Assembly (NCBI GenBank): GCA_026419785.1
Contig: JAODTK010000899.1
Span: forward strand, 248,001-312,000
From: Sclerodactyla briareus
Lineage: Eukaryota; Echinodermata; Holothuroidea; Dendrochirotida; Sclerodactylidae
DNA: 64,000 bases
Reading direction: 5' to 3'
Shown piece after piece: positions 1 to 64,000 of this stretch. The position numbers were made by a program, and so were the translations under genes. Each line of letters begins with the position of its first letter. The stretch's first letter is position 1. The notes under the pieces were generated by a model. That model was given only the letters and a program-made list of their open reading frames with translations, was not told the origin of the DNA and ran no database searches.

Positions 1-1904
1 AAAAATATCATAAGGGTTTACCTTGTTGCTCTGGCCTTTAGCTGCAACTCATCACTTGGTGGTCTAGCATAGGTTGTTGAAGGGATTGGAGATTTGGCTC
101 ATCAGGTGTCCCTCCTCTGGAGTATTCTCCTCCTGTAGGAGGCCGATGAGCGAAAAGAGTTGGAACAGCACCTCAGCTTCCTCTTGCCTTCAAAGAGACA
201 TCTCTCGAATTGGTCTCTTCAAAGTGTGCCCTGGAAGAGAGTTCATGTTGATTGGAGATTGGTTCATACTACCCACTTGAGATGAAAGTCAGTCTCGGTT
301 GGTGGATGGGTCAACCTTTGATCCCATCATATTATTGCAGGTCCCCGGGTCAGATATGAAGTTTACGATATCTTTAAATGTCAGACTTGCCGCGCAGATG
401 ATCGATCCTATTCAAAGCCCTGCAAGGGTTCCCGACCGGATACAGCACGATGCACTATGAAAGTGTACTCAATTTGGATTCGGCCTCTCCATGTGCTCGC
501 AAAATTATGGGACATCATTGGATACTAAATGCGAATGTGAAATTGAAGTGATCTCTACAAAACTGGCATGTGGGGTCAAGTACTGTGCAAGTCATCCGAG
601 GTCAGGTCAGCACATATTTCCTAATGCCATCTGAGTCTCACATACTTTGTCTTGGAATATGTGTAGACACAGTATAGGCCTACCTTACATACTATTATTT
701 GACCTCATTTTTAAAGCCTCTACACTGATGCAGATGGGTCAGCCCAATATTCATCAGTTTCCATTTCCATAAGGTTTTTTGGTCATAGGCCGGTCCACTG
801 TTCATGTGCGAGTGGGACAGAGACATTCACTGAAATTAGACCACCATTGCATTGGAGTAAGACGGAACTCGATTTCTGTAGGATATGGAACCTTGGAAGA
901 AACGCTGCAGGAAGCCGTCAGCCCAACCTAATATTTTCACGAACCGAATAGCCTGAGTGCGGATCTTTAAGGTCAGTAGAACCTCTTATATCCCTAAGAG
1001 CCTTCTCTCAGAAGACTCTTTGAAGCCAGGCGAGAGGGGGGCTCCAGGTAAATCCAGGTAAAATCCGCCCTGTAATAACTCGCAGTTTTGATAGGCGACT
1101 GCGACCTCACGTCTACTACGGCCTAGTTTCGCACCAAACTCTCCCACACTTTGTGTAGCTCTTAATTTGGTCTTCTGTCTCTCCATCAGTAGTTTGGAAA
1201 GCAAATGCGAGAATTACGCCTGAAAAATTTAAGCTCACATGCACCCATTGTAGTTGTCAGCTATTTCCCAAGTTTGTTTAAAAGCCATAGACCCTGTGCA
1301 AGTACTGTTATGTGAAGCTAGGCAGCGGGCCGAACTCAAATTCATGGGGCACTTTGTGTAGAGTCAATGGAGCAGGCCGACAACAGATATCTTACTCATT
1401 TGTGTTGAATTGCCAACAAATCTTAATATTTTTGTCTTAGTATTTCTCCCTTTATGAAATATGAGGAATATTCGTCGATTCGAAATGTCCTTGCTGTCCT
1501 CGACGGTTCCCTAAGTAGGCCTAGCCTAGCACTAACCGTACCTCGCATAGTTTGGTGCCATTCCCACTCGCCTCCACCACTGCACGGCCTCTTTGGCTTC
1601 CCAAATCCTTCTTCGTTCGCATTCGTGAGAAGCCAAATAGACAATCTCCATTTTTCCGTTCCGTTGGCTTCAACCCTGCTGCCCACAACTAGGCATTCTC
1701 GGATCGACTTTTGTTTATTTTGAAGCAACCCCTGGCTGTAGTTTTACCAACAGGCCTACAGCAGTATAGACCTCAGTTATGTCGTCTGCTGCTCGCCAAA
1801 TTGTTTACGCTTTCGGACCTAAATGCGCCCCAGGAGAGGTGTGTCACCTTCGACCAATTCAAACTGTCCCTCTGGCCAAACTCTGGTAAATAGAGGCTTG
1901 AGTG
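1..1904. other. Unassigned sequence
   Basis: I see no recognisable gene, retroelement domain or tandem repeat here. Short open frames exist on both strands, the longest about 100 codons near 1,423-1,728 on minus, with an equally open frame opposite it, which suggests chance. The words GTAGGCCTAGCC (near 1,515) and CAGGCCTAC (near 1,752) occur; such TAGGCCTA-like words are common in sea urchin-type genomes, which is only a weak hint of origin. Confidence 0.5.
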
Positions 1905-2195
1905 AACAGTGAACTTTCAGATTAGAGGGCCGTCATGCCGAAATTCAACTTCCCAATTTAGGAATCCAGTATCCTGTAATGCCCTTGTCAATTGTATGAC
2001 GCACCACTATAACCTTGACAGGTGGAGCCATTGCGAAGGTGTGTCATAAAATGCTTTTGCATTAACGCACCCCTCAGTCACTGAGATGACGCACAACTCT
2101 TTGAAAATGACACACTAATCCAGCTTCTTCCGTCTCGAGACCTTCGTTGTTTGTACTTCTTTTCGTTCCTTCACCTGACTCCCGTCTAGCTTGTG

Positions 2196-2892
2196 GGCGG
2201 CGTTTTCATGCACACGGGCGGGCTGTCCGGGTAAATCGCTCACCATGTATTCATGGAACCATTTCCATGGACGTGGGCGGGCGAGTGGGCGGGCTGGCGG
2301 GCGGGCAGCGTTTTCCTCGAATCGGTCATGCAGCGATTTTACCCCCCTCCCGCGTGCCCGCGTGGTATTTCGTCATCGATTTCTGGTGATTTCCTTGCAT
2401 CTTACCTGGCTTGTAGCCCTGATAGGGAGAGTAGAGTACAATGTTATGTTGAATAATTTTCCACACACATTCATAACTGTTTCAACACTCGTGATGATAT
2501 CTTATACAAAGTTGTCTCTATTTTTAATGGCCAGACACCTATTGAACACACATTTGCATGTTAAAACCATTGGCGTGTCAAGTATTTGCTAATTAAATAT
2601 CCCAAACCTGTCAATTGTGAAGTCTAAAGATATTTTAGGCGCTCTCGTGACATTACCACCGGTGTTTCGTTTAAAAAATAGTATGCGTCCGGTGTTTGAT
2701 ACATTATAAGATGAATAATAATAATAATAAGAATCATTATAGTAATCCACGGTGCTTATATCAGCGCATATACACAATAAAAGTGGGAAGAGTTGCATGA
2801 TTGTGTTAAAACCGCGGCATCCGCCCGCCCGCCCGCGTGCATGGAAACAGTCCCCGCGTTACCCTCGTGCTCGCCCGCCCGCGTGCATGGCT
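2196..2892. mobile_element. Foldback-like element with GC-rich inverted ends
   Basis: The left end reads CATGCACACGGGCGGGC and the right end reads GCCCGCCCGCGTGCATG, which are reverse complements with one or two mismatches. A second, inner pair repeats the pattern: CCATGGACGTGGGCGGGCG near 2,265-2,285 against CGCCCGCCCGCGTGCATGG near 2,825-2,845. Each end is therefore a short array of GGGCGGGC units facing the other end. The interior (about 2,400-2,740) is AT-rich with an AAT run and shows no transposase. In the paralogous locus near 56,851 the flanks join directly (CTTGTG followed by TTTACTGCC), giving an empty site. No clear target duplication is visible. The name foldback is descriptive; I do not recognise the family. 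Confidence 0.6.
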
Positions 2893-3164
2893 CTACTGCC
2901 AGAAATGCCTGCTCCGAGACAATTTATGGCGCTGAAACTCAGCCCACCTATGGCCACGAATTGTCCACATCCTGCCCTACTGGTGGAGGTTTTTGGATCA
3001 CTTGCTAAATTTCGGAACTTTTGTACTTTTATAAGTTCCCCCCCCCCCGTTTAACGATCCTTATGGTTCTCTAGCCAGTGATCAAAAGCTAATACTTTCG
3101 CTATTAAGTCATTCATATCTCTAATCCCCATCGTTGCGATGCCCCTCTCCTCCTTTTATGCCAG

Positions 3165-3870
3165 CTTCAATGAAACTATCTGACATTACTTCCACCACCC
3201 GTGTGTTCGTCAAACTCTGTTCAGATCAGACACCAAAAAAAGGCTCAGGTCCTGACGGCATTCCTCCGATGTATCCCAGAGTGCCCGCCTGACTCGCGCC
3301 AATTCGCGGCAAGCTTTTCCGTTTATGCTACCTCTATGGGCCTGTACCCTCTGAGTGGACACACGCCAAATTTGGGCAGTTCCTCAAGAAGGGTGACAGC
3401 ACTGAGAGGTGTAAACCCTACAATTATGGGCCAACTACCATCAGCTCATCACATCACATCAGTATACTCTCCAAAGGCATTATGGGAACCGTACTTGATA
3501 ATCATGCCTTGTTGTTTGTGGATGCCACTCTCTCATCCGGCAATGGCCCGCTTCAGTACGGTTTCCGTCCAGGCTGGTCCTACTACTACTTGGGTCTTAC
3601 ATTTGTCACCGACCAGTGGGTTTCAGCCATCGACACCTTCAGTGGAAAGCAGGGTCTATTGTCTCTTGAATGTTGCCAAGCCTTCGACCACGTATGGCAT
3701 GCTGGACTTCTTGCTTAATTACTACTTTTGGTTTTGGTCATAGTCTCATCTCATGGCCTGCTAGTCAGTTTCTCACTGGCCGACCAATCTCTGCTCGTAT
3801 TGAGGGAGCCATTTCTGAAACTTTCCCATTAACTTTCCCATTCCTCAAGGGTATGTTTTTCTCCTACACT
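3165..3870 (+). pseudogene. Jockey-like non-LTR reverse transcriptase fragment
   Basis: This encodes the N-terminal two thirds of a jockey-superfamily reverse transcriptase, the enzyme that primes cDNA synthesis on nicked target DNA. Readable pieces, in shifting frames, are GSGPDGIPP (near 3,250), YGPVPSEW (near 3,340), LLTFVTDQW-like text (near 3,597), and SLECCQAFDHVWHAGLLA (near 3,665-3,715), which matches the ALDIAKAFDRVWHAGLL core holding the first catalytic Asp. The FADD block that should follow is missing: the sequence jumps from about 3,870 to 3'-flank text, while the paralogous copy keeps about 465 bp more. Several frameshifts and stops make it inactive. It lies inside the segmental duplication, so it predates that duplication. 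Confidence 0.8.
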
Positions 3871-4400
3871 CTCGAATCGATTATATTGTAGCACGATAAG
3901 GACGAGATTAGCCCTCTTGCGGCTGATTGTACAGTCTAGGATACATCGACATGTATACTTCAGTATAATGGATAAATAATCCAATAAACGAGTATTGTCG
4001 TTTAGTATAGGGGGAATACTACTGCCAGAAATATGATAAACTCATTGGAAGAACAAGCGGCATGTGAATTATAAAAGCGGGCTACTATATAGCTTGGAGG
4101 CAAAAAACTGAATGCGTCAGTCCCAAACCCGCAATTCATACGACTTACCGTCACAGAGTTAACGTTCCTTTGACGTTTGTGCTGTGTATGCGCTAAGATC
4201 GAAAAGCATACATCATGCAATAGAAAGATGTAATACCGGTACTTGATGTGGCAACAACCCTTGCAAACTTCTTTGTTTTCTATTGATTCACACATTATTT
4301 CACTTGGAAAAGCATTCAGTCTATAGGAGAGGATTGCTGTAGGGGGTGGTAGGTTTGGATGGTTATGGTGGTGAGAGAAAGAAACAGAATTTCTGCTAAG

Positions 4401-5574
4401 CAGTAGCGGATACAGAGGTGGAGGGGGGTCCAGGGGGTCCACGGACCCCCCCCCCCTCCCCTTTTGGTTCAGAGCTTTTCGAAAACTAATGCATTCTTAC
4501 AATTGTGTGGATCCAGGCGGCTTTGGGGGAGTCGGCTCCCCCCGCACACTTTCCCCGCTATGTGACGTCCTTCTGTGCTGAATGTACACTCTAAATAGGA
4601 CATATCTTTACAAGGATACAGACCCTAAAAAAATTTCCGCGCTCGCGCGCACTATCGTTTGCTCTCTGTGGCATTGTTATGTGGGTGTCATTGTCTTAGC
4701 AGGGTCGGCACCACGAAGAAGAAGGACCGACATTTGCCCACCTATGGAATTCTATCCCCAAAATAACATCGTGTAGAAACGTTTTAAGACACGTATTTGG
4801 TAGGGTGGGGTGTGGGTTACACTGTCATGAGTAAAGTGTATTGTGATACGTTCATGTCGCAATTAGAACATTTCAGGTGAACCTCCGAAAATTTGGCAGG
4901 CGTTGCCGGCTCTGTTAACTTATTGTGTATAACGTTCATATTGTGAAGGTCCAACGAGCAAATATGAGAGTATACTCGCATCATCATTTGCTAATAGCCT
5001 ACGGTATCTTCATTCACCTCAAAGCTTATAGCAAAGCAGTATAGTTGAGAAACATGCCAAACAGTATGCAACCACTAAAATGTACATATGTGATTTGAGT
5101 GAGAGAAAGCATTTCAATCCGTATTTGACCGACCTATTCATAACTTCTGTGAGATCTCGCGCTATGCGCGAAATGTGGTGTATGTGTTGTCGTATGCCCC
5201 TTACGACGTTGACTCCTGGAGAAGTAGTAAGGTCTGTTAGTGTTGTAAATCCGTAGCGGATTCTGTTTTAAATTGCCGTGACTTATAGCCACCAAACTTT
5301 TAAGCGATTGGCGGACGGAAGGTGAGGATATTCGAATAAAACGCCCAGATGAACCTTAACGACTAGAACCAAATCGCATCTTAGGTATAAGGTGAAATGC
5401 AACATGATTTCCAAAATAGAAGAGTGTGAAAGTGTGCTATATGGCACCAAATTGATCTAAGGCAACATGAATGAAAAAAATTGAACCCTCCCACAGCCCA
5501 CCATCAAACTCCACCCCCAAAAATCACCAGCCTCCCCCTCCCCTTCACTAAAAATTCCGGCTAATACGCCACTG
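4401..5574. mobile_element. Putative hAT-like non-autonomous DNA element
   Basis: The stretch starts CAGTAGCGGATACAGAGG and ends GCTAATACGCCACTG, whose complement starts CAGTGGCGTATTAGC. CAG...CTG termini with a GGCG core are typical of hAT-type non-autonomous elements in marine invertebrates. A long C run follows the left end (about 4,441-4,460) and C-rich text precedes the right end. It is absent from the paralogous locus at about 60,620. The eight bases on the two sides (CTGCTAAG and GTTTGGAT) do not match, so the two termini may belong to different insertions. No transposase is seen. Confidence 0.35.
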
Positions 5575-6775
5575 GTTTGGATCCCCCTTCAAAAATCTGC
5601 ATAGCCCCATGGAGCAGGCCTGTGCCGTTCGTACCAATGAATAGTGAACCTTTTCCGATTAGAAAAATTAGAAGGTGCCTAAGTGTAGCTTGTGTGGTGT
5701 TGATGAAGTCTATAAGCCTGCTGGATGCTGATACACTGAACTTCTATATTTGCACGGGTCATATGAAGAATGGGGCGGATGGACAACATGAGAAGAAGTC
5801 AGACATCGCGTGCGAAAGTACGCAGTTTCGAGGATTCAACAATGGAGAACTCATATATTCCATAAAAACAGTCACGAATCAGTCATTGAACCTACGAATA
5901 TGTCGAATACGGTATGAGCGAAAGAGCAGCGGGGTCAAAATAGGAGGAGAACGAAATGCCACTCGGTTCCTCTCAATCCAATTATTGAAGGCGACCCCCC
6001 CCAGCTAGACGCGCATGCATGCACCCCGTCGAAGGCCTCTGACAGAGGGTGGGATGAGGTTCGGATATCTTCGATCGGTCACGCTGGCGCGTATCCATAT
6101 TTTTTTTGGAAAAATTAAAGAATGACTTCGAGAGGAAATTGGAAAATAAAGGGATGAAAAATGTCGTGGGGGTGGGGGGAGGGAAACTGCCATTTTCGCT
6201 AGAGCCAAGGGACCCTACCTGTGAAAATACTGGATCCGCCCCTGAAATTTTGAACTTAGTCAACAAATGAAACAATTAAATAATCAAACATAACTTTCCG
6301 GGTTGTCCAAGGGTGACGTCATGCGTTGTTGCGCAAAGTGTATGTTCCCAAATCTCTGCATAGTAAACCAACTTTGAAGGTAAAACTCCACATAGGAACA
6401 ATAGTATTGAAAAGGGTTCAGACTTATACATTTCAGTTTTCCATACAACCCGTTGTATCCAAGCTGCAGCTGTCCTCCAAACAGGTGCGCGTTTCTACGG
6501 GGAGCTTTTGGGGCTCAAACCCCTTCACACCACCCCCCCAGAAAAAATGGCTCAACCCCCCCCCCCCTCCCCCAATGTTGCTTTATTGTTCAGTTAATAT
6601 GCGTATTGGCCATGGTTGAAATAACATAAGCGTCCTGCCCTCTTCACACCCTTAGGCTATACCAAAAATTCCCACAGGTCGCATTTTCTCGCGATACACC
6701 AAATCATGAAAGCAAATTCTATTCATATCTCGTAAGGTCGAGTACATAGACTGCTTGTACAGCAGTTATAGTGCA
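5575..6775. other. Repeat-like debris, no assignable gene
   Basis: A 143-codon frame (5,577-6,008, plus, no ATG at its start) is open but resembles nothing I know. At 6,229-6,244 the text TGGATCCGCCCCTG is the usual 3' terminus of a CAG...CTG DNA element, so some of 6,000-6,244 is probably a minus-strand element end; its partner terminus was not found. A second C-rich patch at 6,525-6,575 looks like another such end. The block is missing from the duplication partner. Confidence 0.35.
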
Positions 6776-7065
6776 AACTGCGCTTCTTCGGGCATATGGC
6801 TCGCCTTCAGGCAAGACGACCGTTCAACCGAATTCTGTCTGTACGGGATCCGGTGGGTTGTGGCCGCCTGTCAGAACGGCCTCGTTAGCTCTTGGTTAGC
6901 GCCGCTTCGTGGGTACCACTCATGGAGTAATAGGTGGGATGGTTCAGAGGCGTCATGCCCAGGCCTGATCGCTGTCCCGGAGAAGGCCCTGAGTGACTGA
7001 AGCTTCGGCCCGGTGGATGCGGCGAGGTGCCTTCTCAAGGCATGTGCCCCATCCAGTGATGAGTA
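6776..7065 (+). pseudogene. C-terminal tail of a non-LTR retrotransposon polyprotein
   Basis: The plus strand reads KLRFFGHMARLQ, then DPFNRILSVRDPVG, then scattered VDAA and CAP text across two or more frames. This matches the conserved tail found after the reverse transcriptase in many marine non-LTR elements: an FGHxARxP block, a LxxRDP block, a GRPxxSWLRQ-like stretch and a VDAATR block. Only the tail is present; no RT core lies upstream within 600 bp, so this is a 5'-truncated dead copy. Single-base shifts break the frame near 6,860 and 6,900. The clade cannot be fixed from the tail alone. Confidence 0.5.
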
Positions 7066-7984
7066 GTGACAACTGAGCGTCAAGATCGACAACGCACTCA
7101 TCTCCCCTCTCCCCATTTCCGTATTGTGTTCGTACAACTGTGCACAGTGTTCATGGTCACGAAAGCATCACTATCTTAATTACTCCACTGCTTGCATAAT
7201 TTTGTATTACTAGGACCAAAGAAATAAGGAAAAATCAGGAGCTGAATTATTCCCAGGATCCCTAGGTATTGTTAAGGAATCGTGGGGCTAGTTGTATTTC
7301 AGAGTTGTCCCACACAGTAAAAATTTGGATAATTAGCACATCGTTCATTCTGTTAATCACAATCACACCTTGATCACGCTGGGCATGTTTCCGTATACGG
7401 GTTGGGCACGGATGCCGTCTATTGCGTGACCTCCATTGGTCATGTCATGTAGTGTTGTACATATATGTAAACCTGCCACTACACTTTTAGACCGATTCTA
7501 TTCTGTCCGTTTAAACGCCCTATAACCCCCCACCGCCCCCCTGAAGACCATGTTCCTAGAGCCTCACAGACTGGGCGGAAGTGCAGACTTGCTGCAAATC
7601 TGGTGACCTGATTGTTTAACAGTTCCTATGAGCCTGACAGCTTCAATTACGGAGCCAATGTCATATTGCAATAATGCACACGACACGCCAACACTGATTC
7701 TTATATCCCAGACGCACGTGATATATATAGTACTATTGTTCTTTCAGAACACTTTTCACGTTAAGTGAGAATTCACAGACACAAAATCTATATTTCAAGA
7801 TGGAAACATTTAGGCTATGCACCTCGTTTATTGCCGTTTCCGGCCATCTGAGAGTTTGTGGAGTCCGAAATTTTATTCGACTCTCGCGCCAACTATTGTG
7901 GCGATCCGCTTAGATAGTAGTCCACAAATTATCCACTCCTGTTAGCCCCCACCCCCTCCCCAAATGGGACTCTAGATCCGCGAC
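7066..7984. other. Unassigned sequence
   Basis: No gene or repeat array recognised. The words GGCGATCCGCTTAGAT at about 7,900 recur at about 20,390, and a short C-rich tract sits at about 7,945-7,962, so part of this is probably an old DNA-element end. Confidence 0.4.
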
Positions 7985-8514
7985 TTCCTTCAAATCGTCA
8001 AAGAGCTCCGTCATAATTATTCGTATTCTCTTCATTTGAGGATAGCTGGAGGAGAGGATTTATTTGCAAAATGTTCATCCCGTTGGTCAATATCAGTACA
8101 TCCATTCAACGTCCACTGGTGTGTTCACACAAAGTTTTCATAAATATCGTTTTTCGTTTCGTACATCGCCATCGAAGAATGAATAAACTTGGATAAGAAG
8201 TAGTGCGAAATGAAAGGCTGGAAGTGTTACCCAAATTAGAAAATTACTCTCGGATCTATCTTAATGCATGTTTCAGTTGGAAATATCACGGTAGTATTTT
8301 GTACGTTGATTACGAATTTAAACTAATAAATGAAATTAAATTGTGCAACCTTTCCAATCGTGTAACGATTCACTGGTTTATTTAATCATACTTGAATAAA
8401 TATCTTCATTACTGCTAGATATTTCTTATTTTTATCCTTATTATTTGTTAAGATTGTTATTTCAGTACATTTTCCATACTGTACTTTTCATTTTTAATTT
8501 CACTGTATTATATT

Positions 8515-8636
8515 CTAGAGGGCTCCATGGACGATTGGCTCTTGCTGAATGAGGTTACCCTCTCTTAATAATAAATAAATAAATACAATAAAATAAATAA
8601 ATAACTAAATAAATAAATAATAAAAAATAAATAAAT
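8515..8636 (+). repeat. AAATA-type tail of a non-LTR retroelement
   Basis: GGCTCTTGCTGAATGAGGTT followed by ACCCTCTCTTAAT and then about 80 bp of AAATA units is the usual layout of a CR1/L2-type 3' UTR and its microsatellite tail. The duplication partner has the same UTR text and a more degenerate tail at about 61,440-61,610. Upstream sequence back to about 8,000 is shared with the partner but carries no readable RT. Confidence 0.5.
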
Positions 8637-9417
8637 CTTCTGTCCATCAGTTAACGTCTGCTTTACAAAACCACCCCAATTCAACTTCACCACAGAATAC
8701 CGCCTGCATGCGATTTAAAAGATTTCCGAGCAATTTGGCCTTACCTCAGACTACTGAGGGTAGGTGAAAACATAAAATGTTTTGGAACTGAATGGTGTTT
8801 CCGTGTGCACATTGGGTTGCGAGTGACTTCACCCCAAAACAGTTCCTCCCCCCACTACGTTTCACTCACCCCATTTCCGTTTCTCTCCTTGAAATGGCAG
8901 GAAGTGGTCATTTCCTCTCCACATCTTGGAGGCCCTGATTTGCTAAACATATCTCGTTCGCTACGACTGCCACCGCGGTTGCGTCCCTTAAGAATGTTGA
9001 TCATGCACCCCACCTAGGAAATGGTCCAGGTTCTCAGTCCATCGCTCCTCCACAGAACTCCTGGCTATGCCACTCGGCTATAGCTTCGAGCATCGAAATC
9101 GAGAGACAATAAAAATATTCGGAAAATCGAAATCCTCAAGATGAAAAGATGTTGAAATCGATCTCTAATGACTCTTCTAAGCCACGGTAGCATATCTAAC
9201 GCGTGATTGATCGATTGATCGCTCGACTCGTAAAATAACTCCCGAGCTAGTACGATAGTACGGTACATACACGGTAAACTAGACAGCCTGAACGTGTGTG
9301 ATATGGAGTTGCAGTTAAGTTGGGTTGGATTAGTCACGTATCAGAAGAAATTTCACACCTCCGAATCCGTCACCTCATGTCCCCAACTTCTCCCTCCGAT
9401 TACACATACACAGCCCC

Positions 9418-9560
9418 CAAGGCGTAGGAACCGGGGAGGGGGGCTGGGGGGGGGGCGCCAGCCCCCACTCAAAATCGTGGAGGGCGGAAATATCATTCCG
9501 CCCACTTCCCAAAGCAGAAAACCCCTTTTTTCATTTCACTCAAACAAATTTACATTATAA
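9418..9560. mobile_element. DNA-element terminus with G/C runs
   Basis: AAGGCGTAGGAACCGGGG followed by a G run and GCGCCAGCCCCC is a recurring terminal sequence of non-autonomous DNA elements in marine genomes. The word GGCGGAAATATCATTCCGCC at about 9,484 is a perfect palindrome. The other end was not located; the insertion falls close to the end of homology with the duplication partner. Confidence 0.4.
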
Positions 9561-10285
9561 AATTCATTGTAGCTAATTAATTCAGCATTAATTTATGTTA
9601 TCCTCCCCACTTCACTTCCACGGGGCAACGATCGCTAAACCTCAAATTATGTTCACATTACTCACGTCACGCAATATTTGATTGTTCAGGCCTAGTGTTG
9701 TGCATGCCGACCATCGCGATATAAAGCCTACGTGTATGTACTGTATGTGGCCACAAAGCCCAGTACACTGATTATTGTGTATGTAGGCGTCGCACCGGCA
9801 TGCACAGCATCTCACTGGTCAGCTGGCGAATGAGTCCGTGCCAACAGAGAACTGGTATTGCCAAATAATATATATATATATATATAGATATTAGATATAC
9901 AGTGAAATATTTATATGAAGTTGTAAGTTAACACAATTTGCAAAGTGAGTTTAAAAAAAAAAAGAACTTGATCCAATGTCTGGAAAACACATCGAGGCAT
10001 TACTATCGAGTTGGCTTTCAGACAAGCCTAGCATCTAGCAGTTTTCAATCACAGATTAACGATTCCAACTGTATTAAAGATTCCTACTAGAATGACGAGT
10101 ATTTTGGAATTCAAACGAAGTCCTGCAGATGATATGTTCATGATATTCGTCCGTGGTATCGCTAAAGAACGATAGCCCCCTCTATTCCTATGACCGGCTT
10201 CTCCATATCTGCCGACTAGCTTACAGGCTAAGATCAGATCACACGGTGTCTTGCGTGCATCTATCCCCGAAGGTTTTTCATGCTC
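9561..10285. other. Unassigned, with a short TA run
   Basis: No gene recognised. A (TA)n run lies at about 9,866-9,886 and a ten-base A run at about 9,954. Confidence 0.4.
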
Positions 10286-10440
10286 TAAATAGGGTTGCAG
10301 CCATGCGCGGCCCTCGAAGGATTCATTCTCTATGAGGTTTGCGCCCAGCGGCGTCCCTCGACCTTGATTCAATCACTATGTGGGTTGCGCCAGCATGCCC
10401 TTCGAAGGATTCGTTCTCTATGAGAGTTGAGCCTCCCTTA
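10286..10440. repeat. Two-copy tandem repeat, ~92-bp period
   Basis: CCTCGAAGGATTCATTCTCT at about 10,312 and CCTTCGAAGGATTCGTTCTC at about 10,399 are followed by similar TATGAG and GCGCC text, giving two units about 90 bp apart. On the minus strand both units read LIENESFEG in an open frame, the first continuing for 107 codons. A coding origin is possible, but the frame matches no family I know and the units differ in their flanks. Confidence 0.45.
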
Positions 10441-11389
10441 ACTTCTATTTCGTGCAACATAAACTCACATAATTGTGATCGTGCAAATAATTTTTTTTTT
10501 TTTTTTCTCAACTGAATAATCAGATTTCATGTTCATGGACTGGAACTGAATGATTGAGGTTATTCCATATTTATGTTGGGTCCTGTTAACCTGTGGGTGC
10601 ATGTTTCGGTAGAAAATTGTTGACTTGCTCTTCCTCTATTCATATGCCCTCTCCAAAATGTACCAGAAAGAAGTTTAACTGTCACTTATGAGTTGCAAGA
10701 AAGTACAAAGGTGAAATTTTGCTTGTAAATGAAGTAGATGAATGAATGCCATTGCAATATTGTTATTTTACACATGATACGTAGGAATACTACGAAAAAT
10801 CAGGCGTCTTTTTTAAATATGGAATCATCATTCGTCCTGCATTATCTACTTTATATCGTTTTCACTAGTCAAATATCTATGTGTTTTCTTTTTGCATTTT
10901 AGAAAGAAATGAGCAGAACAGGATCAAGTTTGCAATCTTCTGGGTTTTGTTTGGCAATGCTGTTCAGAGCTGTCCTGTGGAAAATGTAGCAATTTTCAAA
11001 GAATGGTTAGAGTAATTCAGTTGTTCTTCCTCAATTGCCATTGCCCCATAACAGCGTTGACATCTGGAAATCATTCAAAATTAAAAATACTGTAACAGAG
11101 GCAGTGTTGATGGAGTTGATGTTCCTATAGGTTATTAATAACGTAGTTGATTTTTGTGAGGGGTGTTCGCTTTACATTGTTAATTTTATAATAATAAGTG
11201 TTCAGAAATAATGTTTTTTGCATGGACTGTGGACGACTCGCAAAGTTCACAGGGATCCTATCCGCTCTCCTTTAATTTTAAATTTTTACTTACTGACTTT
11301 TCTTATTATACATTTTCTGTCTGCATGTCTGCAGAGATGTTACAGACAATTGTCAGTTTTTTCACTTAAACCTGGCCTCAGTACAGTTA
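10441..11389. other. Unassigned AT-rich sequence
   Basis: Contains a 16-base T run at about 10,490 and no recognisable gene or element. Confidence 0.4.
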
Positions 11390-11436
11390 GCATGTATATA
11401 TATATATATATATATTATATATAATATTATATATAT

Positions 11437-11469
<33 letters not shown>

Positions 11470-11518
11470 TGATAGATTATATATATATATATATTATATA
11501 TATATATATATATATATG
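11390..11518. repeat. (TA)n microsatellite
   Basis: About 130 bp of nearly pure TA dinucleotides with a few interruptions (ATTATATATAATATT, TTGATAGATT). It is self-complementary and able to extrude hairpins. Confidence 0.95.
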
Positions 11519-11614
11519 ATATACTTATGATTTTACATGAACCAAAAGGTTTTCTAATTCCAAGAACTAATTACAAAATATGTCAGATATGTTTCCCAAT
11601 CCTCAATTGTATCG

Positions 11615-12850
11615 GAGATCGGATTAGCTCAGTTGGTAGTGCTCAGACTGCCAATTGCCAGAACATAAGTTTGAATCCCCACCAGGGGCGTCGATCTGTC
11701 CTGAAAGTGGGGGCCCATCGATGCCAAAGACCATTTAAAAGGCGGAGCGCCACCATGGTTTTGCGCGAAGCGTATCCAAAAAATTCAGCTTTTCAACCCT
11801 CCAGATCGACGGAAACGGCACTTGCCAGGCTCCATAGTATCACCCATCTACATGTTGATTTGAGTGAAAGACAAACAAAAAGGACAGACACTAAATGATT
11901 GCGAATATCACACATGGTATTTTTTTATTACCTTTTCTACTCTGGCTTGGTTTGCGTGGAATCCAGGGGTTTACCGAACGGTTCCCGGGGATCGGAGGGG
12001 GAAAAGCCATACATAGGCGTCGGACAATGCCATTTGGGGCAAACAATTTTATTTCCCGGAAATTTTTTACAAGGACACAGAGAAAAACTACCGGGCGCGC
12101 GGGAGCGCGACGCGCTGCCAAAAAAATTACATGTTTCCCGGCCAGGCATTTTTATCGAAAAAGTCTGCAAAACATAAGCATTTTTTTTTTTCACTTTGCC
12201 ATCTTTTCCTTTCGCAAAATTCTCCCGAATTTTCGGCCGAATTTTCATCCAGAAAAAATGGGGGGCGGGGGGCAGTCTGCCCCAAGGCCTCACCCCCACA
12301 TTATTCAAGGAAACAAAGTATTCGAAGCATACTACGATTATTTAACCTACAACGCCTGGAAGAAAAACGCCCATTGCGCGGGCGAACACTTGAAAAAGTA
12401 TGGGGTAGCCTTCGACTTCGCAACCTATAGTCAGGTCCAGATCTTCACATGGGCCGTACCTGGAAATAGGCGGACTTAGGGCAATCCTACGCCGATCATT
12501 GTTTGGTTAGACAGATATTGAATCAGTTTAGAGTGATACAAAATCGGGCATGGTGCCTAATATTTTTTCTGTATGTACCGGTACGGAAAAAGTTGGGGGG
12601 AACAAACGATATGATAGCCCCCCCCTCCCCCCTGTTGAAAGTGAGGGGGACATGTCCCCCCCGTCCCCCACCTGGTGACGCCACTGATCCACAACCGATC
12701 AGCTTTTCCGTCGTGCCTTTGGGCAAGGTGCTTCACATTCATTGCTCCTCTATTCCCAGGTGCTAAAATGGGCTGCGAGGGGCTTGGGTACAATCGGAAT
12801 TTATAGCTGCTGCCAGGTTACGCTTCTATCTTAATTCGTCGAATAAGATC
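11615..12850 (+). mobile_element. tRNA-derived SINE split by a DNA element
   Basis: The head carries polymerase III promoter boxes: TAGCTCAGTTGG (11,625-11,636, box A) and AGTTTGAATCC (11,668-11,678, box B). The head then stops at 11,682 and resumes at 12,687, where TGCCTTTGGGCAAGGTGCTT (12,714-12,733), CCCAGGTGCTAAAATGGG and GCTTGGGTAC follow. That block is the body sequence found behind tRNA-like heads in many marine invertebrate SINEs. Interior 11,683-12,686 is a separate insertion. The 3' end near 12,850 is approximate. SINEs encode no protein and are moved by LINE enzymes. The head is not a functional tRNA: the cloverleaf does not close. Confidence 0.6.
11683..12686. mobile_element. hAT-like DNA element nested in a SINE
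   Basis: Begins CAGGGGCGTCGAT and ends GGTGACGCCACTG, giving an imperfect CAG(G/T)GGCGTC terminal inverted repeat. The eight bases before it (ATCCCCAC) and after it (ATCCACAA) agree at six positions, which fits an aged 8-bp target duplication as made by hAT transposases. The SINE reads on across the two flanks. The 1.0-kb interior has long open frames on both strands at once (up to 194 codons on plus) but no transposase motif, and C/G-rich blocks stand near the right end. Non-autonomous copy. Confidence 0.55.
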
Positions 12851-13319
12851 TTCCTTCCATTTCACAAACATGAAATTATTCATGGCTTTATAATCAAGCG
12901 ATTGTAGGTATTCACCAGCAACACCTACAGTATTGTGAGTCCCGGAGATTTTATAGGTGGGGACTTGCCAAAGTTCCTATCATAGCACTATTGCAACATG
13001 GAACACTGTTAAACAGATTTAGCATAGTAGCCAGAAGAGTGATTAGAACCAACCTCAGGCCCTTGGTTCTATTCACACTTTCCCCCCCGGTAACAGAAAA
13101 AATGTGGAAACCAAGTCGTAATCGAGAAAACGTGACCCCCCCCCCGTTCCCAAAGGACGGGTATATAAGTGTTGATATATTGCACCAAATGGATCTGACT
13201 ATTGAAATGCAAAAAAAATTCCGAAGGGGAGGGGGACACCCCCTCACCTCAGACCCCATGGTCCGTCTACAAATTTCAGCCCCCCCCCCACTGAAAAAAA
13301 AGTTTCGTGTCCTCGCCAC
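12851..13319. other. Unassigned, with C-run patches
   Basis: C runs at about 13,136-13,146 and 13,280-13,290 and the flanking ACCCCATGG text look like ends of small DNA elements. No gene seen. Confidence 0.35.
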
Positions 13320-13519
13320 AGGAGCTTGTGTGTGTTTCTTCTCCTTTTTTCGTCCTCTGCTATCCTCTTCTGATTTTTTCTGCTCTGTACTCCTTTCAGG
13401 GCTGTTGTAAAATTGCCCTCGCGGCTCCTCGCATTAGGCGCTCTATCAAGTCCTAATATTATAATTATTTTTATATTATCTATTTACTATTAGTATTATA
13501 TTATATTATTATCTATTTT
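13320..13519 (+). repeat. 3' end of a non-LTR element with TTA-rich tail
   Basis: TTGTAAAATTGCCCTCGCGG then AGGCGCTCTATCAAGTCCT then ATT/TTA-rich text. The same layout occurs at 59,225-59,285 (GTAAGCGCCTAGAGGGC, then GGCGCTCTATCAGATCCTCA, then TTATTA). These are 3' UTR ends of a jockey-type element followed by its microsatellite. The TTA text continues on the far side of the next feature at 15,449-15,490, so the tail was probably the landing site of the R4/Dong-like element. Confidence 0.5.
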
Positions 13520-15448
13520 TATTAACTGCACTAACTGCCAGGTTCTTTGTTGAATGTATGTAATATATAAAATGTCCGACCTCGGAATCCCTACCCGGAT
13601 TCTGGGACGGTCTAGGACTCTCCTGATGATGTAGGTACTTCCGAGGATAGATTGGTTGTGCTTTTCTCGAATTTTAGAGGTGGCCAACCAGGTTGGAGCT
13701 CACGGCCCGCGCGCACCGATCAATACTGGAACCACCTCTGCCTTCACATCCCAAGCCTTTGAATTTCCAACTTCAGGTCTTGGTATTTTCTGGTTTCTCT
13801 TGTTCTTTACTGCGATTGTTATGTCAGCTGGGGAGCGCCACTCTATTACTGGTGCTCTTCTCTCCTGCTTGTCTTACGATGACTGTAAGGTCTTCGTGCT
13901 GTGATGATCCTATCTTTCCTCAACTCGGAGTCCCCAGAGTATTTTGGGTTTTTCTGTCTCCAGTAGTACTGGCGTTGGTCTGGTAGCCATGGGTGTGTAG
14001 AAGCTTGTATACTGTGGTTGTGCTTAGGACCAGTGTGGAGTGCGCTAAGTGGTGTGTCTTTAAGATACTCTGACCCGGCAGGCTTCGACAAGCCGATATA
14101 CGGCGGTTGTTTACTGGTCTCATCTGCCACATTGGCAAGACCTGCACTTGTGTCAGTCGACACTCCCACGAGACGAGTTTGGTGGTTCTTCGTATTCAGT
14201 GCATGGTCTTGTGCCGCTGTGATAAGCGCCTCTGTCTCGATTGTCAGGCCTGTGAAGGACAGCCACATGTATGGCCGTATCTGGTGTGGTAACATCCTCC
14301 ACTTGTCGAGGATATTGGCCGTGCATGGGCTTGTTCTTCCTTTCTCCTCATACTGCTGTGTCCATTCTGCTTTCCATTCAAAATTCCCTTTCCTTCTCGG
14401 TGGTCCCGGATTGCCATGTGCTTTCAGTAGAGGTTCTTCTTCTTTCTTCATGCCAGTCATCGTGAGCCCCGCACGTACCTCACTTATCGTGCCCTACACT
14501 CCTTTAGACCCCTGCACCACTTCGACTCGGGAAGTAGAGGTCTGTGGATGTCCGCCTTGGATGGGAGCCACCGTGGATATTGAGGAGTTGCGATTTTTCG
14601 GTAGAGCTCCGCCAACTCGCTGACGTCGTGTCCAGTCTAATATTCCAGCGGTGTAGTTCAGTACCGGAATGGCATTTATGCATTCGGCATTGGCTTTATT
14701 TTGCCCGTCAGCTTGGTCTTCAGGACTTGCGCATTATCTTGGTGTAGGTCTTGTAGCAGTGGACCTTCACTTGCTCTTGGACGTTCTCCAGGCCTGTAGG
14801 ATACCAAGGTATTTGTTACCATTTGTTCACGTCGACGTCATGAATTTGCCGATGCTCAGCACGAGCCCTTGTGTAGTCCTCACCTTTACCTCTACGAGCG
14901 ATCAGTCGCCGCACTTCCGAGGCCGACTTCATCCCGATATCCTCACTGAAGATTTTGGACTGTACTGATCATTGAGTCGAGTCGGCTCCTCATTCCCATA
15001 GAGCTTAGGTCATCCATTGGGTACAGCAGGTGGTGGATTGTGTGACTGACTTCAGATTGTAGCCCGTTTGTGATGGTTTCTTAGTATGGGGCTGAGGGGG
15101 TGAGTGCCACACAGACACAGTTATAGCGGGTGACAGGTTCCCCACTTGGAAGATTACCACGTCGTATTGGATCTGGGACAGGTTGTTGCCCGCGTGCGCG
15201 TAAGGTTAGTGACCCCAATTCGCATGGAACTGTTGATCAGAGTGACAGACTTTGATCGATCTTGTGCATTTTAATCGTCTCAATTATCCATGAGTGCGGT
15301 ACGGAGTGTAGGCCTTCTGGTTACTCGATCCACGCTACCGCTAGATTCGTGCGGGCGAGTGTCGAGTCCATGCCCACGGCCTTGTCAATGATTAGCTGGT
15401 CTTTGGTTCCCTACTCCCTGGCCTAACTCCTTTCTGTTCTCAGCGATC
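13520..15448 (-). pseudogene. R4/Dong-like non-LTR retrotransposon, RT to endonuclease
   Basis: Read on minus from the high-coordinate end: TKDQLIIDKAV (about 15,395), LAVAWI then QKAYDSVPHSWIIE-like text (about 15,335-15,280), LLYPMDDL at the YxDD active site (about 15,025), DIGMKSA/FGLGKC-type text (about 14,940), INAIPVLNYTAG (about 14,680), TGHDVSELAELYRKIATP (about 14,620), EALITAAQDHALNTKNHQ (about 14,220), a cysteine/histidine zinc-binding stretch (about 14,130), a TARRP(D)LTVI-like block (about 13,880) and YQDLKLEIQRLWDVKAEVVP (about 13,750). RT, then CCHC-type finger, then a PD-(D/E)xK-like endonuclease is the order of elements with restriction-like endonucleases. Frames shift repeatedly, and the 5' part is lost at 15,448. 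TTA repeats flank both ends, as expected for Dong, which targets TAA repeats. Confidence 0.75.
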
Positions 15449-15490
15449 ATGTTATTATTATTATATTAGTATTATTTTATTATATATTAT
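15449..15490. repeat. TTA-rich microsatellite
   Basis: GTTATTATTATTATATTAGT and following text, matching the TTA-rich tail at 13,450-13,519 on the other side of the R4/Dong-like element. Confidence 0.7.
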
Positions 15491-15619
15491 TTTGCATGAT
15501 TATATTATCACATACTAGTGAAAAAGGCATACTAGTGAAGATCATTCTACAGATAATGGATGTGGACTACTATCCATCATTGTGGTGATTGCATGTGGAG
15601 GGGTCTTCAGCACATACAA

Positions 15620-15720
15620 TAGTTAGTTAGTGAAAAGGGGAGTCAGGGAGGACAATATCCTCATGAAAGACCCTGACTGAAGCAACAAATCCCAAAGAGA
15701 AGACATTACCAGATGCACTG
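15620..15720 (-). mobile_element. Truncated 3' end of a CR1-like element
   Basis: TAGTTAGTTAGTGAAAAGG then GTCAGGGAGGACAATATCCT then CATGAAAGACCCTGA parallels the 3' UTR of the minus-strand CR1-like element at 45,121-45,180 (GTGAGGAAGGGTCGAGG, CATAGTCCTCATGAACGACC). Only about 100 bp of UTR and a short tail remain, the usual dead-on-arrival product of target-primed reverse transcription. Confidence 0.55.
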
Positions 15721-16019
15721 AAGGATTCGTCCCCAACAGTTTAAGAACCGCTAGAACGATTATAAAGCGATAAAGTTCTCTACGTTTGTTTTTTTTACGT
15801 ATAATGCGTCGAGAAAAAACGTTCTTTTTTTAGGCGCAAACGCGCAAAAAAAAATGGCTACTTTATGACAGCTCAACTGCGAGAAATTTTATTTATGTTG
15901 TTTCATTCTTAGAAAAAAATTAGCCGCAAAAGATTTACCTTTCATGAGTATTGCTGTTGTCTATAGGAATTCACAATGAGGGCCTTAACGACTTACTTAA
16001 TGGAATGTTGGGGAAAATC
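15721..16019. other. Unassigned sequence
   Basis: No recognisable gene or repeat; short A and T runs at about 15,788, 15,824 and 15,847. Confidence 0.4.
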
Positions 16020-16320
16020 CTGGCGAGGTTCTATCGCAGGATGATACTATTGCTTAAGGCATTGGAAAATAAAGGAAGTTTTGCGTAGAAGTGGTGACAA
16101 ATCCTGGCCCAGGGTGTCACAGTGTTGCGGGCCGGGTCATCGGCCCCCGGCTCGCCATCCGGTTAGCTGTCGGGTTTGCAAAGATGAGTGCACAAAAGGC
16201 AGGATACTCAAATAAAGGGAAACGGTCCAGAGAGGTATGTCCAATTCAATACGGAGTTATTTATTCGTTGATTTCCTATATAGCTGGTGTTCGGAAATTG
16301 CTGATTTTCAACTGATTCAG
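16020..16320 (+). pseudogene. Possible 2A-like/PHD 5' remnant of a CR1-type element
   Basis: The plus strand reads RFYRRMILLLKALE (about 16,030-16,070), then RRSGD in one frame and TNPGPG in the next (16,088-16,112), then SCRVCKDECTKRQDTQIK (about 16,170-16,225). A short hydrophobic run, a GD..E.NPGP motif and a PHD-type Cys-rich finger in this order mark the start of CR1-type polyproteins in sea urchin and related genomes, where the 2A-like motif makes the ribosome skip a peptide bond. Here a small deletion separates the two halves of the motif, and the finger is only partly readable. No endonuclease or RT follows, so this would be a 5' fragment. Tentative; the NPGP match could be chance. 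Confidence 0.35.
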
Positions 16321-17960
16321 AATATGTTAATTCCCAGGTTCTACATCCTAATGTTGATAGATACCTAGTATAAGTATCCCAATATCTCAATGGGTGATGA
16401 GGTTAAAACTAAATAGGGGGAGAAAACGGGGAATGCAGAGGTTCTTTCGTAATTCGGAATCGTTTTAGACGTTATTCTCTAAAAGCTCACAGAAGGGCCA
16501 GCAGTGTAGATTTTGAGATATTGGCACAGCCCAATTTTGTTATTTAAACGGACTAGGCCCATCGACTATCGATTTTTACGAAAGTACCTTCATGCTGGAA
16601 GAGGGGAAGGAAATTCGGAATAAGAGAGGACTCTTGTGAATCTCAACAATCAGCAATTGCAACGGTGATATTAAAACCCGGGAAACTGAAAGACCTAGAA
16701 CACGGGGACGAACAATAGAGGAGGGAGCTAAATGTTAATAATGGAGGAACTCAAAGGGGACAGTGCGTACATACACTACACGACATACAGCTATCCGCTT
16801 GCTATAGGTGGTGCATCTTTATTTTTAGGCAATGGGAACAAGTAACAAATTTGTTCATTCCATGTGCATGTGCACTCGAATGTAAAATATGGCAAGTCGA
16901 GTCATGTCAGTTACAGCTAGCAAGTCATTGTACAATCTTGACCCAATAATGGCAAACCACCTGCAGCATTCTCAACCTGAAAGTCACAAGTGCGACTATC
17001 CCCCTCATGTTTTAGGTATAGCATCAGTTATTGGCGTAAACAGAAACTGTTCATGAGAGGGGAGGCGGGTGGAGGAGGCGGGTGGAGGGGGGTGTTCCAA
17101 GAGTGTTGCAGTATCAGCTGATATTGCATAGGCATGTACTATTTCTAACTAGTGATCGTGTGGGGGGAGTGAGAGGGATGGCAAGCCAGGGTGGGAGTAT
17201 GATTGCAGTCCAGTACTGGGGGACACTCAAACACCTGTTCATACAAAGGTGAAGAGACACACGCGACTAGGGACCAAGGCCAAAATATGGCCTCTTTCAA
17301 GACGGTAGGCTGTTAGTGTGGGATGCTGCATCGATCAGACGCGTTGGTAGCAGTCCATCTGCGAGATATCTTCCGTGACCGCGACCGACGTTACAGGCTA
17401 GGACAATGGTCATGTAAAACATAACTCTGCAACTGGTGTTCCTATTTAAAAAAATTTCTAAAGCATATTTGGAAAACTATCTAAACCTTGGAAAGAATTT
17501 CAGGCGATTCGAGTGTGAAAAGGAGACACAAGTTTCTGCTATTGCGCCAATGTGCCGTGACGTGAGGAGAGTAACCGGGGGATCCTGTGTAATACAAGTC
17601 AATCCAAAACATGTATTTTACCAACCTAGTGACCAAAGAGCTAACAATGGGATCAGATCGAAAACTTACAAATTCGATCACAACATATGAGAGAGTAATA
17701 TAATCAAATTAAACTATGTAAATTAACTAAACCTTTTCCTGCTATAAGGGGGGCACAATATCAGCATTTACTGTATAAAGCAGGGGCGAACCTTTTGCAT
17801 CGTTTACTTCTGGTGCCCGTCACCAGTTTAGTTACGGGTGAAATACAATTAATAAAATGAATAACTCACAAAGGAAACATGCCAGAATCGCCAGATTTTT
17901 TGTTGTTGGGTTTTGACATGTCCTCTTTCCATCTGTGCCAGTTTAAAGATGATCTGTTGC
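16321..17960. other. Unassigned sequence
   Basis: No domain recognised on either strand. Two purine-rich minirepeats (GGGAGGCGGGTGGAGG, about 17,060-17,090) and an 84-codon open frame at 17,436-17,690 without known similarity are the only structure noted. Confidence 0.4.
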
Positions 17961-17964
17961 CTGA

Positions 17965-18294
17965 TCATTGTACTTTAACAACAGACATGCAGACATGAAT
18001 CGGCTCATCGAAGTTCTCTACCACAATCCCTTGCACTAACCTATTTTTGGGGAGTAATGGCCACCTAAGTTCGGTAAACCCGGCCTTCGGCGATACAACC
18101 GTAACTGCGTAGTTTGTGAGCGAGGATCCGAAGGTTGTTTTTTCTGGGAGCGGGAGGGCGCCATTGCTGCCTGGTTTCAGCAAACCAGAGCTTGTATATC
18201 GGGCACTGGGTTGCACTATTATATTGCGTTTTTTGCAGTAGCTATCCAGTGCCGTAGGAAAAAGACTCAAGGGTGTCTCCGATTCCTCATGCAC
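17965..18294 (-). CDS. dUTPase-like ORF fragment
   Basis: A 109-codon open frame starting at an ATG. Near its end it reads GIVVENFDEPIHVCM, which has the spacing of dUTPase motif 3 (GVIDxDYRGxIxVxL) with Gly, Ile/Val, an acidic or amide residue, Phe for Tyr, and Ile/Val in place. Before it, ARYTSSG then LPLPEKTTF resembles motif 1 followed by the first beta strands, and VSPKAGF then ELR resembles the strand before motif 2. The catalytic Asp of motif 3 is Val here and motif 2 is short by about five residues, so it is likely inactive. dUTPases hydrolyse dUTP to dUMP; related domains occur in several large DNA viruses and retroelements. No second viral or element gene is visible nearby. I give this as a resemblance, not an identification. 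Confidence 0.35.
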   Translation of the reverse strand: MHEESETPLSLFPTALDSYCKKRNIIVQPSARYTSSGLLKPGSNGALPLPEKTTFGSSLTNYAVTVVSPKAGFTELRWPLLPKNRLVQGIVVENFDEPIHVCMSVVKVQ

Positions 18295-18380
18295 CGTAGT
18301 GTTTGGTTCGGTGTTTAACTTTATTGATCGGAGATTGGCACGTTTGTCACGATTTTTTTTTTCTTCTCAGAATCGATCCC

Positions 18381-18381
<1 letters not shown>

Positions 18382-18413
<32 letters not shown>
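18382..18413. repeat. Poly(A) run, 32 bases
   Basis: An uninterrupted 32-base A run. The sequence before it shows no processed-gene or retroelement body, so origin is open. Confidence 0.9.
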
Positions 18414-18415
<2 letters not shown>

Positions 18416-19849
18416 ACCTTGATGACCTTAGATGACATGCCAATTTTTTATGAACAATGTTCCCCCGCAATGATGAGCACCCTGACTACATTCATCCTGT
18501 CAGCCACTGACCCTCAAGTTACATAAAAGTCGTATTAATATTGACATGTCTGCCTTTAAGCGACTTCAAGCAACCTTCGATTACATGACTTTTGTTCAGG
18601 AAAAATTTCCCCCATGGTGACATTCACCCAGTCCCAGCATCATTATGTATTCCAGTGTACATATCCGATGTTACTGCGAGGAAGGGTATCAAAACCAACC
18701 TTTTGATTTGACCCTTTTTAAATTTAGGACCGGGTGTCCCTAATGACGCAGGATCAATGACGCAGGATGATTCCTGCAAAGAGCACAGAGAGCTCTATCT
18801 CATCTCATGTTTTCCAACAATGATTTCTTTTCCTTGCCCGTATCTCATAAAATGAGCACATTATTCGATAAACATTATCACAAATCTTGTACGACCACCT
18901 GAGCTAATTCGCGCTATCACGGGGGGAGGGCGGGGACTATTTTTGGGTGTGGGGGGGGGGAATAATGTCAAATAGCCCCCCAATATTTTGCGGACTGGTG
19001 AAAATAATCCTATAAAATCATCTATACATTAGGGCCCTAACACAAAATCAACTCATATTTCTTATTAGATTGCTTAAATTTTATGTTGACTATTGAGAAG
19101 AGGCCGAAAATTCAAAAACAAAAAAAAAATAATAATAATAATAATCGCCGTCGCGCGCGATGTATCATATATTTTCCGTTCATGTATAATACAGTAGGCC
19201 CACGTGGTACAATAACTTGTCCGATTCGGCAAATATAAGTCGGTCCATACGTGTCCGTCTTCAGTGTGGTGAACATATAGGTAGGCCACGAGGAGACTTT
19301 GTTCGGACTTGATTCATGTTGCACCCCCGCCCCCCCCCCCCTCCCCACACAACATGCCGTATCCAACTGGCTGCCATTTCTTAACACTGCAATCAGTTTA
19401 GTCTACTTCTGATCCTTATTGTTCAAGATTGCTTTGCCAGCCTGACGAGCTGTTTCATAAAGATGGAAGCATAATGGTAACGAAACACAACAGGGCAGGG
19501 GATCGTGCACATTAGTAGGGAAGTTTACGTGATTGACGTAAGGAACTTTACAGGCGCGGAGCGAGGCGAACAATTCTGAGACAGGAGAGATTTGGACGAA
19601 AAATTTGAGCGAAAACAAACCTGAAAATGACAATTTGTCCTGCTGACTGGCTCAATTCCTTTTAATCAAAATAATGCTCGAAAAAATGCACCCATGTTCC
19701 ATGGCAGTGATTTTTCAACAAAGCAAATTTTCTATCTGCGGGCGCCTCCACCCAATAACTGGAAGGGTTCCTCAATGGAAATATCCTCTAAGACAATGGC
19801 TATGGTAGGAATGGAGACCACGATGAAGAAAGGGTAAGGATTAACAACG
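18414..19849. other. Unassigned with simple repeats
   Basis: G runs at about 18,920-18,960, an A run plus (AAT)n at 19,120-19,144 and C runs at 19,327-19,342. No gene recognised. Confidence 0.4.
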
Positions 19850-20400
19850 CTTCAGTTTTTCGGAAATACACTGTCAATTTCAGTGATTGCATACTGCCTA
19901 AAGTCGCGGGAAGTTGCCGCTCCCTGCAATCTGGGGGGGGGTGGGTGTCTGTAAGACTATTTTCTTGTACGTACGCGTCAACTGATGGTGGCGCTAATTG
20001 TAATGGATGAAACGTATATCAGTTTCCTTCAAAGTGTTTTCTTGAGCTATACATTTCAGAAATTATTGTCAATTTTGGGGATGTTGCTTTACTGCCATAA
20101 GACTGGGAATACCGTTTCCCGCGGCAATCTGGGGGATTCCTAAGGCTCAAAAATTCCTTGTCCTATAATACGAGACCACTGATGCTGGCCGAAAAAATGT
20201 GAAGGAATAAACACGATTAGTTCCTCAAGAACGTTTTCTTGAAATACAAAATTTCTGAACATTTTTGCCAATTTTTAGAGACGTTGCTTACTGCCATATT
20301 ACCCCAGAAGTGCCGTTTCCTGCAATCTGGAGGGGGGGGGGGTCTGTAAAACGAAAATTCCCAGTGGCACGATACGCCAACCAATGGTGGCGATCCGCTT
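19850..20400. repeat. Tandem repeat, about three ~197-bp units
   Basis: Each unit contains, in order, TTTTCTTGA, ATTTC(T/A)GAA, TTGCCAATTTT-like text, GTTGCTTTACTGCCATA, CCGTTTCC, GCAATCTGG followed by a G run, and a GATGGTGGCG-like end. The GCAATCTGG anchor falls at about 19,927, 20,124 and 20,321, a regular 197-bp step. Units are diverged and the first is partial. The last unit ends at GGCGATCCGCTTAGAT, a word also seen at about 7,900, so the array probably belongs to a larger dispersed element. Confidence 0.6.
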
Positions 20401-21089
20401 AGATGGTGCTAACCCTCTATTTCCCTCCCCCCCCCCCCCCAATATTTACCACATATCGCCGCCCCTGGTATAAAATAGGATAGTGTCTTCTTTCCAAGTA
20501 AAATCGCCACAAATGGGACTAGAGCGTAGTCCAAAGCCTACCTCACACGAGGGACGAAAATCGAGGTTATCGTCTTTGACAAAAAATAAGGGGACTGGAT
20601 TGTCTCTCCACTCATATGTTATTGTTCATTATGATGAAAGGCGAAGAAGAAAAAAAACTGTGAAGATGCCATTCTACCAAGAAAATGAAGTCGTCCTACC
20701 CTGACCGAAGCACTTTTACTAACGTGGGTCTCGACACCACAGAATTGCAATTTTAACTTTTCTGACTTGTATGGCTGTTATAGGCAGTCTTGTACATGAG
20801 ATAGGTCGAATCGAAGTAGACTTGGTACATCTAGCTCTTACTTCGATTAAAAGATTCCTGGAAAAAACCAACTTCCACTAACCACTGGAATATACCTAAG
20901 TTGCTATTACTGTACTTCCCAATCACTTTATTTTACTTTACTAGACTAAGTACGAAGAGGTACACGATTCACACCAAACCCAAACATTAGAGTAAGAATC
21001 ACTTACCGCAAGTTTTGCGTCTTGTTTTACTTTTACAGCTGCTGTCAGTCAAAGTATTTGCAACAGCCTGTGACTAATGGAGTCCATAA
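20401..21089. other. Unassigned sequence
   Basis: A C run at 20,428-20,441; no gene recognised. A 73-codon open frame (20,483-20,704) matches nothing I know. Confidence 0.4.
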
Positions 21090-21203
21090 CTTGCATTTGT
21101 TCGCCAATGGGAAGAATGAAGCTGTGCTTGGTGGCACGCTCCCTTGGGTCCCGACCTCAACCCCCCCCCCCCCCCTCATACAAATCTCTTGGTACGGCCA
21201 CTG
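21090..21203. mobile_element. Terminal block of a dispersed DNA-element family (copy 1)
   Basis: TTGTTCGCCAATGGG, then CTCCCTTGGGTCCCGACCTC, a C run, CAAATCTCTTGGTACGGCC and CACTG. Five related blocks occur in the window (near 21.1, 35.5, 40.4, 48.7 and 52.6 kb). Read on minus, the terminus is CAGTGGCCGTACCAAGAGA followed by TTTG and a G run, a hAT-like end. Confidence 0.5.
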
Positions 21204-21723
21204 GCTAAGACACTGTTGGAACGTGAACGAGACGCCGTGTGGATAACGTTTCACCCCTCACAGGATCAGTGTTACATTCAACTGTAACCTGTGTTGAGTC
21301 ATGAGGGCCCTGCGGTATGTAAACCGACTTTTGTTATCACATCACGGTCGCCCTATCGTGTGTGTATGGGGCGCTGGTAAAAAGCGATTTGGCACTCCTT
21401 GCTTGATCTTGACAGGGGACACATGCACACAAACTGCACTGGGGGCCTCATCCTGGTTTGCCTACAGAATTCGTCTTCGCAACCTATAGCTTGCAATCTA
21501 TAGTTAGGGTTACACTATATGTATTTGCTGAGATTAGTTACACATACAAATGCAGTTGCCTGTTCTCGGTTCGCACAGGATCATTTTTTTCTCTCAAAAG
21601 TTCGATAGGTAAAAGTATAGTATGCCTTTGCCTCTTCAGTTAATATGACAGTCCCATGGTGGGGCCAGCTCCCTAGACGGAAATATTCACCAAGATTATA
21701 CCACGTCATTCCAAGTACAAGAT
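21204..21723. other. Unassigned sequence before the LTR element
   Basis: No gene recognised. TTCGCAACCTATAG at about 21,476 recurs at about 12,417. Confidence 0.35.
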
Positions 21724-21729
21724 GGATGG
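21724..21729. repeat. Left target-site duplication GGATGG
   Basis: GGATGG directly precedes TGTCACAGGGAGTAAGG, the left end of LTR A, and recurs directly after the right end of LTR C at 35,501-35,506. Five bases (GATGG) is the usual gypsy length; the sixth may be chance. Confidence 0.75.
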
Positions 21730-22808
21730 TGTCACAGGGAGTAAGGTCGCTTCTCTGAGCTACGGTACAAAATGGATTAGGAGTTAGAACGAGGGACTCG
21801 GATTAGGATATAAAGTGGTTAAACTATGATTATGCATGGGTGACAGCACTGAAGTAGTGTATTAACCAGTTGGGAAGTGCATTCCATTGAATATTGTTCT
21901 AAGTGTGTAAGGTGTATACGGTTGGTGCAGTAGGACACTGCAGGTTCCACCCCCTGCGAAGTAAATGTGTAGTTTTGTTACAGTCACAAGTATCGACGTA
22001 GTGTATTTCTACACATGCAGAGGATGGTAGATTGGTCTTGTGTATGTATCGCCGAGGGTACATTATACGTAGTGTACTTATTGAGACTTACGCTATTTTG
22101 GGCATCGCGAGGATGTGTTCCCTCCGAGACAACATCGTGGACCCTGAAAAACGTATTGACAATTTCATTTTCCCTGTTGGAAACCAAGCTCGTTGAGGAG
22201 ACTTGTAAGTAATTTTCATTATTGGGGAGGGCCTATTAATACCGACATTATAGAGTATTTCCTCCGTATTCGCGATATGTGAGCAATGTGTGAAAAGGCA
22301 TTGCATTATTGTAATTCAGGCTTTTCCCGTACCCATGGCTTGGCAGCTCACTCGGAGTGAACAAGATGCAGAAGAGCCGCGCACTGTATTTATGCGGAGA
22401 TGTTTCGGGTCGAACCGCCACCCTTAGCGGGACAGTGTATTCTTGTTACATGGGCCCCCCGTTAGACTGACGTCATCTTACTAGCAGTACTATAACGTAT
22501 GGTCGGGATTGACTTAGGATGTAGCTAGTGGTTTCGAACTGAACATCTATCCATTCAAGGAGGTCTATGGAGGCACACTTATATTATTCAAGGGTCATGA
22601 GTAATGTAATCCCGTATTTACTATTATGTAATAGTGGCCACTAAAAAGTTGAATTACTTATTTATTTTTTCATGTAGAATTATGTATAGAAATATTCATT
22701 ATGTGTTTTACGTTATTGAACAAACCGAGCCTGTCTGTTTACCTGAACACGTGGGTGGGCACAGGTTTTTTCATTGGCATTCGCTTGTCCAGTTTCTACT
22801 TCGTGAAA
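21730..22808 (+). repeat. LTR A (5' LTR, 3'-truncated)
   Basis: Matches LTR B and LTR C almost along its length: GGAGTAAGGTCGCTTCTCTG at the left, TATTTATGCGGAGATGTTTC in the middle, AACAAACCGAGCCTGTCTG-like text near the right. Homology stops at about 22,808, where LTRs B and C run on for about 320 bp more. The missing end would have carried the LTR terminus beside the tRNA primer-binding site. Confidence 0.85.
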
Positions 22809-23379
22809 TTTTGACGACCCCGCCAGACCGCTTTGAAAAAAAAAGAGGTCGCAATCTAAAATTGTTCAGGATTGATAGATGCGTTTGTTCTAACGTATCG
22901 TAGTTTTTTATGGTGATAATCGTTTTAGTACATTGTTGTAGTTCATTAATGTCTCATGTCCGAACGGTATTTTTCAATTGGGGAAGGACTGTGGACTGTG
23001 GAGTGGAGTGTTTTGGGTTGTGCTGTATTATCTCTGTGAAATTGCTGTAAATTTTAGGTCTAGTTTCCTTCGAACTCGGTTAATCATTCTCCATGGAAAG
23101 TTTCAGTACTATTCATGATATCAGTGAAAGATTGGCAGCGGATGTTTTGTATTCCATGAGATTTTTTCGTTGATGTATACTTGTCCTAAATTTTTCTGGA
23201 TTGGGAGCTACTATTACAGTAATAAATAGTGTTTAACTACTAGTACCGGTTGTGCTACACCTGTCTCCGCCTAGTGTCCATCCTAACTATAGTGCTAGGC
23301 AGACGACCTCTTGTAAGTTACACTGTATTAAGGATTGATATTTCCGTGACAAGGCAAGAGCAAAGGGTACTGTAACAAC

Positions 23380-24470
23380 CAGATGCACGGAATCGGAAAG
23401 GGCAAATCCTGTGTCATTTGTGAACAGGATGTAAGGAATAGCGACATGGCCCTTCACTGTGATTTACTGTTTGGCATGGATACAATAGCTGTGCAAGAAG
23501 GTCTGAAAGTATGAGTTTACGATGGAAAGTGGAGATCAGAACTCATTGGTTTTGGGGGGCGGGGATGTATGGGAAGGCGGTGTGATTTGCTTAAGCTTGT
23601 CAGTAATCTGATGTAGGGCAGCAAGAACTTTTTATTGAGAAATGAATAGACTGGACAAAGGTGGAGACATTGCACAATGTAGACCAGAATTCAGAGAGAC
23701 GTTAAGAGGTAGTTACGAAGTGAAGTCAAAGAGTGGGGATACTGGACAGAATGAGGAGAATCAGTAAAGCTTGCTGCAATAACCGCGGGCACCACCAATA
23801 AGGAAACAAAGATATTCAGGGCACAAGTTAGTGAAGCAGTAAATAGGGCGAAGAGACGAACGATAGTGTTGTATAACAACCCAAGAGGGAGTGACTCACA
23901 CCAGAGAGGTACAAGGGAAGGGTTGAAGATCTCCTACATAATTTGGTGCTGTCCCACCAGGTGAGATTGTGGCAATGTCAACAGACGGAAGGCCGCCAGA
24001 TATGCCAGTGTAGAACTTGAAAGGGACGAAGAGCAGAGCAAAGCTGTTTGAAACGATAAAAACTGAGACAAACATTCAGTATTCGAGGTAATACATTAGA
24101 CACCCGATCTAACTTATCAAGCAACGGCAGAGTGTAAACAAATCAAGAGGTATGAAAATGCGGTGGACGCGGCGAGACAAATCTTACTTAAAGATTAATG
24201 GAGGGAAACTGGTGAAAGTTTACGATGAAGCACAGCACCAGGCACTACCCAACAGACCGAGACAGGAGAGCAGCACTGAAATAGGGATCGGAAGCAAGAG
24301 TCGAGCGGGAAGAAGCAAGAGTAGAATGGGGAGAGAAGAATATGCGGAGAAAAAAGGTCAGCTAGTGCAAACATTTGAGGTACCACAGGCGACCAGGACA
24401 TGGCAGCTCGGCCGAGAGGGGGAGCTTTCGCGATTATCATTACCAGCGACAGAGGAAAAAAGATGACAAA
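23380..24470 (+). pseudogene. CR1-like ORF1 with PHD-type zinc finger
   Basis: GKSCVICEQDVRNSDMALHC (about 23,399-23,458) followed, one frame over, by VWHGYNSCARRSESM gives the Cys2...Cys2-His-Cys layout of a PHD finger. Further on, FGAVPPGEIVAMSTDGRPPD (about 23,940-24,000) is readable, and a charged 104-codon frame (24,152-24,466) ends the ORF. ORF1 proteins of CR1-type elements are thought to bind RNA or chromatin; PHD fingers are known in this position. Indels break the frame at least four times. It sits just before ORF2 on the same strand. Confidence 0.55.
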
Positions 24471-24479
24471 AGAACATTG

Positions 24480-27270
24480 TCATAAGGGAGAACCTGTGAA
24501 AGAAGTTTATTTGTGTTTTATATTTTAATGTAATGCCAGATACTATATTAAAGAACAAACTTGAACTTATTACATTCCTATGTGGAGAGAATAATTTATG
24601 ACATTGTTCTCATCACAGAGTCATGGTTTGTTGGACAGATTAGTAATGCAGAAATTCAGTTACCCCAATTATATTTGTTATAGGAAGGATCGACGAGAGA
24701 GACAGTGGTTTAGGGTTTGGCGAGTTATATCAGAAAGGTATAAGGGTAACAGTTAGAAACGATTGGAACTGTTGAAGGAGCACTATGGTACAAATTGAAG
24801 TGAAGGCAGTGAATATTAGTAGGAGTAGTCCACAGAGCAACCGAAAACAATCACGAGTGTGAGGAGCACTTATTGGGACCTTTTACGAAGATAGGAGGAG
24901 AGGCAGACGATGATGATTGTTGGAGACTTCAATTATCCTGACATTAATGGATACTTTATATAGGCATCACATGCGAGGCAAGAATGTTTGGGCAGACATA
25001 CCGGATAAACTTTGTGGCACGCAGCATATATTGGAACCACCGAGGACAAAATACTTTCAGATTTATTTATTGACATCAGAAGAAGAATTGGTTTGAACAT
25101 ATAGCATAGGGCACATTTGGAGCTTCAGGACCATAATTGGATTGGCATCAGCTGGAACTGTGTGGTTACTAGAGGGGTGGTAAGCAATATCCAAAATCAA
25201 AAGTGACTGGAACTGAGCGAAGTGGGAGAAAATGAGCCGCCACTGTTTGGTGATTGACTGGAAAGAAGAATTTAGTAACAGGAGTTCCGGATATGTGGAA
25301 CAGATTTGTGTCCATTACTAAGAGCATGTTGACGCAATTATTTGCTCAGAGAAGTCTGTCAGTTACATAGCAGACCAAAATGGATTGACTAATTATATAA
25401 AAAATGATCTGGAAGAAGAGAAGGCAATGGAAAAAGTAACAACTAGGAAGGAGTATGGGGACTGGAATTACTATAAGATGCTGCTGCAGTCGCAAGTGAA
25501 AAGTCAAATAAAGAAAGCGAAGAAAAACTTTGAGTGCCGCTTCTCGGAAAAAATTAAGAAATATCCAAAATCCTCTAGCCTAGTATAGGTCAAAACAAAG
25601 TAGGACTATATCAAAAATGAAGTGGAGAATTGATCTCTTCTAAGGAGAAACGCAGAGGCCCTGAACATGTTTTTTCTGGACAGTTTTACCCAGGAGGATG
25701 TTGACAATGTTCCAATGGAGACAGTGTTCTTCGACAATGAACAAAAATCAACGACTACAGAATATGGAGATAACAGAAGAAATATGGTGTTGAAGAAGTG
25801 ACAACCATGGAGAAAGGAAAAGCCACAGGACCATATGGTTATCAAATCAGATTACCTAAAGGAGCTTGCCCAAGAAATAGGCAAGCAACTGCAAATGAAT
25901 TCCAGAAGTCATTGGAGAACACAGAAATACCAAAGGACTGGAAGAGATCCAATATCACGCCACTGTATAAAAAGGTGAACGATCAAAAGTATCTACCTAC
26001 AGGCCAGTGAATCTGACTTTGTTCCAGGGAAGGTTATGGAAATGATATTACGATATGCAGTTTACAACCTTTGTAAGGAAACAAACCTATTTAGACACCT
26101 AACCCATCATGCTTTCGATCTGGACGTTCATGTCTGATAATATGTTAATGTACTGGAATACACTAACACAGTATATATGATTATGGAATCCCAGTTGATG
26201 TGATATATTTAGATCTTCAGAAAGCATTTGACACCGTGCCACACCAAGACTATGAAAAAATTAAGGGACATGGTATAGATGGACTCATGCTCGAGGTGGA
26301 TTAAAGTAGTGGCTAAGTGAAGCGGGATCAACGAGTGTATTGAACGGTATTGACAAAATTCCAAGATGGATGAAAATAACAAGTTCTGTAGTGCAAGGAT
26401 CAGTGCTTGTACCGGTGTTTTTTACTAGTCATGAATGATTTGGATGTTGGCATTACGTCTGAAGTCCGTAAAATTTCGCCGACGATACAAAAGTGATCAG
26501 TCCAATGCGGAACGAGAGAGATCATCAGCAGTACAAGCAGGTTTAAAACCTTGTTTGGGTATGGCAGAAAATGGCAATGAACTTAACATAAGAGTGGTGC
26601 AGTGATGCATTTGGCCATGGAAACCCCAACTACAAGTACGAAATGCGTGAAACGAGTTGACAAGAATCGACGAGGAAAAGGTGCTTGGGGTTTTTTTGTT
26701 AGCACCACCATGAAGTTCAGTAGACAGTGTGCAGATTCTGTGAAGAAAGCAAATACATTCTAGGGAAAGTATAAAGCGACCTTTCCTCCTAACTTCAACA
26801 CAGAGTCATATTGATAATTTGTACAAGTCACTAGTGAGGCCACACCTTGGTTATTCATACCCCTCTGGAAACCAATACCTGAAGAAAGTCATTACCTTGT
26901 TAGAAGGGGTGCAGCGGAGGAATGACACAAAATGATACCGGGAATGACTGGAAAGAACATAGAGGAAAGATACAAGACTAGGATTGATGACCATTCAACG
27001 ACGTTCATGCACGTCCGGTCTTATCCATTTTTCAACCTTTTCGGCAGGGAAAATCAAATTGGGTGTCATGAGAGTTGTTTAAATAATACGGACCAAGAAT
27101 GAGTAATTCAAGGTAGGTAAGACCCAGTAATTGGTCGATTGGAAACTGACGGAACTCCGTCTTCAATAGAATATGGAAAATTGGACTAGACTCCCAGAGA
27201 GTGCTGTGTCAGCAACACTAACTGATTTCAAGAACATTCTAGAACCAAAACTAGATGAGAGGGTGGCCAT
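24480..27270 (+). pseudogene. CR1-like ORF2: AP endonuclease and reverse transcriptase
   Basis: The endonuclease start is readable as ENN(Y)DIVLITESWFVGQ-like text (about 24,590-24,640), holding the metal-binding Glu. A long linker follows (open 67-codon frame at 25,385-25,588). The RT begins at WKRSNITPLYKKVN (about 25,940), then IYLDLQKAFDTVPHQ (about 26,205-26,245, first catalytic Asp), a VVQGSVLVPVFF-like block (about 26,390) and FADDTKVI (about 26,478-26,500, catalytic Asp pair). The tail WTRLPESAVSATLTDFKN (about 27,183-27,235) is the usual CR1/L2 C-terminus. This is near full-length for the clade, but stops and frameshifts recur every 50-200 bp. Confidence 0.8.
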
Positions 27271-27286
27271 CCAGGTAAATCCCAGG

Positions 27287-28300
27287 AATGGATTCAACGG
27301 GGAACGAGTTGTTGCAGTTTGTTAGAGAAAAGAATGAGAGGAAAAGCAAAATAGCCGAAAGGGATGCAGGGCAATTGAAACGGGAATTCAAAAAATACTT
27401 GAAGAACAGGAGGGTCTGCTCTTGCACAGCTGGGAAATGAACATCGTGCGCCAGCCATAAAGATGCCTAATTGCAGTATTTTGTAGAGATAAGTCTGAGT
27501 TGGATTCCCATTTATTGGAACGTTTTGAGGCGATCGCACTTGGTTGCGAAGTGGCCTAAGGAAGATTGGGATTAGTTTAGGAGCTTTGTTATCGGGAAGG
27601 CTCTTGATGTCTCTCCAGGTTATCGAGTGTTGATGCCAATGCTTCACGATACTCTAAAAACTGCGTTTTAGAGCGTTCCAATCTCATCAGAGGGCTTTCG
27701 GCGAACATTAATTCCGACAGTCCAAGCCAGAGTCGGGCGAGATTTATGGCGCAAGTTTTGGTGGCGGCTCAGACGATCTTTGAGTAGATGGATGGATGCC
27801 CAGCAGTTTTGAAGCGCGATACATTGATCTTCAAGATCTTGTTTCTGCGCGAACAAATTCTAGCGGCGTGCAGAGCGGCGCGCAAAGAATTGGTGATATT
27901 CATAAGGAACGGCAGCCTAAACTGTGTGAAGGAGCTCACGACTCTTGTTGCAGATAGATATAAACTCGTGCATGGGCGTGGCGTAGAGGGATCAAAGGTT
28001 AAGGGAGCACAGTGGCAAGCTAAGCCTAGCGACAATCGAGATCAGGACCCAAAACTCCTGCGCAAGCGTCTGCATCGCGTTCCTGCTATGTGTGGGGAAA
28101 CATGCACGTACCGAGATTGTTATGACGGTTCCGTACAACCCCTGTAATCGAAGAAAAGTTTCTTCGGTACAGGAGGCTGACAATTCGAACGATGACGGTG
28201 AAAAGACAGAAAGTGATGACGTCAGTGCGTGTATCGAGGTATCGTCAACAGGTAACCAGATAGCGAAATTGATCCACCTTAACGGTCAGTTGCGGTAAGT
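27287..28300 (+). pseudogene. Gmr1-like gag
   Basis: Starts at an ATG reading MDSTGNELLQFVREKNERK, a charged coiled N-terminus. Then, across frames: LDSHLLERFEAIALGCE (about 27,500-27,550), LRRSLSRW (about 27,765), LREQILAACR with ELVIFIRNG (open frame 27,788-28,147), VKELTTLVADRYKLVHGRG and SDNRDQDPKLLRKR. A Cys-rich block at about 28,080-28,125 ending YRDCYDG has the spacing of a CCHC zinc knuckle with one Cys changed. Gag forms the particle and its knuckle binds RNA. The capsid part resembles gypsy Gag of the retrotransposon-Gag family. At least four indels. Confidence 0.7.
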
Positions 28301-28989
28301 GAATTTGCTCAGGGGTCGTCGTCGGAGTGTACACTGGTATGCCAGTATTGCATGGTCGGTTAGGCATCAGAGATTGGAGCTGTTGCCGTGACACAGTTGC
28401 AATATAGTTTGTGGTCAAAAGGTCATTGGTCACTTCCGAACAACTAACACGGGGCCGAAATGGGAAAATGTTGCCTTACCTGACAAACATTCATTAAGTG
28501 TCAGTAAGCTCTAGTTGATTTAGATTCCCCCTATTTCACAGGACATGTTCGGGTAGTATATATTAGAGGACCCCCTATATGACGTAGTGATTGGGATACG
28601 TTGGGGCAAGGATAGGATCCATTGGATGTTGCCCCCTTGGCAACCACAAAAGGGTGGAGAACCCGACGGGAAATTTCCGTCGGTCGAAACTAGGAGCCAA
28701 AAGAGAGAGCAAAAGAAACCTCTCAAATCACTAAAGTGGTTGAAGGACTTCGACATTTCACAATCTCGAGGAGTTATTGAGCCCAACGAAAAGATTCGAC
28801 ACGAAAATGTTCGAAAATGTGGCGGGTGAGGGCAAATCCTTCGTACGACGGAAAGGGGGCAGAATCCAATTCGTATGTGACGATGAGATTGTTGTTCCCG
28901 AGAGTACGGGTCTCCTCACGTAAACATGGGTGAAGAAGTATAAGCAATTGTGGTACCGAAAGAGTTCAGACGCGAGTGTGACGTTACTC
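28301..28989 (+). pseudogene. Protease and linker region, degraded
   Basis: Between the zinc knuckle and integrase, where the aspartic protease of a gypsy Pol belongs. I do not find a clear DSG/DTG active site. Open pieces include an 80-codon frame at 28,587-28,829 with PPWQPQKGGEPDGKFPSVET. Assigned by position only. Confidence 0.4.
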
Positions 28990-29990
28990 ATGATACTCGG
29001 ATGGGTGGACACCCTAAAAAGCTAAAAATACAAAACTGATCGGGTTTAGCTTCGTTTTTATTGGCCAGGGGTTCACGGCGACATAGAGCGATATTGTGCT
29101 TCCTGCGATTTTGCCCAAAAGACAATATCAAAAGGCAAATGACCAAAAGTTCCCTGGGACAAATGCCAATAATTGACACACCGTTCAAAAGTGAGCAGTG
29201 GACATAATAGGACCTCTAGATCCGGTAACAAAAAGGGAAACCGGTATATCTGACTGTTGTAGATTATGCCACCCGATATCCAGAGGGATAACGTTACCAC
29301 CGATGCTAATAGAAGCCACAAGGGTTGCCGAGGCGTTACTGGCACTATTTTGTAAGGCATGAGTGTCCCAGAGGAAATTCTCTCAGATCGGGAACCACAA
29401 TTGCATGTCATAGGCATGAAGAGGTCGGGAGGCTCCTTTCTTTAAAACATTGTAACAAAACCCCCGTATCATCCAAGTTTGTAACGTCCTTGTTGCACGT
29501 TTCAACGGAACGCTAAAAAAGATGTTGAGACGTATGTGTTGTGAAAAACCCAAAGACTGGGATCCGTTATTTGCCCGCACTGGCTGTTTGCTTTTAGGGA
29601 GTGCCCCAGGACAAATTTTGAGGATTTGCCAAGACATTATGAAACTATTGTATGAGGTCTTTCGAGTCCCCTTACATTCTAAAAGGAACTCACAATGGGA
29701 AGGGAAGTCGCTTTGCTACGAAGTTAAGCCTCACATACGAGTACGTACCTGATCTGCGAAATCGATTTGGAAGAGACGGTGTGTCATTGCCCAAACAGGA
29801 ACTAGGCAAAAGTGCGTTCGATATCGAAATAACGAGACGCAAAATCGTAAGATCGACAATTCAAAATAGGAGATCAGGTTTTAGTTTTGTTGCCCACTGA
29901 AGCAATAAGCTAACAATGGAATGGAAAGGTCCATTCTAGTTCCAAGGGAAGGCTAGAGCGAACGGATTTTAAAATCTCGTTGGACGGCAA
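28990..29990 (+). pseudogene. Ty3/gypsy-type integrase placed before RT
   Basis: Zinc-finger region: FYWPGVHGDIERYCASCDFC (about 29,054-29,113). Core: MPIIDTPFK (about 29,165), IIGPLDPVTKRGNRY-like text carrying the first catalytic Asp region (about 29,200-29,245), then LSDRE (about 29,380, second Asp). The third acidic residue should stand in VERFNG; here the codon at 29,495-29,497 is GCA, reading LVARFNG. C-terminal GPY/F module: IGDQVLVLLPTE-like text and MEWKGPF (about 29,860-29,935). Integrase joins the cDNA ends to host DNA. The domain types are gypsy, but the gene lies upstream of RT rather than after RNase H. Confidence 0.85.
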
Positions 29991-30229
29991 GGATGAAATA
30001 TTCATGCACAATTCTTCTCAAGAAATTCCAGTGTGGAGCAGAGTCAGTAAGTGGAGTGAAGCGATGTGCACCTTCCGAAGAAAAATGCTGACTGTAACTA
30101 GTGCACCGGAAAGCGCTGCAAGTTCAGTAGAAGGTCCTCGAACTTTCGATCGGTCCCTCTGAAGCAAAATGAATCATCCAGGGATGTAATGTGAAACGAC
30201 AATTGGTCAGAGTAAGGTCGAAATACTCA
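29991..30229 (+). other. Integrase-RT spacer
   Basis: Readable continuation includes DGKDEIFMHNSSQ (about 29,980-30,020), the usual text just after the GPY/F module, then low-information linker. No separate domain. Confidence 0.45.
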
Positions 30230-31080
30230 ATCAAGTCGGTGTTGACCGAGTTCAGTGATGACTTACACAGACTTGCCGGTCAAACGAGCTGGTGACGCAT
30301 AACATAAATCTAACGACGGATGATCCAGTTAGACTGAAAGCCATATGTCAACTCCATTTGCCATAAGAAATGAAATCGATACGGAGATTGATAGAATGCG
30401 CCAGATGGGCATTATATCACTTTCGGAATCACCGTATGCTGCTTTGCTCCGATAGTCATCGTTAAAAAACCGGATGGGAGTACCGGTTTTGCATTGACTA
30501 CCGGTTGTTGAACCGAATTACTATAATCGAAGCGAGACCCCGGAACCGATTCTCCAAACTTGACATCTCATGACGATCATATCGTCGGGTAAGGTGTTTT
30601 CAAAGATCGATCTGTCACAGGATATTGGCCCGATACCGGTTAAGCGATAGCCGATAAGGCAGAAGACTTTGCATTTATCTCTTCAGAACTGGCTTGTTCA
30701 ATTCAATGTGATGCCTTTTCGGGCTTAGTGAATGGCTCCGCTACGTTTTCTCGAATGATGCGAAGGCTATTAGATGATTCTGCGTAACGTCGTAAACACA
30801 TATACGATATTCTCGTCTATACCGAGACGATTGATATCATTTTGGCAGAAGGTGTTTAAACGTTCTGCGAGTACGCGGGTCTAACGACGTCGCGAAACCT
30901 TCGAAATGCTTCGTGGTTTATTGTTCACTAGATTTTCTAGGACACGTGGTTGGCCAGGGTATTGTGCGGCGACAACCTGATAAGGTCAGCATATACTACT
31001 CGAGGCATAGACCCTGTACCAAGAAAGAGGTTCGTTCGTTTCTTGGCTTAGTTGGATACTAATCGGAAGTTTGTCCGACT
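30230..31080 (+). pseudogene. Ty3/gypsy-type reverse transcriptase
   Basis: Readable in order: NINLTTDDPVRLK (about 30,303-30,340), IDTEIDRMRQMGIISLSESP (about 30,375-30,435), IVKKPDG then RFCIDYRLLNRIT (about 30,490-30,530), FSKIDLSQD (about 30,600), MPFGL-like text (about 30,710), RMMRRLLDD, then DILVYTET (about 30,808-30,830), the end of the YxDD active site whose Tyr and first Asp region are disturbed by an indel. After that come FLGHVVGQGIVRRQPDK-type text (about 30,937-30,985) and TKKEVRSFLGLVGY (about 31,018-31,060). This is the full RT fold in shifting frames. Confidence 0.85.
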
Positions 31081-31099
31081 TTGCCTGTCTATCGCTGTC

Positions 31100-31620
31100 C
31101 CTACTACCTACCGAACTGACTCTAAGCAGGCCGACATGTGGTTTGGGGGGATGCGCAAGAGCCAGCGTTCAACACGCTCAGTCGCGTATTTCAACTTCCC
31201 GATATTGCATTGCCGGATACGAACTGTACGTCATTATTGCGCCCTGATGCATCATGTATTGGCGTGGGCGCGGTACTGTTGCAAGACTTCGGGGAAGACA
31301 TTTTTCCGGTTGCACTCGCGATAGGACTGTTGCCCAGGGAGCAATGTCTACTCTTCTACAGTGGAGCGCGAATGTCCTGGCTCTGGTTTGGGCACTAGAA
31401 AATTTCACCCATATTTGTTTGCAACGAGTTTTGGCCTTGGAGGAACCATCGACCTCTCACATTTGTCAGAGACAAAGCTAAAAACAGTCGTATTAGCGTT
31501 GGGCCGTTGTGTTTGCACGAGTATCTGTATGTAGTTTGCCATCAAAGGGCTCGGATGATCATGGGGCTGATTTTCTTAGCCGAATGTGTGAAAGTAGAGG
31601 TCGACGTCACTCAGAGGTGG
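31100..31620 (+). pseudogene. Ty3/gypsy-type RNase H
   Basis: LPDIALPDTNCTSLLRPDAS then IGVGAVLLQDFGEDIFPVAL (about 31,196-31,315) gives the first beta strands, with the catalytic Asp of the TDAS motif kept as PDAS. Further on, a LALVWALENF-like stretch (about 31,375-31,405) and DHGADFLS-type text (about 31,553-31,580) complete the domain. RNase H removes the RNA template strand. It follows RT directly and ends about 170 bp before the polypurine tract. Confidence 0.8.
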
Positions 31621-31770
31621 TATATGACCTATAGACCTGCCGTAGTACTTTATATTATTGCGAGTATAAGTTGTCGAAACGGTTATTTTGTGTTAAGTCC
31701 TTAGACCCAAGAATGTAGAGGTCTATTTCAGTGACATTTGTTTTATGTTGCTTGTGGATTAGCAACATGA

Positions 31771-31787
31771 AATTGGGGGGGGGGGGG
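31771..31787 (+). promoter_or_regulatory. Polypurine tract of LTR B
   Basis: GAAATTGGGGGGGGGGGGGG stands directly before the TGTGCCACATGG start of LTR B. Such tracts resist RNase H and prime plus-strand DNA. The same layout precedes LTR C. Confidence 0.8.
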
Positions 31788-33182
31788 TGTGCCACATGGT
31801 AGTACGGTCGCGTTCTGATCTCCCGTACAAATTGGATTAGGAGTTGACAGGACTCGGATTAGGATATAGGTACGTGAAGTGTATATACATATGAATAATG
31901 CATGAGGTGCAGCACTTAAGTAGTGTATTGTAAACAGTTGGGGTATTGCATTCCATTGCTATTGTTCTAAGTTGTTGTTGTTCTAAGTTTTGTGACAGTC
32001 ACAATGTATCGGCGTAGTTTTATTTCTACACAATCGCCGAGATGTAAGATTGGTTCTTTGTGTATGTATCGCCGAGGGTACAACATTATACGTAGTGTAC
32101 TTATTGAGACTTACGCTATTTTGGGCATCGCCGAGGATTGTTCCTCCGACACAATCGTGGAACCCTGCAAAACGTATTGACAATTTCATTTTATGTGTTG
32201 GGAAACCGAGCTCGTTAGGCTCTTTTACAGTAAATTTTCATTATTTGGGGAGGGGCCTAGAATACCTGACATTATATAGTATTTGTCCTCCGTATTGACA
32301 TATGGAGCAATGTGTGCTAATGGCTTGCATTGATTGTATTTTCAGGGTGTTTCCCGTACCCCACTGGGCCTGGCAGCTCACTCTGAATTAACAAGCTGGC
32401 AGAAGAGGAGCAGTGCCACTCTATTTATGCGGAGATGTTTCGGGTCGAACCGCCACCCTTAGCGGGACGGGCGTTATTTCTTGTTACATGGGCACCCCCG
32501 TTAGACTTACGTCAACCATACGAGCAGTAGTCTATAAACGTATCGTCGGGATTAATTGCTTAGGATGTAGCTAAGTGGTTCGCACTGAACATTATCATTC
32601 AAAGGAGGTCTATGGAGGCACACCCGTATATTATTTAGGGTCCATTGAGTAATGTAGCCCTTATTTCTATTATGTATAGTGGCCACTTGGGTGGCCACTA
32701 CAAGTTGAAATTAACGCTATTTATTTTTCCATATGTAATAATTTATGTCTCGAATATATTCATTATGTGTTCTACGTTATTAAACAAACGAGCCTGTCAG
32801 CTGTTTACCTGAACACGGTGGGCAGCAAGGGTTTTCACTGGTATTCCCTTGTCATTTTACTTACTTTGTGACGATGGGTTCGATTGAATAACGGTTTTCT
32901 GGGGATGTAATCTGATCGAGGTTTCTTCCTCCCCTCCAAAGCAGCCACTTTGCCATTTTTTGGTCCTCCGGTAGTTTGAGATGAGAATTGATAAATTGGA
33001 TTATGACAAATGGAGAGCCCCACGATTGATTGTAAACCATTGTCCCGAGAAAAATTACATGGACCCATCATAATTAAACCATCACCTGCGGTACTGAAAT
33101 CCAGCTTCGAACAACTTTGGCTATCCGTCCCGTTGTGACCCTAACTCAAAGCCTGGTAATATGAGCTTGGACATAAAACAAC
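31788..33182 (+). repeat. LTR B (internal LTR)
   Basis: Starts TGTGCCACATGG and follows LTR C along its length, with many single-base insertions relative to it. Homology to LTR C ends at about 33,182, some 18-30 bp before the LTR end as defined in LTR C; from there the sequence runs straight into RT text. The primer-binding site and everything up to mid-RT are therefore missing after this LTR. Confidence 0.85.
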
Positions 33183-34000
33183 CAAGACGATTGCAAGACA
33201 TATTGGCAGAGGTGTTTAAACGTCTGAGAGACGCGGGTCTAACGGCGCGACCTTCGAAATGCTTCGTTGGTTATTGTTCACTAGATTTTCTAGGACACGT
33301 GGTTGGCCAGGGTATTGTGCGGCGACAACCTGATAAGGTCAAGCATATACTCGAGGCAAGTAGACCCTGTACCAAGAAAGAGGTTCGTTCGTTTCTTGGC
33401 TTAGTTGGATACTATCGGAAGTTTGTTCCGAACTTTGCTGCGATCGCTGTCCCACTAACAGACCTGACAAGAGCTAAGCAGCCCCGAACATGGTGGTTTG
33501 GGGGGATGCGCAAGAGCCAGCGTTCAACACGCTCAAGAGAAGTCGCGTATTTCAACTTCGCCGATATTGCATTTGCCGGATACGAACTGTACGTTCATAT
33601 TGCGCACTGATGCATCAGGTATTGGCGTGGGCGCGTACTGTTGCAAGACTTCGGGGGAGAAATTTTTCCGGTCGCACTCGCGAGTAGGAAACTGTTGCCC
33701 AGGAGCAAGTCTACTCTACAGTGGAGCGCGAAGTCTGCTCGTAAATTGGGCAGTAGGACATTTCGCACCCATATTTGTATGGCAAAGAGTTTGTCTTGGA
33801 GGCAGCCATTCGGACCTCTCAGCATTTGTCAGAGACCAAAGCTAAAAACATTCCGATTATGCCGTTGGGCGTTGTGTTTGCAAGAGTATCGGTATGTAGT
33901 TGTTGCCATCAAAGGCTCGGATGATCATGGGGCTGATTTTCTTAGCCGATGTGTGAAAGTAGAGTCGAAGTCACTCAGAGGTGGTATATGACCTATAGCT
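33161..34000 (+). pseudogene. Second, partial RT/RNase H copy
   Basis: A 149-codon frame begins just inside LTR B and reads LQDILAEVFKRLRDAGLTAR, then PSKCFVGYCSLDFLGHVVGQ, then VRSFLGLVGYYRKFVPNFAA (to about 33,440). RNase H follows: LRTDASGIGVGA (about 33,600-33,640), LCLQEYRYVVVAIKGSDDHG and ADFLSRC (about 33,875-33,955). It duplicates 30,830-31,600 with higher readability, lacking the RT catalytic YxDD part and everything before it. It sits between LTR B and LTR C. Confidence 0.85.
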
Positions 34001-34130
34001 GTCGTAGTACTTTATATTATTGCGAGTATAAGTTGTCGAAACGTTATTTTGTGTTAAGTCTTAGACACAGAATGTAGAGGTCTATTTCAGTGACATTTGT
34101 TTTTATGTTGCTTGTGGATTAGCAACATGA

Positions 34131-34145
34131 AATGGGGGGGGGGGT
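34131..34145 (+). promoter_or_regulatory. Polypurine tract of LTR C
   Basis: GAAATGGGGGGGGGG directly before the TGTGCCACATGGGAGTAAGG start of LTR C. Confidence 0.8.
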
Positions 34146-35500
34146 TGTGCCACATGGGAGTAAGGTCGCTCTTCTGAGCTACCGTACAATTTGGATTAGG
34201 AGTTAGACGAGGGACTCGGATTAGGATATAGGTACGTGAAGTTGGTATAACTTATGGATATGCATGAGGTGCAGCAATTAAGTAGTGTATTGTAAACAGT
34301 TGGGTAGTGCATTCCTTTCCATTGCTATTGTTCTAAGTTGTTGTTGTTCTAAGTTTTGTACAGTCACAATGTATCGGACGTAGTTTTATTTCTACACATC
34401 GCCGAGGATGGTAGATTGTTCTTTGTGTATGTATCGCCGAGGGTACATTACACGTAGTGTATTTATCGAGATTACGCTATTTTGGGCATCGCCGAGGATG
34501 TTCCGTCCGATACATCGTGGAACCCTGCAAAACGTATTGACAATTTCAATTTTTATCTGTGTTGAAACCAAGCTCGTTGAGGAGACTTGTAAGTAAATTT
34601 TCATTATTGGGGAGGCCCCTTATAATACCTGACATTATAGAGTATTTCCTCCGTATTTGCGATATGTGAGCAATGTGTGCTAAATGCTTGCATTATTGTA
34701 ATTTCAGGGTTTTCCCGTACCCATGGGCTTGGCAGCTCACTCTGAATTAACAAGCTGGCAGAAGAGCAGTGCCACTCTATTTATGCGGAGATGTTTCGGG
34801 TCGAACCCCACCCTTAGCGGGACAGCGTATTCTTGTTACATGGGCACCCCGTTAGACTGACGTCACCTTACTAGCAGTACTATAACGTATGGTCGGGATT
34901 GACTTAGGATGTAGCTAGTGGTTCGAACTGAACATTATCCATTCAAGGAGGTCTATGGAGGCACACGTATATTATTTAGGGTCATTGAGTAATGTAGCCC
35001 TTATTTACTATTATGTATAGTGGCCACTACAAGTTGAATTAACCTCTTTATTTTCATGTAGAATATATATGTATCGAATATATTCATTATGTGTTCTACG
35101 TTATTGAACAAACGAGCCTGTCTGTTTACCTGAACACGGTGGGCACAAGGGTTTTCACTGGTATTCCCTTGTCAGTTTTTACTTTGTGACAGATGGGTGC
35201 GATTGATACGGTTCTATTGTAATCTGATCGAGCGTTTCCTCCAAAGCAGCCACTTTGCCATTTTGTCTCCGGTAAGTTGAGATGAGAATGTGATAAATTG
35301 GATTATGACAAATGGAGAGCCCCACGAGTGATGTTAAAACCATTGTCACGAGAAAAATATAAATAGACCCACATAATTACCACCACATGCAGGTTACTGC
35401 TCCAGCTTCGCACAACTTGTCTATCCCGTTGCCCTAACTCAAAGCACTGGTAATATGAGCTTTGACTCAAACCAACACAAGAGGGAATCGTGAACACCCA
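34146..35500 (+). repeat. LTR C (3' LTR, complete)
   Basis: About 1,355 bp, from TGTGCCACATGGGAGTAAGG to GTGAACACCCA, with TG...CA ends, and followed by GGATGG, the copy of the left target duplication. It is the cleanest of the three LTRs. I did not identify a certain TATA box or poly(A) signal in it. Confidence 0.85.
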
Positions 35501-35506
35501 GGATGG
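35501..35506. repeat. Right target-site duplication GGATGG
   Basis: Directly follows the ...CACCCA end of LTR C and equals 21,724-21,729. Confidence 0.75.
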
Positions 35507-35517
35507 GCAAACAGAAT

Positions 35518-35570
35518 GCCTAGGGGCCCATAAATTGTACTTATTTAAACCCCCCCCCCCCCCGCGCCTG
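35518..35570. mobile_element. Terminal block of the dispersed DNA-element family (copy 2)
   Basis: CTAGGGGCCCATAAATTGTA then CTTATTTAAA and a C run; matches the block at 52,580-52,660 (GGGGCCCCTAAATTGTACG). Partial. Confidence 0.4.
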
Positions 35571-35790
35571 GGAAGTTACGGTATAAAAGGCAGTCGTCCC
35601 ATTTTCGTATGACAGTTCATAGACTTATGTTATTATTCGAATATGCAATAAATGGAAAGACACCCGCTAAACCTTCTTTGTTCAACTATCTCTCCGCGTC
35701 TAATCGAGAGATCCATGTAGTCACAAAAGTTCTGTTCACGTGGGCTATCCTATGAGAGAATTATACGCGGACGGGTGCGTTACAGTATGA
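35571..35790 (+). promoter_or_regulatory. TATA/poly(A) module, possible solo LTR end
   Basis: GGTATAAAAGGCAG (about 35,580) is a good TATA context, AATAAATGG (about 35,647) a poly(A)-signal-like word about 70 bp on, and GGGTGCGTTACA (to about 35,787) a CA end. This spacing is that of the R region and U5 of many gypsy LTRs. The left end was not found and no internal retroelement sequence follows, so a solo LTR of a different gypsy family is possible; a host promoter is the alternative. Confidence 0.35.
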
Positions 35791-36889
35791 CCACCATGGC
35801 TATGGCCACCGAGAGTTTTATTTAATATTTATTTATTCATTTTATATACAGAACCATTACCCCAACCCCATAGGGAAATGTGACCCCCAAGCGGACCGGA
35901 ATGAACCCCAGAATAGTGGGTATTGCTCTAAACTAGGCAGAAGAACCTATTTCCAGGAAAATATGGGGATACTGCATTGTTGCTCAAGAACACTGTTTCT
36001 GGTTACAGTATGACAGCAACTTCCAATTTTATAAAGGACAGCATATGGAAAACCGATATTCAATCAAATTTATGGGAGAAGGAAAAAAAAAATAGGGGGA
36101 ACACAAGCACAGCATGAACCAGATAACCGGTAAAGCTTACTTCAAACGCACTCTGATGGGCGACAGGACTGACGGCGCTGCCAAGTCTAGCTTCAATAGC
36201 AAATTCGAGTTTATTGCAGTATGCAAGAATAATAACTAGTTAAGTTGGTCTATAAGAACAAAGCCAGTGCTTATGTGGCCAATACAGCTGTTAGTCCGAG
36301 GAGATAGATCAAATCGGTTATGACTGGTATTTTGGAAAGACACGATGCGAACGGAAGAACCGGGCGAAGAAATCATACCAGCACGCTTCGCGCTAAGATA
36401 GAGAGATTGAAGAGAAACGGCGATGGCACAGTTCAAGATTCTACTAGTGGTTATGCTCCTCGGGAACCTCTGGGTGGAGATGACCGAGGGGTGCTCATGC
36501 GAGCAATCTCACCCACAAGCACAGTTCTGCCGTGCTTCCTACGGTTAAGTACCATACGCCATTCCAGAAAAACTCATGGAGAGTGAGTGTGTAGAAGGAG
36601 AGGGAGGGGGTTAGTGGCTTCGAGTTGGAGGAGGGCAAAATGCACACAATAACTCCTGTTGTCACGGAGACGCCAGGACAGGGTATGTGGCTTCAGGGCA
36701 GCGTAGGCATGGGGGATTATTCTGAAGGAGGGAGGTAGTTGTGGAGCGAAGAAGGGACGGTTCCTCCCTCCTGTCAATATGAGAATGTTACACCAGTACA
36801 GTAAAATTTTTGGGGAATGCGGAGATGTCCCCCACACTATTTAGAGCAATACACTGCTCTCGCAGCCTAGGGGTTGGGCAGGGGGTATA
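35791..36889. other. Unassigned sequence
   Basis: No gene recognised. An 88-codon open frame (36,320-36,586) matches no family I know. Confidence 0.4.
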
Positions 36890-37070
36890 TTCAATTCAAT
36901 TAAATTTATTTATCATTACAGAACAACATAATATGTAATGTATCAGGACTAGCAAGATATCATCCAAATCATATAGTACTGGAAAGAAGGAGACGGGTGA
37001 GAAGCTGTATGAACAGCTTATTCACCACCCGGCCACCCAAAACAACGAACAACAAACAATGGGAACACTA
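36890..37070 (-). mobile_element. 3' end of a minus-strand non-LTR element
   Basis: TTCAATTCAATTAAATTTAT at the left is an (AATTG)-type tail read on minus. The sequence behind it (CACCCGGCCACCCAAAACAA on plus, about 37,024) resembles CR1-type 3' UTR text. No coding part remains. Confidence 0.4.
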
Positions 37071-37189
37071 AGAGAAGAAGGGGGAGCAACCTGTCTAAGA
37101 CAAAGAGAAAAGAGAAAGAAAAATGGAGAGAGAGGGGAAAGAAAAATGTGAAAATCAATCATTAATCGATAGTTATGTAATCATATATT

Positions 37190-37320
37190 TTTCACTCTTG
37201 TTTGAGTTTTATTGTTCTTTAGGACTTCGTTCTCTTCTTCTGTGAAGCGCATTGGTACTTTCTTATATTGCGCTATATAGATCTTACACATATCATCAAC
37301 ATCATTATTATTATTATTAT
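37190..37320 (+). mobile_element. 3' end of a plus-strand retroelement with ATT tail
   Basis: GTGAAGCGCATTGGTACTTT, then ATTGCGCTATATAGATC, then (ATT)n at about 37,302-37,320. The GCGCTATATA word followed by an ATT microsatellite is a very common LINE/SINE 3' end in invertebrates. Confidence 0.45.
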
Positions 37321-37329
37321 TTTTTTCCT

Positions 37330-38770
37330 TTTTTATAATTATATATATACTGTGAATGGTGAAGTTTCGGCTCTCCCCAAACATAGTTGCATAGTTTAAT
37401 ATGGGTAGGATAAGAGACTAAAGCATTATTCACCATATAGAACAAATGGAACAAAAAAAACTTTGGGCTCGATTTGAGTGTGTCACATGTTATGACAGGA
37501 ATGCAACGTGCCATCTCTGTATGAGTCAAGCTGTCAGTTCTAAAGAAGCTGTCACAGTAATGAGGGCCCGTCAAAAAAAGAAGGGTACGTAAAATAATTT
37601 CGAGCTTACGTGGTGGATGGAAACAAACTGATGAAACTGACCCGAGAACCTGATAAGAGGCATTAGGATATGCATCTAAGATTAGCTAAAACGATGGGCC
37701 TTTATCTCTTTTTGTACACGAACCCTGCTTGCTTAAAACAAAATTTACTCAATCGTGATGATTAACCAAGTGTCACATGGGTTCCCCAAAGAGTAGATTT
37801 ATAGGCGACAAAAACTAATATAAATTACTCAGCAATTCCAATAACCGCAACCGACTGAATTACAGTGGCTTAGGATCACTAATGTGGCCCACCTGCCCTC
37901 CACCCCCCCCCACCCCCCCCCCACACAAGCAATAATCTAGTCAGCTAATCAACTGAAATGGGTCGTCATATAAACCAGAGTACCGTAGTCCGACCTTTCA
38001 ACTATCAACTTTCTGAATGAAAACAAAACACAAGTCGCTTCTCAGGGGAGCACTATCCAGGCGAATACACGAATTTTCCACTTCTTTCCCCGAAGTTTAA
38101 TTGAACCCCCTATCCTCATACAGAATACACACGTCATGTACTCACCGGGGAAGTACACTCACAAAGTTTGAACTTGAGCCTGACTGGCATTGTTGGAGTT
38201 AAAGGACAGCTGCAAGCTTGAATACAAAAGAGTTTTATAATGGTTGACTGGAACTGAATGCTATAGGTCGGAATCCCATTTCACTATGATGTCCCTATGT
38301 GAAGTTATTGGCCTTCAGAGTTTGGTCCATTATGGAAATGAATTCAGGAGGAATAACGCAAAATAGCGCGTGACAGTCATAGCTGACAACGCGGATGATT
38401 ATTTATGTCTTTACAATCACGGGTGGCTTGAAATGCTCGAACACTGACCGGCCGAATCGGCTGGGTTAGTAAATTGTTTTCAAGGCCACACTGATCAGAA
38501 CTTATCCTCTGGAAGGTTGGAAATTGGCACTTCATATCACTGACAAGACGCCTTTTTTCCTCCCGAGTACATTTATGATGATCAGAGGACAGAATATACC
38601 TAGGAGAATTGGGCGCCCCAAGCCGCATTTCATGCTCTGTTGAATTATTAGCAGCTCGAGAGGGGCAACACAATACTCTACGATTGAAGAAAGAGTGTAA
38701 GGGTTGTTGAATTCACAATCATTCAAATGGAGGCAATCACCCTCTCTGATGCACCCCACAAGTCCTAAAA
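37330..38770. other. Unassigned sequence
   Basis: C runs at 37,895-37,921. Two overlapping minus frames (38,377-38,673 and 38,532-38,816) are open for nearly 100 codons each but resemble nothing I recognise. Confidence 0.35.
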
Positions 38771-38779
38771 AAAGACACG

Positions 38780-39030
38780 GGCTCCCAACTGCTTTGAATT
38801 GGCAAGCTGTTTCCAACCACCAACCTCCCGAGAAGACAAAGAGGGAAACTTGTCTTTCCTCTCAACTTTCCAACCACTTTCAGCCATTATGTGGAGGTGC
38901 CGATACGTCGTAAAATTATCGTACGACATGTTTATCGCTCAGTGGAACACTCCATCCGATAAATTTACTCATCATCGTACGGTATCTAATCTTATCGCAC
39001 AGTGTGAACAGCGCTTCGATGGATTCGATT
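38780..39030. repeat. Dispersed repeat end, copy 1
   Basis: Shares AAAATTATCGTACGACAT, ACTCCATCCGATAAA and CAGTGTGAACAGCGCTT with 39,795-40,035. The CGATAAAATTATCG-type words are near-palindromic. Two copies about 1 kb apart, same strand, suggest ends of a DNA element or a local duplication. Confidence 0.45.
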
Positions 39031-39346
39031 ATTCTCAACATAACGTCATTACTTTATTGTATCGTATCGTATAGTACTAAAGTGAACAACCCTCATGGTG
39101 AAGAAGATGGGAGTGGGGGGGGGGACAAGGAAGGCTGCGGAAGGCTCCGCGTTTTCAGCTCAATGTGCTCCAGTCTTCCTTACGATGGAAGAGGCCTGGG
39201 TGCTCTTTGTTGGACTGTGGCGGGGACTGAATGCTTTCTTGATTACATCACTTCGCCGTATCCTTAGATACCCGCTGCGCACGTATCCGACAACAGGGTA
39301 CCTGTGGAGGCCGGGAGGTTGAGGTCAGTCCTGAATTCATACTCGT

Positions 39347-39385
39347 CGACTGCGGGGGGGGGGGGAGGGGCGGGGGGGGGGGGCA
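39347..39385. repeat. G-rich run
   Basis: Two G runs of 13 or so bases separated by AGGGGC. Frames opposite it read poly-Pro, a composition effect. Confidence 0.85.
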
Positions 39386-39794
39386 TAACGGCGCTCCATC
39401 GTGATCCCGGTGACGACCACGAGACCCTTGGGATAAGGCTGTCCGTCGGGGTGGTAACATAGCTCATGATTGGCGCAGCTGTCCGAGTACCTTGGAAAGT
39501 TAGAAGAGGGGTACATGCTCAGGCCTGGTCCGCTTGCTCAGAGCAGGCTGGGTGATCGGGAGCGACGGATGGTAGCGGCTAAGTGCCTTCCATGCGCTCC
39601 CTTATTGATTGTGTTTTGGGCAAAGAATTGTGAGGAAATGTATGGAATGCAAGTCAGTGATGTCCATTGACACACGGGTGAATCGGTGCACCACCTCGTT
39701 GCGCGTGATGTATCCAGAACTAGAGAAAATGCTGTTGTCCCTTGTTTTAAAATGTGTCCGGAGAAACCGGCTCCTACAAGTATTGGAGAAAGAC

Positions 39795-40035
39795 ACAGCT
39801 TCGAATTGCTTTGAAATTACAACTCTTGATATTCAGAAATTTTGCCTAATTTTTCCACCGCCTGAGGCGACAAGGAGGAAACTTGTACTTTTCTCAACTC
39901 ATCTCCCACTACTTTCTCCGCGCCGACGTACCCTCGATAAAATTATCGTCCACGACATTTTTTATCGCACTATAGTGTGCACACTCCATCCGATAAAATC
40001 ACTTATCGTATCGCACCTAGTGTGAACAGCGCTTT
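39795..40035. repeat. Dispersed repeat end, copy 2
   Basis: CGATAAAATTATCGTCCACG, ACTCCATCCGATAAAATCAC and AGTGTGAACAGCGCTTT match 38,910-39,025. Confidence 0.45.
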
Positions 40036-40334
40036 AAATATTACGGATTGACGTAGATAAACTCTAAGGTATTGGTAATGTGGCAGTGCTGGAAAAATGA
40101 CAGTTGGGATGATTCCATTGGTGGGAGTGGGGGACACGCATCGTGTCCCCAAAACAATTCTCCTTATTGCCTCCCCATATGTTCACCGTACTTTTTAGAT
40201 GGAAAAACAATATTGCCAGAACCGATGAAGTTATATAGACAGATGCACAGGCCATGATGACTGACAGTAAACCTTTTTTTTACTTGTTCAGTAACGTTTC
40301 ACAGATGTTTGTTTATCACTGTTGTTGCAAGCAT

Positions 40335-40460
40335 GTGTCCCAGGGGCCATTAGTTTGCTTTATTTGCCATGGGGGTGAGGCTACAAGGGCTCTACTTTCC
40401 TTTGGGTCCGACCTCAAACCCTCCCCCTCCTAGACAGATCTACTCGTACGACCTGGTTAT
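40335..40460. mobile_element. Terminal block of the dispersed DNA-element family (copy 3)
   Basis: TTTATTTGCCATGGGGGTGA, then TTTGGGTCCGACCTCAAACC, CAGATCTACTCGTACGACCTG. Same order as at 21,090-21,203. Confidence 0.45.
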
Positions 40461-40549
40461 GGTGTTTATTCAATCTGTAATATCTCCCCCCCCCAAAAAA
40501 AAAAAAAAGATTTTGTTTACCCCAATGGAATAAAAACTTGTCTTCTTCA

Positions 40550-40667
40550 ATGTCAGTATATACCATGTTATTATTCTCATTGCTAGCGATTAGAGCAAAG
40601 GTCGTCGACAAGGCATGGATACAACCAAATGGGGAGAAGCTGACACCCTCAAATGATCTGAACATAC
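40550..40667 (+). CDS. Candidate first exon of a secreted Ig-like protein
   Basis: An ATG opens a frame reading MSVYTMLLFSLLAIRAKV, a plausible short signal peptide, then DKAWIQPNGEKLTPSNDLNI, which resembles the C strand region of an I-set immunoglobulin domain (a W.xPNGxxL pattern). The frame ends at ATAC|GTGAGT (40,668), a strong splice donor, in phase 1. Exons continue at 40,774 and 41,608 on the same strand. Weak points: the exon is short, the first Ig cysteine is not seen, and a poly-C tract follows the donor. I identify no specific family member; the gene, if real, is a host gene among repeats. Confidence 0.4.
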
Positions 40668-40773
40668 GTGAGTACCCCCCTTTTTACCTTTCACCTCCCT
40701 ACCTCTCCTCCCCCCCCCCCCCCCCATAACTGATACATGTTGTTCGCATCAAGTAGTGCCTATGGCTGGGCAG

Positions 40774-40935
40774 GGTCCCTAGCAGTACCCTGGATTATAA
40801 AAATTGGGCACCTAGAACAAACCCCAGAAAAAAATCTAATCCGGTGAGTACATATCACTGTGCTCTACTATATTATGAAGAAGAGGCTTTCGACCTATTC
40901 ACATATCATTCGATTGAAATTTCAGGAATTATCAA
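40774..40935 (+). CDS. Candidate second Ig-like exon
   Basis: After an acceptor at GGGCAG (40,773) the frame fitting phase 1 reads SLAVPWIIKIGHLEQTPEK and meets an A7 run at about 40,829. One base out, the same strand continues SNPVSTYHCALLYYEEEAFD, then LFTYHSIEISGI. STYHC is the classic Y-x-C of the Ig F strand, and the following acidic loop and SIEIS look like strand G. The exon would end at CAA|GTAAGG (40,936). A one-base error or mutation in the A run would join the two parts. An alternative acceptor at 40,785 avoids the shift but breaks phase. Confidence 0.4.
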
Positions 40936-41607
40936 GTAAGGCTCATCAGAGTTTTCGGTACCAGAATTTAAAGCTTCATTGCGGGGTGGTCAATGGCGAT
41001 TTATTGGGTGATGTAATATATACAGATGTATACGTTAGTAGGAAGGACCTATCCGCTGTCTCTCTTCAACAGAACTACCTGTCATTGCTGGTTATAGAAA
41101 AGGTGCGAATATGAAATGGTGGCATACATGGCATGACTCGCCTTTATGATGAGCATCTTTGTTATTTAATGTTGTTGAAAAAATAAGTGTGACGAGATTC
41201 CTCCACCCCATGCTACTAAAGACAGGGAGGTAATGGCATGTTGTAGAGTACTATTAGATTAGTTATAATATTTACAACTTGGACGCATTTTAACTGCATC
41301 CATGATTAATCCCCAACCGAAGTTTGCCCTCCCCAACTCTTCAAGTGTGGGCTACAGGCCTGCTCTTCACGCGATGCCTTTTTGTCTGGATGGCAATTCA
41401 GTTTGCTTAATAATACAGAGATTATGTCGCTGTAAGCTTGGCAATGGGAGAATCTGCTAAGATGTTTGGTGGTGAGAGGATGCCTTACCCTAAAGGGAAT
41501 GCATCCTCTCACCTAATGATAGGGTTCTATTTCCATTTCATAAATACCTTATTTTGTGATGTAAAGAACGAACTTAATTCATTATATCCTTAAAATATTT
41601 TTCTTAG

Positions 41608-41718
41608 GTGTTTAAAGCAACCAATCAAAATTTGGAGATTTCTCACGTGGAAAGTAATGTTACGCTGACATTACATTGTCAGCCGAAAAACTCATTATTA
41701 GAGTATGAAAAACAGAAC
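41608..41718 (+). CDS. Candidate third Ig-like exon
   Basis: Acceptor TATTTTTCTTAG (41,607) is followed by a frame reading NLEISHVESNVTLTLHCQPK, which resembles the start of another Ig domain: a hydrophobic lead-in, a V-T-L-x-L-x-C B strand. It stops at TAA about 41,717, or leaves at a GTATGA donor just before. Its phase does not match the 40,935 donor as read, so at least one exon or one indel lies between. Low confidence. Confidence 0.3.
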
Positions 41719-41719
41719 T

Positions 41720-43383
41720 AAATCTGCTTTGTTGTGATTCGTACATGTACTGTAAAGTAATTGAAAGACAAGCTACAATTTTTTTACTGGTGCGCCACAA
41801 TGGAAAGTTTGTTCAGTCCTTAAGGTGACTCCACACCAAAGATTATAGCGTGCATAGACCTGTATGAGGCTTTCATCTTTGTCACTCATTTGACTGACGT
41901 GCCACACCCTACATCGTGTTTTCCACAATGGCCAGTGATGTAACAACATTATGGCCAGTAACAACCTTATGCAAGTACAAGCCTAGCCTATTTACTCACA
42001 GCTTCATATTCTACTACACACATTACAATAATATAGTCCTAAGTAAGGCTTCGCGAATGAGATTGGGCTGGATAGTGTTTAGGCCTATTTTATTCTTGCG
42101 GCGACTGTGTAACCGTATTTGTAATGTGAATTTTTATGTCGCCTAGGCTAGGCGGCAAGCTGAGGGCCTAACGTTGGGCTACGCTAAGCCTAAGGTCGGA
42201 GCTTCACTTCAGCCTACTGGGTCAGGTAACCACCGTAATTTAACGCCTTCACTATTACCGCTTCATACCTTTGAAACATTAAATCACCGATTGGCTTGAC
42301 CGAGGAGAACTCCTCTGAACATTACATCACCTGATTTGTTTCATTTTGTTTAAGCAGGTGTGGAGTCTTTCTCCTTTCAGGTCAATAACTCCCTCTGTTG
42401 TCATGCGATATGCGCGAACAGCGGTGCCAACGGCGGTTGCTTCGTTGTGTCCTTGGCTTCATTGTTTTCGGAAACGACTCTTAACGAGTCGGATTTGTTG
42501 TTGTGTTCGTCAATATGACCTCGGGCTAACAACTCTTATTCTTAACAGGTCTGATTTGTTGTTGTTGTTGTTTTCGGGTCATATGACCATTCGGGTCTAG
42601 GTTATAATGAAGTCACTTGTTTGTGTTGTTTTCATTCAAATTCATATGACCTCGGTTATAGTTAGATGACGTTATACGATTACGGTAATCGCCCGAAAAT
42701 ACCTCAATTTCTGGCAAAATAAAGCGCCTGCCGAAATATTTCAATGCTTTCTTAGTCCCTTAAAATATAGCAAGGTATTCCATTCCTTCACCGCCATCAT
42801 GGCGGCTGTACAAAGTATTTTGGCGTTTTTCAAACCATACCACCAGTCGATCAGGCTACTAAACACACAGAATGTTCCATCATTAGTGTGTTGCCACTAC
42901 GGTGGAGCTCCGGAACTTTGCGTCAAGGACCTCTGGTCGTAAAATCTTGTTAGCCAGGATTGCCAGGAAGTTTTGTCCACGCTCATCCAGGATAAACGTA
43001 ACTATTTCAATTTGACCAGGAATACGAGGATAGCCAAGACAGTGACGTGTGTCCCTGTCCAGTGTGGTCCTGCCTAGCCGATACACCCACCTGACATTTC
43101 CAGTGTTTCGGAAATGCCAGGATAAACCTTCCTGGATTAGCTGTCCCGCCTAGCCAGACTCTTCTGACCACTTTCCCTCAGAACCCGGAGAAGCCGGGGC
43201 TTCAAGCTCAATGTGACTGCTCACGTGCAGCCGACCTATACAAACTCGATACAAACAACCCATAGACGAGGATCACAGACTTTTAAGGAGACTAATATTA
43301 AATCCACCCCGATATTCCTGTAAGCATATTATCTTTAGTTATCCTCTATATAGAATTATCACTATATTCTGCTCATTTTCCAG
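41720..43383. other. Unassigned, with GCCTAGG words and TTG repeats
   Basis: GTCGCCTAGGCTAGGCGGCA at about 42,138 is a near-palindrome. TTGTTGTTG runs lie at about 42,498-42,572. Between 42,883 and 43,086 a 67-codon minus frame is open without known similarity. Confidence 0.4.
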
Positions 43384-43543
43384 CTGACCGAACAAAGATC
43401 GTTAAACACTGTTTATGTGATAGGTGTGTACACGGGAGCCAGTACGTGACCCCCAAACAGTTGAATCAAGATATCACGGATGCGATGGGGGCTGGTGTTG
43501 TTTTGACTCACTTGGATACGAAAAAACGATATGTCATCTGCAG
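43384..43543 (+). CDS. Candidate isolated exon, unrecognised
   Basis: A 160-base stretch bounded by a pyrimidine-rich acceptor (CTGCTCATTTTCCAG) and a CAG|GTATTT donor is open in the frame reading VKHCLCDRCVHGSQYVTPK, then QLNQDITDAMGAGVVLTHLD and TKKRYVIC. The composition is protein-like and free of low complexity. I do not recognise the family. It lies downstream of the Ig-like exon candidates on the same strand but its relation to them is unknown. Confidence 0.3.
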
Positions 43544-43574
43544 GTATTTGTACCATTCATCAACGTTTTTGATA

Positions 43575-44143
43575 TTAAATTCTAGGCCTACATATAGTAG
43601 CTGCACATAGTGGCACAATAACACAGCGGCCTGGAGGGAATGGAATTGTCAATGCCACACCGTAGACCTGGACCAACGCTATTTCTTGTTGTGCACTAGT
43701 ACCTGGATGAAAGACCTTTCTCATGACCATGGTGGCGCCAGTCGGGGGGGGGGGGGGGGGGGGGCGGACGGCCATGCTCTCTCCCGTCGGGGAAGCCTGC
43801 CCCATTCGTCGGGAGTCCGAGTGGTATGCTAAAACTTTTACACGCCCCGCGGAACCCTATTGCCCCGACAAACTATTTCCAACTGCTGTTTTTGGACATG
43901 GGCCATAAGGTGACGCCCCCAAATCTTTGATCGTTCCTGGACACCCCGTCGTGAAACTTGGACCCCATCGGAGAACTTGAACCGGGCCCGTCGGGGGCAT
44001 GCTGGTGCCACCACAGTCACGGACCGGCAACATAACTGTGCCGAACAGGCCATCGCCAGGAATAAGCAAGTTATCTGATACCCATGAGCTAAAGGCTTAG
44101 TGACTTCTTCGTTATACTGATCCTGATCTTTCAAGACTTTCAC
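43575..44143 (-). CDS. Unrecognised open frames, minus strand
   Basis: Two open minus-strand stretches (44,069-43,857 and 43,805-43,575) could be parts of one protein broken near the 21-G run at 43,744-43,764. Readable text includes PGDGLFGTVMLPVRDCGGTS and IALVQVYGVALTIPFPPGRC. It matches no family I can name. Could be part of an unclassified element or chance in GC-rich sequence. Confidence 0.2.
43744..43764. repeat. Poly(G) run, 21 bases
   Basis: Uninterrupted 21-base G run; length likely variable or uncertain in sequencing. Confidence 0.95.
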
Positions 44144-44164
44144 TAGGTTACCATTTTTCGATCT

Positions 44165-44830
44165 TTATTGACCTCGATCAACGTTGACCTGACCCCAACG
44201 CAACAGTAGGGTCAGGTGATAACCTGAGAAAAAAAAAAAAAACAAAAAACACATACCAGTTATGAGCATGATCCATTCAGGTGGTGTCGATTTATCTTGT
44301 TTCCAAGCGGAAATCACGCAAATATTTTTATTTATTGAATTTAATATTTTAAAATATTTTTTTAATATACATTTTCCCTCGAAACATGGGATCTCTTACC
44401 TCCCCCAATGGAGGCTACATACCAATTCCAGCTTGATCATCCCCAAGCATCTATGACTTTTCCAAGAAGTGACCTCTGTTGACCTCAGATGACCTTGACT
44501 TGGCCCCAAAACAAAAGGGTTCATGTACTCATTATGGGGACCAACATTCTAACTCTAAGTATGCGCTTGATCCATTTAGGTGTCATCAAGTTATCGTGTT
44601 AAAAAAAAATTGACCAGAATATCAATTTCTCACAATTTGCCTATGTTTCACCGAAAGGAGCCATGATTTATGCTTGATCAGCCAGGCATTCTTGCTTGGC
44701 CATATTCACAAGGATTTTTAGGTTTTGAGTTTTTTTTACCTCATTACCTTCGACCTGGCTCCAAACCAGTAGGGTTCATGTACTCATTTGAGGAATCCGG
44801 GCAGGTTCAAGTTATCCTGTTCACAAAAAC
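44165..44830. repeat. TGACCT-cluster repeat array, left group
   Basis: About three diverged units spaced 270-300 bp. Each starts with clustered half-sites (TGACCTCGATCAACGTTGAC at 44,169; TGACCTCTGTTGACCTCAGA at 44,470; CTTCGACCTGGCTCC near 44,748), followed by CCCAAAACA..AGGGTTCATG, ACTCAT..GGGG, and a GCTTGATCCATTTAGGTG..ATC block. The same unit recurs at 50,880-52,400. Confidence 0.65.
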
Positions 44831-45045
44831 ATGCAGCACATGCAGGCTTGCTCAATATGCACTGTGTATAACAAGCTGCAGCCAGTCATATTTTTTTCCC
44901 GCCGAGTGGGTTGGATATGGGCCTTCAAACAAAAGAGAAGTAAATGCATATACTAGGAAAGAGTAGGAATCATGAAAAACAAGATGGATTATAGCAGTAG
45001 TGGGCAGAGTCCCGTGGCAGAGAATTGGCACAACAGGACTTAGTT

Positions 45046-45120
45046 TGGTTTAGTTTAGTTTAGTTTAGTTTAGTTAGTTAGTTAGTTTAGTTTAGTTTAT
45101 TTAGTTTAGTTTAGTTTAGT
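45046..45120 (-). repeat. (TTTAG)n microsatellite tail
   Basis: TTTAGTTTAGTTTAGTTTAG with shorter GTTA variants; read on minus it is the AAACT tail of the CR1-like element. Confidence 0.9.
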
Positions 45121-46740
45121 GAGGAAGGGTCGAGGATGGACATAGTCCTCATGAACGACCCTGAAACCACAACCCCCAAAAATGCAAACGAGCCAAGAAA
45201 CTAAAAAATTCGCTCGCAATTTTTGAAGAATAAATAAAGGGCGTTCTTGGAGCATTCACACTCACTAGACATGACAATATTTTCCGGAAGGCTATTCCAC
45301 TCGTTGATGGCTCTCTGTGAAAAGAAGTGTTTTTGAAGATCCAATCTACAGCGAGTACCCTCGAAGCTTGAGGTGGTGCCCACGAGTAGTAGTCATATTG
45401 GAAAACTCAAAGAAGTCATCGAATGCCAAACCATCAAGTCTATGGACAATTTGGAAGACCTGGATCAAATCACCTCGAACCCGCCTCAGCTACATTGAGG
45501 TTAGCCCAGACGCCTGAAGTCTTTTCTCGTACGGGAAATCTCTCAGGCTACTTATTATTTAGTAGCCCTCCTCTGAACATTTTCAATCAACTGCTCAGCT
45601 GACACAAATGAGGGTTCCACACTTGGACTGAACACTCGAGGTGAGGTCACACTAGTTGCTTGAAGAGTCTAAGAATCTAATATCCTCCTCCAAGGAAGTG
45701 ACATGCCGCTTTATCAACCAAGAATCCATTGCCTTCTTTGCAGCTTCAGCCACTTGCTTAAAAGGTCAACGAACTCGAAGCACATACCAATATCTTTTTC
45801 CGAATCCAACAACTGAATATCCTGACCAGTCAAACCGAATGAGGCCTTACTATTTTGGAAACCACATGCGTTACTTTCACACTTCCAGCGTAAAACCCAT
45901 CTGCCATCAGAAGACCACTTGGAAATTAGGTCGAGATCATTCTGAAAATTTTTAACATCGTCGTCGACGAAACCTCTCGGTAAACTTTGTGTCGTCTGCA
46001 AACTTTTCACTCGGGATATCACTGAATTATCAGATCGTTAATGATGTAAGTCAGAAACCAGTAGGGGTCCAATAACCGATCCCTGTGGAACGCCACTAGT
46101 AACCTTCTGCCAAGTAGAAGCACAACCGTTAATAACAACCCGTTGTTCCCTGCCATGAAGCCAGTCAAGCCACCCTCGAATCCCACTCCGAGGACATGTC
46201 CCCGTCGAACAAAACTCTCCATTTGAGCAACAGACGTTTATGAGGAACTTTATCAGAGGCTTTCTGAAAGTCCAAGAAGATAATCTCGACAGCGTTGCCC
46301 TCGTTGCCAGCATTGTCATCTTCCATCACTTCTGAAACATTAGACAAATACGAACGACCCTTTCCTTAACCCATGCTGGGAGTTGCTAAACAGATTCTTT
46401 CCATCGAAATGGTTAACCATATCATCCCGAAACTGCGATTCCATGACCTTTACAAAACGATACTGGTGAGACTGACAGGGCCTGAAATTGCTAGAAAGAG
46501 ATCGGTTACCTTCTTGAAAATGGGACAAACATTCGCCCTCCTCAAGGGTAGAGGTCCGTTACTCTCCGTCATTTGAATAGTACGACCGGTGCGCAAAAGC
46601 AATTCTTACTGTGAAATCAAGCCAACGACCTTCCTGGGCCCTCACATATCCTGCTCCTCTCGTTCAGAGTGTCCACCACACCAAGCAGCCCAGTAGCGCG
46701 TCAAATTGAGGCTGAAAATATCGCTATATCCCAGAATTTC
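45046..46740 (-). pseudogene. CR1-like reverse transcriptase, 5'-truncated
   Basis: Read on minus from 46,600: LPLRRANV then a PxFKKVT-like block, SNFRPCQSHQYRFVKVMESQ (about 46,470), GKNLFSNSQHGLRKG (about 46,400), EIIFLDFQKASDKVPHKRLL (about 46,290-46,240, first catalytic Asp), LHGREQRVVINGCAS then TSGVPQGSVIGPL (about 46,160-46,070), NFQNDLDLISKWSSD (about 45,940), then RGHHLKL-type text and FFSQRAINEWNSLPENIVMS (about 45,325-45,265). This is the RT from fingers to C-terminal tail. A 3' UTR and an (AAACT)n tail (45,120-45,046) end it. The endonuclease is absent, as in ordinary 5' truncation. It is a different family from the copy at 22.8-27.3 kb. Confidence 0.85.
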
Positions 46741-47452
46741 ACAAATAGCGTTGGAGACTAGAAACGCACAACTTCTGTGCCTATATCACATCATTGGTCG
46801 GGCCATTTTGTTCACTACTATTAGTAGGAAGAATTGGTAAAAACACAAAATGGAACATTCCATTCCATTGCCAAGACATCAGCATTCAAATAAAACTACT
46901 CTTATGCCCTGCCCTGCACTGCCTGCCCTGGCCCCTTCTCTGGCTCTGCCCTGCCCTGTTGAGGAGATTGACGGAAGCAATTTGGTATATCTACTTATTA
47001 TTTGCCATGTATCCAATAACTACCAACCCTTGAGTTTCTGACCTAAAGTGGTTACAACAATTCCGACAAAACTGGTAATGCTGTTACAACATTTCAAACC
47101 CACGTTGTGTCCTATGAAACATGCCTTTTTCAACAATATCCTAAAGTAGCCGTATTCACCCCCGTGAATGACTTAATTAGACTTCATGGTAAGAGAGCAG
47201 GGGTGTGTGAAAATCAGGAGGGGTAGGGGCCATCATAAGTGTTGGGGTTATACCGTTCAACTATCACTTTCACACAGTAAATGGTTTGCCGAGGTTGGGA
47301 TTTAAAGCCTCTACGATGACCTCAGCGTCGGTCTCAAATGCAACAAAAACTGACGCACTCTCGTTTTCTTACTTGAGAAAGTATCAAAAACTGAGAGAAT
47401 TATGTTTTACTTCGAACTTTTGTTGTTCATTAATCATGCTTCTCCCTAATCA
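46741..47452. other. Unassigned sequence
   Basis: A CCCTGCCCTG pentamer-like patch at about 46,905-46,960; no gene recognised. Confidence 0.4.
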
Positions 47453-47757
47453 GGTCGGCACTGACATCATAAAGGAGAATTCTTCAATATGCCAGAGTAA
47501 CACAAACGGAATAGTTCAATTCAGAGACAAAAGTTCACTGTGTGCAGGTTCTACACTGTTCACGCTTGCAGAGCTGACATGAAGTTAGATTACGATCTAG
47601 AAAACATGTACGGATCAATGTTTATACCAAATCCCAACCAGACAACCTCTCAGTTAACTATCCAAGATATAACAGCTACCTCTGCTGATAGGATGGCATT
47701 ACACTCTCAATTTCAAAGTTCACTCATTGAGGAATCGACAATTTGTGTAGCCTAACT
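47453..47757 (+). CDS. Candidate exon with frameshift, unrecognised
   Basis: After a good acceptor (CTTCTCCCTAATCAG, 47,452) a frame reads IIKENSSICQSNTNGIVQFR. Near 47,545 the readable frame moves by one to ADMKLDYDLENMYGSMFIPN, then PNQTTSQLTIQDITATSADR, and stops at 47,755. SQLTIQDITATSADR resembles the E-F strands of an Ig domain, though the Y-x-C is missing. It could be a further exon of the 40.5-kb gene, but this rests on composition and weak similarity. Confidence 0.3.
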
Positions 47758-48293
47758 CTTTTGTAACTTCAAAGGCCAATTAGTCATGTAAATATGACTT
47801 GACTTTTGATCCTTTCTAGTTTTTCCTATTATTAATCATGACAGCCGGAAGTCCAGACCAATTTCATTCATTGCACAGCCGATTTCGAGTGTATACCGAT
47901 GAGGCACGATCAGTTCTTGCAACATTTGCCATGTGATATCACATGAGTTACTCATGCAGACGTTGATAGTTGCTCAAACCTCATGGATATCATTTAAACA
48001 CATTGGACTGTATACATTTGCCTACACACGGTGGCCATGTGCTACTGGCACTCTCATCTGTTCTCAAGTTGAGGTTCTCTAGGCTTTTAGGATAGGACGC
48101 ACTATTCATTATGACTTCTCGGTTCTCTCTCTATAGGTTATTCTCTGACGGGAGCCTGTCGGTTATTTGTGTAGCTATGTCAAAGGGTACAGCAGCGTCT
48201 CGGGGATAGAGAGAGCGGGACTGAAACACCAATGGAGAGAAGGCCTGTTAAGTTTGCAGTAAGTCACAACAGCTGCTTGCTAGCGTGGATCCA

Positions 48294-48320
48294 ATTGATT
48301 TGATTTGATTTGATTTGATT
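48294..48320. repeat. (GATTT)n microsatellite
   Basis: Five GATTT units directly upstream of a possible exon; such pentamers often end minus-strand LINE copies, but no LINE body is seen beside it. Confidence 0.85.
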
Positions 48321-48332
48321 TTTACGGTTCAG

Positions 48333-48500
48333 GAAGCCAATTTGACTATGCATGGAAACCCTAACCGAATTGTAGGGCTCAAGAGTATGGCGGAGCTTCA
48401 CAGTGCTATCAAGTGTGTTATCATGCTGAATGATAAATTGATCTGCCAGGCAGATCTAATCCACCCATTTGAACTTCACCTGAACACATCATATGTATAT
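48333..48500 (+). CDS. Candidate exon, unrecognised
   Basis: Acceptor TTTTTACGGTTCAG (48,332) then an open frame reading EANLTMHGNPNRIVGLKSMA, then ELHSAIKCVIMLNDKLICQA and DLIHPFELHLNTSYVYHQ, closed by a DNA-element start at 48,504. The frame has protein-like composition with two cysteines, but I recognise no family. The downstream donor, if any, would be lost inside the inserted element. Confidence 0.3.
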
Positions 48501-48503
48501 CAT

Positions 48504-48780
48504 CAGTGGCGTTTACCCCACGAGGGGGGGGGGGCTCAGAACCCCCACCACCCCCATGACCCAAAGTGGTCAAAAATGGTAACACAAAAACTATTTTTGA
48601 AATTCATTAGAGGTTTTGCAGCTGTTTATTTAGCAAATATTGCAGCAAAACCTGTGTCGAGGAGCCAATAAATTGAGTTAGTTGCCAATGGAGGGTGAGC
48701 CCATTGTGAGGGCGGCACTTTCCCGTGGTTCCGACCTAAACCCTCCCACCACACGACAAATCTCTTGGTACGGCCTTACG
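48504..48780. mobile_element. Small hAT-like MITE (dispersed family, copy 4)
   Basis: Starts CAGTGGCGTTTACCCCACGA and a G run; ends GACAAATCTCTTGGTACGGC CTTACG, whose complement starts CGTAAGGCCGTACCAAGAG. The termini are only loosely inverted. The right block matches 21,090-21,203. At 277 bp this may be the complete non-autonomous element whose ends appear elsewhere. Confidence 0.45.
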
Positions 48781-49754
48781 GTGTTCTATTGCTATTTTGC
48801 CGTTGTTATAACCCTACTTCGCGTATTATTGTTTTGTCTTAGTTGTAAACGCCGCGTCCGCATTCGCGTCTGCCGCCTGAAGACTTTCGTGTTAGGCTGA
48901 TTCCATAGATGCATAGGCGTGTCCGGTAAGCATGTGAAATGGCTGATTTTATGCGTGAACCGAGCGTGGGCCACGGTTTTGAATATGTCCTATTTATCTT
49001 GAAAGATAGCTATTGGTTCCACAGAGGCAGAAACAAAATACGAAGAACACCCTCTATCATGAATACGCATATATGATCCATGCTATGCGTATCCACTGAT
49101 GTGAAATCACATCATTCGAAAAAAGAACGCTTGTTCCAGAAAGAGAAACAATGCAAGTATCGAACAGACATAAAAAATGTCAGCAGGCAAGGCATATTGT
49201 TTGCTTGGCTGTTGTTTAAAAGAGATATGCCATGAATCATCCGCGGTGATACGTATTGGCGGTACATGTGCTGATTTCGCCTATTCGGTGTTGGGTTGCT
49301 TTCATTTAGAACTTTGGTTGCCTCTGTGGAACCAATTTCTATCTGTGCATACTGAATAGGACATATTCACCCTGGCCCCTCTCAGCTCACGTGAATTAGC
49401 AATTTTTCACATGTGTACCGGACCAGCATACGCAACTATGGAAACCCATCCTGGCTAATAAGTTTTTTATTCTCCACCCGATTTGATCTGGAACTTGGCA
49501 CACATTTCCCCGCCTTAGGATTAGTTCCGAAAGTGGGCTTCGTGCAATGACTGCTGCCCTCTATATTTCAGGTTTATACGAGGTTTGCCTTTTTATATGG
49601 TATACTTGCCGAGCAGAGGATGAACCCCTATTCAAAGGCCAGCAAGAATGCAGACTTGGAATCCTGCATCTAATTTCAGCTGTGATAGACACCAGGTACA
49701 CACGAATGAGCAAACTCCCCTTTTGCCAATACCTTAATGTGGGGGTGCGGTTAA
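48781..49754. other. Unassigned sequence
   Basis: No gene or repeat recognised; open frames to about 105 codons at 49,547-49,864 overlap the SINE and match nothing. Confidence 0.4.
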
Positions 49755-49945
49755 TCACTCGCAGACGTCACTTGCCAATTGCACACCCCTCATTTTTCCC
49801 TGCTCCATCCGGCCTTGTGATGAGCGGCGGCCAGCGGGGAGGCAACAGGTACCATTTTTTATAGTCTTGGTATGTCGCACCGGGATTCGACCCGGTCTGC
49901 CGGGTGGACGGCCGGAACGGTCTACCACATGTGCAACCCTCGTAT
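49755..49945 (-). mobile_element. tRNA-derived SINE, minus strand
   Basis: On minus, GCACATGTGGTAGACC (about 49,937-49,922) fits a box A and GGGTCGAATCCC (49,893-49,882) fits a box B almost perfectly. Downstream text (CTATAAAAAATGGTACCTGT, then GCTGGCCGCCGCTCATC and GGATGGAGCAGGG) is the body type found behind tRNA-like heads in marine SINEs. The head does not fold as a full tRNA with an intact acceptor stem, so I do not call a tRNA gene. Different family from the SINE at 11.6 kb. Confidence 0.5.
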
Positions 49946-50879
49946 TGAGTGGTTGATTGTACCCCGGCACTGACCAACCAGCCGAGTGGGCGGTGACCCA
50001 CTTGTCGACTTGTATTTACTGTCCTTTGTTTCATGTCATTCACAGTCTTTGCTGTCCGTACTCTTGTGTATGTAGACCAACTGCAGCCCAGGTATCCATG
50101 CCGATAAGATGATATGGATTTATGAAGATTTCTAATGTGATGAGACATATTGGCCCGATTACCCATACGAGATATAGTAACTTGCAATCTATGAAGGATA
50201 CCGAGGGTTCAAATACCAACAGCCCAGAACGACCATATGAGTAAGACACGAAACCTCCTGATTGACCGCAGCAATCAACAACGACTGGACTAAGCGGGCT
50301 GTCGATCACCGGGCTAGGCAATGCTTGAACTCTTCTTTTCTTTTCTTCTTTGGTGTAGTTTGCTAGAAAATTAATTGTTTCATTTGATGTCTTCCTGGAA
50401 ACTTGTCTAGAACTTTCGTAACTACAACAATGCTTGTTAATGACATTTTTAAATTTATTAATTGCAGACACTGGGGTCTCAAAGAATCCCAATACTACAG
50501 CATGTTTCTGCAAGGTGACTAGTTATCATTAATAGCGATCACTTGTGCTCGTTAGTTATATGATTGACTATTTATTCTGTTTGGATAATGCAGTGATTAT
50601 TTAAAAACCAGAAAGCCAAAAGGCTTAGAGATTACTTGATTCATTTCGACGAACCTATGGTCATACACAAGGACAATGGGAAATGTACCAACTCATTATG
50701 GGCACATATGACACGCGTCTGACTCTGACGATGTCCCATTTACCCAAAAAATTATGCTAATCTTTATCAGCCAATAGAGGGTTCCTGTACTCTTGATAAA
50801 AGAATGCTACAACACTCAATTTCAACTCAATCAGACGAAAAAACCTACTTTTCAACTTTTTTTCAACAAAGATTTTACA
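49946..50879. other. Unassigned sequence
   Basis: A 157-codon minus frame (50,040-50,513) is open but compositionally ordinary and unlike any family I know; no other structure. Confidence 0.35.
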
Positions 50880-52400
50880 ACTTTGACCTCTGATGACCTC
50901 CTTTGACCTTGAAATCAGGGAGCACTTAAGCTCAAAGTGAACCACAACCGCTAATGAACGTCATCCATCTTGGTGGGGTCAAATTATCACGTTTATGCGT
51001 GTGCTGATTTGGCCGGAATATCACTGCCAGGGCTTTGATTCTCAGCTTGTGCGGGCTTACACATCGGTACGCATTTTCTCTGTGAGATACACAGGGAAAC
51101 GTGGCGTACCTCTTCTATTTTTTTTTTTTGAGAGTTTTTTTCTACTTAGAGTAGGCATTTCCCTGGGATACGGTTTCATCACCTAATTCCAAACCAGAAT
51201 TAGACAAGTATACTTTTTAGGTTTACAATGAGTTTTCTGCCTTTCCTGCTTGACCTCAGTTAGCCTAGGACGCTGCCTCCACAGCAATAGGGTTAATGTG
51301 CTCAGCACGGGGAAACTAGGCATACCAAGTTATGAGTCTTCATCCATCCTAGTTGAGTATCGGGCTTACATAGCTGAATTTTGCCGAGTATTGAATTTTC
51401 ACTTATCCCATTTTATAGAAAATGACCCCGGTCCCCTACAACCCAGAACAATAAGGGGGTTCCTGTGCTATACCCATAAAAATGCTCACATCAAATGTCA
51501 ACCTGTTCCCAGACCAAACCAATCTGCACTTATGTGTTTAAAAGCATTTTTCAGACCTCTGTTGACCCTCAGATGACCCTTTGACCTGAGCTACACGAAC
51601 CATAGGGTTCATTAACTCATCATGGGGGCACTCACATACCAAGTAAGAGCTTCATCCTTCCAGATCTGGTCGAGTTATCGTTTTACAAGCCCAAAATTGA
51701 CCAAAATATAAGTTTTTTGTTACAAATTTTCTTTTTCCGGCCAGAAATATCCACCGACTGAAACAATCAGGTTTTCTGTGATTTCTTCCCCAAATAAGGA
51801 AAAAAACCACACACATTTCAACCGATCAGACCAACCATTCTGGACCTATTGTGTTTACGAGGCATTTTCAGAAGACTTTGACCTTAGTTTACCTCAGATG
51901 ACCTTTGACGTCCAGACCCCCAAAACAATAGGTTCATGAACTCAATCATAAGAAAAAAAACAAAAACTCACATACCAGTCCAAGCTTCATTCCATTCAGA
52001 TGGGGTCGAGTTCTCGTGTTTACAAAAGCCAAAATTATCTAGTTGTAAATCGCCTTCCCACAAAGTTTCCATTCATTTTTACCAAAATTCCCCCCCCCCA
52101 AAACCCCTCCCGGGGCCGGAAAAACCAGCCAAAAACAATAGGGTTCATGTACTTCCCAATAAGGAAGCTATACACCAGATTCAACTTGATCTGACCACTC
52201 CTCTGGACTTATCATTTTTTTACAAGTTTTCAGACTTTGATCTCCGGTGACCTCAGATCCGCTCTGACCTGACCCCAAAACAATGAGAATTTGTTTCTCC
52301 TCATGGGTGACACACATACAAATTATGAACGTCATCCATCCAGGGGGTGAGTTATCCTTGTTTACAGCCAAAAAGGCCAAAGTAGGTTCAATGAAAGGAG
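50880..52400. repeat. TGACCT-cluster repeat array, right group
   Basis: About five diverged units of 305-365 bp. Half-site clusters stand at 50,884 (TGACCTCTGATGACCTCCTT then TGACCTT), 51,250, 51,554 (GACCTCTGTTGACCCTCAGA then TGACCC), 51,878 and 52,236. Each is followed by CCCAAAACAATAGGGTTCAT, a CTCATNNTGGGG block, CACATACCAAGTATGAGCTT-like text, CATCCATCCAGGTGGGGTCG and AGTTATCGTGTTTACA. The order of blocks is kept although identity is moderate. Same family as 44,165-44,830. Confidence 0.7.
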
Positions 52401-52574
52401 TCCCATTTCACACCCCTGCACCCTTCATATTTCCATCACTTCTTCCAGCGACTTACTTTACTTTTATCACATCTGAAATCCTGTCAAACCCCAATACAGA
52501 CCATATACCCCCCTCTCCCCATTATTCCCTCATTTCTACGCAACCCCAACAACTCTAAAATAACAAGAGGAACT

Positions 52575-52686
52575 TAGTCTATAGGGGCCCCTAAATTGTA
52601 CGTATTTGCCAATGGGGAGGGCGAGGCCATTTATGGGGGCACTCACCCCCCCCCCCCCCATGACAAATCTCCCCGTCACGCTACTG
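52575..52686. mobile_element. Terminal block of the dispersed DNA-element family (copy 5)
   Basis: GGGGCCCCTAAATTGTACG, TATTTGCCAATGGGGAGGG, a C run, ATGACAAATCTCCCCGTCAC and GCTACTG. Read on minus the end is CAGTAGCGTGACGGGGAGAT. Confidence 0.5.
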
Positions 52687-55344
52687 AGGAACATGACTGA
52701 CGGCCACTAACTCACTCCCTATAGAATTTGATCTGTTAACGGGAGGGGGGGGGGTTTCCACGTGTTCAGGAAGCCGATTAAGGCTCTTCAAAGAAACCCT
52801 GATGAGTAGGATGATCCTGGAAGAGCACCAGCGATAACTCGACTTCTCCTCTCGGCGACGAGTGCTCAATTATTCAAGGCAGGGACCCGCAAACCATTTT
52901 CTCGGAACCCGAAGGAAGCGAAGTTCCAAAGTTTCCAAGTGACTGCTCACATTCGACAGACGAGATTTATTGCAATTATCCATGACCAAACCCAGTAACC
53001 CCAGAAATTCCACTGTATCACAGCGGAACATGTGAGTGCAGACGGATAAGTAATCTTTGTGTATATAAAAAGTGCTTTTCCCATGGCATAATCTGCTCAA
53101 ATTGCTTGTTCCAATATTACAACAGTGAAATAATATATAAGAACTCCGACATTGACAGCAACGAAGGGCAGAAGAATGGGAAGTTGGTATCAGTGACACT
53201 TTACAGCCAGTCAATCCCGGTTTGAAACGCAAACAGTCCTTGTCGTTTTTTTCCTATATGGCTGTACTTGGAGGTGTGATGGGCCGTGGGCGAGATTCTA
53301 ACTATTAACCAGTACATAGAATCAACTGGCAAAGTGAAAGAATGTTACTACTTCCGCAGGTTCCCCCTTCTGTAATATTTACAGCACGTTTGCGCCCAAG
53401 CTTAAACCCCTTGCAGTCACGCCTTCTAAGTGACCTCACATTAACAGTGGGTTGTTCCTCTGCTGAAGTGATTTCCTCCATTCAAAACCACCAACACCAC
53501 ACCATCCAGAGGCCACTCCTAATTACTCATATTCTAACCTCGCATTCCACTACGCTTGTAATTACGGTGAGATAGCACAAGCATTCACGGCTCTCAGTGT
53601 GACAAGAGTTATGACGAGGAAGTATCGTTCGCTGCTCCTCTAAACAGTTCACTCTGTAGATTTATGATCACATAGCTCGATTCTGTTGAGGCCTTCCGTT
53701 GATTTCAACGCAGTGTGGCGTTCATCATCCTGCAGTTACTCTTAGTTATGAATTGGAGACCACAACAGGCTTACCCGGCTTTACGGAATCCCTTCGCTGT
53801 TGTATGTCTCGGTTTAGATTCTTATCACACTTCGTCCTGTGGACTCGTTCAATTTAGCGATTACAACGAGAATTAAGAGCAAAGACACAGTCACAGAAGG
53901 GCAACTTAAAACGATCAGACCTATGGGCACCATGGAGACACCCGGAATGAGTGCGATGATCTCTGTCTGAATTAAATATATTGGTCAATCAGATTCCCAC
54001 AGCTATCGTACCTGGTTTGTGATTCCTACAAAACAAATCATCATTCTCACCTAAATACAACCATACAGCTGGCAGCTGCAACCCGTTCAATCTGGCCACC
54101 CCGATGAGCTAGAAACCACAGGCGAACCAAGCCCGGACATGTACTGGATCGCTTTATGTCGAGCAGCATTCACTGTGGAGCCGTGTTGCTAATGCCCCTA
54201 ACAGCGCTCTCACTAAAGTAGGTTAAAGTGACATGGGATTTGGGCAACATTATTTGCATTTTTCAGCAATTTTAAAAATATGTTCGTTGTTATAACCAGC
54301 CCCCTATATATGTTCGCGCTTCAATGAATACACTCATGGTTTTATGTGTTGTCCCTTGGATGCCATACGTGTTCCTGACAATGAAATCGATTTTTATTTT
54401 CAAATTGATTATGTTGTTTTCATGGCTTCCGCAATGAATCGTTGAAACCCCGATATATCTAAACAGGGTAACCTCACTAACGATGTTTTCCGGATCTTCC
54501 ACTATAACATCAATAAATACTATGAGCAACGAAGGTATGCGTCAGGGCATTGGGTAGAAATAACATTCACATATAGAGAATAAACGAACTGAATGTGTTT
54601 CCGGATGTACACACATTGCACCTCCTCACTGTTGTTTGTAGTCTCTGACGGGACATTGGAAAGGGCCACACATACAGGTATGATTCCTCTCTAGTTAATA
54701 TAATACCTCCATGAGCTGAAGAACACATTTCTTCCCAGCTTATTTATTATGTCAACCACATTAACCCTGTCATAGACAAAAAAACGGCCAAGTTTCGATA
54801 CTATGTTTAACATACGATACAGAAACAATTATTCGTTGATGAGGCTTGGCAATTGGCATCTCTAACTACGTTTCTAGTTATAGAACAGAAGCATGGTTAG
54901 TGGGCAACTGCAACAATTTAAATTATAGAACGTAGGACCCATTTGGGATAAAAAAAAAAACTTGTTCAGGGTTTCCACTATGCAAAGTCACACCACTCTC
55001 GGTCTCCTACTAAACAAGTTTCAACCTGATCGCATGTACGGTTTAGAAGTTATGATGAACGTGACGAAACCTAACGGACGAACGAACGAACGAACGGACG
55101 GACTGAAAGACATGACTTGTAGAACTGCTCACTCCGAGCTAAAATGAGGGAGTAGAGCAAATGTAACAATATCCTACAAATTCACCATGTCTTGAAATTC
55201 ATTGGAACTACTAATATAAACTAATTATATCATCTAAGACCCTTCATCACTCAGGAAAGGTAAACTGTTAATTATAGTCAATCCTTGATATAGACCTCGG
55301 GAAACACCACATATAGTACCGTCTATCCGTCTTGACATATAATA
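52687..55344. other. Unassigned sequence
   Basis: No recognisable gene, RT block or array. A G run at 52,743-52,754, and GAACGAACGAACGAACGGAC at about 55,078. Open frames of 77-120 codons match nothing I know. Confidence 0.4.
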
Positions 55345-56560
55345 CAAAAACAGTAAACTTTCCAATTGGCGGGCAGTATGCAGAAATTCAACTTCCCATT
55401 AGGAATCGTATGCCTGTATGCACTCGTCCATTGTATGACGCACCCACTATAACCTGTACTGGCGAGTCATTCATCGGAGTGGTGATCATGAATGCTTGTG
55501 GCCTTAACGCACCCCTCAGTCACTGAAATGACTCACCATACTTGACACACGAGGCCAGCGTTTTCTAATCAACAATGTAACCGTAAGTGGAAATGCCCCC
55601 TGCCCCCAAAACGCTGTTATGGCAATTTATAAGGCGATGCACTTACTTTTTATAACCGCTAACCTGTCAGTGTGCCCACCTGGCCAGCCTGCTAGACTTG
55701 CTTTTCTTAGCCCACGGAGGTGGCCACTCGCTTCAATCCGAATTCACTGACTTTACAATGGTGGAAAGGTGCGTGCCATCTGCATAATAAATTGACAATG
55801 CAGAAAGTCATCCTTTGTGACGACTCATTTAATATTCATAAAACGATACACATGTGTTCACTTTCGATTTTGACTTGATCCACCACACTTGATTGACTAT
55901 GCCCAATGCAATTGAAGGGTGCATCAAGGCGATTGATGAGTGCATTACGTAACGGCAGAATGACAGCAGATATGCATATAGGCATGTATCATAAGTGTCG
56001 AAGCGCTGAAAACAGTCAACGAAGCCTCAGAAAATGATTTAGGGCCTTTTATATGCGTAAAGAAAAAACTGGTGGCGCAAAGCACTTCATATATTTGCAC
56101 TGATCCCAACCACCCACTTTTAGGTTACAATCAATGGAACTGGTCTTTAATTATGGCTTATGCCGAAGGCCACAAATTTATCTCTACTAAAACAATAAAA
56201 AGAAACCATACAAACTGATTCTTGCTTATTTTTACGAATTAAGTTTTCAAGAAACCTCAGGCCAAGGCATGTCATGATCCAATGGCCTGGATGAAGTGAC
56301 CGTTATGTTTTAAATATGACCCTTTACAAATCATCGCAGCTTGATCCCGAAGTCTTCAACAAGGTAGGAACCTTGTCAATAGAGTTATTGTCCTGTTAAT
56401 ATTTAGGTTTGCGGCTCTCATACCTTTGTGACCGTGACATGCAACTAGAAAAAAAAAAACTTAGGACATTCACACCACATTACGACATACAGCTGATATG
56501 ATTTTATACATGCTTGGGTTCTTCAATATCGTCCGGACAAAGAGTGTCCTCACCACACCA

Positions 56561-56630
56561 TGCACACACGTACACACGCACACAACACACCCACACACAC
56601 ACACACACACACACCACACACACTACATAC
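56561..56630. repeat. (CA)n microsatellite
   Basis: Imperfect CA/ACAC repeat; the His/Thr-rich frames across it are a composition effect. Confidence 0.95.
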
Positions 56631-57119
56631 ATCACAACGGACACACCACATACATGCGTTACCAAAAGATTCATTTGGCCGGGCAAGGAATCATCAATTC
56701 GTGGTCTCTCGTTGTTCACGATCATACTGGTGGCTTAGAAGGTCATTTTTCGAGAGTGATGTTTCGAGATTCCGATTGTCCGACTTTTCCGTCTAGAGTT
56801 TCGATGTTCTACTTTTTTTTCCGTTCCTTCACCCGACTCCCTTCTAGCTTGTGTTTACTGCCAGAAACACCTCCGAACCATTGATGGGGATGAAACTCAT
56901 CCCACTTATCGGACAAACAATTGTCCTCATGACCAATGAATGGATTTTTCGTGGTCACTTGCCAATTTGTGGTCTCGGAACTTTCGTACTTCTATTCCCC
57001 AGTTTAACACAACCTGATGGTTCTCTGGGCCAGTGATTGTAAAGCTAAAATGTTTGCTAACTATTTCTTCTTCTAATTCCAACTCGATGTCTTGTACCCA
57101 CTCTCCTTCTTTTTCTGCA

Positions 57120-57430
57120 GCTCCAATTAAACTATCTGACATTCACCACCCGCTTGTTTCGGTCGAACTCTGTTCAGATGGACAACCAACATAGCTCAGG
57201 TCCTGAACCGGCATTCCCCCGATTGTACTCCCGGCGTCGCCCCCTGAGCTCGTTCCAATTCTTCTCGGCCAGCTCTTTCCGTTTGTACTACTCTATGGCT
57301 GTTACCCTTCTGAGTAAAAATGCTCACTAACTTTGGCCCAGTCCTAAGGAGGGTGACAGTTGTAACCTCTCCAATTCCGGGTCATACCATCACATCCGTA
57401 TTCTCTAAAGTTAATGACAAACTCATAATT
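57120..57430 (+). pseudogene. Jockey-like RT, N-terminal part (copy 2)
   Basis: Aligns with 3,165-3,480: LSD...HPLVSVELCSD text, SGP(D)..IPP, then LFRLYYSMAVTLLSK-like text in shifting frames. The RT breaks at about 57,430 and resumes at 59,285, so the sequence between is an insertion. Confidence 0.7.
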
Positions 57431-59284
57431 ATGAGTGTGGTTTTTTTTTGTTTTTTTAAGTCTCATGTTGTTTTTTGGAATTCCTCTCCTCATCATCCGG
57501 GAGAGGGGGGGGGGGTATTCTTGTCACGGTTATCTGGCTTTCATCTCTGCTTTTCTTCAACCCTTCAATCCTTTAGTCCTTCAGTCCCTTGCTGTTTTCA
57601 TCGTGTCTTGTCATATCCTCTTAACTTTCCCGCCCGCTACCAGTGTTTTATTCATGGTCCAGTCGACTGAACGACCTGGAAACTCTCCTCTCCAGGTGTG
57701 GATCTATTGCCTTGATCAGCAGTTGCTCACCTCCCCCCCTGGATCATTTTGGGCCTGCTGAACTAAGTCTGCATATCTATTTGTTCTTTCCAATTGTCTT
57801 ACTTTTTACTTGTTTTATCTTGCGCTGATCTCGATCTGCTGCTTTTGCACGTTGTTGTGCTTTTCTTCTTGTATTTTTCTTATTTGTTTTGTTTCACTGT
57901 TCTATTCTTTGTATTTCCTAGTGCATTGCTTTATCTATTCTCTACTGTGCCTCTCCGAGATCGTGGATGTCCCGTGGTGGAAAACACAAGAGCACTCAGT
58001 TCACAATCATTACTGGTCACAGGAAGCCGGCCACCTTTCATTAGCGTGGTTCTAGCATCAATGCAAATAATCTAATATTCACCCTATAGCCCCAGTGAGC
58101 TGCAGCCATTGCAATAACCATTCTCAATCAAGTTCGCTTTGCATCTGGAATTAGATCATTTGTGCCAAAAAACAGTGTTCTTCCTTATGGGAATTCTCGT
58201 TAGTAGTGCCCAAAACTTGATGGGTGGCTACTGAACTTGGCTGACTGGCGACAGCAGAGCGGATCAGGTCATGGCCGACTCAGACTTTCATAATACTTTG
58301 CCTAAAACTATAGATTTCGTCATCATTCTCATCGTCGTGCTGTAGAGGTGGTGGTATGCTCTTTGATTTGTGATGGTTCCATGTTAATGTCAACGACATA
58401 TGTATGTTCCCCCCCAATTCCTTGAATATAGGATGCAACAATTTTTCTCCTGCCATGTCTGTTCATTATTGTTACTTTACAGACCTCCTCCAAACAAATA
58501 AGAATGAGCTTAATTCTCATTGTTATTTGAGATTCTTAACTAATGAACTTTTGACTGTCGGATCTACCCAAACTGTTAACTGACAGGGGATTTCAAATTT
58601 TCAGAAATGGACCGTGATGCGCTAGTTTCTCATTATTGGATACTTTACAACCCTTCCAAGCAACATGTTCGTGAGCCCACGCATTACCTGCAATCCACCC
58701 CCACCGTGGACCCATCATACTCCAGGGAGGACAACAAACTGTAAGTTGTCTTAACATTAACACAATTGGCTTACGTAAGGACCAATGTGCAATCATTGTC
58801 GTCTTAACATCTTGCCGTCCAGGCAATGCTCCAAAGAAAATAACAACCGTGCTCGTCATAATATCAGACAGGGATGAATTCTCGCTCACCATCCAGGACT
58901 CGCTTTCACCTATGCTCCTGCTTTTGGACCTTATTCCCGGTCAGCGATAAAATAACATCCTGGCTAGTTCACTTGACCGCCATGCTCCGCTAGTGCCTAG
59001 GACTGTTATTCTTCGTCCTCATTCACCTTGGTATTCTGTTACTTCTCCCGTGGCAGCCAGAGAGAGGTCGTCGTGTTGGACGCAAGTGGCTGCAGTCCTG
59101 ACTTGCTGTAGACAAGGAAATTGATCTGGACCAGTTGTAGTAAATACAAGTGTCTCCTTGTTTCGTTGGAAAGCCGACTCTCACACTGATCTTTTGCCAC
59201 AGTTTGATCAAAAGAACCTTTTTTCCCCTTTTTTGCTCTGTAAGCGCCTAGAGGGCTTTTTGCAATTGGCGCTCTATCAGATCC
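57431..59284 (+). mobile_element. Nested retroelement sequence with jockey-type pieces
   Basis: At about 58,955-59,100 the plus strand reads LASSLDRHAPLVPRTVILRP, then HSPWYSVTSPVAARERRRVG and KWLQS, the well-known linker between endonuclease and RT of jockey-type elements. The stretch ends with GTAAGCGCCTAGAGGGC and GGCGCTCTATCAGATCCTCA plus TTATTA, a 3' UTR end also seen at 13,395-13,460. No full endonuclease or RT could be read. The insertion splits the RT in which it lies, and copy 1 of the duplication lacks it. Confidence 0.55.
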
Positions 59285-60105
59285 TCATTATTATCCGACA
59301 ATGGCCCACGTCAGTACGGTTTCCGTCATGGCCAGTCCACTGGGATTGCATTTTTCACCAGGGACCAATGGGCTTCAGCCATCGATCACCTCGGTGGAGC
59401 AGGGTCATAATCGCTCTTGATATTGCCAAAAGCCGTCGGACCGCGTATTTATGGTCCGTGCTTGTTTCTTGCTAAAGTAATCAATTCCGCTGGGTTGCGG
59501 TCAGTTTCATATTGGACGATCTATCTCTGTTCGCGTTGACGGGGCCCTGTCTGAAAACTTTCCCTAATTTAGCTGGTGTTCATCAAAGTTGTCTTTTCTC
59601 CTACACTCTTTCTCATCCTTCATCAATAACATCCTTAGCTCTACCACTTATCGTATCCATTCTTTAGCTGATGAATCCAACCTTCATCATTCACTCTACT
59701 TTCCTCGCCCCAGGAAAACGGAATGATTCCGTCATAAACGGCCCTCGTTGCGAGTCCAATTTGAACAATTGACCTCAATTTATTTTGGAGTGGGTTACTT
59801 CCAATCTGGTACTTAATCGAACTAAAACCCCAAACCCGCTTTTTTCTGGACGGCGCGATTCCTACGCATCGTTCCCGGCTTTCCATGGTCGATCGTGTCC
59901 TCCCGCAGTCCGCTTCAGGCACTTCACCTGAATTCTTGGTATGGAAAATCACCAGTAATTCGTCTTAAATTACTCTATCACGCCTTTATCGCAACCAATG
60001 CTGCTAGACAAGTGGGTTTCTATTACAGACAGGGAAAACTTCAGTTGGTCAGAAGAGATTGCCATTTAACCCGGCAATCACGAATTCTATTATATTCTAT
60101 GTAGC
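59285..60105 (+). pseudogene. Jockey-like RT, C-terminal part (copy 2)
   Basis: QYGFRHGQS (about 59,310), TRDQWASAID, IALDIAK then SRRTAYLW-type text at the catalytic core (about 59,410-59,455), GRSISVRVDGALSE-like text (about 59,515-59,560), SLADESNLHHSLYF (about 59,660-59,700), where FADD has become LADE so the second catalytic Asp is Glu, and ARQVGFYYRQGKL (about 60,005-60,045). Frames shift several times. The 59,612-60,077 part is missing from copy 1. Confidence 0.75.
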
Positions 60106-60794
60106 GCGATAAGGACGAGATTAGCCCTCTTGCAGCTGATTATACAGTTTATTGATACATACGAAAGGTTATACTTTATTATAATGGATATATTCTCCAA
60201 TAATAATCGGATTATTGTTGTTTAGTATGGGGAATACTACCGGTACTGCCAGAAATATAGATAATGATAAGACCACTCCGATGATGAATTATTAAGAGCC
60301 TAATATATTACCTGGAGAAAAAATGAATGCGTCGGTTCAAAACCCGAAGTTCATACGACTTTCCGTTAACGGAGTTCCATTCCTTTGAAGTTTGTGAATG
60401 TGTGTTTGCGCAGGATTGAAAAGCATCCCATCCTGCATGATGATGATGTCATAATAGCACAACCCTCGCAAACATTCTTTGCTTTCAATTGGAATCCACA
60501 CATTATTTGAACTTTCACGAAAAGCATTTAGTCTTATGCTATGGGGATGCTATGGGGAGGATTGTTGTAGTGGGTGGGTAGGTTGATTTAATGGTTACTT
60601 GGTGAGAGAAAAACATCAGAAGGCTAATAGACCAAACTTTGAGGCCAAAACTCCACTTAGCGAAAATAGCCATTGAAATGGGGGTGACAGATAGAGGACA
60701 GTTTTCCATTCTCCAAGATATATATATATATCTATAATATATATATTCGTATTGTATCCAAGGGGGGGGGGGGGCCTGCAAGTGGTCCTTTAAA
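60106..60794. other. Shared 3' flank and copy-2-specific spacer
   Basis: Up to about 60,620 this matches 3,900-4,395. Beyond, a short TA run (about 60,720-60,750) and a 12-base G run (about 60,762) separate it from the next shared block; copy 1 has 3.6 kb of other sequence at this point. Confidence 0.5.
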
Positions 60795-61489
60795 GGCGAA
60801 AGAAGCGCCGTCAAAATTATTCGCTTCATTTGGGGATAGCTCGAAAAGCGGGGGGGGATAGAGGAGAGAGGGACTTATTCGCCAAAAAACTAGGCTGGAA
60901 GACATTTGTGAACATGACATGTCAGTTATGTATAGAACGCCTATACAAAGTCGCCTAGGTCGATTACCCAATATGGACTGAGTTACTGAGTACATACAAG
61001 ATGGTCACCAGTTGTCAATATTCAGATCATAATCTAAGACCTCTTCAGTAAATACCATTCACGTCACCGGTGGTACACAAATGTTTTATAATTATCGTTT
61101 TTCGTACATCGTACCGAAGATGGAATAAACGAATGAGAGTATCAAAGATGCAGGAAGTGTAACCATTAAAAAAAAAAAAAATACTCTCGGGATACTTAAT
61201 ACATTTTCAATAAAATATTTCCGTAATTTACTTCTTGCTTAGCGAAATTTAAATTTATATAAAAATTAAAAAAAATTTGCACCTTTCAATCGTTATCGGG
61301 TTCAGGTATTTTATAAACATTTACATACTGTGTTCTTCCTGACTGAGAGATAATTTCTTATTTGATATTCATTATTTTGCCAGTTGTTATTTAGAACTTT
61401 CCATACGTACTTTCATTTTTATTTCCACGTATATAGTTCACAGGACTTCATGGAAGTTGGCGCTTTGCTAAGTGAGTTACCATCTTTTA

Positions 61490-61610
61490 ACAAGCAAAAA
61501 ACAAACAAACAACATAAAAACAAACAAACATATTAAACAAATACATGAATGCTAAATAAATGTAATGAATAAATAATAAATAAATAAATAAAAACATAAA
61601 TTAAATAATT
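61490..61610 (+). repeat. Degenerate AAATA/AAACA tail
   Basis: Counterpart of 8,555-8,636: CAAACAAACAAC and AATAAATAAATAAATAAAA units behind a CTTTGCTAAGTGAGTTACC UTR end. Confidence 0.55.
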
Positions 61611-62430
61611 TCGTGCCAGAAAACAATTAACTCTTCATCAGGTATTTACAAAACCCAAATTCGTCCACACACGAAAATGGGAGCTGCCCGCAAGGTAATA
61701 AAAAAAGATTTCAGAGGAATTGGCGTACACTAGGGACTACTGAGACTAGGTGCAAAACACCAAAATAAGTTTTGGAACGGAATGGATGTTTCCGTGTGCT
61801 ATATCGGCACGCTTGAATTAACACTGCCTGGTAATGCAGAAATTTCAACAAATGCTAGTGCAATCGGGCTGATGGGATAAGGCAAAAGTGAAAAGATTAT
61901 CTCCAAGATTTACTTGAGTGTTTTTTGCACGATTTTTTTTTTCGTTGATTGCTCCCAAAAATGTTGGTGATGAAATATAGTGTTGTCGTTAGTGGCCTAT
62001 GTGGAACATTAAATCGCAAGGGAATTTACTCCGGCAGCTTTTTATAGATGGGGGCAATTTATGCCACCATTTTAATCGACGAAAAAAACTGTTGGCCACC
62101 GCATCAGATCAGTCTTTGAAAAATAGTCAGGGAAGGCCATTAGGGCCATCTCGGAGGCCTGATCCGGGGGGCCCTAATTTCTGAAATGATTCTCGTTCGC
62201 TACGCACACGTCCGATGGTGGCGTCCGCTCAAATGGGACATTGCACCCACCTAGAAAATGGTCCGTTCCAGCGCTCCCCCACAGAGAAACATCCTACTAC
62301 GAAATCTTGAAATCTCTACATGACCATTCAAGCCCCGGTAGATATGCGTGATCGATCGATCAGACTCGCGAGTAGTCACGACATCGACAAGACTAGACTG
62401 TGTGATAGGAGCCTGCGGTTGGGTTGGATT

Positions 62431-64000
62431 AAGTTCTTCAAAGTTTCGGAAAGATTATTTACATAGCATAGCTCGTTTCTCGCTTTATCGAGGTTTCAAA
62501 AGTCCTTACACATACATATTGATGCATTTTATGGGATGTAGTTAGCGTTCCAGCACTTTTTTGAAACTCCTGAAAGGGCAGCAGCAGAACGGCAGGTGAG
62601 TAAAAGGTTTTCAGTTTAGTACACACACCTTGACTGTGTAATAGACGCAGGTTGTTCAGTAAACAAACAGTAAAGACGAGCTAAGTTAGGCTTGTGGTAT
62701 TCATAAATCCATAACTTCATATGCATATAACTTACAAATTAAGCAATGTGCGAAACTCACTTTTGTCGTTAGCAGTCAATGAAGCACGTCAGAAAAATTA
62801 CGATATTTCACTCATTTGTGGGTTGTATCACAACCAAATCCTGATTGTTTGTCTTGGTATTTATTCACATTAAAATAAAAATGCAGAAAGAAATCCCGAT
62901 TTAAAATTCAAATTTTATATCTCACATGGGGCTGTTTTCTGGATCTCCGTAACGCAGTTTACCATGAAGATTAAACAGTGAAGGCCAGGCCTCCACGGAA
63001 TGCATCACGGGCCAAAACTCAAAATGAATGCCTTGATGTTGAGTGAGAACATCATTTGAATCAGAATTCTGCTTTCATGTGAGTAGGAATAGACAAGAAC
63101 AAACTCTATGATTTTATTGAATACACCCCCAACTGAGTGAAATATGTTTATTTTTCTGGCTTGTCCATTGACCTGTTACACCAGTGCCCCGATGAATTGA
63201 GTTTCGCACGTTGCCTATCTAGACACAATCGTGAGCCAATCCATCTAAGGGAATATTACTACCAAAATCCAAGAAACAAATTGCAAAATAACCCACGATG
63301 CCTCGCTTTGGATGTCTTCTTCGAAGCGACGCTGGTACTGGAAGCACAAATAATAAGGTGTTTGTCCGTGATTTTCGAGTGAGGAAGGGGGGTGAAAAAA
63401 TTTTACACACCTTTTTAAATTAATTTCATTTCAATAACATTCTTCCCTATTGGGGTTTCTTCGAATGAAACTAAGTAAATAAATGAAATGAATTACCCTT
63501 TTTGACGCATCTTGACACTGCAGTGTTCGCCGGAACGATCGGATGCTGGCAATGTTTTATGTTCAAGGATATGTGGCCTACGCGCTATCCCTATCCTACC
63601 ACTTAAATAATACGCGCTGCCGTTGGAAAAAATTTTTTCGACTCCAACGTGTGATCGACTTACCATCAGTCACCATCCATCAATCACTATAAGGCAATAA
63701 CCAAAAATCATTTCAGCTAATTCATGAGGCCGAGCCAGCAATAATAGTACAGTCATGAAACTTTTTAAATTACTAGTGTTTTAAATACCTGAATGATTTG
63801 TTTTGATTTCCCCATGGCTACAGCTGGTCATTATGATTATGGGAGACAAGAAGTTTTTGAAGTGCCAACAATGAGGATGAACAAACACAAGTTGACTTCA
63901 GGCAACCTCACGCAATCAAATTTTATTCTTGAAGTCATGCTCAGAATGAAAAAAAATATGATGAAGTTTTGTGAAAATGTTATGTTTGGTGAGATTTCGC
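62431..64000. other. Unassigned sequence
   Basis: No recognisable gene or repeat. An 81-codon plus frame (63,137-63,382) and a 65-codon frame (62,348-62,545) match nothing I know. Confidence 0.4.

Follow-up and report, generated by a model that had tools for sequence, protein, structure and literature searches.

The 64,000-nucleotide stretch of Sclerodactyla briareus DNA analysed here (the window) harbours a single insertion of ~11.1 kb, at ~21,730-32,872, and the interval 28,990-31,620 that a preliminary description had given for the element proved nearly right. The insertion is bounded by LTRs of ~1.05-1.09 kb on the plus strand: a 5' copy (LTR1) at 21,730-22,807, whose inner end was set by comparison with copies on another contig, C2096, and a 3' copy (LTR2) at 31,788-32,872, found by repeat comparison and direct reading. 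By direct reading, GATGG stands immediately before LTR1 (21,725-21,729) and immediately after LTR2 (32,873-32,877), as well as after a third LTR (LTR3) described below; LTR ends were placed by eye, and a 5-base flank match would occur by chance about once in 1,000 per placement. LTR retrotransposons are characterized by TG..CA termini and a target duplication of 4-6 bp (PMC12440569, in excerpt), and both are seen here, in the termini of LTR3 and in the GATGG flanks, with LTR1 and LTR2 each one letter short at the 3' end. A G run stands ahead of the 3' LTRs; the one read at 31,775-31,787 (plus strand) is the likely polypurine tract. Given the LTR copies, the GATGG flanks and the G run, the outer ends most probably stem from a single integration of ~11.1 kb. 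Queried against the 319-Mb assembly, LTR3 found 45 matching pieces, six of them near full query length, and three of those six lie inside the window.

Downstream of LTR1, a candidate primer-binding site was located at 22,812-22,825 (plus strand) by direct reading and from the C2096 copies; it reads TGGCGACCC in two of the three C2096 copies, and the third has the window version, in which A replaces the second G. At three C2096 sites the window sequence 22,988-22,995 abuts 27,287 directly, so the ~4.29 kb missing there (22,996-27,286, plus strand) is a nested insert, and the element proper measures ~6.85 kb. The insert is LINE-like by eye, and in the Pfam scan one of the ten pieces from the insert and beyond matched RVT_1, at E 0.13 and below the cut-off. 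Within the LTR element it is flanked by the 5' leader on one side and the presumed gag on the other. By position, gag and protease would occupy 27,287-28,940 (plus strand), a region 79-80% alike to the C2096 copies; the pieces of it tried against Pfam gave no meaningful match, and none of six gag/protease comparator pieces scored above the largest of 20 shuffles. The Rfam and tRNA scans found nothing, and ten open reading frames elsewhere in the window had no meaningful Pfam family. Six collinear matches, 69-83% alike and in the same order, link 1,905-8,636 with 55,349-61,561, and this pair represents either another repeat family or a duplication of the segment.

The enzymatic domains follow on the plus strand in the order integrase (zinc domain, catalytic core and C-terminal part; ~28,950-29,993), reverse transcriptase (RT; fingers and palm, 30,322-30,947) and RT thumb with RNase H (30,928-31,583). 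The preliminary description had put the integrase ahead of RT and RNase H and had suggested a frame-tolerant search, which was carried out domain by domain and yields the same order with scores far above those of shuffled sequence. The queries were the domains of L001, a standard-order gypsy element that comes from a plasmid record filed under Wolbachia of the moth Corcyra and is probably host DNA, and the best place was sought within 21,700-33,150, with 30 shuffles as the null. The integrase zinc domain aligned at 28,950-29,273 (score 123; shuffles mean 51, maximum 63), the integrase core to C-terminus at 29,312-29,993 (150; mean 54.5, maximum 72), RT at 30,354-30,947 (265; mean 54, maximum 77) and RT thumb-RNase H at 30,928-31,583 (225; mean 55, maximum 70), with z from 12.5 to 35. 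Minus-strand scores reached only 48-62 in the same alignment, and a tandem second copy of the RT thumb-RNase H part scored 324. The pieces from a wider set of comparators (nine RT, ten RNase H and ten integrase, including those of L003-L011 where these carry the domain), searched within 28,800-31,800, all mapped to these three blocks with the order unchanged, the integrase pieces of L004, L005 and L008 covering part of the integrase only. Even among unmended window pieces, matches to the L001 integrase come first and those to the L001 RT later, whereas in L001 itself the integrase sits after RNase H; these are single pieces with E from 1e-3 to 1e-7, amid many chance matches up to E 1.

Because the reading frames are broken at many places across the element, the pieces available for the Pfam scan were short. 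Twenty plus-strand pieces were scanned, 16 from 28,990-31,620 or just before it and three from the second copy at 33.1-34.0 kb; seven had at least one family at E up to 1 and 13 had none. Integrase_H2C2 was found in the piece 29,050-29,139 (E 5.1e-6, 27 bits against a cut-off of 25.5) and RT_RNaseH_2 in the piece 31,126-31,395 (E 7.7e-7, 29.5 bits, slightly below the cut-off of 29.8). In the second copy RT_RNaseH_2 passed its cut-off (E 3.3e-7), and RVT_1 (E 0.0081) and RT_RNaseH (E 0.015) fell below theirs; the two remaining matches, at E 0.18 and 0.19, are at chance level. The RT thumb matched 12 PDB sequences, best among them 4ol8 (E 1.5e-9), which we take to be a Ty3 structure, and 7q5b (Ty3-G Gag-Pol; E 7.4e-9). 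A 35-residue RT piece alone reached 4ol8 at just E 0.053, and an integrase piece had two unrelated PDB matches only, at E 0.8-0.9. Together with the comparator alignments, these Pfam and structure matches bear out the earlier description of the domains as of Ty3/gypsy type.

Searching the genome with the RT thumb of the second copy gave 60 matches, the best 30 of which were scored as loci; the C2096 copy is absent from these 60, so the list is incomplete. An rve profile search, likewise incomplete in that it missed the window element, gave 20 matches, eight of which were scored, and one place (C2068) is common to both locus sets. With integrase cut-offs of 90 upstream and 80 downstream, the best 30 of the 60 thumb loci comprise 11 integrase-first loci (window included), five RT-first loci and 14 without an order call; RT-first L067 is doubtful and was relabelled as without order because its integrase score overlapped RNase H. 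The eight rve loci comprise six RT-first and two without a call, and opposite-strand integrase scores reached these cut-offs in none of the 38 loci. Over the matched RT-thumb stretch the ten further integrase-first loci are 38-71% identical to the window element. Many kinds of gypsy element, some integrase-first and others RT-first, coexist in this one 319-Mb genome, with at least 60 RT-thumb matches.

In the unrooted RT-thumb tree, nine integrase-first rows are separated from 14 RT-first rows by one branch with support 98/96. A single order change sufficed in 100% of 200 bootstrap trees, against a mean of 7.4 for shuffled labels, none of 500 shuffles being as low. This tree has 34 rows (11 of them unlabelled) and 90 columns; just two of its 31 inner branches carry a star, and the bootstrap had yet to converge (correlation 0.939). 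The 34 rows were retained from 47, after removal of L012, of L016, L048 and L066, each of which showed a place or element already represented, and of nine rows with fewer than 52 residues, including integrase-first L072 and L075 and RT-first L011, L019 and L021. The second copy (L046) itself lacks an integrase and was given the integrase-first label of the window element, for which it stands. The unrooted RT palm tree (33 of 34 matches used, 10 rows unlabelled, two of 30 inner branches starred) separates eight integrase-first from 15 RT-first rows, again with one change (support 91/89, 96% of bootstraps). The integrase tree (22 of 24 matches used, two rows unlabelled, window row absent) separates four from 16 with one change at a weak 55/86 (56% of bootstraps). 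As the trees were midpoint-rooted for drawing only, they place the integrase-first rows on one side of a branch, which is not a proven clade. In both RT trees the RT of the window element stays out of the ordinary-order gypsy rows, the opposite of what the preliminary description had named as a refutation; in the palm tree the window row adjoins the RT-first set, on a very long branch (1.79).

The Gmr1-like group of Ty3/gypsy elements reportedly goes back to Goodwin and Poulter (2002). Gmr1 is described as a gypsy clade with the integrase upstream of RT (PMC8220671, PMC6238403, PMC3587641 and PMC2774666, all in excerpt). The window element resembles that group in having integrase, RT and RNase H of gypsy type (by Pfam, PDB and comparator alignments), in having the integrase upstream of RT on the same strand of one element (by the alignments, the C2096 copy and GATGG at both ends), and in an RT that stands apart from ordinary-order rows. 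On this sequence evidence it is very probably a Gmr1-like Ty3/gypsy LTR retrotransposon, one copy of a multi-copy family in the 319-Mb genome; we class it as Gmr1-like by domain order and RT grouping, in trees built without any Gmr1 reference row. The integrase-first order is real, and the kind of element is already known. Fish Gmr elements measure 6,058-6,465 bp with LTRs of 337-518 bp (PMC11117352, in excerpt); the window element, at ~6.85 kb without its nested insert, is near their length, while its LTRs of 1.05-1.09 kb are about twice as long, the fish values being no formal criterion.

The longer LTRs, and the comparison of trees that lack a Gmr1 sequence, are what one would point to in arguing that an integrase-first gypsy lineage arose independently of Gmr1 through the same swap. 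We consider such an origin improbable, given that the nine (thumb) and eight (palm) integrase-first rows fall on one side of one branch, which is indirect evidence, and that published trees, as excerpted, group a family from an annelid and some elements from crustaceans with Gmr1 (PMC8220671, PMC3587641). With a similarly low probability, the diverse integrase-first gypsy set of this genome may be a lineage whose pol order was swapped independently of Gmr1. The Gmr1-like assignment is the reading we retain.

The insertion is followed on the plus strand by a tandem copy (33,181-35,482) of 30,821-33,187, comprising RT thumb, RNase H, LTR3 (34,146-35,191) and ~300 bases of 3' flank. The two are joined at a short shared sequence and differ mostly by indels: 159 indel runs and 72 mismatches across 2,458 columns of this 2.36-kb repeat, with six transitions among the 23 isolated mismatches. 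An indel-rich difference of this kind would point to uncorrected long reads, in which case many of the frame breaks in the element, which look like long-read error, need not be decay. The tandem copy may itself be an assembly stutter rather than a real duplication, and because assembly errors are likely, LTR divergence was not used for dating.

An error-rich assembly that may stutter could also, in principle, have created the unusual domain order by joining two ordinary gypsy fragments at ~29.9-30.2 kb, the other refutation that the preliminary description had foreseen. A query of 1,401 bases across the integrase-RT junction had four matches in the assembly: the window itself, its tandem copy, a 140-base piece on C940, and C2096:233,573-234,910, which is 78% identical over query positions 18-1335. 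Piece by piece, the C2096 copy matches window 27,287-31,778 collinearly at 74-79% identity, with an LTR next, and it crosses the junction on a different contig, which excludes a join there as the source of the order. GATGG at both outer ends of the insertion and the integrase-first order at the ten further loci also speak against a join, to which we attach hardly any probability. Several internal regions belonging to this family lie head to tail over C2096:231,182-240,033 (L076, L077), with LTRs shared between them, and one runs directly from the gag region into RNase H.

Beyond this genome, the relatives found were three plasmid records and, with an alignment query, 11 genome-contig loci, mostly eukaryotic contamination by their make-up. 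Viral contigs (RT-thumb, integrase-piece and three-row alignment queries), genome contigs (thumb query) and phages gave no confirmed relatives, an integrase piece had no match among plasmids, and across viral contigs, genome contigs, phages and plasmids no element was identified as Gmr1. L012, a likely false match, was excluded, and L010 and L013 have no integrase within the stretch examined. The gypsy elements of eukaryotic kind in records filed as bacterial (the Wolbachia plasmid and symbiont or metagenome bins; L001, L004, L009 and others) are probably contamination. The order is RT-RNase H-integrase in all ten of L001-L009 and L011, the last without an RT palm. Ordinary Ty3/gypsy elements such as L001, L004 and L009 have the same domains as the window element and are 43-47% identical to it over the RT thumb, but differ in this order, the window element having integrase-RT-RNase H. 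Standard-order L009 has the top raw score for both RT (278) and integrase (282), and for RNase H its 270 falls just short of the 271 of L008, so both halves of the window element resemble the same relatives, though not uniquely: per residue, L009 is exceeded by L006 for RT and, for integrase, by the partial L004 and L001 zinc pieces. The integrase-RT-RNase H order is, by established knowledge (PMC6238403, in excerpt), that of Ty1/copia, and on this order alone one might call the window element a Ty1/copia element, an identity with almost no chance of being correct, as its domain sequences are of gypsy type: the Pfam matches are RT_RNaseH_2 and Integrase_H2C2, the best PDB matches are to Ty3 with no Ty1 or copia among the 12 names shown, the integrase aligns with those of gypsy-order elements (the comparators being gypsy only), and RT and integrase of copia type were not found.

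If mobile, this Gmr1-like element would work much as other Ty3/gypsy elements do. Its RNA would be copied by its own RT-RNase H, primed from a tRNA and from the G-rich polypurine tract, and insertion of the DNA by its integrase would duplicate 5 bp of the target. The polyprotein would be laid out as integrase-RT-RNase H, and its enzymes would presumably be cut apart by a protease, in which case the pol order need not change the chemistry.

The preliminary description had gone further, taking the order both to classify the element and to confine its host to deuterostomes. The first part stands, in that gypsy domains occur in the integrase-RT-RNase H order and the RT groups with integrase-first elements; the second fails, as Gmr1-like elements are reported, in the excerpted parts of these papers, in crustaceans (PMC3587641) and in the annelid Lamellibrachia (PMC8220671). 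A later annelid survey, as excerpted, did not find the Gmr1 clade in its own analysis and lists Gmr1 among multi-phylum clades (PMC8556966). Of the marker searches aimed at the host, the one for COX1 had no match; the one for Chitin_bind_4 had none either, but neither did its control, which makes it uninformative. The integrase-first order is no marker of deuterostome hosts. Within one genome, pol order and RT lineage coincide in every scorable row (nine against 14 in the thumb tree), and this agreement fits a single old swap of the order, kept since.
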